Of a DNA stretch of 34,692 nt, positions 1 through 34,692 are shown one piece after another. A program made the translations under genes and the position numbers. Origin of the DNA: a virus; the IMG/VR virus record IMGVR_UViG_3300029258_000663, positions 1 through 34,692 of that record. One strand, written 5' to 3'. The notes beneath the pieces are model-generated. The model was given only the letters and a program-made list of their open reading frames with translations. It made no database searches and was not told the DNA's origin. Numbering within the stretch: position 1 is the first letter of the stretch; each line of letters begins with the position of its first letter.

Positions 1-27
1 GAAGGGATGGACGATGATGGCGGCTGA
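1..27 (+). CDS. 3' end of an upstream gene (possibly portal)
   Basis: Frame 1 is open from the first base and stops at TGA 25-27, giving only the tail EGMDDDGG. It overlaps the start of the next gene, as is normal in this tightly packed genome. In most siphoviruses the gene before a MuF-type protein is the portal, so portal is the positional guess. Eight residues carry no family signal. Confidence 0.35.
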   Translation, partial: EGMDDDGG

Positions 28-1609
28 GGAAGCGGTATTTACGGCGGCAGTGGCACGTGATGAAGTGCGCAAGTCACTCATGCGCATGGAGTACCACATG
101 AGCAGAGGCCCAGCAGGGCTGCGTGGCGTCACACGTGAGCAGAACTTCCTGGATGCCCTGGGCCGACAGAGCGCACGCCTGGGAGCAGGTACAGCGGGAG
201 GCGTCAACGTGGGCGCCAAGGCTGGCCTGGGCACCAGAGCACGTGCTGCGCTGATTGCCAGGCAGAATGGCAACGGCGTGAGCGCTGGGCGCTTCCGTAG
301 TTCACTGCTGGCAGAATTCAGCCAGGACACCATGAGCGGCGCACGTGAATGGACGTATGATGGCAAATCTGAATGGGTATGGGTCAGCAACGCAAGTGCT
401 TGCCCTGCCTGCCTGGACCAGCATGGCAAACGATTCAAGGGCGCATTTGTGCCCATGCATCCTAGTTGCCTTTGCTTTCCACAGGACCCACAGGAGGCTG
501 CAGCCAATGGTGTGCAGCCACTGACTGAGCAGCAACTGGTTGACACACTGATGGCCAGCAACAATGCGGCATTTGCCAGTGTGGGTGAGGCTGTGCGCAG
601 CGGACGCATGAGCATTGCAGAGGCTGCTGAGCAGGCCACCAGGCGTAGCGCAAAGGGCCTGGCACGCTGGCAAAAGACCATCACGGACCAGCGAGCACGT
701 GCGCAGCGCATAGCTGAGGACACCATATTTGGGCCAGTAGAGGTAGTGGCGCCTGAGCCTACCGTGCCTGCCAACATCGTGGATGACTTGCCCACCAAGG
801 GCGAGATTGTCGGCGCACTGGATGAGGTAGAGGTGGAGCAGTTTGTGCTGCGCCCAGATGGCGCCAAGATCACATACAAGGCCAAGAAACATCAGGCCAT
901 CATTGATGAAGTAGAGCGGCGACTGAATCAGGTAATAGACCATCCAGGCATGCGTGCCAAGCTGCGTGCAGCGCTGGACAATCTCACTGAATTCAGGACA
1001 TACAGCAATGCCCAGCAGACCACTGTGGGCAGATTCAAATGGTGGGGCAGGCCTGGACACTCCAGCAAGCGGGCCATTGAGGTCAACATGCGGCGCATGG
1101 ACCCTACCAAAGTGGCTGAGTACAACGCAGCTATGGACGCAGCCAATGCTGCAGCCCAGGCAGCAGATGACCTGTACCGTGCGGCTGAGATTACGCCACT
1201 GGACTACCAGCAGCGCATCAATCGTATCAAGCGCAACCTACCTGACAAGAAATCCCTCTACATTGATTCCACGGTTGATGACGTGGTGGACACGCTGGTG
1301 CATGAGGGATTCCACGCCATTGATGAGGCTACTGGATTCAAGCTGGGTAGTAGGGCTGCACGTGAGATTCAGAAAGACGTGCAGGCCATCTACCACAGCA
1401 GTGACCCCAATGCAAGAGCATTCCAGTATGCGGCTGAGTTACGGCCTACTGGCAGGCGTGGCGTGGAGACGGCAGCAGAAATGGTGCGCATGTACTTCAT
1501 GGGCACAGGTGAGCAGGCAACATCAGCAGGAATTGCGCCAATCAGTGCGGCTGAGTGGCGGCGCACGTACCCCAAGCTGGCGGCATGGGTGGAGGACATA
1601 CTGGCATGA
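14..1609 (+). CDS. MuF-type head morphogenesis protein with C-terminal zincin-like domain
   Basis: A 531-residue protein. Residues about 80-160 look like the MuF/minor head fold: a helical segment, then WVSNASACPACLDQHGKRF and HPSCLCF, a Cys/His pattern typical of these proteins. MuF proteins sit inside or at the neck of the capsid next to the portal. The C-terminal third is not part of the minimal fold. It carries HEGFH at residues 430-434 (HExxH zinc-binding helix), followed by AID, then AAEMVRMYF with Glu489 as a possible third zinc ligand, and ends in a PKLAAWVEDIL helix. That order resembles the anthrax lethal factor peptidase domain (HEFGH, then a Glu helix, then a final helix). MuF proteins fused to toxin-like domains are known in phages. 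Start: ATG at 14 or 17, with GAAGGGAT just upstream. The MuF call is firm; zincin activity is inferred from the motif. Confidence 0.85.
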   Translation: MMAAEEAVFTAAVARDEVRKSLMRMEYHMSRGPAGLRGVTREQNFLDALGRQSARLGAGTAGGVNVGAKAGLGTRARAALIARQNGNGVSAGRFRSSLLAEFSQDTMSGAREWTYDGKSEWVWVSNASACPACLDQHGKRFKGAFVPMHPSCLCFPQDPQEAAANGVQPLTEQQLVDTLMASNNAAFASVGEAVRSGRMSIAEAAEQATRRSAKGLARWQKTITDQRARAQRIAEDTIFGPVEVVAPEPTVPANIVDDLPTKGEIVGALDEVEVEQFVLRPDGAKITYKAKKHQAIIDEVERRLNQVIDHPGMRAKLRAALDNLTEFRTYSNAQQTTVGRFKWWGRPGHSSKRAIEVNMRRMDPTKVAEYNAAMDAANAAAQAADDLYRAAEITPLDYQQRINRIKRNLPDKKSLYIDSTVDDVVDTLVHEGFHAIDEATGFKLGSRAAREIQKDVQAIYHSSDPNARAFQYAAELRPTGRRGVETAAEMVRMYFMGTGEQATSAGIAPISAAEWRRTYPKLAAWVEDILA

Positions 1610-1857
1610 GCAGCAAAGATGAGACGTTTGGCACACTAGATAGGCTCATTGCACGCTACAAAGGGGAGCCACCCACGTATGGCCCTGAAACCCCAGTTGA
1701 GGAACGTGTGATGATGTACGCACAGCTACTGGGCGCTGAGGACCCATACCAGGCAGTGCTGCATCCTGACCGGCTAGACCAGGTACTGAGCAACACACTG
1801 CCTGACTGGGTGCTGCCCAGCGGCTTTGGCAAGCTGGAGATTGAGGACCTGCGCTGA
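1606..1857 (+). CDS. hypothetical protein, 83 aa
   Basis: The start ATG at 1606 overlaps the stop of the MuF gene (ATGA), implying translational coupling; a longer in-frame start at 1555 would overlap much more and is less likely. The product is small and acidic, with a helical N-terminus (DETFGTLDRLIARYKGE) and a C-terminus ending EIEDLR. I do not recognise the family. Its place directly after the head morphogenesis gene suggests a structural or assembly accessory. It is the last gene before an internal promoter at 1869. Confidence 0.65.
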   Translation: MSSKDETFGTLDRLIARYKGEPPTYGPETPVEERVMMYAQLLGAEDPYQAVLHPDRLDQVLSNTLPDWVLPSGFGKLEIEDLR

Positions 1858-1868
1858 ATAGCTAAAGG

Positions 1869-1897
1869 TTGACAAATGGCTGCCGATGGTATAGGGT
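1869..1897 (+). promoter_or_regulatory. sigma-70-like promoter with dyad over the -10
   Basis: TTGACA (1869-1874), a 17-bp spacer and TAGGGT (1892-1897). TAnnnT -10 boxes are usual in actinobacteria. A perfect inverted repeat GTATAG-N6-CTATAC (1889-1906) overlaps the -10, an operator-like placement. It lies 30 nt before the gene at 1927 and would let the small accessory genes be expressed apart from the head operon. Confidence 0.6.
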
Positions 1898-1926
1898 AAG
1901 CTATACGCAACCACAGGAGCGGCACA

Positions 1927-2136
1927 GTGAAGATGTCAGACGGCAGAGGCTCACGCAATTTGGACTTCCACACTGAGCGATGCAATGGTGACAGCCACGG
2001 TGCTTTCTTTTTCACCAGTGAATTGCCTGACGGCCCTGGGCCTGCCCCAGGATTGTGGTTTTTGCATACGTGCAAGCACTGCGGCACCAAGACCTGGCGC
2101 AACACTAAGGGTGAGCGGTTGCCATGGCAAGAGTGA
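1927..2136 (+). CDS. small zinc-ribbon-like hypothetical protein
   Basis: 69 residues from GTG 1927 (or ATG 1933), with AGGAG at 1914-1918 as ribosome binding site. It contains a HTCKHCGTKTWR knuckle at about residues 47-58 and one more Cys near residue 19, so it may bind one zinc ion. First gene behind the 1869 promoter. The family is not recognised; small zinc-knuckle proteins recur through this genome (28039, 30280, 33565, 34557). Confidence 0.6.
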   Translation: MKMSDGRGSRNLDFHTERCNGDSHGAFFFTSELPDGPGPAPGLWFLHTCKHCGTKTWRNTKGERLPWQE

Positions 2137-2363
2137 AGCAGTACCCAAGCAAGCCATTGGTCATCAATCTTGACCTAGTGCGTGAAAACCCAGCAGGGCT
2201 GCCGCACGGTGATGTGCACCTGGTGCTCAATATCAAGTGGGCACGTAAGCGCACGGTTACGCTGTGTGGGCTGACTACTGAGGACCTGCGCACATTGGGC
2301 AGCCCATTCAATGGGTGGGCAGAGGTGCTATGTGACGCCTGCGCAGAAATCATTGCCCAATGA
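2124..2363 (+). CDS. hypothetical protein, 79 aa
   Basis: ATG 2124 overlaps the previous gene by 13 nt. The product has a beta-rich middle (DVHLVLNIKWARKRTVTLCG), a predicted helix (TTEDLRTLGSPFNGW) and ends with VLCDACAEIIAQ, a CxxC pair. It is co-transcribed with the gene before it. A strong promoter follows its stop within 2 nt. Function is unknown; a small DNA- or protein-binding accessory is possible but not shown. Confidence 0.6.
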   Translation: MARVKQYPSKPLVINLDLVRENPAGLPHGDVHLVLNIKWARKRTVTLCGLTTEDLRTLGSPFNGWAEVLCDACAEIIAQ

Positions 2364-2364
2364 C

Positions 2365-2393
2365 TTGACACTGGTATTGTGCTGTGCTATATT
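2365..2393 (+). promoter_or_regulatory. near-consensus sigma-70 promoter
   Basis: TTGACA (2365-2370), exactly 17 bp, then TATATT (2388-2393). This is the best consensus promoter in the window. The expected start of transcription, 7 nt after the -10, falls on the A of the ATG at 2400, so the mRNA is probably leaderless. Confidence 0.75.
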
Positions 2394-2399
2394 TGGGGT

Positions 2400-2537
2400 A
2401 TGAGCAAGAGCAAAAACACAGCAGCCACCATCATGGTCCTCATTTCACTGGCCTTTGGAAACGGCCCACAGACCATGCCTGCCGATTACTCAGCCATCAC
2501 CCAGGCCACCCAGGCCACCACACAGGAAGTTGCCTAA
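2400..2537 (+). CDS. small hydrophobic protein, probably from a leaderless mRNA
   Basis: 45 residues. The N-terminus (MSKSKNTAATIMVLISLAFG) is a short basic stretch followed by a hydrophobic segment, so it could be a membrane or signal-anchor peptide; the rest is Gln/Thr/Ala rich. The ATG coincides with the predicted +1 of the 2365 promoter and has no Shine-Dalgarno sequence, and leaderless translation is common in actinobacteria. The alternative is that this is only a leader for the gene at 2539, whose start follows the stop by 1 nt. Confidence 0.45.
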   Translation: MSKSKNTAATIMVLISLAFGNGPQTMPADYSAITQATQATTQEVA

Positions 2538-2538
2538 C

Positions 2539-3495
2539 ATGACCGCACTTGATTACGCAGACCCCATTGCACTGGCTCAGGCGAATATGGAATGGCGTGA
2601 CGCCACCACTGACCTGCGCACAGAGCTATTTGACAAGGCTTATGCCAAGCATGAGAAGGCCATACGCAAAGAGCGTGAGGCCAAGGTGCAGCCACAGAAC
2701 GTGTGGACACGCAAGCAGATTGACCTGGCCAAGAATATGGCCAGGGCTGACGTGCTCCAGGCACTGAGCAAGATGCGTGAGCACAATGGCGTGATGAATC
2801 CTGTGGCCAATGACCCTGAATGGGGACTGGACAGCGCAGAGGCCAAGCAGGCTGCGGCACCCACTCCCAACAAGTATGCAGGCAAGTGCGTGAAGTGCCA
2901 GGGCTGGATTGAGGCCAAGGCTGGCAAGCTGGTCAAGGTCAATGGGCGCTTTGGTGCTCAGCACATTGATGAGTGCCCCAAGGCACAGCCCAGGCCCAAC
3001 CGCTATGCAGGAATGTGCGGCACGTGCGGTCAGGAAGTCAAGGCCAATGAGGGACGCATTGAGAAGTCAGACGCAGGCCAGTGGGTCACCTTCCACCTTG
3101 ACGGCCAGTGCCCTGAGGTCAGCGCAGAGGCCACTGAGGCAGCGCAAGACGGCCTGGACCTGAGCGGGCTGGTGCCTGGCTACTACGCAGTGCCTGGTGG
3201 TACACGGCTGAAGCTGGCCATCAATCACGGGCGCAAGGGCGGCAAGTGGGACGGCTACACCTTTGTGAAGGATGCCAGTGAGTACGGTGCAGGCAAGCGC
3301 TACGGCATGCAGCGCCCAGGCCAGGCCTACCGTGGCCAGGTGCAGGATGAGCTTGCTGAAATCCTCAAGGACCCCAAGGCTGCCATGGTGGCATACGGCA
3401 AGCTGGTGGGACGCTGCGGCGCCTGTGGTCGCAAGCTGGAGGATGAGGCCAGCGTGGCTGCAGGAATCGGCCCTGTGTGCGCTGAGAAGTTCTGA
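2539..3495 (+). CDS. zinc-knuckle protein with DUF6011-like C-terminus
   Basis: 318 residues from ATG 2539, preceded by AGGAAG; an upstream in-frame ATG at 2455 lies inside the previous small gene and is rejected. Three Cys modules are visible: CVKCQGW then DEC, CGTCGQ then GQC, and a terminal CGACGRKLEDEASVAAGIGPVC. The last matches the pattern of DUF6011, a zinc-binding module common in actinophage proteins. The N-terminal 100 residues are helical and charged. A nucleic-acid-binding role is likely from the zinc knuckles, but no catalytic motif is visible. It is unusual to find such a gene between head morphogenesis and scaffold genes. Confidence 0.7.
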   Translation: MTALDYADPIALAQANMEWRDATTDLRTELFDKAYAKHEKAIRKEREAKVQPQNVWTRKQIDLAKNMARADVLQALSKMREHNGVMNPVANDPEWGLDSAEAKQAAAPTPNKYAGKCVKCQGWIEAKAGKLVKVNGRFGAQHIDECPKAQPRPNRYAGMCGTCGQEVKANEGRIEKSDAGQWVTFHLDGQCPEVSAEATEAAQDGLDLSGLVPGYYAVPGGTRLKLAINHGRKGGKWDGYTFVKDASEYGAGKRYGMQRPGQAYRGQVQDELAEILKDPKAAMVAYGKLVGRCGACGRKLEDEASVAAGIGPVCAEKF

Positions 3496-3546
3496 GCATG
3501 AGCAGGAGGTACATCATGCAGTGAGGCGGTAAATCGTCTCTAGTAC

Positions 3547-3571
3547 GTGCCCTGGGCCTGGCCTGGGGCAC
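3547..3571 (+). terminator. strong GC hairpin before the capsid operon
   Basis: GTGCCCTGGGCC (3547-3558) faces GGCCTGGGGCAC (3560-3571). With two G-U pairs this forms about a 10-bp stem with a short loop, followed by TTGCTATTT. It separates the accessory block from the capsid transcription unit and sits 13 nt upstream of a late motif. Confidence 0.6.
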
Positions 3572-3583
3572 TTGCTATTTGCT

Positions 3584-3598
3584 CCAGTATTCTCTTAG
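3584..3598 (+). promoter_or_regulatory. repeated late motif CCAGTATTCTCTTAG, copy 1
   Basis: First of five copies of a 14-15 nt motif found in gaps ahead of transcription units. Here it lies 36 nt before the scaffold gene and just after a hairpin. TATTCT within it looks like a -10 box, but no shared -35 is seen among the copies, as with phage late promoters read by a phage sigma factor. Confidence 0.65.
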
Positions 3599-3634
3599 TT
3601 GACGGCATGAGGCACCACAAGTGGAGGTACCGGA

Positions 3635-4228
3635 ATGGCTGAAGCAGCCAAGAATGCTGACGCAAATGATGCGGCAGGCAACGTGACAGATGAAGATAAG
3701 GGCACGGATAGTGGCAAGGGCGCTGAGGAATTTGATCAAGAGCGGGCCATGGCCACAATCCAGAAACAGCGTGAGTCCGAAAAGGCAGCCAAAGAGCGGG
3801 CCAAAGAGCTAGAGGCAGAGCTAGCCAAGTACCGTGAGGCTGAGGACGCAAAGGCTGAGGCTGAGAAGGCCCTAGAGGTGAAGGTGGCAGAGCGAGACGC
3901 CACCATTGCAGGACTGCAGGATGAGATTGCAGACCTGCACGTGAAGCAGAGTTTTGAGCAGGAGGCACTGGCCAAGGGAATTGCAGACCCTGGGCTGGCG
4001 TATCTTGCAGCTAAGGCGCAAGGCGTGCTTGGTACGTATGACCCCAAGGTGGGTGAGGTAGGTGACCATGACTGGGACAAACTGGCGGAGAAATACCCCA
4101 GCTTTGCGGCCCAGGAAAGTGGTACTGGTAACAAGACTGGAGATGCTGGGGCACGTGGCAAAGGTGGCACGTTGTCTGAGGCGGAACAGTTTAACCAGGC
4201 GGTGCGTGGCGCATTTGGGCGCCGGTAA
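3635..4228 (+). CDS. capsid scaffolding protein
   Basis: 197 residues, directly upstream of the major capsid gene. The N-terminus is acidic and disordered, residues about 30-110 form a long charged coiled coil (heptads rich in Ala, Glu and Lys), and the C-terminus is short and basic (NQAVRGAFGRR). That is the usual build of siphovirus scaffolds, whose C-terminal helix contacts the capsid protein. No protease motif is seen, so maturation may not use a scaffold-fused protease. First gene behind late motif copy 1, with GGAGG before ATG 3635. Confidence 0.85.
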   Translation: MAEAAKNADANDAAGNVTDEDKGTDSGKGAEEFDQERAMATIQKQRESEKAAKERAKELEAELAKYREAEDAKAEAEKALEVKVAERDATIAGLQDEIADLHVKQSFEQEALAKGIADPGLAYLAAKAQGVLGTYDPKVGEVGDHDWDKLAEKYPSFAAQESGTGNKTGDAGARGKGGTLSEAEQFNQAVRGAFGRR

Positions 4229-4300
4229 GGGCAGCAGACAGAGGCTGACCCAGGCAAGCACTGGCCTGTGAGAAGTAGAGCTATCTAGGAGGATAGACAA

Positions 4301-5314
4301 ATGGCAAGAGTACAGCGTGGAGACGTTGCGGGCATTGTTGTCCCTACTCCCGTTTCTGACGCAATCTTGCGTGGAGTGGCAGACCAGTCCATCATTCAGC
4401 GCCTGGCCAAGCCCGTGCCCATGAGTACCAATGCAAAGACCTTCCGTGAGGCGGAGGTCACTGGTGCTAATGCGTACTGGGTTGGTGAGGGTCAGCGGAA
4501 GCAGACTGACCAGCCCACCATGCAGCAACTGGCCTGGACCCTGACCAGCGCTGAGATTGCGGTAATCATCCCGATTGATGAGAATGTCGTGGACGATGCT
4601 GAAGCAGACCTTTTCGAGCTTTATAAGCCAGCCATTGAAACGGCTGTGGCTAACAAGCTGGATGCTGCTGCTATGTTCGGTAATGACGCTCCCACTGCGT
4701 GGGGCGCTGCCGGTACTGGCGCTCACATCGTGCCGGATGCTCTCATTGTCGGTAATGACTTTGAGGAAGATGCCAGCCCCACTGACCAGGAACTTTTGGA
4801 CCTGATTAGCGGCACTGGCGCCACCCCGGCAACCCCTGACGGCGCACTGGAGGCGCTTGAGGCTGACCTGTATGACCCGTCCCGTATCGTGGCGTACAAC
4901 CGTTTCAAGTCCCGTCTGCGTAACCTGAAGGATGCTGATGGGCGGTATTACTTCCAGGGCAGCAACGGCCTGCCGATTGTCCCTGAGGACCTTTTCGGCA
5001 TCGGCATTGAGTTTGCTTCCCATGAGAAGTCCACCAACGTCTGGCAACCGTCTGAGGCGCACCTGATTATGGGCGCCTGGGAGCAGGCATGGCTGGGTAC
5101 CCGCCAGGGACTCACGTACAAGGTCTTTGACCAGGGCGTGATTACTGACGGTGCTGGCAATGTCCTGTACTCGCTCATGGAGCAGGACATGGTTGCGCTG
5201 CGTGTGGTTGCACGCTACGCATTCAAGGTCATTGCGGATGACACTGCTGACGGCGCTAGCCTTGCCTCTGGTGAGGATTATCCGTTTGCTGTGGTCCGTC
5301 CGTACACGGCCTAA
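4301..5314 (+). CDS. major capsid protein, HK97 fold
   Basis: 337 residues, near the usual length of HK97-type capsid proteins lacking a delta domain. Family features: an N-terminal arm with IVVPTPVSDAILRGVADQSIIQRLAKPVP, an E-loop region with WVGEGQRKQTDQ, a spine helix (DLFELYKPAIETAVANKLDAAAMFG), and a late GTRQGLTYKVFDQ and ALRVVARYAFKV strand pair. It forms the capsid shell. Codon choice differs from neighbours (many CGT, CCG and TCC codons), fitting a very highly expressed gene. AGGAGG lies at the right distance before ATG 4301. Confidence 0.92.
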   Translation: MARVQRGDVAGIVVPTPVSDAILRGVADQSIIQRLAKPVPMSTNAKTFREAEVTGANAYWVGEGQRKQTDQPTMQQLAWTLTSAEIAVIIPIDENVVDDAEADLFELYKPAIETAVANKLDAAAMFGNDAPTAWGAAGTGAHIVPDALIVGNDFEEDASPTDQELLDLISGTGATPATPDGALEALEADLYDPSRIVAYNRFKSRLRNLKDADGRYYFQGSNGLPIVPEDLFGIGIEFASHEKSTNVWQPSEAHLIMGAWEQAWLGTRQGLTYKVFDQGVITDGAGNVLYSLMEQDMVALRVVARYAFKVIADDTADGASLASGEDYPFAVVRPYTA

Positions 5315-5330
5315 GGCCAGGAGGTAACAC

Positions 5331-5660
5331 ATGGCTAACACAGTTAGTAAGGGCACTGCCATTTCAGGCTTTGACCTGAGCATCAGCGGTGATGACGTGG
5401 TTGTGGGGCCTGGCCTCATTGACGGCGTAGCAGTTGATGGAGCCACCCTTGACGTTTCAGCGCTTGCGCTTGGTGACGGCACCCATGCCATCATCTTTGA
5501 CGGCTCTGACGTTGTGGGGCAGTTGGACGCTACGGCGCTCACTGCAGGTGAGGTCAAGCTGGGTGAGTTTGTGGAGGCCACAGCGGCTGCCACTTCCGTG
5601 ACTTTCACGGATCGTGGAGAGTCCGCCAAGGTCACACTTGACGCCAGCGTGAGCCTCTAA
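5331..5660 (+). CDS. small capsid-associated protein, possible decoration protein
   Basis: 109 residues, beta-rich and without Cys, 16 nt after the capsid gene with CAGGAGG before ATG. Strands such as GDDVVVGPGLIDGVAVDGATLDVSAL and the Asp/Gly/Val/Ala-rich composition suggest a compact beta protein of the kind that decorates capsids or caps tails. Its codon usage resembles the capsid gene, suggesting similar high expression. A 13-bp hairpin follows. The decoration role is inferred from position and composition only. Confidence 0.65.
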   Translation: MANTVSKGTAISGFDLSISGDDVVVGPGLIDGVAVDGATLDVSALALGDGTHAIIFDGSDVVGQLDATALTAGEVKLGEFVEATAAATSVTFTDRGESAKVTLDASVSL

Positions 5661-5684
5661 AGGCACGCACACAAACATCTAACA

Positions 5685-5723
5685 CTAGGGCCTGGCCTGG
5701 CAACACGCTGGGCCAGGCCTTAG
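5685..5723 (+). terminator. 13-bp hairpin after the capsid genes
   Basis: CTAGGGCCTGGCC (5685-5697) pairs with GGCCAGGCCTTAG (5711-5723), 13 pairs including one G-U, with a 13-nt loop, followed by TCTATTC. A likely terminator or attenuator that keeps capsid mRNA above the level of the connector genes; it could also protect a 3' end. Confidence 0.7.
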
Positions 5724-5742
5724 TCTATTCTGGAGGATTGAC

Positions 5743-6078
5743 ATGGCGACAGTTTCGGCAGAGGCCAGTGCGTACACTGGACTCAATGCCACTTACAACG
5801 CTGCCAGTGGTGGCGGTGACAAGGTGAAGGCGGGCGGCAACACATTCCTGCACGTCAAGAATGGCAGTGGCGTCTCAGTCACCTGCACGCTGACCACGCC
5901 AGGTGACGTGGCTGGGCTGGCTATCGCTGACCCTGTGACCACGGTACCGGCTGGTGAGGAACGATTCATTGGCCCACTGGACGTGGCACAGTTTGCAGAC
6001 CCTGCTGACAGCAACCTGGTGGCGATTGCGTGGAGCGCAACCACTAGCGTGACCTTTGCGGCAGTCTACCTGCCCTAA
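5743..6078 (+). CDS. small beta-rich virion protein, possible decoration protein
   Basis: 111 residues from ATG 5743 with TGGAGG upstream. It reads as a small beta sandwich: GGDKVKAGGNTFLHVKNGSG, SVTCTLTTPG, VTTVPAGEERFIGP, then NLVAIAWSATTSVTFAAVYLP. This pattern, an NTFLHVKNGSG-like strand followed by a VPAG turn, is familiar from small proteins encoded between capsid and connector genes in many siphoviruses. No catalytic motif. A capsid surface role is inferred from position. Confidence 0.65.
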   Translation: MATVSAEASAYTGLNATYNAASGGGDKVKAGGNTFLHVKNGSGVSVTCTLTTPGDVAGLAIADPVTTVPAGEERFIGPLDVAQFADPADSNLVAIAWSATTSVTFAAVYLP

Positions 6079-6092
6079 GTACGGAGGACGTA

Positions 6093-6482
6093 ATGGCAAC
6101 ATACCTGACGGCTGATGAGCTAGCACGGCTGGAGCGGATGACTGGTGAGGCCCACAAGTCTGCTGCTGACCGGACGCTGGATGAGGCTGACCTGGATGAT
6201 GCTGCGTTTCAGGCACGCACGGTGGATGCTGACGGTGAGGCCCCACTGAATGCTGACGGCACGGCCAATACGGATTACACCAATACGGTGGACCTGTATA
6301 AGGCTGCCAGCATTGCGTGGAATCAGAAAGCGGCCATCTTTGCTGAGCAATTCAGCTTCACTGCTGACGGCGCTACCTTCCAGCGTAATCAGGCATACCA
6401 CGCTGCGGTGGCGCAGGCCAAGCGGTACGCTGACATGAGCAGCGGCTGGACCCCTGTGGCGCCTGTAGCTGAGGGTGCCTAA
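6093..6482 (+). CDS. head-tail connector (adaptor) protein
   Basis: 129 residues, mostly helical, with a helix-turn-helix-turn pattern and conserved-looking DLYKAASIAWNQKAAIFAEQFSFTADGATFQRNQAYHAAVAQAKRY. The FTADGATFQRNQ stretch before a final helix is common in gp6/gp15-like adaptor proteins that form the ring under the portal. Preceded by ACGGAGGACG. Its stop overlaps the next start (TAATG), so the connector genes are translated as a coupled set. Confidence 0.75.
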   Translation: MATYLTADELARLERMTGEAHKSAADRTLDEADLDDAAFQARTVDADGEAPLNADGTANTDYTNTVDLYKAASIAWNQKAAIFAEQFSFTADGATFQRNQAYHAAVAQAKRYADMSSGWTPVAPVAEGA

Positions 6483-6877
6483 TGGCTGGCGGGCTGGCGC
6501 TGACATCGGCGCAGTTGACGGCCATGAGGCAGTCCCAGCAGGACCACCATCCTGACCTGGTGACCATCACAAGGCTGCAGCGGGCGGCTGACGGCAAAGG
6601 TGGCTGGACCACTGGCACGGCACTGACCGTGGCCAAGGACGTGCCCTGTACCATCACACCTGGTGCTGAGGTCATGCTGGGCGGGCAGGCTGACCGTGGC
6701 CTAGAGATTGAGCAGTGGATGGTGACGTTCCCCTGGGGCACTGACGTGCAGGATGAGGACGTGCTGGAGTGGTCTGCAGAGTCCATACAGCTACAGGTGA
6801 GCAATGCCAAGGTTGCCAAGAGCAACGGCACGGCTGTGCGCTGCACGGCTGAGGTAGTAGATGGAGTGCCATGGTAA
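6482..6877 (+). CDS. head closure protein
   Basis: 131 residues. After a short N-terminal helix it is all beta: HHPDLVTITRLQR, GWTTGTALTVAKDVPCTITPG, GLEIEQWMVTFPWGTDVQDEDVLE, then AVRCTAEVVDGVPW. The PDLVTITR strand followed by a charge-rich barrel and a final strand is the usual head-closure (stopper) layout, and actinophage homologues of this type lie in the same position. It closes the portal channel after packaging. ATG 6482 overlaps the preceding stop by one base. Confidence 0.72.
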   Translation: MAGGLALTSAQLTAMRQSQQDHHPDLVTITRLQRAADGKGGWTTGTALTVAKDVPCTITPGAEVMLGGQADRGLEIEQWMVTFPWGTDVQDEDVLEWSAESIQLQVSNAKVAKSNGTAVRCTAEVVDGVPW

Positions 6878-7269
6878 CACAGCCCAACCGTATCAGCATA
6901 GCCTGGGTCAATGAAACTGAAGTCATTGGCAATCTGCGCACCATCAGCAGCAGTCTGGATGTGCGCAGTGAGGCTGTCATCAGTCACCTGGCTGATGACT
7001 TTGTGCGTGTGGCCAAGGACCTGGTGGCCAAGGAGGAGCATGAGGTTGAGAAGTCCATACGCAAAGAGCGCAGAGGTGACGGCTGGTACATCGTGGCTGA
7101 CCGTGGCGGCGTGCGTGATGAGGCTGCGGTATATCTGGAGATTGGAACACACAAGATGGCGCCACGGCCCTACATGGTGCCAGCATCACGGCTGGTGCTC
7201 GCAAGTGGTGGCCTTTACAAGGCGCAGAAAGCGGCTGGCGGGTTGCTAGGGCGCACTAATCTGAAATAG
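6871..7269 (+). CDS. HK97 gp10-like neck protein
   Basis: 132 residues, overlapping the previous gene by 7 nt. The diagnostic block is YLEIGTHKMAPRPYMVPASRLV (residues about 89-110), close to the E-x-GT-x-x-M-x-x-x-P-x-x-x-PA signature of the HK97 gp10 family. An earlier helical region ends in a basic KSIRKERRGDGWYIVADRGG hairpin. These proteins act at the head-tail joint. Family call is strong; exact place in the neck is inferred. Confidence 0.82.
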   Translation: MVTQPNRISIAWVNETEVIGNLRTISSSLDVRSEAVISHLADDFVRVAKDLVAKEEHEVEKSIRKERRGDGWYIVADRGGVRDEAAVYLEIGTHKMAPRPYMVPASRLVLASGGLYKAQKAAGGLLGRTNLK

Positions 7270-7279
7270 GAGGCGGCAA

Positions 7280-7705
7280 ATGGATTACGATGGCGCATGG
7301 CAAGTGATGTACGATGCACTCAGGGCTGGGCTAGATGCTGCTGGGCTGAATAGCGTGACTTTGGCAGCGGTCCACTCGCAGGACAGCCAGACGGCAGGTG
7401 AGGCCCTGGAGCCACCCTATGTCATATACAGCCAAGAGCGTGAGATAGGCATAGGCACCATGGGCAGTGGGCCTAACAAGGTGGCTGAATCTGGCTGGCG
7501 TATCACGGCACGTGCCAGGGACCTGCAGGAGATTCTGGACATTGCCACGGCGGTGACTGACAAGCTGGAGCTTGAGGACATTGCCACCACAGCAGATGGA
7601 TATGAAACCACTGCAGTGGAGCTAATTGGTGCTCAGACCCTGTGGGAGCAGGACAGCAAACTGCATGCATTCCTGCTGCGTATCAACTGGGAGCGCAGCA
7701 AGTAA
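7280..7705 (+). CDS. tail terminator protein
   Basis: 141 residues, after AGGAGG. The layout fits tail terminators/completion proteins: an N-terminal helix (YDALRAGLDAAGL), PPYVIYSQEREIG, a long amphipathic helix (DLQEILDIATAVTDKLE), then a final beta strand (AFLLRINWER). It caps the tail tube and joins it to the head closure ring. It lies between the gp10-like gene and the tail tube gene, as expected. The unit ends here; a late motif follows after 6 nt. Confidence 0.72.
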   Translation: MDYDGAWQVMYDALRAGLDAAGLNSVTLAAVHSQDSQTAGEALEPPYVIYSQEREIGIGTMGSGPNKVAESGWRITARARDLQEILDIATAVTDKLELEDIATTADGYETTAVELIGAQTLWEQDSKLHAFLLRINWERSK

Positions 7706-7711
7706 GGCCTG

Positions 7712-7726
7712 CCAGTATTCTCTTAG
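7712..7726 (+). promoter_or_regulatory. repeated late motif CCAGTATTCTCTTAG, copy 2
   Basis: Exact copy of the motif, 85 nt before the tail tube start. It is followed by TGAA, as in copies 3 and 5 (copy 4 has ATGAA). It gives the tail tube gene its own start of transcription, reasonable for one of the most abundant tail proteins. Confidence 0.65.
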
Positions 7727-7750
7727 TGAAGCACAGGCGCACGTAAGGGC

Positions 7751-7772
7751 GCACCACTCTAGTTTGTGGTGC
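7751..7772 (+). other. 7-bp hairpin in the tail tube leader
   Basis: GCACCAC (7751-7757) pairs perfectly with GTGGTGC (7766-7772) around an 8-nt loop, between late motif copy 2 and the tail tube gene. There is no U-tract, so an mRNA-stabilising 5' hairpin is more likely than a terminator. Confidence 0.45.
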
Positions 7773-7811
7773 CTGAGGCAGGCGCTGCTAGCACTTAGGA
7801 GGTGCAGACAT

Positions 7812-8213
7812 ATGCCCGCATATCGTGGCAAGGACCTAGAGGTGGTTTTCGCTGGTGTGACCATCAGCGGTGATGGGCGCTCTGTCTCATACGAGGAAAG
7901 CGCTGACATCCTTGATGACACCACATACGGTGATGACAACCGGACCAAGCAAAGCGGACTCAAGGACGGCTCAGGCTCATTTGAGGCCCTGGACCAGACT
8001 GGTACCTGGAGCGCTGCGTGGCAGGCCATTCAGCCTGGCGACAGTGACACCATGGCCATCTACCCTGAAGGCAATACCAGTGGCAAGCGGTCCACTACCT
8101 TCACGGCAGTTATTGGCTCACGCTCTGTGGACTTCCCGTATGACGGCCTGGCCACTCTCAGCATGAGCTTTGAGATTTCTGGCGCTGTCGTTGAGGGTAC
8201 GGTATCCGTATAA
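7812..8213 (+). CDS. major tail tube protein
   Basis: 133 residues from ATG 7812, preceded by TTAGGAGGTG; a longer in-frame reading from 7626 would run back through the previous gene and the late motif and is rejected. Beta-rich with GVTISGDGRSVSYEESADILDDTTYGDDNRT, a long Gly/Ser hairpin (KQSGLKDGSGSFEA), and a final strand set ending ISGAVVEGTVSV, as in tail tube proteins that stack as hexamer rings. Located between the tail terminator and tail chaperones, with its own late motif and a following attenuator hairpin. Confidence 0.82.
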   Translation: MPAYRGKDLEVVFAGVTISGDGRSVSYEESADILDDTTYGDDNRTKQSGLKDGSGSFEALDQTGTWSAAWQAIQPGDSDTMAIYPEGNTSGKRSTTFTAVIGSRSVDFPYDGLATLSMSFEISGAVVEGTVSV

Positions 8214-8226
8214 GGTAGGCAAACCT

Positions 8227-8256
8227 GCTGGGGCTGGCATCTGGTCAGTCCCCAGC
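8227..8256 (+). terminator. attenuator hairpin after the tail tube gene
   Basis: GCTGGGG (8227-8233) and CCCCAGC (8250-8256), 7 perfect pairs with a 16-nt loop, followed by TTTACTT. It sits between the abundant tail tube gene and the chaperone genes and probably lowers read-through. Confidence 0.55.
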
Positions 8257-8275
8257 TTTACTTAGGAGGTAAGAG

Positions 8276-8551
8276 GTGGCAAAGGCAGACCTGCGTAAGG
8301 TTGAGTACGGTGACGGGCAGCACCTGGTGTATGACGCTGACATGAAGATGGGTGCACTGCGGCGCATCATGTCGGCAGGCCAGACTGGTGACATTGAGGT
8401 GATGTTTGAGGCATTCACTGGCATTGTCATGGAGTGGTCATACAAGGGTGACCCCCGTAAGATGGAGGCGTGGGATGACCTGCGCAAATCTGAATTCACG
8501 GCGCTCAATGAGGCCCTGATGGAGGACTTGCAGGCCCTGGGGGAAGGGTAG
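8276..8551 (+). CDS. tail assembly chaperone, short form
   Basis: 91 residues from GTG 8276, with AGGAGG upstream. Position between tail tube and tape measure, small acidic helical product and an overlapping -1 frame make this the first of the two tail assembly chaperones (lambda G-like). It would coat the tape measure protein during tail assembly. Helices such as MGALRRIMSAGQTGDIEVMFEAF and DLRKSEFTALNEALMEDL fit. It ends at TAG 8549-8551 just after the G-rich stretch where the frameshift is expected. Confidence 0.8.
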   Translation: MAKADLRKVEYGDGQHLVYDADMKMGALRRIMSAGQTGDIEVMFEAFTGIVMEWSYKGDPRKMEAWDDLRKSEFTALNEALMEDLQALGEG

Positions 8552-8730
8552 GGCGTGCTGCTGTAGTTGCTCACTTCAGCGGAGAACCCACGCCATATGA
8601 ATGGGTGCGCTTGCAAGTCTGTGAGCGCATGGGCTGGACGTTTCAGGAGTACGATGATACGCCAGCCAAGGATATGTATGAGGCCCTGGAGCTATGGAGC
8701 AAGGAAAAGCTGCTGAAGGGCACCAAATAG
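8276..8730 (+). CDS. tail assembly chaperone, long form by -1 frameshift
   Basis: The -1 frame is open from the run CTGGGGGAAGGG (8537-8548) to TAG 8728-8730. It reads about 60 residues, including HFSGEPTPYEWVRLQV and DMYEALELWSKEKLLKGTK. There is no good start codon with a ribosome site for this second part alone. A -1 shift on the G run would make a G-T type fusion, the arrangement conserved in most long-tailed phages. The slip site is not the textbook XXXYYYZ heptamer; GGGGGAA (8539-8545) is the most likely place. The fusion is strongly expected from position; the exact slip codon is not certain. Confidence 0.72.
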
Positions 8731-8746
8731 GGCAGTAGGCTTCCAC

Positions 8747-8847
8747 CACAGCCCACCACGTAGCCCACCTGGGCCGTTTCGGTATCGTCTGGTATCGGGA
8801 GGCCTGGGTGGGCTGTCGCACGCTTACAGGCCATCTGGTGGGCTGTG
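8747..8847 (+). other. two nested inverted repeats before the tape measure gene
   Basis: The outer pair CACAGCCCACCA (8747-8758) and TGGTGGGCTGTG (8836-8847) is perfect over 12 bp. The inner pair AGCCCACCTGGGCC (8762-8775) and GGCCTGGGTGGGCT (8801-8814) pairs over 14 with two G-U. AGCCCACC and GGTGGGCT are shared by both pairs, so alternative pairings exist. It may end transcription after the chaperones; a late motif follows 15 nt later. Confidence 0.6.
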
Positions 8848-8862
8848 AGGGCATAACTTGCC

Positions 8863-8877
8863 CCAGTATTCTCTTAG
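8863..8877 (+). promoter_or_regulatory. repeated late motif CCAGTATTCTCTTAG, copy 3
   Basis: Exact copy, 49 nt before the tape measure start. Downstream it continues GTGAAAGCCAC, identical to copy 5 near 30010, so these two copies match over 25 bases (with 1 nt less on the left in copy 5). Confidence 0.65.
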
Positions 8878-8926
8878 GTGAAAGCCACACAAGGCCCCAA
8901 GGTTAGCTGCTGCATGGAGGTGAGGC

Positions 8927-10939
8927 GTGGTACTGGCTGATGAGCTACTGCTAAAGGTACGTGCTGATACCAAGGGTGCGGAAAAGTCCGTAACTGGGTT
9001 TGCGGAGCATACCCGCACCAAGATGAAGCAGGTTAGCCAGTCATTCACCAATGCTGGGCGCTCGTTGACCACAAAGCTGACGCTGCCGATTGTCGGCCTG
9101 GCCACAGTGGCTGTCAAGAAATTCTTTGCCCAGGAAGTGGCTACTGCCAAGCTGCAGAGTAGCTTTGAATCCATGGGCGCATCAGCGTGGACATCCATGG
9201 ATGCACTGCAGGGACTGGCTGACAGCATCCAGGCCACCAGCACCTTTGGTGATGAGGCGGTGGAGTCCATGCAGGCGGTGCTGCTGACCTTTGGTCAAAT
9301 CAAGAATCAGGGTGAGGGTGCCAATGCTGTCTTTGACCGCACTACGCAGGTGACTGCTGATATGGCAGCCCTCATGGAGACTGACCTGCAGAGCGCAGCC
9401 ATCATGCTTGGCAAGGCGCTCAATGACCCAGTGGCTAACCTGGGTGCGCTGTCACGTTCTGGTGTGCAATTCACAGCAGACCAGAAAGAGCTTATCAAGG
9501 GCCTGTGGGAATCCGGTGACGCACTGGGCGCTCAGAAGGTCATCCTTGAGGAACTGGAACGCCAGTTTGGTGGCACGGCTGAGGCGGTAGCCAATACAGC
9601 TAGTGGTAAGTGGCAGCAGGCCATGAATAAGATGGGTGACAGCATGGAGATTGTTGGCGGCATCATTGCACCCATCGTGGTTGAGGTTGCCGACAAAATC
9701 AGTGAGCTTGCGGTGAGTTTTGACGGCCTGGATGAGAAATGGCAGCGGCTGATTGTGGGTGCCTCTGGCGGTGCTGCAGCCATCGGCCCACTGCTGCTGG
9801 TACTAGGCAACGCAGTCAAGGTGCTGACATTCCTGACCACTCCCATAGGACTCATCATTGCGGCCATTGCTGGCGTGGTCTGGGTACTGCACCAGATGGG
9901 CGTGGAATGGGAGGACGTTGTAAGCTGGATTCAGAACGTATTTCTGCCCACAGTGCAGCCCATCCTTGAGGAATTCCAGGCCATAGTCAGTGAGGTGCTG
10001 GGTAAGGTCACAGCTTGGTTTGAGGAAAACTGGGACACCATCATGGAAGTGGTTGAGAAGGGTGCCACGTTCCTGATGGACACATGGAATGAAATATGGG
10101 CAGTTATTGGGCCAGTCATTGAGAAGCTGGTGGCCTTTGCGGTTGAGGAAATCGGCGCCCTAATTCAGTGGTTCATTGACAACTGGCCACGCATCCAGGA
10201 AGTCATTGAGAAGGTCATGGGCATCATTCAGCGATTCTGGGAGCGCATCTGGGGCACAATCAGTGAATTCATTGGCCCCATCTTTGACGGCATCATGCGC
10301 ACCATCAGTGGCGCACTAGACATCATCAAAGGCGTCATCCAGACAGTGCTCAGCATCATCACAGGTGACTGGGGCGCTGCATGGGACGGCATCAAGCAGG
10401 CTGTCAGTGGCGCATGGGATGCCATCAATGGCGCAGTGGATACCGCATGGCAGACGCTGCAAGCTACGTGGGATACCATCATCAGCACCTTGGGCCTGGC
10501 CTGGGATACATTCTGGGGCGGTCTGGGTGAGGGCATTTCCGCCATCGGCACTGCGGTTGTGGATGCACTCAAGGGCGTCATAAATGCGCTCATTGGTGCA
10601 CTTGAGGATGGCGTCAACTTTGCGCTGCGTGGTCTACAGAAAGCCATAGATGCTGCAGACGTGATTGCTGGCCCATTTGTCAACTTCCCAGATGAGATGT
10701 TTACCCCCATCAGCATTCCAAGGCTGGCAGAGGGCGGCATAACCACAAGTGACGGCCCTGTGCGTGTGGGTGAGCGTGGCATTGAGGTGCTTAACTTGCC
10801 TGCGGGCACCAGCGTGCAACCACTGACTGGTAGCAACGGCAACGGTGCCACTGTCTACATTGACAAGATGATGGGCGGTGACCCCAAGGCAACGGCTGAT
10901 GAAATTGGCTGGGAATTCACTAAGCGTGGAGTGGCGTAA
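8927..10939 (+). CDS. tape measure protein
   Basis: 670 residues, the longest gene in the window, from GTG 8927 after GGAGGTGAGG. It sets tail length and exits through the tail during DNA injection. Features: an N-terminal helical region with FTNAGRSLTTKLTLPIVGLATVAVKKFF and TFGDEAVESMQAVLLTFGQIKNQG, typical of phage tape measures; hydrophobic segments at about 280-330 (LLLVLGNAVKVLTFL, GLIIAAIAGVVWVL); then Trp-rich repeats (WNEIWAVIGPVIEKL, WERIWGTISEFIGPIF, WGAAWDGIKQAVSGAW). At roughly 0.15 nm per residue the tail would be about 100 nm. The C-terminal GIEVLNLPAGTSVQPL is a usual tape-measure ending. No lysozyme or peptidase motif seen. Confidence 0.9.
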   Translation: MVLADELLLKVRADTKGAEKSVTGFAEHTRTKMKQVSQSFTNAGRSLTTKLTLPIVGLATVAVKKFFAQEVATAKLQSSFESMGASAWTSMDALQGLADSIQATSTFGDEAVESMQAVLLTFGQIKNQGEGANAVFDRTTQVTADMAALMETDLQSAAIMLGKALNDPVANLGALSRSGVQFTADQKELIKGLWESGDALGAQKVILEELERQFGGTAEAVANTASGKWQQAMNKMGDSMEIVGGIIAPIVVEVADKISELAVSFDGLDEKWQRLIVGASGGAAAIGPLLLVLGNAVKVLTFLTTPIGLIIAAIAGVVWVLHQMGVEWEDVVSWIQNVFLPTVQPILEEFQAIVSEVLGKVTAWFEENWDTIMEVVEKGATFLMDTWNEIWAVIGPVIEKLVAFAVEEIGALIQWFIDNWPRIQEVIEKVMGIIQRFWERIWGTISEFIGPIFDGIMRTISGALDIIKGVIQTVLSIITGDWGAAWDGIKQAVSGAWDAINGAVDTAWQTLQATWDTIISTLGLAWDTFWGGLGEGISAIGTAVVDALKGVINALIGALEDGVNFALRGLQKAIDAADVIAGPFVNFPDEMFTPISIPRLAEGGITTSDGPVRVGERGIEVLNLPAGTSVQPLTGSNGNGATVYIDKMMGGDPKATADEIGWEFTKRGVA

Positions 10940-11820
10940 TGGCTGACTATCAGTTTGAGTACAGAGGCCTGACCCTGGGCAAGGATACTGACTATCACAT
11001 CGTGGCAGTTGAGGGCCTAGAGGACGATGAGGTGCGCATGGGTGACGTGCAGATTCCCAGGCGTGGCGGTGACATTGCTGGCCTGCACGTGGCTGCAGGG
11101 CGCAGCATCATCATGGATATCATTGTGAAGGGTGACAAGGACAGCCAGGCACTGCGTGACAAGGTGCAGGCGCTCATTGACGCATTCCAGCATTCTGATG
11201 AGTCCCACCAACTGAAGTTTCAGGAGCCTGGTATGGCGCAACGCTACGTCAACGCACGCAGCGTGGGCCGTGTATCGGCACGCAGTCCACGTAGTCCATT
11301 CATGCCCATGCACAAGGTGAGGCTGAAGCTGGCGGACCCCAGGACCTATGCAGTGGCGCAGGACCAGGACACGCTGCAAGTGTACTCTGCCAGTGGCGGT
11401 GGCCTTGATTATGGTATCACTGACTACGGCAAGGACTACGCAGTGGACGCCAGCAGTGAAGTGGTCCTAATTAATGATGGTAACGCCAACGCCTGGCCAC
11501 TCATCAGATTCTATGGGCCGACAGTGGGCACTATCACCCAGGTGACGCTGACTAACCAGACCACTGGCCAGAGCCTGGTGATGGATACCACCATGCTGAC
11601 CGGCCAGGTACTCACAGTGGACATGCACAGCATCGTGACTGTGCCACCCAGTGATGACTTTGTAATCAAGCTGGGCACCACTAACAAGTATTCAGAATGG
11701 GCACAACCACGTGAGCCATTCTACATAGCGCCTGGTGACAACACATTGAGATTTGAGGTAACGGGCGGCACCAGCACAGACGCACTGTGCGTGGTGGCGT
11801 TCCATGATACGTGGCTGTAA
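10939..11820 (+). CDS. distal tail protein
   Basis: 293 residues; ATG 10939 shares a base with the tape measure stop. Position right after the tape measure and the N-terminal half (MGDVQIPRRGGDIAG..AGRSIIMDIIVKG..ALRDKVQALIDAF) fit Dit-type proteins, which form the hexamer hub at the tail tip. A second beta-rich half follows (VVLINDGNANAWPLIRFYGPTVGTITQVTLTNQTTGQSL), like the galectin-like domain of larger Dit proteins. ALCVVAFHDTWL ends it. Function call from position plus layout. Confidence 0.78.
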   Translation: MADYQFEYRGLTLGKDTDYHIVAVEGLEDDEVRMGDVQIPRRGGDIAGLHVAAGRSIIMDIIVKGDKDSQALRDKVQALIDAFQHSDESHQLKFQEPGMAQRYVNARSVGRVSARSPRSPFMPMHKVRLKLADPRTYAVAQDQDTLQVYSASGGGLDYGITDYGKDYAVDASSEVVLINDGNANAWPLIRFYGPTVGTITQVTLTNQTTGQSLVMDTTMLTGQVLTVDMHSIVTVPPSDDFVIKLGTTNKYSEWAQPREPFYIAPGDNTLRFEVTGGTSTDALCVVAFHDTWL

Positions 11821-11840
11821 ACGCTCAGGAGGTGTGATAC

Positions 11841-13277
11841 ATGGCTACTACATATACAGATGCCACCATGGGCGCAAGGGCCATTGGTGCAAGGACAGAC
11901 AGCGCTGGGACTCCAGTGACGGATGTGAGCGCTGAGGAAGATAGATACAGTCAGATGCATGACGGGCAGGGCAAGCTGGCTGCTGATTCATTGGTGCCTG
12001 CGGCTGGTGCTGCAGCCACCATGAATGTGGTGCTAGGCTCTGGCTCTGCTAAGGCTGACTTTTACGTGGTGGCTGGCACCATCCCTGGCCAGGGTAACTA
12101 CCTGGTGCGCCTGGCGGGCGCTAATCAGACGGTGACCCTGAATGCTGCTGACGGCTCACTGCCACGCAAGGATGAGATTTACCTGGTAGTGCTGGACAAT
12201 GCGTATGACTCCACTGGCCTGGCTCTGCCACGGTTTGCCTATCGTGACGGCACGCCTGCAGCCAGCCCCAGTGCCCCTGGGCCTGACCCATCGTGGGATG
12301 CATACGTAAAGCTGGCCACCATTGACGTGCCTGCGGCTGCGGCTGACATCCTGGCCTGCACCATCACAGATGAGCGCACTGAGTCCTCATTTGCAGTGCG
12401 TGACATGGACGTGGCTGGTGACCTTACTGTGGCAGGCACTGGCATCATTGACGGCGTGAACATCGGCACCCATGCCCATGATGGCACTGCTGCTGGTGGT
12501 ACGGCCATTGATGCCACTGACCTTACCAACATCAAGGCGGCTGTGGACGCTGCCAACGTGGATGCTGACACGCTTGATGGTCTGGACTCCACTGACCTGG
12601 CCCCCATTGCCCATGTGGGTGCTGGCGGTGGTCAGCACTCACTGGTCAGCGCTGGCTCACACGGATTCATGTCTAACACTGACAAGAGCAAGCTGGACGG
12701 CATTGAGTCGGGCGCCACTGCTGACCAGTCGGCGGCTGAGATTCTGGCATCACTCAAGACTGTGGACGGCGCAGGCTCAGGCCTGGACGCTGACCTGCTG
12801 GACGGCAACAGCGCAGCGGCGTTTGCACTGGCCAGCCACGGCAATCACGTCACCACAGACGGCGTGGACCATGATGACATTGTGCTGAAGTATGGCCAGG
12901 GCAAAGCCAGTACAGCACAGAATATCGGCACAGGACTCACCCCACTGTCCACCGGGTCAATCGTGCTGCCATCCAGAGGCGTCATTGTGGTCATGTGGAA
13001 TATCACCATCAGCAAGACCAATACTGATGGCGGTGACAACATCTTGACCATCCTGCCACGTGATGATGGTGTCAATATGGATACCACCAACTGGCAGTAC
13101 CACCAGTTGCATAATCTGATTACTGCTGATGGTGAGGTGTGCTCACTATCTGGTATCGCTGTGCAAGTCTGGAGCGGTGCCAATACCAGCACGTACTCAC
13201 TCTATCTGTCAAAGCAGGGCAACGGCACCTTTGACTTTGAGCGAGGGCACATCACAGCGTTTGCCATCCCGTACTAA
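11841..13277 (+). CDS. tail fibre or baseplate protein
   Basis: 478 residues after AGGAGG. Residues 1-190 look like a baseplate-attachment region rich in beta strands. Residues about 200-330 carry fibre-type repeats: IGTHAHDGTAAGG (HxH metal-binding-like), DADTLDGLDSTDLA and DADLLDGNSAAAFA (the LDG-x-DS/A-x-x-x-FA repeat seen in phage fibres), and KSKLDGIESGATADQ. The C-terminus (GSIVLPSRGVIVVMWNITISK..SLYLSKQGNG) is a globular beta domain, possibly for host binding. Trimer formation is expected for this class. Target receptor is unknown. Confidence 0.72.
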   Translation: MATTYTDATMGARAIGARTDSAGTPVTDVSAEEDRYSQMHDGQGKLAADSLVPAAGAAATMNVVLGSGSAKADFYVVAGTIPGQGNYLVRLAGANQTVTLNAADGSLPRKDEIYLVVLDNAYDSTGLALPRFAYRDGTPAASPSAPGPDPSWDAYVKLATIDVPAAAADILACTITDERTESSFAVRDMDVAGDLTVAGTGIIDGVNIGTHAHDGTAAGGTAIDATDLTNIKAAVDAANVDADTLDGLDSTDLAPIAHVGAGGGQHSLVSAGSHGFMSNTDKSKLDGIESGATADQSAAEILASLKTVDGAGSGLDADLLDGNSAAAFALASHGNHVTTDGVDHDDIVLKYGQGKASTAQNIGTGLTPLSTGSIVLPSRGVIVVMWNITISKTNTDGGDNILTILPRDDGVNMDTTNWQYHQLHNLITADGEVCSLSGIAVQVWSGANTSTYSLYLSKQGNGTFDFERGHITAFAIPY

Positions 13278-13286
13278 GAGGTAACC

Positions 13287-14333
13287 ATGGCCACGTACAA
13301 CATCGTGAGTGTGCGCAGGACACCACAGAGCGCAACGGTTCCAACCTACACAGAGTTGGGACCTTTGCGCGCATCCACATTCAGAGTCAAGGATTTTAAG
13401 ACGATGACAGCATCTGAGTGTGACGTGACGGTGGGCCTGCGCTCATTGGACCCCGACACCAAGGCTGCGCTGCTGGATTTGGCGGCTGAGCCAATTGAGG
13501 TCTGGGTCTATCGGGACGGCACACGCATCTTCGCTGGGCCAGTCACGGGCGGCAATATCGAGGGTGACAACATCACGCTCAACTGCCGGGGCAGACTCAT
13601 TTACCTGGGGTATATGCTGGTATGGGCTGACAAGACATTCAGCAGCGCTGACCTATTCACCATTGCCAAGGGATTGATTGATGACTGGCAGGCGCTGACA
13701 TACGGCAACTTTGGTCTGCTGACTGCGAGCATTGGCACGCTGGGCACCACCAGGAGCCTGAAGATTCCTGGGGCATCTGAATTTCCCACGGTATCCACCA
13801 GCATTGGCAACGTGGCTGCGGGCAGCTTTGACGTGTGGATAGACCCTGATACGGGCAACGTGGAGTTTGCTGCAGCACGAGGCACTGACCTGAGTGCCAC
13901 GGTGACCATTGAGCGAGGCGTGGCAGCCACCAGTGCTGGGTTTGCCCTTGGGCCTGGCATAGTGGCATCTGAGGTGTACGCAGCGGGCACCAGTCCTGAC
14001 GCTGTGATCGTCACCAGCAAGTCTGACGCTACCCTGCGGGCTAGCTTTGGGCGCAGCGGACTGGGCACCACGCATGACCCTGTGACAGACACCAGTCACC
14101 TGAGTGACCTGGCAGATGATGACCTGGCAGCGGCGGGCAGTGTGTACTTTGTGCCGGGCGGTGAATTGTTTGAGGTGCCTGAGGCTGACTTTGATGATAT
14201 GGAGCCAGGAAATACAGTTGAGTATTCATATGACTTCGGCCTGGGCCGGTTGACCCAGAACATGAGGATTGAGAAGCGGGAACTAAATGTGGACCAGGCA
14301 GGACAAGAGCGAATCAGTGTGGAGTTTGAGTAA
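13287..14333 (+). CDS. minor tail protein, baseplate hub-like
   Basis: 348 residues, after AGAGGTAACC. The N-terminal half is beta-rich with VWVYRDGTRIFAGPVTGGNIEGDNITLNCRGRLIYLG, the OB/hub-like strand pattern seen in gp27/gp44-type tail hub proteins, which fit a ring under the distal tail protein. The second half (GSFDVWIDPDTGNVEFAAARGTDLSATVTIERG) and the C-terminal QNMRIEKRELNVDQAGQERISVEFE fit the same class. No peptidase motif is visible, so any tail lysin activity must lie elsewhere. Ends overlapping the next ATG. Confidence 0.7.
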   Translation: MATYNIVSVRRTPQSATVPTYTELGPLRASTFRVKDFKTMTASECDVTVGLRSLDPDTKAALLDLAAEPIEVWVYRDGTRIFAGPVTGGNIEGDNITLNCRGRLIYLGYMLVWADKTFSSADLFTIAKGLIDDWQALTYGNFGLLTASIGTLGTTRSLKIPGASEFPTVSTSIGNVAAGSFDVWIDPDTGNVEFAAARGTDLSATVTIERGVAATSAGFALGPGIVASEVYAAGTSPDAVIVTSKSDATLRASFGRSGLGTTHDPVTDTSHLSDLADDDLAAAGSVYFVPGGELFEVPEADFDDMEPGNTVEYSYDFGLGRLTQNMRIEKRELNVDQAGQERISVEFE

Positions 14334-15670
14334 TGGCTAGGCAACGTAATCTCTATGAAATCCTAGAGGCCCATGAGCTTGGGCTGAGGCAAATCAAGGC
14401 AACACTGGCACGGATTAGTACTACTGGTATCAGTGAGCATGACGCACTGACTGGTCTGGGTGATGATGACCACCCACAGTACCACAACGACGCACGTGGA
14501 GATGCACGCTATTCGCCGCTAGCTCATGCGCACGCTCACAGTTCCTTGACGGGCGTGGGCGCATCGGACCATCATGCCAGGTACACAGATGCTGAGGCAG
14601 CAGCCAAGATCGCTGCTGATGGGCTGTACATGCCGAAAACTGGTGGCACCTTTACAGGTGATGTCAGCGTTACCTCTGGTGCTGACTTGTTTACTCACAA
14701 GATCCACACAGGCGGGACGGTATGGACTCAAGAACCTTGGTCGGCTTCGACCATTGAGCTAGGCGATTACGGGGCCATCGGAACGCAAGGAAGCTACGCC
14801 CTGGATATGGCCTGGAACTTTGACCGTGGCACCGATTCCGGCTACTACCACAAGAGCGTTAACTCCTATTCGTCGGCTGGCTTGATCCGCATCAATAACA
14901 ATGGTATTACGTTCTGCTTTGATAGCTCATACGGGGCGACCTCAACTCCCACGCAGCACCTGCGGATGGAACCAGACGGGGAGCTGAACTTTATCGGCGT
15001 TGTGGATATCCAAGACGACGGCACGACACGTTTCGGCGGGGATGCGTCGTACACGAATATGTACGATCCATCCGGAAACAAGAAGCTGTGGATTGGTAGT
15101 TCGTCCCACTACTACAACGCCGACAACCACTATTTCCGTGACGTAAGCAGCAATCAGCTAGTTCGCATTATCGACTACTCGGCTTCGACTTCGGTGTTGC
15201 AGCTTAGGGATGGGCTTACCAATGTCGGCAATCACGAGACGCTGAGGCTCAATCGGGGCACAGGCTCGACTATGCAATACGTCGGGTATTACTCCAGCTA
15301 CATTCACAATCCCGACACAGGGGAACGAGAGAAGTTCAAGGTCCTGCCTCTCTCGATGAACCACAAGTACTGGAAGCGGGAGTGGTTCATGGACCTGCGC
15401 CCGATCAAGTACGACCGTCGCACTGAGAAGCTGGTGGACGCTTCCACACCACCAGACTTTGTGCAGCGTGAGCTAGGATTTTCAATCGAGAACCTGTCAA
15501 AGAACACAGAGCTACTGACGACGAAGGGCAACCAGCGTGGTGGGAGTCCCGACGAGTACGCACTGCTCGCTGTGACCGTTGACTACGTACAGCACTTAAA
15601 GTGCAGGCTCGACAAGAGCGACAAGCGTATTACCGAACTAGAAAGTCAGTTAGCAAAGTGCTTGCAATAG
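14333..15670 (+). CDS. mosaic tail fibre with S74-like intramolecular chaperone end
   Basis: 445 residues; ATG 14333 overlaps the hub stop. Residues 1-115 are a standard fibre shaft: DHPQYHNDARGDARYSPLAHAHAHSSLTG and YMPKTGGTFTGDVSVTSG. Residues about 120-330 are a Gly/Ser/Tyr-rich receptor-binding domain. The last 100 residues (MDLRPIKYDRRTEK..RELGFSIENL..YALLAVTVDYVQHLKCRLDKSDKRITELES) follow the peptidase S74 chaperone plan: LRPV-like strand, GF-x-x-E-type strand, then Y-L/V helix into a coiled coil. A possible autocleavage Ser is in PLSMNHKYWKRE. From about base 14690 codon use changes (many TCG serines, more GATC sites), pointing to an imported tip module. Confidence 0.78.
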   Translation: MARQRNLYEILEAHELGLRQIKATLARISTTGISEHDALTGLGDDDHPQYHNDARGDARYSPLAHAHAHSSLTGVGASDHHARYTDAEAAAKIAADGLYMPKTGGTFTGDVSVTSGADLFTHKIHTGGTVWTQEPWSASTIELGDYGAIGTQGSYALDMAWNFDRGTDSGYYHKSVNSYSSAGLIRINNNGITFCFDSSYGATSTPTQHLRMEPDGELNFIGVVDIQDDGTTRFGGDASYTNMYDPSGNKKLWIGSSSHYYNADNHYFRDVSSNQLVRIIDYSASTSVLQLRDGLTNVGNHETLRLNRGTGSTMQYVGYYSSYIHNPDTGEREKFKVLPLSMNHKYWKREWFMDLRPIKYDRRTEKLVDASTPPDFVQRELGFSIENLSKNTELLTTKGNQRGGSPDEYALLAVTVDYVQHLKCRLDKSDKRITELESQLAKCLQ

Positions 15671-15895
15671 TTAGCACCTAAAATCTAAACCTACAGTACG
15701 TGACAGATAGATTTAGAGCTAATGAATACGGGTACTTCTGAGGTGTATCGTCCCTAAGGCAAATCTTCGGGACACATGAACGGCTATACCAGGCAAATCA
15801 GAAATGGCTTAGAACGGCTCTGAGAGGCCTTAGAGACGAATATGCGTAGCCACGTATATGGGCCAAATATCGGCCCAGCTAGCACTAAAGCTAGG
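15671..15895 (+). ncRNA. 225-nt noncoding stretch with possible RNA structure
   Basis: No ORF with a ribosome site is present. Pairings visible: TTAGC (15671-15675) with GCTAA (15718-15722), stacked on TCTAAA (15684-15689) with TTTAGA (15712-15717); GTCCC (15750-15754) with GGGAC (15769-15773); TGGGCC (15859-15864) with GGCCCA (15872-15877); CTAGC (15879-15883) with GCTAG (15890-15894). It is AT-richer than the genes around it. Options: a small RNA, a 3' UTR with terminators for the tail operon, or debris imported with the fibre tip. It shares CGGCTCTGAGA (15815-15825) with the structured leader at 26893-26903. Confidence 0.35.
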
Positions 15896-15910
15896 CCAGT
15901 ATTCTCTTAG
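15896..15910 (+). promoter_or_regulatory. repeated late motif CCAGTATTCTCTTAG, copy 4
   Basis: Exact copy, 33 nt before the first gene of the lysis cassette. It follows two small hairpins, repeating the hairpin-then-motif order seen at 3547 and 8747. This would give lysis genes their own late start. Confidence 0.65.
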
Positions 15911-15943
15911 ATGAAGGAATGACACCAGGAGGTGCGGCAACCT

Positions 15944-16129
15944 ATGGCAAATGAATCACAAGCTCCTGAGCAACAGACGCCACCCAGTGCAGAGACGCTG
16001 ATGATCGATGACCTAGCGGGCCAGGTGGCACGCAAGTCAATTGATGCAGCCCAGTGGCGGGCACGTGCTTTGCTCGCTGAAAACACGCTTGAGAAAATCA
16101 AGCAGGCAGATGCGGAGGCGAATGAGTAA
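15944..16129 (+). CDS. small hypothetical protein of the lysis cassette
   Basis: 61 residues from ATG 15944, with AGGAGG at 15927-15932; GTG 15932 in frame overlaps that ribosome site and is less likely. Hydrophilic, with a helical C-terminal half (DDLAGQVARKSIDAAQWRARALLAENTLEKIKQ). No membrane segment. It ends overlapping the lysin ATG. Small helical proteins of this kind often precede lysins in actinophages; function unknown. Confidence 0.6.
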   Translation: MANESQAPEQQTPPSAETLMIDDLAGQVARKSIDAAQWRARALLAENTLEKIKQADAEANE

Positions 16130-16839
16130 TGGCATTCCGGTATGAGGGCTACAACTGGGAAGGGCGCGAATGGCAGACGGTTCCAGCCATCACGGCCCTG
16201 GGCCTGCAGATTGAGGAAGTGCGCCCAGGCACCTGGGCCACTGACGGCACGGTGGCCAGCAAGTCCCATGACATCAACAGCCCGACCAGTGACCACAGCC
16301 CTGACGCTGATGATGGTGACGTGGCGGCAATCGACTTTGGCGGCGGCAAGGCGTTTCTTGATGAAGTGACTGAGCAGCTACGGCTGTCACGTGACCCACG
16401 TATCAAGTACGTCATCTACAATGAGCGCATGTTTAGCAGCTATGCCAGGCATGGGTACGACCCCTACACCTGGAGGCCCTATAGCGGCGCCAACGGACAC
16501 AAAACCCATGCCCACGTATCTGTCACCACAGCAGGTGAGCAGGATGCGTCTGAGTGGCAACTACAGGAGGATAGTGTGGCAGAACCAGCACCACTCACAG
16601 CGTATGAGCAGGCGGCAATTGATAGCCTGCTGGAGGACGGCGTATTTACCCAGTGGACCGTGGATGAGGACGGTGAGGTGCACGCAGACGTGGCCTTGAA
16701 GAAACTGGCTGTATTCCTCATGCGTATCAAGGACCAGCAGGAAGCGGCTGACGCTGCCCTGCAGGCTGCCATTGATGCCATCCCACGTGGTGAGGACGCC
16801 AAGGTGGAAATCTACATTGACGGGGAACGGGTGCGCTAA
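16129..16839 (+). CDS. endolysin, M15-like peptidase
   Basis: 236 residues. Zinc-peptidase motifs of the M15 / D-Ala-D-Ala carboxypeptidase type are visible: SPTSDHSPDADDGDVAAIDF gives His56 and Asp62/64/69 in place of the SxHxxGxAxD signature, and GHKTHAHVSV gives the second His pair (His127, His129). The catalytic domain fills residues 1-135. The C-terminal part (PAPLTAYEQAAIDSLLEDGVF..VALKKLAVFLMRIKDQQEAADAALQAAI) is helical and may be a wall-binding or multimer region. No signal peptide, so export by the holin downstream is expected. It should cut peptide cross-links of peptidoglycan. Confidence 0.8.
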   Translation: MAFRYEGYNWEGREWQTVPAITALGLQIEEVRPGTWATDGTVASKSHDINSPTSDHSPDADDGDVAAIDFGGGKAFLDEVTEQLRLSRDPRIKYVIYNERMFSSYARHGYDPYTWRPYSGANGHKTHAHVSVTTAGEQDASEWQLQEDSVAEPAPLTAYEQAAIDSLLEDGVFTQWTVDEDGEVHADVALKKLAVFLMRIKDQQEAADAALQAAIDAIPRGEDAKVEIYIDGERVR

Positions 16840-17273
16840 TGGACTGGACGGCCATTGCAGCACTACTCACAGCAGCGGCGGCGGCGCTCAAAGTATTCTG
16901 GCCTAGCAAGAGCCAGAGCGTGAGCACGACCAAGACCACTGAGCAAGTGGTGGACGGTGACGTGCTCGCACAATTCCTGGGCCTGACTGACCGTGTGGCT
17001 GACTTAGAGCTACAGGTGGCTGACCTGACCCTGCGCCTGGATGAGGCACTGGCGTCACTAGAGCAGGCGCTGTGCGAGCTTGCCGATATGCGCAAGCAAG
17101 AGGCCAACTTGCGTGAGCAGTTGGGTGAGAAGGATGAGCAGATTACAGCACTGCGTGAGGCAGCAGCGCTGAAGCAAGATGAAATCGACCGGCTGCGCAG
17201 ACGTGTGGCCCATCTGGAGGCGCTTTGCAGGCGCCATGGACTCAATGGAGATACTGAGCATGAACTGGTATGA
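16839..17273 (+). CDS. membrane-anchored coiled-coil protein of the lysis cassette
   Basis: 144 residues. Residues 5-21 (AIAALLTAAAAALKVFW) form one membrane segment; residues 45-135 form a long coiled coil with many Leu/Asp/Glu/Lys heptads (RVADLELQVADLTLRLDEAL..ITALREAAALKQDEIDRLRRRV). The position between lysin and holin suggests a lysis role, for example a second holin-like or spanin-like factor; neither is proven. TAATG overlap with the lysin gene indicates coupling. Confidence 0.65.
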   Translation: MDWTAIAALLTAAAAALKVFWPSKSQSVSTTKTTEQVVDGDVLAQFLGLTDRVADLELQVADLTLRLDEALASLEQALCELADMRKQEANLREQLGEKDEQITALREAAALKQDEIDRLRRRVAHLEALCRRHGLNGDTEHELV

Positions 17274-17481
17274 CATTCTGGAGCGTGCGGGCTGGACCGT
17301 GGCCCAGGCATTCACTGGCACACTGACGGCTGTGCCCATTGCGGAACTATTCACAGACCTAAACCTGGCGGGCGCTGAGACGGCCCTGCTGGCGGCTTGT
17401 GGCTCTGCGGTAGCGGCTGCGCTGTCATTCATCAAGACCCTGAGCCAGGAGCGCCTGGCCAAGCTGGACACCAGGGCCTAG
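17260..17481 (+). CDS. holin, r1t-like
   Basis: 73 residues from ATG 17260, with GGAG 9 nt upstream; in-frame ATGs at 17236 and 17245 lie deeper in the previous gene. Two hydrophobic segments are visible: AGWTVAQAFTGTLTAVPIAEL and AGAETALLAACGSAVAAALSFI, followed by a short charged tail (KTLSQERLAKLDTRA). The RAGWTVAQAF start and AAL-x-F-I-K second segment resemble the r1t holin family common in actinophages. It would open the membrane to release the lysin. Last gene of the late region; a strong terminator follows. Confidence 0.78.
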   Translation: MNWYDILERAGWTVAQAFTGTLTAVPIAELFTDLNLAGAETALLAACGSAVAAALSFIKTLSQERLAKLDTRA

Positions 17482-17488
17482 CAAATCA

Positions 17489-17529
17489 ACCCTGCCCCTG
17501 AGGTCTGCCGCACGCCACAGGGGCAGGGT
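17489..17529 (+). terminator. 12-bp perfect terminator stem ending the late region
   Basis: ACCCTGCCCCTG (17489-17500) pairs perfectly with CAGGGGCAGGGT (17518-17529) around a 17-nt loop. No U-tract follows, which is common in actinobacterial terminators. It separates the lysis genes from the replication region, 11 nt ahead of the first 41-bp repeat element. Confidence 0.75.
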
Positions 17530-17540
17530 ACCCCATCCCC

Positions 17541-17581
17541 CACTCACACTAACTGCGGCTCATTCGTTTGTATAGTGATGA
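17541..17581 (+). promoter_or_regulatory. 41-bp repeated element, copy 1
   Basis: Starts CACTCACACTAACTG and ends TTGTATAGTGATGA. Two more copies of equal length lie at 20296 and 30674. TATAGT (17571-17576) is a good -10; the hexamer 17 bp upstream (ACTAAC) is not a sigma-70 -35. The conserved 12-mer CACTCACACTAA may instead be an activator or alternative-sigma site. A possible start codon of the next gene lies inside the element. Confidence 0.6.
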
Positions 17582-17799
17582 AGTGTGAACACGTGGCGTG
17601 CACAGGTAAGCACGCAGGTAAGGACTGGCATGAGATGTGCCCTGCCGCCAAAGAGCGGAAAAGGGCCAGCGACCGGAAAGCCAGGGCCAGGTATGAGGCA
17701 TCTATGCATGGACTACTGCAGCGCAACAAGCCAGAGCGGCTAGGGCGCCACAGAGCCAGCATTCAGGAGGTACTAGATGTATACCCCCCAACAGCATGA
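17578..17799 (+). CDS. small zinc-finger-like basic protein
   Basis: About 73 residues. The N-terminus KCEHVACTGKHAGKDWHEMCP has a C-x4-C-x9-H-x2-C pattern suggesting one zinc site, followed by a very basic stretch (AAKERKRASDRKARARYEA). This looks like a small nucleic-acid-binding protein. The start is uncertain: GTG 17575 and ATG 17578 fall within the 41-bp element; GTG 17593 is the next option but would lose a Cys. It ends overlapping the next gene by 23 nt. Confidence 0.6.
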   Translation: MKCEHVACTGKHAGKDWHEMCPAAKERKRASDRKARARYEASMHGLLQRNKPERLGRHRASIQEVLDVYPPTA

Positions 17800-17992
17800 C
17801 GCTGTGGAAATGGAGCGGCGCCTAATCGCCAAGGCGGTACGCAGCGCCGTACGATTGCACTACAGCATGCTGGCTGACCGTGCCATCAATGACGTGCTGG
17901 CACCAGTACTGGAGGAACACGCCAAAGCGCTTGCTGAGGGCCGTGAGTACACGCTGGACATCAGCCAGCTTGGCCTACCGGATGAGGTCTAG
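17777..17992 (+). CDS. hypothetical helical protein, 71 aa
   Basis: ATG 17777 preceded by AGGAGGTA. Nearly all helix: AVEMERRLIAKAVRSAVRLHYSMLADRAINDVLAPVLEEHAKALAEG, ending YTLDISQLGLPDEV. No recognised domain. It lies 2 nt before the exonuclease gene and probably shares its transcript. Function unknown. Confidence 0.6.
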   Translation: MYTPQQHDAVEMERRLIAKAVRSAVRLHYSMLADRAINDVLAPVLEEHAKALAEGREYTLDISQLGLPDEV

Positions 17993-17994
17993 CA

Positions 17995-18618
17995 GTGCGG
18001 TTGATACGTGCTGAGGGATTCAAAACCAAGGCCCAGCGCATCCTCAACTTTGATATTGAGGCACGGCCACTAGGTTGGCTGGGCGGTGACTACGTACACA
18101 AAGAGGTCACAGCGATTGGCTGCGCCTGGGAGGATGACCCTGAGGGCAGCATGGAGGTCTACCTGCTGACCAAACGGGCAGGCAGTGCAGAGGCCATGCT
18201 GCGCAAGTTCCTCAAGCGGTATGAGCAGGCTGACATGGTAGTGGGCCACTACATCAGGGGATATGACCTGCCGACACTGCAGGCAGAACTGATTGAGCTA
18301 GGGCTGCCCACACTAGGGCGCAAGATGACCCATGACACCAAGAATGACCTGCTCAAGCATCAGGGCATCAGCAAGAGCCAGGAAACGCTGGGCGCCATGC
18401 TGGGCCTGGAAGCACCAAAGGTGCAGATGGACGTGGTGAAGTGGCGTGAGGCCAACCGGCTCACTGACGCTGGGCTGGCCCTGACCACCAAGCGTGTGGC
18501 TGGAGACGTGGTGCAGAATATCCAGCTACGTGCTGCGCTCATGGAGCGTGGCCTGCTGCAGGCCCCAAGCATGTGGGAGCCAGGCGGCAGCGATACAGGA
18601 GGACCCTACCAGAGGTGA
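17995..18618 (+). CDS. DEDD-type 3'-5' exonuclease (RNase H-like)
   Basis: 207 residues from GTG 17995. Three exonuclease motifs are visible: NFDIEARP (Asp20, Glu22), VGHYIRGYDLP (Asp91) and AGDVVQNIQL (Asp171). This is the DnaQ/RNase H-like fold of proofreading exonucleases, here as a stand-alone protein. The third motif has no Tyr or His four to five residues ahead in the usual place, so its sub-class is unclear. It probably trims DNA ends or works with the Cas4-like nuclease and Sak4-like protein encoded next to it. Confidence 0.75.
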   Translation: MRLIRAEGFKTKAQRILNFDIEARPLGWLGGDYVHKEVTAIGCAWEDDPEGSMEVYLLTKRAGSAEAMLRKFLKRYEQADMVVGHYIRGYDLPTLQAELIELGLPTLGRKMTHDTKNDLLKHQGISKSQETLGAMLGLEAPKVQMDVVKWREANRLTDAGLALTTKRVAGDVVQNIQLRAALMERGLLQAPSMWEPGGSDTGGPYQR

Positions 18619-18622
18619 GGCA

Positions 18623-19543
18623 ATGAGTGCGGCGCAATCTGAGTACTTCAGCACCAGTGAGGAACAGTGCTTTGTCAACTGTCGGCTGGCGCACAAATTC
18701 CAGTATGACCTGGGCTATGGCCCTGCTGTCACCAACAGCAAGCTGAGCCTGGGCATCATCTTCCACATTGGCTTTGAGTGGATTTACCGTGAGGCCACCA
18801 TGGATGTAGTCATGGCCAAGGTGGATGAGGCCATTGAGGCACGGCGCCAGGAACTGGTGGAGGCCAGCCCCAAGGGCAAGGTGCCTGCTGACATCGTGCT
18901 GGAATTCAGCAAGGACAGCGCACTGGTCAGGGCCATGGTGCTTGACTATCCTGTGTGGGCTGCTGAGGCTGGCGTGGACATGGGCTATGAGACTGTCAGT
19001 GTGGAGGAACCACTAGAGGTGCAGTTTCCTGGCACTGACGTGCTATTCAGGGGCAAGCTGGACCTGCTGCAGCGGCATGAGCAGACGGGCAGGCTGCGTG
19101 TGGTGGATGCCAAGACACGCAAGACCTTTTACAAGGACACGCTGCCCTACCAACTGAGTGAGCAGAATGGCAACTATCAGCTTGCTGTCATGGCTGTGTA
19201 CGGTGAGCGGCCCACTGAGATGGCGTACCGTGAAGCACGCAAGATGAATCCAGCCACCAACCCACGCAGCAAGCCACCCTACTACCAAGAGGTGCGCATC
19301 AGGCTCACACGTGAGGAAATGCTGTACCGTGCTGAGCAGTTTGCAAAGACGGCCAATGAGGCCAAGGACCCTGACCGGCAAATCTACGCCAACCCTGGCA
19401 GTTGCTGTGGGTCATGGAAAAATGACTGGAGCGGACCCTGCCAGCGTGTGCACATGGGCATGACGCCTGAGGCTGCGCTGCTGGACTCTCCAGGGTACGC
19501 ACCAAAGGACCCATATGAGCGGTACCGGGAGGATGAGGAATAG
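18623..19543 (+). CDS. Cas4/RecB-like PD-(D/E)XK exonuclease
   Basis: 306 residues from ATG 18623, with GAGG upstream; the in-frame start at 18494 lies within the exonuclease gene. Nuclease core: LFRGKLDLL with Asp147 and VVDAKTRK with Asp162 and Lys164, then a QL-x-x-YQLAVMAVYG helix with the usual Gln and Tyr (motif QhxxY). Cys16/Cys20 near the start and Cys261, Cys262 and Cys273 near the end match the Fe-S cluster layout of Cas4 and AddB nucleases. Likely role: end resection for recombination with the Sak4-like protein. No CRISPR array is present, so this is not CRISPR adaptation. Confidence 0.8.
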   Translation: MSAAQSEYFSTSEEQCFVNCRLAHKFQYDLGYGPAVTNSKLSLGIIFHIGFEWIYREATMDVVMAKVDEAIEARRQELVEASPKGKVPADIVLEFSKDSALVRAMVLDYPVWAAEAGVDMGYETVSVEEPLEVQFPGTDVLFRGKLDLLQRHEQTGRLRVVDAKTRKTFYKDTLPYQLSEQNGNYQLAVMAVYGERPTEMAYREARKMNPATNPRSKPPYYQEVRIRLTREEMLYRAEQFAKTANEAKDPDRQIYANPGSCCGSWKNDWSGPCQRVHMGMTPEAALLDSPGYAPKDPYERYREDEE

Positions 19544-20293
19544 ATGGTGGCGACACTGAATATTGAGAAACTGGCAGAGCGTGAGCAGTACGTCAATGCC
19601 CTGGTGTATGGTGAGTCTGGCGTGGGTAAGACCACCTGGGCCAGCACAGCACCACGGCCTATTCTGTGGCTGGAGTCTGAGGGCGGCACGTCATCCATTG
19701 GTGACAAGACTGACATTGACGTGGCCAAGGTGACGGGCCTGGAGACGTACCGTGAGGCGCTGCTACTACTGCAGGGCAAGCATGAGTATGAGACTGTGGT
19801 GCTGGACAGCTTTACTGAGACGGCTGCAGCCATACTCAAAGAAATCATGCGGGCAGCGGTGGCCCTGGATGCATCACGTGATGAATTCAGCCCACTATTC
19901 AGTGAGTGGGGACGGCTCACAGGAGTCATGCGTGAGATTGCACGTGGCTTCAGGGACCTGCCTATGCACACTGTCATTACTGCACTCCAGCGTGAGGACA
20001 CTGATGAGCTTACCGGACGTGTGAAGGTGCGGCCCAGGCTGTCACCTGCACTGGCTGATGAGCTACCTGGCTACATGGACGTGGTTGGGTATATGTACGC
20101 CAAGGGTGACATTGTGGACACCAAGGCACTGGCCAAGGGTGAGGAAGCGCCTGAGGTTGAGCGTGTGATGCTGCTGCGGCCCACTGTCAAGCACGTGGCC
20201 AAGCTGCGGGCACCTAAGGGCAGCAATCCGCCAGACTACCTGGTGAATGCTGAGTTTGAGGATGTGGCTGCACTGCTGGGCGTAAAGCTCTAA
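19544..20293 (+). CDS. Sak4-like RecA-fold ATPase
   Basis: 249 residues. Walker A is GESGVGKTT at residues 23-31; Walker B is ETVVLDSFTE at about 83-92. A basic/acidic middle (FSPLFSEWGRLTGVMREIARGFRDLPMHTVITALQRED) and VKVRPRLSPALADELPGYMDVVGYMY match the AAA_24/Sak4 family of phage single-strand annealing ATPases. It probably promotes strand annealing with the SSB-like protein encoded downstream. GTG/ATG context: ATG 19544 follows the previous stop directly, with GGAGG in the end of that gene. Confidence 0.8.
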   Translation: MVATLNIEKLAEREQYVNALVYGESGVGKTTWASTAPRPILWLESEGGTSSIGDKTDIDVAKVTGLETYREALLLLQGKHEYETVVLDSFTETAAAILKEIMRAAVALDASRDEFSPLFSEWGRLTGVMREIARGFRDLPMHTVITALQREDTDELTGRVKVRPRLSPALADELPGYMDVVGYMYAKGDIVDTKALAKGEEAPEVERVMLLRPTVKHVAKLRAPKGSNPPDYLVNAEFEDVAALLGVKL

Positions 20294-20295
20294 GG

Positions 20296-20336
20296 CACTC
20301 ACACTAACTGTGTCTCATGCGCTTGTATAGTGATGA
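20296..20336 (+). promoter_or_regulatory. 41-bp repeated element, copy 2
   Basis: CACTCACACTAACTG through TTGTATAGTGATGA, the same length as copies 1 and 3. TATAGT is at 20326-20331. The SSB-like gene begins 24 nt downstream with its own GGAGG, so here the element reads simply as a promoter. Confidence 0.65.
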
Positions 20337-20359
20337 GGCGTGACTATGGAGGTATATGC

Positions 20360-20872
20360 GTGAGCATTCCATCACTTGAGGAACTGATGAACAAAGAGGT
20401 CAGCGCCAGTGGATTTGAGCCACTGCCGGTGGGCTGGTATGACGGGGTAATCACCAAGGTTGAGGTGCGTGCTGGCGCCAAGGGTGCGTACCTGAGCATT
20501 GAGGTGACCGTGCACGGTGATGAGCACAACGGGCGCAAGGTCTGGGGTATGTCCTCATTCAGTGACAAGGCCCTGACAATGCCTGGCGGCGTGGTCAACG
20601 TGCTGCAGGCAGCAAAGCCTGACATTGACATTGACACGCCACCTGAGGAACTGCCTGGAGCTATGGCGGCTGCGCTGCCTACCCTGCCGGTCAGCTTCCT
20701 GGTGAACAATGAGCAGGTGAAGCGGAACGGCCAACCCCAGTTTCTTGATGCCCCCAAGAATACGGTGCCGGAACTGCGCAGCAAGGTTGCTGAGTACCGT
20801 GAGCCTGGTGAGGACTTCCTGACGGCAGTTGAGGCTGATGCTGTCGGCCTGGATGAGAACCTGCCATTCTGA
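20360..20872 (+). CDS. single-stranded DNA-binding protein (DUF669-like)
   Basis: 170 residues from GTG 20360, with GGAGG 7 nt upstream; GTG 20330 in frame lies in the promoter element. Beta-rich core: LPVGWYDGVITKVEVRAGAKGAYLSIEVTVHGDEHNGRKVWGMSSFS, the pattern of phage DUF669-type proteins. LPVSFLVNNEQVKRNGQPQF forms another strand pair. It ends with DENLPF, close to the acidic DDIPF tail by which SSBs recruit partners. Expected to coat single strands in replication and to work with the Sak4-like ATPase. Confidence 0.78.
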   Translation: MSIPSLEELMNKEVSASGFEPLPVGWYDGVITKVEVRAGAKGAYLSIEVTVHGDEHNGRKVWGMSSFSDKALTMPGGVVNVLQAAKPDIDIDTPPEELPGAMAAALPTLPVSFLVNNEQVKRNGQPQFLDAPKNTVPELRSKVAEYREPGEDFLTAVEADAVGLDENLPF

Positions 20873-20901
20873 TACCCTCATCGTAGGCAGGGGAATGAGG
20901 C

Positions 20902-20937
20902 GGGCGCCTGGGCCGATGCTCACAGGCCTGGGCGCCC
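20902..20937 (+). terminator. 13-bp hairpin after the SSB-like gene
   Basis: GGGCGCCTGGGCC (20902-20914) faces GGCCTGGGCGCCC (20925-20937): 13 pairs, two of them G-U, with a 10-nt loop and no U-tract. It resembles the hairpins at 3547, 5685 and 8762 in its CCTGGGCC/GGCCTGGG core. Likely a partial terminator between the abundant SSB-like gene and the primase. Confidence 0.6.
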
Positions 20938-20957
20938 ATAGTGGCAGGAGCACCTAA

Positions 20958-21794
20958 GTGGATTTTGACCAAGTACAGCAGTGGCTAGAGGCCCAATATG
21001 ATGACGGTGATGAGCTTGAGTTAGTGGCCATCAAGGGTGGGAACGCACGGCGCAAGACCTTCAGATATGGCGGGCCTAAGCACACGTACAACGGTATGCA
21101 GACTCTGGACATTCTGCAAGCCATTGAGGCCTTTGAGCAGCACGGCTTTGACGTGTACGCCAGCGCCATGCCCCTGAGCTACCAGCATGCTGAGATGTAT
21201 GACAGAGTGTGGGTGGACCAGGATGACCTGAATGGGCCATGGCCCTGGGGCACTGATGCTGACCTGCAATGGCCCCAGCCCACTACGCTGGTCAAGACTA
21301 GTGAGGAAGGCGGCAGCTTTCGCTGGCAGGCCATCTGGCACTTGAAAGAAAGTCTGACCGTGGAGGAAGGGCGCAGCACCATGAAGCGGCTGGCTGCCCA
21401 GATTGGCGCAGACCAAAAGGTGCATGACCCCAGGCGTATCCTGCGTGTACCAGGGGTCATCAATGCCAAGCGTGGGATGATGGCAAGGTACCTGGGCGGC
21501 AGCACAGAGCGCATCAGCGTGGACGCATTCAACATTCCCAAAGAAACCCTGGTGCAGCAGTTGCTGGGCCAGCAAGTGAGCAAGCCCCAGGCCATCCTGG
21601 GTGAGTGGCTGGGCGGCTTTGAGGAAGGTGAGCGGAACCAGAAAGCGTACATCTGCGCACGATTCCTGCGGTCCTGTGAGGTAGGCTTTGAGGATGCGCT
21701 GGCCATTGTCAACGTGGGCGCCAGCAGGTGCCAGCCACCCATGGATGAGCAGGAGGTATGGAACGCAGTGAGGTCTGCATACCATGCGGGATGA
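20958..21794 (+). CDS. AEP-type primase
   Basis: 278 residues from GTG 20958, with CAGGAG upstream. DRVWVDQDD gives Asp87 and Asp89, the metal-binding pair of archaeo-eukaryotic primases; SFRWQAIWHLKESL is the strand after it (the usual catalytic His is not obvious there), and DPRRILRVPGVINAK matches the D-x-x-R-x-x-RVPG block found in prim-pol type phage proteins. The C-terminal AYICARFLRSCEVGFEDALAIV..WNAVRSAYHAG resembles the PriCT-1 helical domain. Works with the helicase encoded next, with which it overlaps by 11 nt. Confidence 0.72.
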   Translation: MDFDQVQQWLEAQYDDGDELELVAIKGGNARRKTFRYGGPKHTYNGMQTLDILQAIEAFEQHGFDVYASAMPLSYQHAEMYDRVWVDQDDLNGPWPWGTDADLQWPQPTTLVKTSEEGGSFRWQAIWHLKESLTVEEGRSTMKRLAAQIGADQKVHDPRRILRVPGVINAKRGMMARYLGGSTERISVDAFNIPKETLVQQLLGQQVSKPQAILGEWLGGFEEGERNQKAYICARFLRSCEVGFEDALAIVNVGASRCQPPMDEQEVWNAVRSAYHAG

Positions 21795-23040
21795 GGGCCT
21801 AAGGCTACTCACATCAGATGAGCGCAGGCAGGTGGAGTCAGACGGCCTGCCCCCAGTTGGGTTTGTCAAGGCATTCAAGGATTGGGCTGGGCGCAAGACC
21901 GATGCCCCACCTTACACGCTGGAGGCTGCTGGCTTGATGGCGTTGAGCCTGGCGGCTGGTGACGGCGTGGTGCTCAAAGGTCTATTCAGCAGCAAGCCCA
22001 TCCATATGAATATGTACGTGATGGTGGTAGGCCCATCCACTGTGCTACGCAAGTCCACAGTGCTGGGCTACATTGATGACCTGATGCCCCACACTACAGC
22101 GGGCGGCAAGCTGGTGACCACGCTGGATGATGTCAGCCCACAGGCGCTGAATCGGGCACTGGCCAAAGCTGGTGAGGCACGCACGCCAGTGCTGATGAAT
22201 CTGGATGAGGTGGCTGGCATCTTTGAGGTGCAGAAACGCAGCAACAGCTACCTGAAGGGATTTGACAAAATCCTGATGAAGGCGTATGACCACAGCCCCA
22301 TCCACGTGCTGCGGGCACAGGCCACCATTGACGTACCTAACGGCGCCTTTGTGAGCATTATGAGCGCCAGCACGCCTGACCCATTGTTTCAGGTGCTGGA
22401 GTCTGAGGACGTGGAGAGCGGACTGCTGCCACGCTTCCTCATCTTTGACGCACGTGAGGCCCAGCGTGGGCGCAGGCGCTCGCTGATGGCACGCCAGCAG
22501 GATACCACCTGGGAGGATGACCAGCAGGACCTGCGGCAGCACATTGCCAACATTGCGGCGCCCACCATGACACGCCAGCCCCAGCCCATAGAGGTGCCTA
22601 TCAGTGAGGCAGCCCTGAGGCGCCTGGATGCACTGGACGCCATCATTTACAAAGAGGCTGCAGACCAGACCACAGCCCTGGGCGCCATGAAGGGCAGGGC
22701 ATTCTGGCACGTGGTCAAGCTGGCGGGCCTGTACGCACTGTCACGTGAGGGGCGTGTGGCGCAGGTTGAGGTGTGCGACGTGTTGCGGGCCATGCACACA
22801 GTTGAGGAAGCGGTGCAGGACCTGGCCAAGATGAGCATGGAAGTGGCCAGCAACAGCTTTGAGCGCAGGGCGCAAGAGGTGCTTGACACGCTGGAGGCCC
22901 ATGGCGGGAGCATGGGCCAGGCCAACATCACTGACCTATTGAAACTGGAGTGGCGTGACGCTGCTGACATCCTGCGCACGCTGGAGATGCGTGGCAAGAT
23001 GACCGTGGATAAGCGCAGCAAAGACTGGAGGTTGCAATGA
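21784..23040 (+). CDS. replicative helicase/ATPase, DUF3987-like
   Basis: 418 residues. The P-loop region is VVGPSTVLRKSTVLG (Lys90, Ser91), with Arg in place of the usual Gly before Lys; Walker B is VLMNLDEV (Asp141, Glu142). ISAA/SIMSASTPDPLF is the sensor-like strand. The C-terminal 60 residues (VLDTLEAHGGSMGQANITDLLKLEWRDAADILRTLEMRGKMTV) form a winged-helix domain. This is the plan of DUF3987 proteins often paired with AEP primases in phages and plasmids. It probably unwinds DNA at the fork or loads at the origin. Confidence 0.72.
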   Translation: MRDEGLRLLTSDERRQVESDGLPPVGFVKAFKDWAGRKTDAPPYTLEAAGLMALSLAAGDGVVLKGLFSSKPIHMNMYVMVVGPSTVLRKSTVLGYIDDLMPHTTAGGKLVTTLDDVSPQALNRALAKAGEARTPVLMNLDEVAGIFEVQKRSNSYLKGFDKILMKAYDHSPIHVLRAQATIDVPNGAFVSIMSASTPDPLFQVLESEDVESGLLPRFLIFDAREAQRGRRRSLMARQQDTTWEDDQQDLRQHIANIAAPTMTRQPQPIEVPISEAALRRLDALDAIIYKEAADQTTALGAMKGRAFWHVVKLAGLYALSREGRVAQVEVCDVLRAMHTVEEAVQDLAKMSMEVASNSFERRAQEVLDTLEAHGGSMGQANITDLLKLEWRDAADILRTLEMRGKMTVDKRSKDWRLQ

Positions 23041-23726
23041 GGATTTTGGGCATAGCAGGGCAGCAGGGTGCTGGCAAGGACTATTTACACCAGCGGCTTG
23101 AGGCCATGCTGAGCGGCAGCCCTGACCACAACGTGCGGCGCATTGGCCTGGCCGATGGCGTGCGGCGTGAGGTTACCGTGGAGGTGCTGAGCGCATTTCC
23201 ATCCATCAATATTGGCGACACTGACGGCGCAGGCATCTGGGCCAAGCCCTACACTGAGGGCCAGCGCTGGATACTCCAGCAGTGGGGCACGGAATTCAGG
23301 CGGGCGCAGCATCCTGATTACTGGGTGAACTACACCATGCAGTACATTGATGAGCGGGCGCAGGATGATGACCTGTGGTGCATCACTGACGTGCGCTTTC
23401 AGAATGAGGCTGGCAACATACAGCGTGCAGGCGGCAAGGTAGTTGAGGTGAAGGCCCCAGCAGATGTGCGGGCACGGCGCCTGGGCCTGACCATGCAAGA
23501 GCTTGATGAGCGCAGCAGGCACGCCAGTGAGGTCATTGACTTTGACACTGACTGGGCAGCCATCAGCAATGACCAAGGGCTGATAATCGTGCCTGAGATG
23601 GTTGACTGGCTAGGGCTGCCATCGTCTTGCACCCAGTGCATGCGTGTGCTGGAGCACATCTACCATGACAACGGCACAGTGTTGGATACAACTGACCGGC
23701 GCAATGACTGGCGTCCTGATAGATGA
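23037..23726 (+). CDS. deoxynucleoside monophosphate kinase
   Basis: 229 residues; ATGA overlap with the helicase gene. The P-loop GIAGQQGAGKD is at residues 5-15. LQQWGTEFRRAQHPDYWVNYTMQYID is the signature of phage dNMP kinases, and WCITDVRFQNEAGNIQRAGGKVVEVKAP matches the D-x-R-F-x-NE strand-helix of that family. It phosphorylates dNMPs to dNDPs for DNA synthesis. The C-terminal 45 residues carry SSCTQCMRVLEHIY, a small Cys-containing extension not typical of the family. Confidence 0.8.
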   Translation: MRILGIAGQQGAGKDYLHQRLEAMLSGSPDHNVRRIGLADGVRREVTVEVLSAFPSINIGDTDGAGIWAKPYTEGQRWILQQWGTEFRRAQHPDYWVNYTMQYIDERAQDDDLWCITDVRFQNEAGNIQRAGGKVVEVKAPADVRARRLGLTMQELDERSRHASEVIDFDTDWAAISNDQGLIIVPEMVDWLGLPSSCTQCMRVLEHIYHDNGTVLDTTDRRNDWRPDR

Positions 23727-25576
23727 CAGACGCACGTGAGGTCATCTTTGTAGATAGCCTTGAGAAAGCACGTGACTGCCTCAGGGCGGTGCGTGCTGAG
23801 CCTGGGCTACTCTACTGGGACACTGAGACTACAGGCCTGCTGGTGCGCTCTGGCACGCAGGACGTTGCACGCATCATTCAGATTAGCGTGCGGCCCTGGG
23901 ATAAGGCCTGGGTATTTGACGCACGCACGCCTGAGTGGCGTGAGGCACTGATTCATATTTTCAGCGCTGCAAATTGGATTTGCGCCCACAATACCAAGTT
24001 TGACATACACGTGCTCCAGACTTATGGCATTAGTCTGCTGGACATGTTTGACCAGTCTACCATTTTTGACACCATGTGGCTGTCTCACTTCTATGATGAG
24101 AGGGTACATGCCAGATTGCGTGGACGGCTCAAGGACTTGTCAGAGCACTACCTACGCATTGATGCCAGCAAGGACCAGCGTGCACTCAAAAAGGTGATGA
24201 ATGACAATGACTGGGACTGGGCCACAGTGCCATTGCGCTATCTGGTGCAGTACGGTGGCATGGATGCCATCATTGGCGGTGAGCTATTTGACCTGCTGTA
24301 CCCCAGCGTAGTTGGATACGCTGAGGAACCACTGAGGCGTGAGCAAAGGCTGCTGCCCTATGTGTACCGCATGGAGCGCAACGGTATCAGGATAGACCAG
24401 CAGGGCCTGGCTGAGATGACTGCAGATGAGGAACGCAAGATGGCTGATGCCCTGAGCACCCTAGAGCGTATCTTTGAGCGCAAGGTCATCCCCAAGGCAG
24501 ACAAGGCCCACAAGGATGCACTGAATTTGGCCAGCGGCATGCAACTGAAGGCGGCATTTAGGGCGCTGGGCACTGCCATCAGTGACACGCAGGCTGTGAC
24601 GTTCTATAAGCTCATTGCCACGGCTGATGGCCTGGTGCAAGAGGCAGCAGCGGCCATCATTGAATACAAGAAAGCTGCCAAGACGCTGAGCACGTACCTG
24701 AGGCCCTGGGCCAGGGACATGAGTACGGCAGGGCGCATCCACCCATCATTCAATACGCTGGGCACCATCACTGGGCGATTCAGCAGCAGTGACCCCAATT
24801 TCCAGAACATCACACGTGGCCACGGTCTGCGTGACTTGATTGTGGCTGACGATGATGACCAGGTGCTTGTGGTGGCAGACTATGAGCAGATGGAGCTTAG
24901 GCAGTTTGCCCATTACGCTGAGGATGAGCGTATGCGTGCGGCATTCCTGAGCGGTGATGACCTGTACCAGCAGGTGGCTGACTTGCTGGGAGTGGACCGG
25001 CACATTGGCAAGATGATTACCCTGGCATCACAGTACGGTGCAGGCTGGCGCAAGACCAAAGAGCAGGCCATTGCGTTTGCCTACAGGCTGGGCCAGGAGG
25101 ACCGTGTGCCAGAACTGATGGAACTGGACTGGAAGGCAGCAACTGAGCGCTTCCATGCCAACTACAGGGTGCGGCACCTTCAGTGGCTGACAGAGGCGCA
25201 GGCGCAGCGCAGGGGCAACTACGGTGAGCAGTACATCAGGACGGTGGGCGGCAGGCGCATGAGGCCAAAGCTGCTGACTAAGAAACGTGGAGACGGCCTA
25301 CCCCCCATCCAGATTCACATATTCAAGGACCTGGGCAATAGCCTGATTCAAGGGTCATGTGCTGACCTGATGAAAGAGTCAATCATTGCCATGGGTGAGG
25401 CTGGGTACGGTGAGGCCATGCGGCTGACCGTGCATGATGAGATTGTGATGAGCGTGCCAAAGGCGGTGGCATCTGACACGCTGGATGAGGCCAGCAGATT
25501 GATGGAGCGGCGTGAGTATGTGCCACCCCTGACTGTGAGCGGTGAGTGGGCAGTGAGATATGGAGATGCTAAGTGA
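23723..25576 (+). CDS. polA-like: family A DNA polymerase with 3'-5' exonuclease
   Basis: 617 residues; ATGA overlap with the kinase gene. Exonuclease motifs: YWDTETTGL (Asp33, Glu35), ICAHNTKFDIHVL, and YGGMDAIIGGEL. Polymerase motifs: GRFSSSDPNFQNI, motif A DYEQMELR (Asp386), O-helix RHIGKMITLASQYG (Arg426, Lys430, Leu434, Tyr438) and motif C TVHDEIVMSV (Asp572). No 5'-3' exonuclease domain. All catalytic residues are present, so it should be an active replicative enzyme with proofreading. The residue matching E. coli Pol I Phe762 is Leu, a variant that has been linked in viral surveys with temperate or slower-replicating phages. Confidence 0.93.
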   Translation: MTDAREVIFVDSLEKARDCLRAVRAEPGLLYWDTETTGLLVRSGTQDVARIIQISVRPWDKAWVFDARTPEWREALIHIFSAANWICAHNTKFDIHVLQTYGISLLDMFDQSTIFDTMWLSHFYDERVHARLRGRLKDLSEHYLRIDASKDQRALKKVMNDNDWDWATVPLRYLVQYGGMDAIIGGELFDLLYPSVVGYAEEPLRREQRLLPYVYRMERNGIRIDQQGLAEMTADEERKMADALSTLERIFERKVIPKADKAHKDALNLASGMQLKAAFRALGTAISDTQAVTFYKLIATADGLVQEAAAAIIEYKKAAKTLSTYLRPWARDMSTAGRIHPSFNTLGTITGRFSSSDPNFQNITRGHGLRDLIVADDDDQVLVVADYEQMELRQFAHYAEDERMRAAFLSGDDLYQQVADLLGVDRHIGKMITLASQYGAGWRKTKEQAIAFAYRLGQEDRVPELMELDWKAATERFHANYRVRHLQWLTEAQAQRRGNYGEQYIRTVGGRRMRPKLLTKKRGDGLPPIQIHIFKDLGNSLIQGSCADLMKESIIAMGEAGYGEAMRLTVHDEIVMSVPKAVASDTLDEASRLMERREYVPPLTVSGEWAVRYGDAK

Positions 25577-25656
25577 GCCAATACCTGGACCTGAGTAAGA
25601 ATCAAGACCCTGTGCCCAAGCGGCTACAAACCCCTGCTGAGTTACAAAGCTGGTAA
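25573..25656 (+). CDS. possible small peptide, 27 aa
   Basis: GTG 25573 overlaps the polymerase stop (GTGA) and has GGAG 7 nt upstream. It reads MSQYLDLSKNQDPVPKRLQ then TPAELQSW and stops 2 nt before the next gene. Such short coupled ORFs fill gaps in phages, but there is no family evidence. It may only couple polymerase and sigma-like translation. Confidence 0.4.
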   Translation: MSQYLDLSKNQDPVPKRLQTPAELQSW

Positions 25657-25658
25657 GG

Positions 25659-26333
25659 TTGGCACAGGGTGGTGATACTACTGCCACTGCTGACTTATAC
25701 TGGCGCATGCGGCCACTGGTGTATCATATCAGTCTGAAATACGGCCATAGGCATGGTGACCACAAGACAGAGGCCAGGCAGGAAATATTGCAGCAGGCGT
25801 GGAGTGGGTTGGCAGAGGCCATGAGTCGCTGGGACCCAGACCACCCAGTGGGCAAGACGTTCTGGAGCTATGCCAGCACCAGCATCACATTTGCTGTCAA
25901 AATGCACCTGGGTGCAGTCACTGGCGGTGTGCCGATGTCTAGGTACAATTATGAGCAGTATGTGCGCATAGTGCAATCACTAGAGGCTGCAGGCGTAGCT
26001 GACTGGGAAACGCTCAGCAGGGATGCATTGCACGCCATCACAGGTGTACGTGGTGCTCAGGACATCATGCGGGCACTACAGAGTAAGCAGGGGCATATAG
26101 TTGATGATGATTTGCGCACCAGTGCTGCCAGTGCTGAGGATGCGTACCTGGATGAGATGGCACAGGAGCAGTGGGCTGAGGTTGTGGCCTGGCTGCGTGG
26201 CCTGGAGGCCATACCATTTGAGCGCTGGGAGGAAGCAACGTACTGGAAGCTGGAGCAGTTGGGGCTGGCAGGCACCATTGAGGCCCAGCAACTAATTGAC
26301 AACCTGGACACCATACTGGAGGTGACAGCATGA
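25659..26333 (+). CDS. sigma-factor-like protein
   Basis: 224 residues from TTG 25659 (ATG 25707 is the alternative). Residues 14-90 resemble sigma-70 region 2: LYWRMRPLVYHISLKYG, EARQEILQQAWSGLAEAMSRWDPDHPVGKTFWSYASTSITFAVKMHLG, where the DP-x-x-x-x-G-x-TFWSYA-x-x-x-I block matches the core-binding and -10 segment (as in FDP-x-x-G-x-F-x-x-YA). A clear region 4 helix-turn-helix is not seen in the C-terminal half, which is helical and acidic. It may steer host RNA polymerase on its own or with a partner. It precedes the resolvase gene with ATGA overlap. Confidence 0.62.
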   Translation: MAQGGDTTATADLYWRMRPLVYHISLKYGHRHGDHKTEARQEILQQAWSGLAEAMSRWDPDHPVGKTFWSYASTSITFAVKMHLGAVTGGVPMSRYNYEQYVRIVQSLEAAGVADWETLSRDALHAITGVRGAQDIMRALQSKQGHIVDDDLRTSAASAEDAYLDEMAQEQWAEVVAWLRGLEAIPFERWEEATYWKLEQLGLAGTIEAQQLIDNLDTILEVTA

Positions 26334-26755
26334 GACTAGCAATCGACCCTGGCAAGGGCACAGGCATTGCGTGGCGGACTGAGGACGGTGAACTGCGGGC
26401 ACTACAGTGGCCAGGCGAATCCATCTGGGTGGTGCTCAATGGCTTCCACAGCACACACGGCATTACAGAGCTTGTGGTTGAGTCATTCATCAGCAGGCCT
26501 GGGCCAGCAGTCAACCTGAGCGCCACTGAGACTATCGGGCGCATTTTCGCATGGTGTGAGACTGAGGGCATTGACCCTATCATGCAAACGCCAAGCGCTG
26601 CCAAGGTACGTGTGACAGATGACCGGCTGCGGCAGGCAGGCGCCTGGATACGTGGCCAGAAACACGCACGTGATGCGTACAGGCACTTGCTGCTGCGTGA
26701 GGATAGGTGTGGTGAGATTGACCTGGAGCAGTGGCCCAAGACTTTGCCCAAGTAA
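26330..26755 (+). CDS. RuvC-like Holliday junction resolvase
   Basis: 141 residues. RNase H-fold motifs: LAIDPGKGTGIAW (Asp6), ITELVVESF (Glu51), and GQKHARDAYRHLLL (His112, Asp115) match the RuvC catalytic set. VNLSATETIGRIFAWCETEGI is the helix between them. It would cut branched DNA before packaging or in recombination, fitting its place at the end of the replication genes. Ends the replication operon; the largest noncoding gap follows. Confidence 0.8.
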   Translation: MRLAIDPGKGTGIAWRTEDGELRALQWPGESIWVVLNGFHSTHGITELVVESFISRPGPAVNLSATETIGRIFAWCETEGIDPIMQTPSAAKVRVTDDRLRQAGAWIRGQKHARDAYRHLLLREDRCGEIDLEQWPKTLPK

Positions 26756-26765
26756 CTAGTCAGAT

Positions 26766-26788
26766 GTGACTATTGCAAAGATAGTCAC
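26766..26788 (+). promoter_or_regulatory. 23-bp palindrome, copy 1
   Basis: GTGACTAT (26766-26773), 7 nt, ATAGTCAC (26781-26788), perfect arms. It ends 9 nt before the -35 of the promoter at 26798. The same arms, spacer length and distance recur at 27622. A dimeric regulator is expected to bind about 56 bp before the start of transcription, an activator-like position. Confidence 0.7.
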
Positions 26789-26797
26789 TGAAACCAC

Positions 26798-26826
26798 TTG
26801 ACTTTTGTGACTGGGTGGCCGATACT
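26798..26826 (+). promoter_or_regulatory. promoter of the structured leader and secreted-protein gene
   Basis: TTGACT (26798-26803), 17 bp, GATACT (26821-26826). Predicted start of transcription is near 26833, which makes a leader of about 320 nt before ATG 27152. A half site, GTGACT, of the palindrome lies in the spacer at 26807-26812. Confidence 0.65.
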
Positions 26827-26846
26827 ACTTATACATTGATAACTGA

Positions 26847-27142
26847 ATAGAGCACTCACAGAGATTCTGGGACTTGAGAAGGACCACCTAAGCGGCTCTG
26901 AGAAACTGACCCTGACGGCTAACGACCACCAGCCAGGTTTTGACTACCTGATGCGGACCCCTGAATGAAGGACAGTGGAGAGAATTATGCGGATGCGGTA
27001 GTGAGAGAATCAAGCCCACAGTGACCAGCAGAAAGTGAAACGCTACCCAGGCGCAGTGCACGGCCCTGGGATGTAAAGTAGCCAGTAGGCAGGAATCTGG
27101 CCCAGACTCTCCGTGAGTGCTCTATCAGACCAGTTGAGCACT
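26847..27142 (+). ncRNA. structured RNA leader with switch-like alternative hairpin
   Basis: The region has no ORF. A perfect 13-bp long-range stem joins 26847-26859 (ATAGAGCACTCAC) and 27113-27125 (GTGAGTGCTCTAT). It continues inward with GAG/CTC (26861-26863 and 27107-27109) and TCTGGG/CCCAGA (26866-26871 and 27101-27106) around a 2-nt bulge. Inside are hairpins CAGGT/ACCTG (26934-26950) and GCTA-CCCAGG/CCTGGG-TAGC (27042-27082), with purine-rich joining strands typical of folded RNAs. AGTGCTC (27116-27122) can instead pair with GAGCACT (27136-27142), which abuts the AGGAGG (27143-27148) of the gene at 27152. It could be a riboswitch-like leader or a processed small RNA. No known class is recognised. 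Confidence 0.7.
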
Positions 27143-27151
27143 AGGAGGTGC

Positions 27152-27613
27152 ATGGTGAGGAAATTGATGAGGAAAACGGCTGGCGCCCTGGCGCTCTTTG
27201 TCGTGATGAGTGTGGCGCCTGCGGCAATCGCTGATGATGCAGGCACACGGTATGATGACCCCATTGGCGCAGAGTGCGCATATGACGCTGAGAGCGCCAT
27301 TGTGAGCTTTGACGTTGAGGTAGATGGTGAGGCCATCTGGAGTGTGACGCAGGACGGCAAGGTGCTCACGTATGGTGAGGCTGACAACGCACCTGCGGGC
27401 GGCTACGTGCTTGTGGTTGACATTGAGCCTGGCAGCCCTGTGACGGCCTACGCCAACGGTGACCTGCGCACCTTCACCTGTGATGACGTGCGTGAGCCTG
27501 CGGACGGCCCCATTGCTGAGGTGCTGTATGAGCCTACCGTCAGCCCCATGACATTCCTGGGCTGGTATCGTGCTCTGTACGCCAAGGTACTGGGAGCGCT
27601 GGCAGCCCTGTAG
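27152..27613 (+). CDS. secreted protein, possible moron
   Basis: 153 residues from ATG 27152, with AGGAGG well placed; GTG 27113 in frame falls in the RNA stem and is rejected. Residues 1-28 form a clear signal peptide: basic start (MVRKLMRK), hydrophobic core (AGALALFVVMSVAP) and AIA cleavage site. The mature part is acidic and beta-rich with two Cys (in GAECAYD and TFTCDD) that may form a disulfide. The C-terminus (MTFLGWYRALYAKVLGALAAL) is hydrophobic and could contact the membrane. Own promoter, palindrome and structured leader. Exported phage proteins of this kind often change the host surface or block superinfection; that role is inferred. Confidence 0.7.
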   Translation: MVRKLMRKTAGALALFVVMSVAPAAIADDAGTRYDDPIGAECAYDAESAIVSFDVEVDGEAIWSVTQDGKVLTYGEADNAPAGGYVLVVDIEPGSPVTAYANGDLRTFTCDDVREPADGPIAEVLYEPTVSPMTFLGWYRALYAKVLGALAAL

Positions 27614-27621
27614 CCAGCAAG

Positions 27622-27644
27622 GTGACTATATCGGAAATAGTCAC
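27622..27644 (+). promoter_or_regulatory. 23-bp palindrome, copy 2
   Basis: GTGACTAT (27622-27629), 7 nt, ATAGTCAC (27637-27644), with one more G-C pair outside each arm. It lies 9 nt before the -35 at 27654, the same geometry as copy 1, so the two promoters probably share one regulator. As RNA it could also act as a 9-bp hairpin terminating the secreted-protein gene. Confidence 0.7.
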
Positions 27645-27653
27645 CCCGATGTG

Positions 27654-27682
27654 TTGCACGCCTGGGGCATCTGTGGTATCGT
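27654..27682 (+). promoter_or_regulatory. promoter of the small-gene cluster
   Basis: TTGCAC (27654-27659), 17 bp, TATCGT (27677-27682). Start of transcription is expected near 27689, giving a short leader to ATG 27712. Paired with palindrome copy 2. Confidence 0.55.
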
Positions 27683-27711
27683 TGCCTCAGGCAAGCAAGA
27701 AAGCAGGAGCC

Positions 27712-28032
27712 ATGAGCTACCGATACACCAAGCGCCAGGCATACGATTACCACGCAAACACAGTGGCCCATAGTGACCACAGCATTGAGCGGCACCTGGG
27801 CCGACTCACTGACCTTACTGCTGATGAGCGGGCACTGGTCAAGGACCGTGCACTGCAGGCAGCAGCCCACCCCAAGAATCGTGAGCACACTGGCGTGCGC
27901 ATCTTCACAGGCCACGGCCAGCACGTCTGGGCAGTGGTGGCAGGGCGCACAGTCAAGACCATCATCACCACACCTGAGGGCCAGCACCTTGACCAGACCA
28001 GCAAGTGCAACCGTTACGCCATCGTAGGATAG
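27712..28032 (+). CDS. hypothetical protein, 106 aa
   Basis: ATG 27712 with AGGAG 7 nt upstream; an in-frame start at 27622 lies in the palindrome and is rejected. Basic, His-rich N-terminal half (SYRYTKRQAYDYHANTVAHSDHSIERHLGRL), helix DERALVKDRALQAAAH, then a beta segment (GVRIFTGHGQHVWAVVAGRTVKTIITTP). No family recognised. First gene of the small-gene run reading to 30009, behind its own promoter; a candidate for the regulator that binds the palindromes, but no helix-turn-helix is evident. Confidence 0.65.
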   Translation: MSYRYTKRQAYDYHANTVAHSDHSIERHLGRLTDLTADERALVKDRALQAAAHPKNREHTGVRIFTGHGQHVWAVVAGRTVKTIITTPEGQHLDQTSKCNRYAIVG

Positions 28033-28038
28033 GGACCC

Positions 28039-28239
28039 ATGGAATACGCCACATGCACCACATGCAACTACCCCTACCAGGTGCCCAGTCTGGGCTGTGA
28101 CAATCCGGCATGCCCTGGCAACCCACGGCTCACGCCAGAGCACAAGCAAGCGCTACTGGATGCCCATGCCAAGGCCCAGGCAGAGCGTGAGGAACGTGAG
28201 CGCCTGGCAGCCATCAGACGGCGTAAGCTGCCGATATGA
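28039..28239 (+). CDS. small zinc-ribbon protein
   Basis: 66 residues. CTTCNYPYQVPSLGCDNPAC gives Cys-x2-Cys and Cys-x4-Cys pairs for one zinc ion. The second half is a long charged helix (EHKQALLDAHAKAQAEREERERLAAIRRRK). Zinc ribbon plus basic helix suggests nucleic acid or protein binding. Starts 6 nt after the previous gene; its stop overlaps the next ATG. Confidence 0.65.
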   Translation: MEYATCTTCNYPYQVPSLGCDNPACPGNPRLTPEHKQALLDAHAKAQAEREERERLAAIRRRKLPI

Positions 28240-28577
28240 AAGAGCAAGCACATACCACCCCCCAGCCCCAGGAGGCTACCGTGCAGAATACAACCCCCAC
28301 CCCCAAGGCCGAAATCAAGCGGCGCATGGCCAACTACTACAATGTTGCGCCAGTGCTCGCAAAGGGCGCAGCCATTGCTGAGGGCAATGACCTGAGCACC
28401 AGCGCAGGGCGTAGGGCTGAGGTGCTGCGGATTGCCAAGGCACTCAAGACTGCCAGTAATCAGCGCATCCTGAGCGCACTGGGCCACCCTGGCTACGGTG
28501 AGCAGCACGCCACCAAGGTGCTTGACGCCTGGATGAGCAATGAGGGCCAGACCCTTCATGCTCTGGTATACGGATAG
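28236..28577 (+). CDS. hypothetical protein with GHPG motif (paralogue A)
   Basis: 113 residues; ATGA overlap with the previous gene. After a Pro/Thr-rich disordered start, residues 70-113 read QRILSALGHPGYGEQHATKVLDAWMSNEGQTLHALVYG. The next gene has a matching block, so the two look like tandem duplicates. The small helical GHPG module is not a family I know. Confidence 0.65.
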   Translation: MKEQAHTTPQPQEATVQNTTPTPKAEIKRRMANYYNVAPVLAKGAAIAEGNDLSTSAGRRAEVLRIAKALKTASNQRILSALGHPGYGEQHATKVLDAWMSNEGQTLHALVYG

Positions 28578-28587
28578 GAGCAGGGAC

Positions 28588-28791
28588 ATGCAGACCAGCA
28601 GAGCAAACCAGATACAGGCCATGAGGCAGGAGCACGGCAGCTATGCCAAAGCCCTGGATGCAGCGGGCCACCCAGGATTCACTGACGCTGATGCACACAG
28701 GATTTTCTTTGAGTGGAACCGGCTAGCCTGGGTGGGCACCAGCCTGCACAGCATCGTTGAGGACGGAATCAAAATGGGAGTGATTGGATGA
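28588..28791 (+). CDS. hypothetical protein with GHPG motif (paralogue B)
   Basis: 67 residues from ATG 28588, preceded by AGGAGCAGGG. YAKALDAAGHPGFTDADAHRIFFEWNRLAWVGTSLHSIVEDG aligns with the previous protein at A-x-GHPG, a following Ala, an aromatic Trp and the L-H-x-x-V end. It lacks the disordered N-terminal part of paralogue A. Stop overlaps the next start (ATGA). Confidence 0.65.
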   Translation: MQTSRANQIQAMRQEHGSYAKALDAAGHPGFTDADAHRIFFEWNRLAWVGTSLHSIVEDGIKMGVIG

Positions 28792-29063
28792 GGCCTGGAT
28801 TCAGCAGGATGAAATACAGGGACCTGGGCACCAGTGAGGCGGGCGTGCCAAGGCGTGAGTACGTGGGCTACATGACTGACGCTGAGTACGTGGCAGCTAT
28901 CCTGGGTGCTGCAAGTGACCTGGATGACGGCGCACGTGAGGACAACTTTGCCACCAATATGCAGTATGACTTGTGGGATGAGCTATATGGCTCAGTCAGT
29001 CAATTGGCTGGAATGCAGCGCACCCATGAGCAGGAAGCTGAGGAAATGGTCAAATATGAGTAA
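28788..29063 (+). CDS. hypothetical acidic protein, 91 aa
   Basis: ATG 28788. Basic first 25 residues, then MTDAEYVAAILGAASDLDDGAREDNFATNMQYDLWDELYGSVSQLAGM and a Glu-rich end (EQEAEEMVKYE). Helical. No family recognised. Part of the coupled run of small genes between 27712 and 30009. Confidence 0.6.
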   Translation: MRPGFSRMKYRDLGTSEAGVPRREYVGYMTDAEYVAAILGAASDLDDGAREDNFATNMQYDLWDELYGSVSQLAGMQRTHEQEAEEMVKYE

Positions 29064-29289
29064 AACCCATCGCAAGCCACGCAGTCATGTGCCACCAGGC
29101 GGTGGACCCATGCGTGCCAAGCAAGAGCGCAGGCGCCAGACCAGGGCATCACGTGCCCAGGAGTGGCGTGAGGACTGGGAGCGGGAGCGCCAGGAGGCCC
29201 TGGATGAGCTTGCTGCCATTGATGAGATGATGCTGGGCTATGATGACTGGGCCAGTGACATGGAGGATGACCCATATGAGTACTACTAG
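29056..29289 (+). CDS. hypothetical charged protein, 77 aa
   Basis: ATG 29056 overlaps the previous stop by 8 nt. The start is very basic (SKTHRKPRSHVPPGGGPMRAKQERRRQTRASRAQEW), followed by a Glu-rich helix and an acidic tail ending DDPYEYY. Strong charge split along the chain suggests nucleic-acid binding with an acidic interaction tail. No homologue recognised. Confidence 0.6.
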   Translation: MSKTHRKPRSHVPPGGGPMRAKQERRRQTRASRAQEWREDWERERQEALDELAAIDEMMLGYDDWASDMEDDPYEYY

Positions 29290-29446
29290 CCTACCCATTG
29301 ATGAGGCGGCAGTGGAGGCGGCACGCATGCTGCAGGCTGAAATGTGGCGCAACGGGCGCCAGCGGCCCACATACGCCAATAGCAGGATGCCTGAGGACCA
29401 AGGGCGCAGGCAGTTGGCGCAAGAGCTACGCAGGCGGCTGGGTTGA
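29276..29446 (+). CDS. hypothetical protein, 56 aa
   Basis: ATG 29276 overlaps the previous gene by 14 nt. Helical (IDEAAVEAARMLQAEMWRNGRQ) with a basic end (GRRQLAQELRRRLG). Its stop overlaps the TTG start of the sigma gene (TTGA), so it is coupled to sigma factor synthesis. Confidence 0.55.
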   Translation: MSTTSLPIDEAAVEAARMLQAEMWRNGRQRPTYANSRMPEDQGRRQLAQELRRRLG

Positions 29447-30009
29447 GGGACCTGGAGGACGCTGCCTGGCACGCAGCACGGAAGTACGGCCAGGACGCTG
29501 ATGACGTGCTGCAGAGCACGGCAGAGGCGCTGCTGAAAGCTGGGCACAACCTGAAGACGGTTGACCGGCCACTGGTGTACGTGTACGCAAGGAATGCGGC
29601 CATTGACATCTGGCGACGTGAGTCACACAGCACGCCATGGGATACCACCACAGATGCTCAGGGCAATGACGGCATCACAAGGCACACTCAGATGCTCCCA
29701 GACAGCCAGACTGAGGTTGACCTGGTGATGACACTGGAGGCCATCGTGCTGCCCCACATGGGCGCTCTGGAGGGCACACAGCGTGACGTGGCAGTGGCGT
29801 ACTACCTGGATGGGCTGGAAGGCCCTGAGATTGCGCAACGCCTGGGCCTGACCCCTGCCAATGTGCGCTACCATCTGAGCAAGGTACGCAAGACCCTGGG
29901 TGAGCATGAGGGTGACCTAGCCATCTATCGTGGCTGGGCGCACCCAGGAGCACACAAACCACTGAGGCGCCCACAGGCGTCTGAGGCCTTAGGGGCAGTA
30001 TTCTCTTAG
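29443..30009 (+). CDS. ECF-like sigma factor
   Basis: 188 residues from TTG 29443. Region 2: AARKYGQDADDVLQSTAEALLKAGHNLKTVDRPLVYVYARNAAIDIWRRES, with the D-x-x-DVLQ-x-T helix and the Y-x-x-ARNAAID-x-WRR helix of ECF sigma factors (-10 recognition). Region 4: TQRDVAVAYYLDGLEGPEIAQRLGLTPANVRYHLSKVRKTL, a clear helix-turn-helix for -35 DNA. A 60-residue linker joins them. The last codons and stop form part of late motif copy 5. It is the best candidate to read the CCAGTATTCTCTTAG sites. Confidence 0.82.
   Translation: MRDLEDAAWHAARKYGQDADDVLQSTAEALLKAGHNLKTVDRPLVYVYARNAAIDIWRRESHSTPWDTTTDAQGNDGITRHTQMLPDSQTEVDLVMTLEAIVLPHMGALEGTQRDVAVAYYLDGLEGPEIAQRLGLTPANVRYHLSKVRKTLGEHEGDLAIYRGWAHPGAHKPLRRPQASEALGAVFS
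29996..30009 (+). promoter_or_regulatory. repeated late motif, copy 5 (14 of 15 bases)
   Basis: CAGTATTCTCTTAG, with G instead of C at the first position. Its TAG is the stop codon of the sigma gene. It lies 85 nt before the gene at 30095, the same distance as copy 2 to the tail tube gene. It continues GTGAAAGCCAC as in copy 3. Confidence 0.65.
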
Positions 30010-30094
30010 GTGAAAGCCACTGGGAACCAATGCCAAGGTACCTGGGGTCCCAGCCATCACCTGGATGGCATATAGGCACTGGAGGTGCACAGAC

Positions 30095-30280
30095 ATGGCA
30101 AGGACACTGCCCAATAGCAAAATCAACCGTAAGGCCCACGATGCTGACCAGGCATACAATCGTGCAGTCAATCGTGGTGAGGACAACGATACGCTGCAGG
30201 CTGCAGACGTTGTGCCTGAGAACGCTGACCAGAAGTGGGGCGGCGAGCGCCAGACCAAGGACACTGCGGGCAGGGGCTAA
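30095..30280 (+). CDS. hypothetical hydrophilic protein, 61 aa
   Basis: ATG 30095, preceded by GGAGGTGC. Mostly polar: LPNSKINRKAHDADQAYNRAVNRGEDNDTLQAADVVPENADQKWGG. No hydrophobic core is obvious, so it may be disordered or bind DNA. First gene behind late motif copy 5, thus probably made late, with the basic peptides that follow. Shares one base with the next ATG. Confidence 0.6.
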   Translation: MARTLPNSKINRKAHDADQAYNRAVNRGEDNDTLQAADVVPENADQKWGGERQTKDTAGRG

Positions 30281-30462
30281 TGAAAGCCCTGTGTAGCACG
30301 CACGGAAAAGTAGAGGCCAGGGTGACCATCTACGGAGATGGCACCCAGGCCCTGCACTGTCATTGCGGGCTGGCAGCTACCAAGCTGAAGCGTAAGCGCA
30401 AGACCACCAAGACTCAGGAGGCGGCTGATGGCCAAGAGGCGCAAGAGCCACAAGCGGACTAA
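30280..30462 (+). CDS. small zinc-site protein with basic tail
   Basis: 60 residues. CSTHGKV at the start and CHCG at residues 30-33 could form one zinc site; the middle (EARVTIYGDGTQALHCHCGL) is beta-like. Then KLKRKRKTTKTQE gives a basic patch, and the end is Gln/Glu/Ala rich. The next small gene starts inside its 3' end. Confidence 0.6.
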   Translation: MKALCSTHGKVEARVTIYGDGTQALHCHCGLAATKLKRKRKTTKTQEAADGQEAQEPQAD

Positions 30463-30508
30463 GGCGGGCAAGTTCCGTAAGTCACGTTCAGATAAGCGGC
30501 AGAAGTAG
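30428..30508 (+). CDS. very basic 26-aa peptide
   Basis: ATG 30428 with AGGAGG about 5 nt upstream, in a different frame from the overlapping gene at 30280. Product begins MAKRRKSHKRTKAGKFRKS, and more than half of the residues are Lys, Arg or His. It directly precedes a second basic gene (TAGATG junction). Likely DNA- or RNA-binding. Real because of the ribosome site, the tight junction and the strong basic bias; too short for family assignment. Confidence 0.5.
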   Translation: MAKRRKSHKRTKAGKFRKSRSDKRQK

Positions 30509-30670
30509 ATGCCCAAACGCAAGGGCGGCAAGTGGAAGGCCAGCAACGGGCGCAGCTATGTGTCATACAAGAGCGCTAAGCGGGCAGAGCGTAGGAAGCG
30601 CCAGACTGCTGCTGGACTGAAGGCCAAGAAACGGCGCAACGCCAGGCGCACTAAGCGCAAGCGGCGCTAG
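30509..30670 (+). CDS. very basic 53-aa protein, histone-like in composition
   Basis: ATG 30509 follows the preceding stop with no gap. It reads PKRKGGKWKASNGRSYVSYK, then KSAKRAERRKRQTAAGLKAKK and ends RRNARRTKRKRR; about 45% Lys plus Arg. Such peptides resemble protamine-like or ribosomal L-type extensions. Possible roles: charge neutralisation of packaged DNA, or binding to host nucleic acid. As it lies behind a late motif, a virion DNA role is attractive but unproven. Confidence 0.55.
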   Translation: MPKRKGGKWKASNGRSYVSYKSAKRAERRKRQTAAGLKAKKRRNARRTKRKRR

Positions 30671-30673
30671 GGC

Positions 30674-30714
30674 CACTCACACTAATCTGCGCTCATCCGG
30701 TTGTATAGTGATGA
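30674..30714 (+). promoter_or_regulatory. 41-bp repeated element, copy 3
   Basis: CACTCACACTAATCTG through TTGTATAGTGATGA, 41 bp as in copies 1 and 2. TATAGT is at 30704-30709. The gene at 30736 follows with AGGAAGG. An ATG at the end of the element opens only a 12-codon ORF here, so the start of translation is not a fixed part of the element. Confidence 0.65.
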
Positions 30715-30735
30715 GCAACCACAGGAAGGACACTG

Positions 30736-31035
30736 ATGGCATACGCTGACCAGCGGGCGCCCAGTTTCGCAAACCAGCAGGATGCTCCACCAGTGACGGT
30801 GGAATCACTGCTGACTCACTACCGCCAGCACGGCCTGGAGAATTCCCATAGTGGGTACCGTGGACGTGAGCAGCGGTATACCACGTACGCAGCGGCACGT
30901 AAGGATGCCCTGATACACGTGGCACGCACATTCCTCAGTGAGGATGCATACGTGCACCTGCTTGAGGCCATCAAGTACGGCCAGTGGCCTGACCAGGCAC
31001 GTGCTGACTGGAGGGGACTACATGAAGCTGACTAG
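30736..31035 (+). CDS. hypothetical protein, 99 aa
   Basis: ATG 30736 with AGGAAGG 9 nt upstream. Helical core: TVESLLTHYRQHGLENSHSGYRGREQRYTTYAAARKDALIHVARTFLSEDAYVHLLEAIKYGQWPDQARADW. Amphipathic helices with no visible catalytic motif. First gene after 41-bp element copy 3 and likely co-expressed with the exonuclease downstream. Family not recognised. Confidence 0.65.
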   Translation: MAYADQRAPSFANQQDAPPVTVESLLTHYRQHGLENSHSGYRGREQRYTTYAAARKDALIHVARTFLSEDAYVHLLEAIKYGQWPDQARADWRGLHEAD

Positions 31036-31096
31036 GTGGCTGCCCAAATTCCGCATGAAGGCCAAGAGGAAGCAGGGATGGAGGCCAGGAGGATGA
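31022..31096 (+). CDS. possible basic 24-aa peptide
   Basis: ATG 31022 with GAGGGG upstream, overlapping the previous gene by 14 nt. The product MKLTRWLPKFRMKAKRKQGW plus four more residues is basic. Its stop overlaps the ATG of the exonuclease gene (ATGA), the pattern of a real coupled gene. Too short to classify; it may serve only as a coupling ORF. Confidence 0.4.
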   Translation: MKLTRWLPKFRMKAKRKQGWRPGG

Positions 31097-31725
31097 GCAA
31101 GAGTAAGCGTGACTTCATCGGCCTGGACTTTGAGACATCGGGCACCACCCATGAGCGCCATGCACCCATCCAGCTAGGGCTGGCCACCCAGGACGGCAGC
31201 TATGCATCCTGGCTCATTGGCGGCTGGCGCTGGGCTGGGCCGTCCACAGTCACAGGCCCAGAGTATGAAGTGGGCACGCAGTGCTGGGAGTGGGATGAGG
31301 GTGCGTATGGCGTGCACGGCATCACGCAGGAGGCGCTGGAGAAGTTCGGGATGACCCCAGGTGAGGTGACGGCTGATGCCATTGCATTCCTGCAGCAGCA
31401 CAGCCAGGCCTGGCGTGGTGAGCGCATCATGGTGGGCTGGAACGTGGGCAGCTTTGATGCACCATTCTTGCGTCGGTACCTGCCAGGCATCGCACGTGAG
31501 ATGAGCTACCGTAGCGTGGACCTGAATGCGGTGACGTACACCATTGCAGAGGCGCACGGAATCAAGAGCAAGACCCTGAAGCGCCAGGCACAGGAGGCGG
31601 GCGCAGAGCGGGCGCTGACCATTCCCAGCAGCGGCACCTGGAAGCTGCATGATGCAGGATATGACGCAGTGGCAGCACTGGGCGCCTGGGACTATCTCAA
31701 GGCACGGATACAGGAAGGATACTGA
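31093..31725 (+). CDS. DnaQ-like DEDDh exonuclease
   Basis: 210 residues from ATG 31093, with GGAGG 8 nt upstream and ATGA overlap with the preceding peptide; an in-frame ATG at 31078 is possible. Motifs: FIGLDFETSG (Asp12, Glu14), MVGWNVGSFDAPFL, and KLHDAGYDAVAAL, the H-x4-D of DEDDh enzymes. RSVDLNAVTYTIAEAHGIKSKTLK is the helix pair before it. It is similar to DNA polymerase III epsilon-type exonucleases. A third proofreading-type nuclease besides the polymerase domain and the 17995 product; it may degrade host or RNA-DNA substrates. Confidence 0.8.
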   Translation: MSKSKRDFIGLDFETSGTTHERHAPIQLGLATQDGSYASWLIGGWRWAGPSTVTGPEYEVGTQCWEWDEGAYGVHGITQEALEKFGMTPGEVTADAIAFLQQHSQAWRGERIMVGWNVGSFDAPFLRRYLPGIAREMSYRSVDLNAVTYTIAEAHGIKSKTLKRQAQEAGAERALTIPSSGTWKLHDAGYDAVAALGAWDYLKARIQEGY

Positions 31726-31940
31726 TGGCACGTCAACACTATTGCCCTGACTACCCTGACCAGGAGGAAACCAGTGACGGCTGGCGTGAGGGCGCTAGCA
31801 GTGATTGCCCCTACCACAAGGGCAGCAATACCACACTGAAGTCAATGACCAAGGTACGCATGAGCGGGCGTGACAGAGGCAAGGCAGACAAGGCGGCTGG
31901 CGTAGTGGGCCAGGACCGTGGCGGATACATCAATGGGTAG
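31725..31940 (+). CDS. hypothetical protein, 71 aa
   Basis: ATG 31725 shares its A with the previous stop. Polar and disordered-looking: HYCPDYPDQEETSDGWREGASSDCPYHKG, then a basic KSMTKVRMSGRDRGKADKAAG. Two Cys and two His could bind a metal (CPDYP, CPYH). It ends GYING inside the start of the next gene. Function unknown. Confidence 0.55.
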   Translation: MARQHYCPDYPDQEETSDGWREGASSDCPYHKGSNTTLKSMTKVRMSGRDRGKADKAAGVVGQDRGGYING

Positions 31941-32718
31941 GCCCTTAGAAACTTGGCAGCGCCACAATGGTGTAGTGCATCCTGCATTTGGTGATAGTAT
32001 GATGCCTTATGCAGGACCGTTGGGTGTAGTGGTGCATGCAGATTCCATCATGGATTTAGTTGGGAAAGAATCACCAGGGGATACGCTGCAAGGCTTGCGT
32101 GGGTTTCTACCATTTGATGTGATGACGGTAGAATCACTGATTGATGGCGCTACAGATATGGTGGCTGCGGCAAAGTTGCACAGTGTTGCACAGGGCCATC
32201 AGACATATAGCATTTGGAGGGTTTTCCTGTTGGGCGGTCAGTATTGGTGGCAGCGCCTATCATGGTTGCATACATACAGTGACGCACCATGGGACTTTGA
32301 GGCAGACGCCAACTGGGCTACATCGGCACACCTAAATGAGTATGAAGCTGATACGCCAGAGGCAGCAGAGATATTTACGTCACTTGGGTACATCATACTC
32401 ACAGCTAAGCTGCTGCAAACTGAAAATGTGACACTGGGGCGTGTAGCTGACCCCAGGCCACGCAAGGCACGCAAGCGCATTAAGCGGGCGGTAGACTATC
32501 ACACGCTCCTGGTAAAGCAGAATAGGCACTATGTGCCAGTAAGTGATTTAGAGACGGGGGTTCGGATGCGCAAGCATTTGAGGCGTGGGCATTTCAGGGA
32601 CTATCGTAACGGCTCTGGGCTTGGTCGCAACCGCATCAAAGGCGTGTGGTGGTGGCGGCCACACCTGGTTGGTGATCCTGAGCTAGGTAGGGTATACAAG
32701 GACTATGAGCTAGGGTGA
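31918..32718 (+). CDS. hypothetical protein with HLRRGHFRDY motif
   Basis: 266 residues from GTG 31918 (ATG 31933 is the alternative). Helical N-terminal two-thirds, including a Trp-rich block (GGQYWWQRLSWLHTY). The C-terminal 60 residues (MRKHLRRGHFRDYRNGSGLG..KGVWWWRPHLVGDPELGRVY) follow a pattern seen at the end of many unannotated phage and plasmid proteins: H-x-RRGH-x-R, then W-x-x-P-x-x-VG. Role of that tail is not known to me. Sequence here turns AT-richer and uses more TTA/GTA codons than the left part, suggesting later acquisition. Confidence 0.65.
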   Translation: MADTSMGRPLETWQRHNGVVHPAFGDSMMPYAGPLGVVVHADSIMDLVGKESPGDTLQGLRGFLPFDVMTVESLIDGATDMVAAAKLHSVAQGHQTYSIWRVFLLGGQYWWQRLSWLHTYSDAPWDFEADANWATSAHLNEYEADTPEAAEIFTSLGYIILTAKLLQTENVTLGRVADPRPRKARKRIKRAVDYHTLLVKQNRHYVPVSDLETGVRMRKHLRRGHFRDYRNGSGLGRNRIKGVWWWRPHLVGDPELGRVYKDYELG

Positions 32719-33020
32719 TGATGTCAGGCACCAGTGAGTACGTACAGGCGCATAGGGCTGTGTATCGTGCACGTGGCAAAGCTGCTGAGCACCAATGCCC
32801 ATGTGGCAAGCAAGCACAGCACTGGGCCAACATCACTGGCGCCTATGAGGACATCAATGACTATGAGGCCCTGTGTGTATCGTGCCATAGAATTAGGGAC
32901 CGGCATGACAGCGTACAAGACCATCAATATGAAGCGCAAGCAAACGGCAATCAGGAGCAGTGCAGGACGTGCCACAATCGTAGGCAGCTTGCCAGGTACC
33001 ATGAGCGCCAGAACGGATAG
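32715..33020 (+). CDS. HNH-like zinc endonuclease
   Basis: 101 residues from GTG 32715 (or ATG 32718/32721), GTGA overlap. CPCGKQAQHWANITGAYEDINDYEALCVSCHRIRD resembles compact phage HNH proteins: CxCG, A-x-x-W, D-x-x-DY-x-x-LC-x-x-CH, with the His of the second pair in the catalytic helix. A second CRTCHNRRQLARYH pair follows. It could nick DNA as a homing-type or packaging-associated nuclease. It lies beside a GIY-YIG gene, so the area has mobile-element flavour. Confidence 0.65.
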   Translation: MMMSGTSEYVQAHRAVYRARGKAAEHQCPCGKQAQHWANITGAYEDINDYEALCVSCHRIRDRHDSVQDHQYEAQANGNQEQCRTCHNRRQLARYHERQNG

Positions 33021-33030
33021 GAGCGGCAAA

Positions 33031-33348
33031 ATGAGCGCACCCAGCGGCAAGAGCAAGAGCAACAAGCGGAAGGGCAAGCGGCAGCGCAAGCGTGAAATGG
33101 ACCCCATCAAGCTGGTCATGGAGCGTGGCCTGAATCAGGAACAGCGGCCCACTACCATCACTGATGAGGATGGCAATGAGCAGGAAGCTGTAGAGGTCAA
33201 GCTGCGGCCCAGAGGCGTGGTACTGCTGCCCATGCAGACCTTGGTACTGGCCAACTACATCAACGCACTGAATCAGCGCATTCAGACCCTTGAGGGCGTC
33301 ATTGACATGATGCAGGGTGAGGATGATGAGGAATCTGATGACAGTTGA
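33031..33348 (+). CDS. hypothetical protein, basic start and helical end
   Basis: 105 residues from ATG 33031, preceded by TAGGAGCGG; the upstream in-frame reading overlaps the HNH gene and is rejected. Basic N-terminus (SAPSGKSKSNKRKGKRQRKREM), a beta segment (EAVEVKLRPRGVVLLPMQTLVLANYIN) and an acidic coiled end (NQRIQTLEGVIDMMQGEDDEE). Possibly a nucleic-acid-binding oligomer. Family not recognised. Confidence 0.6.
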   Translation: MSAPSGKSKSNKRKGKRQRKREMDPIKLVMERGLNQEQRPTTITDEDGNEQEAVEVKLRPRGVVLLPMQTLVLANYINALNQRIQTLEGVIDMMQGEDDEESDDS

Positions 33349-33568
33349 GGAATATCTGACTGCCCGCATTGAAATGGCAGGCTGGGTATGGATTGACGCT
33401 GATGTTGATGGTGCTATTGATTACACAGGTACTGTCCATGGCATAGATGCGTGCCTAGCTCTATATGATGATGGTGGGGATACCTGGTTACTAGCTGATG
33501 GGCGCATAGTAAGCAGGCCGGAAGATGGCGTATTGACAACCGTGCGCTATCTGGAGAGCTTGCAGTGA
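33338..33568 (+). CDS. hypothetical acidic protein, 76 aa
   Basis: ATG 33338 with GAGGA upstream, overlapping the previous gene by 11 nt. Beta-rich: EMAGWVWIDADVDGAIDYTGTVHGIDACLALYDDGGDTWLLADGRIVSRP. The alternation of Asp/Gly turns and strands suggests a small beta barrel. Low pI contrasts with its basic neighbours; small acidic phage proteins can be DNA mimics, but nothing here proves that. Confidence 0.6.
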   Translation: MTVEEYLTARIEMAGWVWIDADVDGAIDYTGTVHGIDACLALYDDGGDTWLLADGRIVSRPEDGVLTTVRYLESLQ

Positions 33569-34005
33569 CTTGTAAAAATTGCGGCACCACATTGATTGGT
33601 AAGCAGCGCATGTGGTGTAGTGATTCTTGCGGGGCTGTGGGCAGACTGACTATGCAAGACCCTGAGCCTGATGGTGATCCTGAGCCTGATGGTTTTGTGT
33701 ATGTGATTATCCAGGACGGTGACCCCATAAAGCGCACCACAATGCGCAACTATTTCTATCACAAGGTTGGCTGGAGTGGTACTATGGATGGTGTGAAATC
33801 CAGACTGCGTGATCTTCAGGTTGGTAATCCACAGGAACTAGTACTAGAGGCTGTGGGCGTCGGTACGCTAGCAACTGAAGGGCATATACATAACAAGCTA
33901 CGTCAGTACCATGCACGTGGTGAGTGGTTCCTGGCGCCCACAGAGGCTGTGATTGCCTCTGTAAGGCGGGCGGTAAGCAGGCCTGTGTTCGGCCTGGGTA
34001 ATTAG
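33565..34005 (+). CDS. GIY-YIG-type nuclease with N-terminal zinc knuckle
   Basis: 146 residues from GTG 33565 (overlap with previous stop). Residues 1-25 form a zinc knuckle (CKNCGTTLIGKQRMWCSDSC). After a PEPDGDPEPDG linker, the rest matches the T5orf172/Mug113 branch of GIY-YIG domains: GFVYVIIQ, YHKVGWSG, VKSRLRDLQVGNPQELV, then ATEGHIHNKLRQYHARGEWF. In that branch the GIY/YIG strands are VYVI and KVGW, Arg is in RLRDL, and Glu is in ATEG. Likely DNA endonuclease. AT-richer than average. Confidence 0.72.
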   Translation: MTCKNCGTTLIGKQRMWCSDSCGAVGRLTMQDPEPDGDPEPDGFVYVIIQDGDPIKRTTMRNYFYHKVGWSGTMDGVKSRLRDLQVGNPQELVLEAVGVGTLATEGHIHNKLRQYHARGEWFLAPTEAVIASVRRAVSRPVFGLGN

Positions 34006-34050
34006 GTATGCGCCCTATACGGCTTGAATGGTGGGCTGTGGTGGCAATCC

Positions 34051-34488
34051 GTGAGCAATGAGGAGCAAGTTAGCGTGCTGAAATGGTTGATATACGGTAG
34101 TGCGGCTGGATTCTGGGTAGGCCTGGCGGCTCTGGTGGCTTTCAAGAGGTCAATGGATAGGACCTTTGAGGACATCAAGATTGAGCTAGAGGCTGAGCGC
34201 CAGATAGATGGCTGGGACCCTGATGACTGGGGATGGGTAGTTGACCTGGATGATGAGGGCAACGGCCTGCCACTGTACGTGCCTGATGACATGGCCCAGC
34301 GGGCTGTAGACGTGCTCAATGCTGAGACGGTAGAGCAGCTACGTGACCTGAAGGCTGAGCAGTGGCGCTGGACCATGAATGCCATGAGCATACGCCAGGC
34401 CATGCACATTGCTCAGCAGGAGCCTAACCTGGAGATTGCCCTGTGGACCTGGGCGGCCCAGCAGGCATTGCCCAAAGAAATCACTTGA
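34051..34488 (+). CDS. single-pass membrane protein
   Basis: 145 residues from GTG 34051, with GGTGG 7 nt upstream; TTG 34024 is the alternative start. One membrane segment at about residues 10-33 (KWLIYGSAAGFWVGLAALVAFKRS). The rest is a soluble acidic domain with DGWDPDDWGWVVDLDDEGNGLPLYVPDDMAQRAVDVL and two helices. The positive residues after the segment (KRS) suggest a cytoplasmic C-terminus. Function unknown; membrane accessory proteins in phages can act in exclusion, but this is not shown. Confidence 0.6.
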   Translation: MSNEEQVSVLKWLIYGSAAGFWVGLAALVAFKRSMDRTFEDIKIELEAERQIDGWDPDDWGWVVDLDDEGNGLPLYVPDDMAQRAVDVLNAETVEQLRDLKAEQWRWTMNAMSIRQAMHIAQQEPNLEIALWTWAAQQALPKEIT

Positions 34489-34536
34489 CAACCCCTAAAG
34501 GTCTGTGCCATAATGCCGATATAGAAAGCACAGACC
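34485..34536 (+). promoter_or_regulatory. promoter with flanking 9-bp inverted repeat
   Basis: TTGACA (34485-34490), 18 bp, CATAAT (34509-34514). A perfect inverted repeat GGTCTGTGC (34500-34508) and GCACAGACC (34528-34536) brackets the -10, so a bound regulator would cover it. Predicted start of transcription is near 34521, so only the right arm is in the RNA, favouring a DNA operator over an RNA hairpin. Confidence 0.65.
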
Positions 34537-34556
34537 AAGAGCAAGGGACCACCAAA

Positions 34557-34692
34557 ATGGCATTCATCTTCATCACAGAGCAAGGCGCAAAGTGCGATTA
34601 CTGCGGTGAGCAGATTGCACAGGGCAAGAGCGTAGTGACCACTGGACGGTATGACTACTGCAGCCACTGCGCAGACTTTCTTGAGATTGAGG
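34557..34692 (+). CDS. zinc-ribbon protein, cut by window edge
   Basis: ATG 34557 with AAGGGA 8 nt upstream; the first 45 codons are present. FITEQGAKCDYCGEQIAQGK then DYCSHCADF gives two CxxC pairs, a classic treble-clef or zinc-ribbon spacing. The rest lies beyond the window. It has its own strong promoter and operator-like repeat, so it may be an early or regulated gene. Confidence 0.65.
   Translation, partial: MAFIFITEQGAKCDYCGEQIAQGKSVVTTGRYDYCSHCADFLEIE

Follow-up and report, generated by a model that had tools for sequence, protein, structure and literature searches.

The locus studied here raises the question of why one palindrome, GTGACTAT-N7-ATAGTCAC, stands on both sides of a single cargo gene in a phage genome, each time ahead of a promoter-like sequence, and whether it acts as DNA or as RNA. 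The window, meaning the whole stretch of DNA that was analysed, is a complete virus record of 34,692 bases, classed as linear. Its capsid matches that of Bifidobacterium phage Bbif-1 at ~33%, and its DNA polymerase A matches those of mycobacterial and Streptomyces phages at 27-29%. The proteins appear to group the virus, at a distance, with phages of actinobacteria, and actinobacteria are probably its hosts.

Close relatives spanning 25-30 kb of the phage were not found, and one contig (L009) is 99.97% identical to the phage record over 715-9532 only. Searches of the viral contigs with the DNA polymerase, the primase-helicase, the cargo protein and the D1 motif gave no relatives, a search with RuvC gave only the distant contig L008, and capsid alignment gave none among the genome contigs. 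A useful relative, G001 (a contig of L055, 41,284 bases), was found via capsid alignment, with 58% in the best capsid segment, and it carries the polymerase, the sigma-like gene and the RuvC-like gene in the same order as the phage. The RuvC-like gene, 56% identical to G001 7213-7671, is the last gene common to both before the palindrome/cargo unit. In G001, an unrelated 228-aa gene follows 63 nt after the RuvC gene, and neither the palindromes, nor the leader, nor the cargo protein are present in the record of this syntenic relative. Relatives of the cargo protein were likewise not detected in phage records, viral contigs or 396 Actinomycetota genomes, and its structure model has low confidence (pLDDT 54.5). 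The gene between the two sites had been described as cargo-like in the initial annotation, which agrees with the lack of both gene and sites in G001; judged from this comparison of sequences, the palindrome-flanked unit is variable cargo. Two sigma-like genes lie nearby (25659-26333 and 29443-30009); by profile, only region 2 was recognised in one of them, and both regions 2 and 4 in the other. The gene at 25659-26333 keeps its place before RuvC in G001.

Both copies of the palindrome are exact at the positions given by the initial annotation, 26766-26788 and 27622-27644 (Table 1), and their arms are perfect over 8 bp in copy 1 and 9 bp in copy 2. That annotation did not mention that both lie 8-10 nt past stop codons, copy 1 beginning 10 nt after that of the RuvC gene and copy 2 beginning 8 nt after that of the cargo gene, nor did it mention the leader with its inverted repeat. 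A shuffled genome contains on average 0.85 perfect 8-7-8 palindromes; two perfect 8-7-8 inverted repeats with identical arms appeared in none of 300 dinucleotide shuffles, and a same-arm pair with any loop of 3-12 in one of 150. Further copies were absent from the window at up to 3 mismatches (0.07 expected per shuffled window) and from the whole phage record at up to 2 mismatches.

Table 1. Positions of the features at the palindrome-flanked locus, numbered along the window.
Feature	Position	Strand	Remarks
RuvC-like Holliday junction resolvase gene	26330..26755	+	PHROG 1770, E 3e-7; phrog_1981, E 1e-17
Palindrome copy 1, GTGACTAT TGCAAAG ATAGTCAC	26766..26788		Sequence inspection, shuffles, arm comparison
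Candidate promoter 1	26798..26826	+	-35 TTGACT 26798-26803, 17-bp spacer, -10 GATACT 26821-26826; sequence match only
Leader/RNA region closed by 25-nt inverted repeat	26843..27128	+	Arms 26847-26871 and 27101-27125
41 codons with gene-like codon usage	26843..26965	+	End TGA 26966-26968; no ATG/GTG/TTG start
Alternative hairpin 27116-27122/27136-27142, re-using the closing 3' arm	27116..27151	+	Prediction only
Cargo gene, 153 aa	27152..27613	+	Signal-peptide-like N terminus, beta-rich middle, C-terminal helix 132-152
Palindrome copy 2, GTGACTAT ATCGGAA ATAGTCAC	27622..27644		Arms extend to 9 bp, 27621-27645
Candidate promoter 2	27654..27682	+	-35 TTGCAC 27654-27659, 17-bp spacer, -10 TATCGT 27677-27682; sequence match only
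First gene of the downstream unit, 106 aa, no assigned function	27712..28032	+	Structure model of low confidence, pLDDT 59.3

The comparison of the two copies indicates what has been conserved. As the initial annotation had it, the arms are the same (16/16 bases) and the spacers differ, with 2/7 bases shared by the loops, and the 40-nt flanks are 22-25% identical, as in random sequence. Fixed arms with random loops and flanks are what selection would leave on a sequence read by a protein, and not what selection on base pairing or a recent duplication would leave. Selection on pairing is disfavoured because pairing would let the members of a pair change together, and the arms are the same at all 16 bases.

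The promoter-like sequences next to the palindromes add a constant phase. Both -35 hexamers start exactly 9 nt past the palindrome and both promoters have a 17-bp spacer. Candidate promoter 1 is ordinary by itself (9/12 consensus; 6 such sites found vs 7.7 expected in shuffles) and candidate promoter 2 is weak (7/12 consensus). The joint match, with one shared offset and spacer, was reached by 0.2% of shuffled flank pairs and by 0.07% of random window pairs. Our first expectation that this geometry was due to chance was thus rejected by the shuffle test, although p ~0.002 is post hoc, with the threshold set to the observed values, and is supportive rather than proof; with that proviso, the identical promoter geometry claimed earlier for both sides is borne out. 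When the transcription start is placed 7 nt past the -10, the predicted starts are at ~26833 (promoter 1) and ~27689 (promoter 2), and the centre of the palindrome falls at ~-56 in both copies. Promoter 2 leads into a short ordinary leader of 23 nt with GCAGGAG ahead of the ATG at 27712. The assigned promoters may be wrong, given the poor consensus match of promoter 2 and the presence in the phage of two further classes of promoter-like motifs. A D1 motif-like candidate -10 region at 26829 was the best non-D1 match in the window, barely above the next, and is not claimed here.

Considering these observations, we propose that the two palindromes are, on balance, probably copies of one DNA site, recognised by a regulator that is sequence-specific, two-fold symmetric and most likely phage-encoded and that would co-control both units. 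Copy 1 would front the promoter of the cargo unit, consisting of the leader and the gene for a secreted or anchored protein, and copy 2 that of the next operon, from 27712 onwards. The regulator would bind both promoters at ~-56, on the same face, and would switch the two units in concert, whether through activation of weak promoters or through a block on them. Activation is slightly favoured over repression: the centre at ~-56 and the weak hexamers allow activation, and repression via inverted repeats at phage promoters has also been proposed in print. That a protein binds, which protein this is and whether it activates or represses are inferred here. The prediction of a real protein-binding site in the initial annotation gains support from the fixed arms, the random loops and flanks, the constant promoter phase and hairpins at background strength. 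On the other hand, the presence of two copies only counts against an operator, and the position next to stop codons also fits a function at transcript ends.

The palindromes would, in the latter case, act as RNA, forming transcript-end hairpins that would either end transcription of the upstream message or protect it, and that would insulate the promoter that follows. Both indeed lie shortly past stop codons and ahead of promoters, and such a role has to be taken seriously because strong hairpins (-20 to -30 kcal/mol) often immediately precede other promoter-like motifs, both in the phage (window 3585, 8864 and 17541) and in G001 (5063 and 37286); G001 also has an 8-7-8 hairpin 19 nt past a stop. 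The palindromes themselves, however, fold with -11.1 and -12.5 kcal/mol, where 60-mers drawn from the window as background average -12.7; they are AT-rich with 3/8 pairs being G-C, and no U tract follows them, so that the stable G+C-rich hairpin and U run of an intrinsic terminator are lacking. Pairing alone would also not require the arms to be identical in sequence. A DNA site is preferred because the RNA hairpins are no stronger than background, and we regard a terminator-like role as unlikely. That the palindromes bracket a unit missing from the syntenic relative would also suit recombination or insertion sites flanking a mobile cargo cassette, yet sites of tyrosine and serine recombinases must share their central overlap, and the 7-bp centres here have only 2/7 bases in common. 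Besides, no target-site duplication is visible, and the scanned gene products, a subset of the ORFs, included no recognisable recombinase, which leaves this origin very improbable.

If a protein reads the palindrome, it could be encoded by the phage or by the host. In 84,980 prokaryote genomes (one per species), the exact motif gave 39 matches in scattered taxa, with ~60 expected by our arithmetic from 16 fixed bases and 257 billion bases, and with no clustering by taxon or gene. With up to one mismatch, 396 Actinomycetota genomes gave 3 matches vs 5 for the reversed control pattern. The many random host-genome copies that the initial annotation had named as telling against the site were thus found in neither set. 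A conserved host operator is rejected at the exact-match level only, as degenerate host sites would escape such a search. Phage cargo genes are often under host control, and if the phage had captured operators that a host regulator recognises, the cargo would follow a host signal; the host genome may be missing from the collections. With the exact motif at chance among the 84,980 genomes and at control level with one mismatch among the Actinomycetota, we consider such a capture quite unlikely. Since the motif occurs at chance level in these genomes, the protein reading the palindrome is probably phage-encoded. Near the sites, no helix-turn-helix family was recognised except the two sigma-like proteins, and small phage genes without assigned function are the remaining regulator candidates. 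Five stretches of viral contigs contain the palindrome; neither blastn nor tblastx showed any of them to be related to the window, and they were rejected as relatives and attributed to chance. Those of L003 and L005 look like one locus in opposite orientation. In one of these unrelated contigs (L001, 12041-12108), CTAGTGAC(TATA) half sites form a small array about the palindrome, and this is probably that virus's own set of operators.

The proposed operator pair can be compared with known systems of phage regulation. The extended start-associated sequences (ESAS) of Cluster K mycobacteriophages are thought to bind an unidentified regulator, with repression suggested (PMC3203893, PMC11373665). 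Like the palindromes, ESAS are phage-specific repeated inverted repeats with a variable spacer, located in intergenic regions of the right, non-structural part, and repeated in the phage without being a host motif (PMC3203893, PMC11373665). They are also tied to sigma-70-like promoters with 17-18-bp spacing, and a promoter of this type in fixed relation to the repeat was found here (9-nt offset, 17-bp spacer, p ~0.002 post hoc). However, ESAS are imperfect inverted repeats with arms of 17 bp (15 bp in Adephagia) and a 4-14-bp spacer, whereas the arms here are 8-9 bp and perfect. ESAS and promoter form one motif of 46-47 bp, whereas the palindromes lie entirely upstream of the -35, and ESAS occur in at least 7 copies per genome, against two here. 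ESAS are often found near the 13-bp SAS GGGATAGGAGCCC, which had no match here at up to 2 mismatches. By analogy, the palindromes resemble ESAS in their likely working principle and are not a member of that family.

The operators of the BPs gp33 repressor are similar in that a palindromic site recurs at several promoters of the phage, within short intergenic regions, but consist of a 12-bp palindrome, CGACATATGTCG, and a second, variable half site (PMC4557955); CGACATATGTCG had no match at up to 2 mismatches. The stoperators of Cluster A are also repeated phage-specific regulatory sites outside genes, but these are 13-bp asymmetric GATGAGTGTCAAG-like sites in many copies (PMC9283540, PMC6550527), and GATGAGTGTCAAG gave 2 two-mismatch matches vs 0.78 expected, i.e., chance level. 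As putative operators, the palindromes belong to the general kind of phage-specific repeated operator and to no named family.

Other motifs are repeated in the phage and in G001. Five exact copies of CAGTATTCTCTTAG occur on the + strand upstream of gene starts (3585, 7713, 8864, 15897 and 29996), and this looks like a phage-specific promoter class; it is not conserved in L010 and L011. A 41-bp motif, CACTCACACTAA-N7-TCATNCGNTTGTATAGTGATGA, with three copies on the + strand (17541-17581, 20296-20336 and 30674-30714), is likely a second phage promoter class of the right part, and in slightly looser form it is absent from other viral contigs. On the minus strand of G001 (L061/L062), GACTATAATCA occurs seven times (5063, 19878, 26155, 27109, 30676, 35630 and 37286) with the same kind of gene spacing, and is apparently the counterpart of the repeated promoter motif in that phage. 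A second long inverted repeat, CACAGCCCACC...GGTGGGCTGTG, lies at 8741-8853, just upstream of the CAGTATTCTCTTAG copy at 8864.

The long untranslated leader is the odd part of the first unit and could still surprise. Promoter 1 feeds ~320 nt of it (26843-27151), up to AGGAGG and the ATG of the cargo gene. The arms of its inverted repeat are complementary at 23/25 positions (2 mismatches); no repeat of this type in the window is stronger, and chance would give 4e-5 in uniform sequence. The repeat is flanked by TA on both sides, and no second copy or relative of it was found. Compared with shuffles, folding of the leader is better when the closing stem is included (z -3.2), and that of the interior is worse when the stem is left out (z +2.0); nested prediction gives no stable fold for the interior. 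Between 26843 and 27128 there is no long ORF with a standard start. Searches for a known RNA family, a tRNA or a tmRNA gave no match (for the Rfam covariance models none at the gathering threshold, and none inside the leader at E up to 10), so these identities were rejected, and no relatives of the leader were detected.

The 41-codon stretch overlaps the 5' arm of the inverted repeat. Its codon usage is like that of the phage genes, a level reached by none of 20,000 background draws and by frames of genes rarely or never, and a homologue search found none. It is possibly a piece of a broken gene, a leader peptide with an unusual start, or a coincidence. The predicted alternative hairpin adjoins the Shine-Dalgarno AGGAGG (27143-27148), and in the folding model the state of the Shine-Dalgarno differs with and without the 5' arm. 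The leader could, in a reading that we hold to be improbable, be a new regulatory RNA, with a 25-bp closing helix whose 3' arm would alternatively pair as the hairpin 27116-27142 by the Shine-Dalgarno; translation of, or binding to, the 5' part with its 41 codons would then switch expression of the cargo, a surface or secreted protein, and the palindrome would be a second, transcriptional level of control. Overall, the leader is open to being a structured RNA, a piece of a broken gene, a leader peptide or a mobile terminal-repeat element, and no mechanism is claimed for it.

Within the cargo unit, the leader RNA is a separate, testable oddity. If the two palindromes are indeed a paired operator, a phage outside the well-studied mycobacteriophage clusters would tie a cargo gene to the neighbouring operon via an operator of its own, which would parallel the proposal made for ESAS elements, and a small system of this kind, with two sites and perfect arms, would make such a regulator easy to look for.

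Follow-up and report, generated by a model that had tools for sequence, protein, structure and literature searches.

A 279-nt noncoding element of phage DNA, closed by a long-range stem (P1), belongs on comparative evidence to a hitherto unrecognised group of structured noncoding RNAs carried by many actinobacterial-type phages. It lies in an IMG/VR record of 34,692 bases, the whole of which is called the window here. We consider it probable that these phage-encoded RNAs are stand-alone molecules acting in trans, most likely as homodimers.

In the window the element is situated between a RuvC-like gene (26330-26755) and a small ORF (27152-27613, ATG at 27152) with a signal-peptide-like start, which has no Pfam match and, in its longer reading, no PHROG match. 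The first-pass annotation had reported a perfect 13-bp stem joining ATAGAGCACTCAC (26847-26859) to GTGAGTGCTCTAT (27113-27125), 253 nt apart, and its coordinates hold. The stem belongs to a 25-nt arm pair, 92% complementary, that was recovered at E = 8e-5 when the region was compared by BLAST with the whole record. The parts of the element and its leader are as follows.

26798-26826, plus strand: promoter-like site TTGACT-17-GATACT (consensus match only)
near 26833, plus strand: putative transcript start, placed from the promoter-like site
26841-26845 with 27131-27135, plus strand: outer extra pairs of P1
26847-26871, plus strand: 5′ arm of the P1 terminal stem (inverted repeat and homologue comparison)
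26873-26877, plus strand: 5′ arm of P2, CTTGA, partner 27010-27014 (helix 1 of alignment A1; covariance-model alignment of the window)
26905-26911, plus strand: 5′ arm of P3, ACTGACC, partner 26970-26976 (covariation)
26912-26929, plus strand: invariant core strand 1, CTGACGGCTAACGACCAC (homologue comparison)
26930-26958, plus strand: P4 hairpin, variable in length (helix 6 of A1)
26959-26969, plus strand: invariant core strand 2, CCCTGAATGAA (homologue comparison)
26970-26976, plus strand: 3′ arm of P3, GGACAGT (covariation)
27010-27014, plus strand: 3′ arm of P2, TCAAG, after the conserved GAGnGAA strand (A1 and covariance-model alignment)
27025-27028, plus strand: 5′ arm of P6, CCAG, partner 27097-27100 (by eye in the window; rule-based test in homologues)
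27046-27070, plus strand: P7 hairpin, CCCAGG/CCTGGG with a 13-nt loop (homologue comparison)
27056-27061, plus strand: self-complementary loop hexamer GTGCAC, proposed homodimer kissing loop (palindrome tests)
27097-27100, plus strand: 3′ arm of P6, CTGG (by eye in the window)
27101-27125, plus strand: 3′ arm of the P1 terminal stem (inverted repeat and homologue comparison)
27136-27142, plus strand: GAGCACT, partner in the alternative hairpin of the first-pass annotation, unconserved in homologues

The surroundings of the element show two further features. The palindrome GTGACTAT-N7-ATAGTCAC occurs in two copies (0.07 expected by chance), one at 26766-26788, upstream of the putative promoter and some 10 nt from its -35, and the other at 27622-27644, upstream of the gene at 27712; the pair looks like the operator of a phage regulator. 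The phage may also encode its own sigma factors, as suggested by sigma-70-like ORFs at 25659-26333 and 29443-30009 (Pfam Sigma70_r2 just under the cut-off; PHROG sigma factor).

The predicted fold energy of the window element is unremarkable (z = -1.93; 6 of 100 shuffled sequences fold equally well). Since folding energy alone is weak evidence, the significance of the fold rests on homologues. A sensitive nucleotide search returned just a 32-nt match (E = 0.4), in 186 mycobacteriophages. In one of these, Yucca (Bixzunavirus, Cluster C), the match falls in a 358-nt intergenic gap, where a second matching block, GAACGAAGG...GTGGAG, is found in the same order as in the window. About 27 true homologues came from scanning IMG/VR with the 17-nt core CTGACGGCTAACGACCA, and scans with variant core letters added others. 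A scan with the pattern of the 3′ hairpin alone returned mostly the same loci and three new ones: L059, which has the core with one changed letter and was included in the covariance model R1, and L058 and L060, which are without the usual core and which R1 scores at E = 1.3e-11 and 2.3e-20, respectively. In all, 33 distinct sequences and two divergent ones were collected from IMG/VR and GenBank phages; the isolates carrying the RNA are about 190 Cluster C mycobacteriophages, Phabba and Myrna. The model R1, built without the window, detects the window at 82.9 bits (E = 4.8e-23; the E-values of the model are rough). Coding chance matches to the core 17- or 18-mer (L012, L037 and L038) reach about 12 bits or less in R1; these were dropped as chance matches, as were L030, L036, L052 and L055.

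The family was encountered in phages only. The 18-nt core has no true match in 84,980 bacterial and archaeal genomes (two chance matches are coding), and a plasmid search gave nothing credible. The first-pass annotation had proposed an Rfam scan beside the covariance search: in the window and 17 homologue loci the element is unmatched, both at the gathering threshold and at E <= 10. Among described Rfam RNAs (tmRNA, introns, HEARO, 6S and others), none gave a covariance-model match to the element. The sole Rfam match among the 17 loci is a tmRNA elsewhere in L013, whose gene (10221-10616) is separated by about 0.85 kb from the RNA and shares its strand. Searches of viral contigs with the neighbouring proteins yielded one distant RuvC-like relative, without the RNA, and none for the polymerase. 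No description of the core sequence, or of a noncoding RNA in Cluster C, turned up in the literature searched; the coverage was incomplete and an earlier description is possible.

The homologues share an architecture of P1, P2, P3, an invariant core loop (CUGACGGCUAACGACCA / CCCUGAAYGAA), P6 and P7; measured from one outer end of P1 to the other, the RNA spans some 220-410 nt. P1 is mostly of 20-30 bp and its sequence differs in nearly every phage lineage. P2 comprises five pairs, both sides of which vary, and links the strand that precedes GAGGuaCC with the one that follows GAGnGAA. On either side of the core is P3; the core's two nearly invariant strands stand opposite one another and are closed by the P4 hairpin; the P4 region between them ranges from about 21 to 121 nt. 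P6 and P7 make up the 3′ arm.

Compensatory changes in the long stem, whose absence the first-pass annotation had named as refuting, are found among the homologues. The self complementarity score of P1 is 36.8, vs. 16.4 ± 3.4 between genomes. In P3, 174 of 198 pairs are Watson-Crick, compared with 90 ± 6 when the arms are dealt among homologues (maximum 116 in 10,000 shuffles). In alignment A1, which leaves the window out, 91.4% of the cells are paired (67.3 ± 1.1 when shuffled, 34-42% when slid), and double changes are seen in 188 cells vs. 58 in the control. P6, with positions fixed relative to P1, has 81 of 120 pairs vs. 57 ± 5 (shuffle maximum 75); by free local alignment it is not significant. 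RNAalifold, applied to 22 homologues without the window, predicted 38 pairs, 30 of them with compensatory changes; the counting controls are the A1 figures just given, and R1 was made from these homologues. Helix 2 of A1 is rich in G-U pairs, which favours RNA over DNA. What these comparisons show is a branched fold closed by P1. One arm, a P2-P3 rod, presents the invariant internal loop and is capped by the variable P4; the other, P6-P7, terminates in a palindromic loop.

The P7 loop carries a hexamer that changes in sequence among the homologues and keeps its self-complementarity: UGCGCA, UGGCCA, CUGCAG, UUGCAA, GUGCAU, GUGCAC, GACGUC and AUGCAU are found in the family, usually with purines on the 5′ side. 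In A1 the hexamers are GTGCGCAC (nine times), GTGGCCAC (five), GGTGCATC (four), GCTGCAGC and GTTGCAAC; in two rows that are out of register in A1 the hexamers (GACGTC and GTGCAC) are also palindromes. Self-pairing holds in 95.5% of the loop cells, a value reached in none of 500 shuffles, and no other set of hexamer columns does as well as that of P7 (91% self-complementary, the next 45%). Neighbouring columns of the loop exchange GC (11) for CG (9). As neighbouring bases cannot pair inside a hairpin, this swap indicates pairing between two molecules. A palindrome so maintained makes a homodimer, formed through kissing of the P7 loops, the most likely reading of the comparative data. It should be noted that a protein-bound palindrome at the level of DNA could in principle keep self-complementarity likewise.

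How might such an RNA work? It would be transcribed during infection and would either be excised at the P1 duplex, a substrate of the RNase III type, from a longer transcript or be made from its own promoter. The protected dimer could then persist and work in trans, and not as a control of the following gene. By analogy only, the dimer would most likely serve as a scaffold or decoy. One form of this proposal, to which we give somewhat less than an even chance, is an RNA-only homo-oligomer present during infection, in which P7 provides a two-fold contact, other conserved loops possibly provide further ones, and the resulting small particle shelters or sequesters a host factor.

Overlapping with the trans-acting dimer, and distinctly less probable, is a guide, scaffold or decoy RNA that works as a ribonucleoprotein with a host defence nuclease, the ribosome, RNA polymerase or a phage enzyme, the dimer serving the protein. 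The invariant unpaired core strands and the phage-only distribution would suit such a partnership. Against it, no gene co-occurs with the RNA: no shared or recurrent neighbour was found among the homologues in the available flanks, which average about 3 kb and are short in many contigs. Any partner would thus be host-encoded or unlinked.

The first-pass annotation had proposed a switch ahead of a secreted-protein gene. In a cis-acting, riboswitch-like leader of this kind, a ligand on the invariant core would choose between P1 and a hairpin by the ribosome site of the following gene. The alternative pairing is present in the window: AGTGCTC (27116-27122) matches by complementarity GAGCACT (27136-27142), immediately ahead of AGGAGG at 27143-27148. 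In addition, the invariant internal loop resembles a binding pocket, and the RNA ends 26 nt ahead of the start codon. Among the homologues, 12 of 28 have a gene with a ribosome-binding site beginning within 60 nt downstream; this is expected of compact phage genomes, and it leaves room for a role in cis. The 7-bp complementarity is near chance on its own (p = 0.06), at least 7 nt of it are retained in just 3 of 28 homologues, and at -9.1 kcal/mol it falls short of P1 (-38.6 kcal/mol) by about 29 kcal/mol. An intrinsic terminator follows the RNA in 0 of 28. The downstream genes are mutually unrelated, and the association with a gene family expected of a riboswitch is lacking; Myrna and Phabba have their next annotated gene beginning well downstream of the RNA. 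The promoter that the annotation had also claimed has a promoter-like counterpart in the window; among the homologues a promoter-like -10 (5 of 6 letters) precedes P1 in 9 of 28, not above shuffles. With the hairpin unconserved and outweighed by P1, no terminator, and following genes that differ between phages, a cis switch is unlikely. Of the earlier alternatives, a riboswitch-like element or a structured small RNA, the structured phage RNA is strongly supported and the switch is unsupported.

Still less probable is a role in the replication of phage DNA, as RNA primer or regulator. Such a role is known from non-RepA extrachromosomal mycobacterial prophages, which require a noncoding RNA for replication (PMC7157519), and a DNA polymerase is encoded nearby in the window. 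The RNA of those parABS prophages, required for extrachromosomal replication, sits beside parABS; no replication neighbour family recurs here. LordLeafolot belongs to Cluster C, the type of phage in which the RNA occurs, and has been described as strictly lytic (PMC13014143), and a long sealed P1 would be unsuited to a primer. A functionless chance inverted repeat, to which only the mild stability of the single-sequence fold lends any colour, is refuted by all the covariation tests and the independent covariance-model match.

The RNA is unannotated in the roughly 190 sequenced mycobacteriophages that have it. In Yucca, where P1 from end to end encloses about 406 nt, it occupies 21,358-21,763 of KX721255.1 (L004:1448-1853), and the annotated start of gene 66 (L004:1733) falls inside it. 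An in-frame ATG at L004:1892, just past the RNA and after a perfect AGGAGG, is a better start, which corrects the existing annotation (L004 1733-1891 corresponds to KX721255.1 21643-21801). Gaps of 703 nt in Myrna and 588 nt in Phabba, for which there was no other explanation, are filled by the RNA. The roughly 190 mycobacteriophages grow on M. smegmatis, making the family genetically accessible in Mycobacterium smegmatis phages and the purpose of self-assembling phage RNAs directly testable. If an RNA-only homo-oligomer does form, it would add one more independent family to such RNA assemblies, and the easiest one for genetics.

The contact proposed for P7 is analogous to the dimerisation initiation site of HIV-1, a hairpin loop with a purine-flanked palindromic hexamer in an unrelated RNA. 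Riboswitches share with the new RNA an invariant unpaired core within a closed stem and, often, a gene downstream; the new RNA differs in having neither a gene-family association nor a conserved expression platform. Among the closest parallels are GOLLD and ROOL. These structured noncoding RNAs of large size are found in phages and prophages, form homo-oligomers through self-interacting kissing loops and often lie near tRNA islands (PMC12286853). The new RNA resembles them in its phage-only occurrence, its palindrome-loop covariation and the variable hairpin between its core strands, which recalls their variable linker. It differs in size (about 220-410 nt vs. about 660 to over 800), in its conserved core, in lacking an Rfam match and in the single symmetric contact seen. 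tRNA adjacency was seen in a minority of the family: tRNA genes adjoin L024 and surround L058, whose divergent member without the usual core (4432-4695) lies within a tRNA array, and none were seen in the window or at most loci, in flanks that are short. Support for the homodimer of OLE comes from one loop whose palindrome switches from GGCC to GAUC or AGCU (PMC12286853), the same type of evidence as presented here, whereas OLE is bacterial and has proposed protein partners. The palindrome-swap argument has been used for both OLE and GOLLD, where the contacts are visible in cryo-EM (PMC12286853); the oligomer proposed here is read from sequence. The Rfam models of GOLLD, ROOL and OLE do not reach the gathering threshold in the window and 17 loci. 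Palindrome switching in a kissing loop, by which homo-oligomeric ornate RNAs are recognised (PMC12286853), is found in P7. A stand-alone homodimeric phage RNA, analogous to GOLLD, ROOL and OLE and unrelated to them in sequence, fits best. GOLLD and ROOL have striking structures and a puzzling role, and a compact, unrelated family now shares their signature of self-association.
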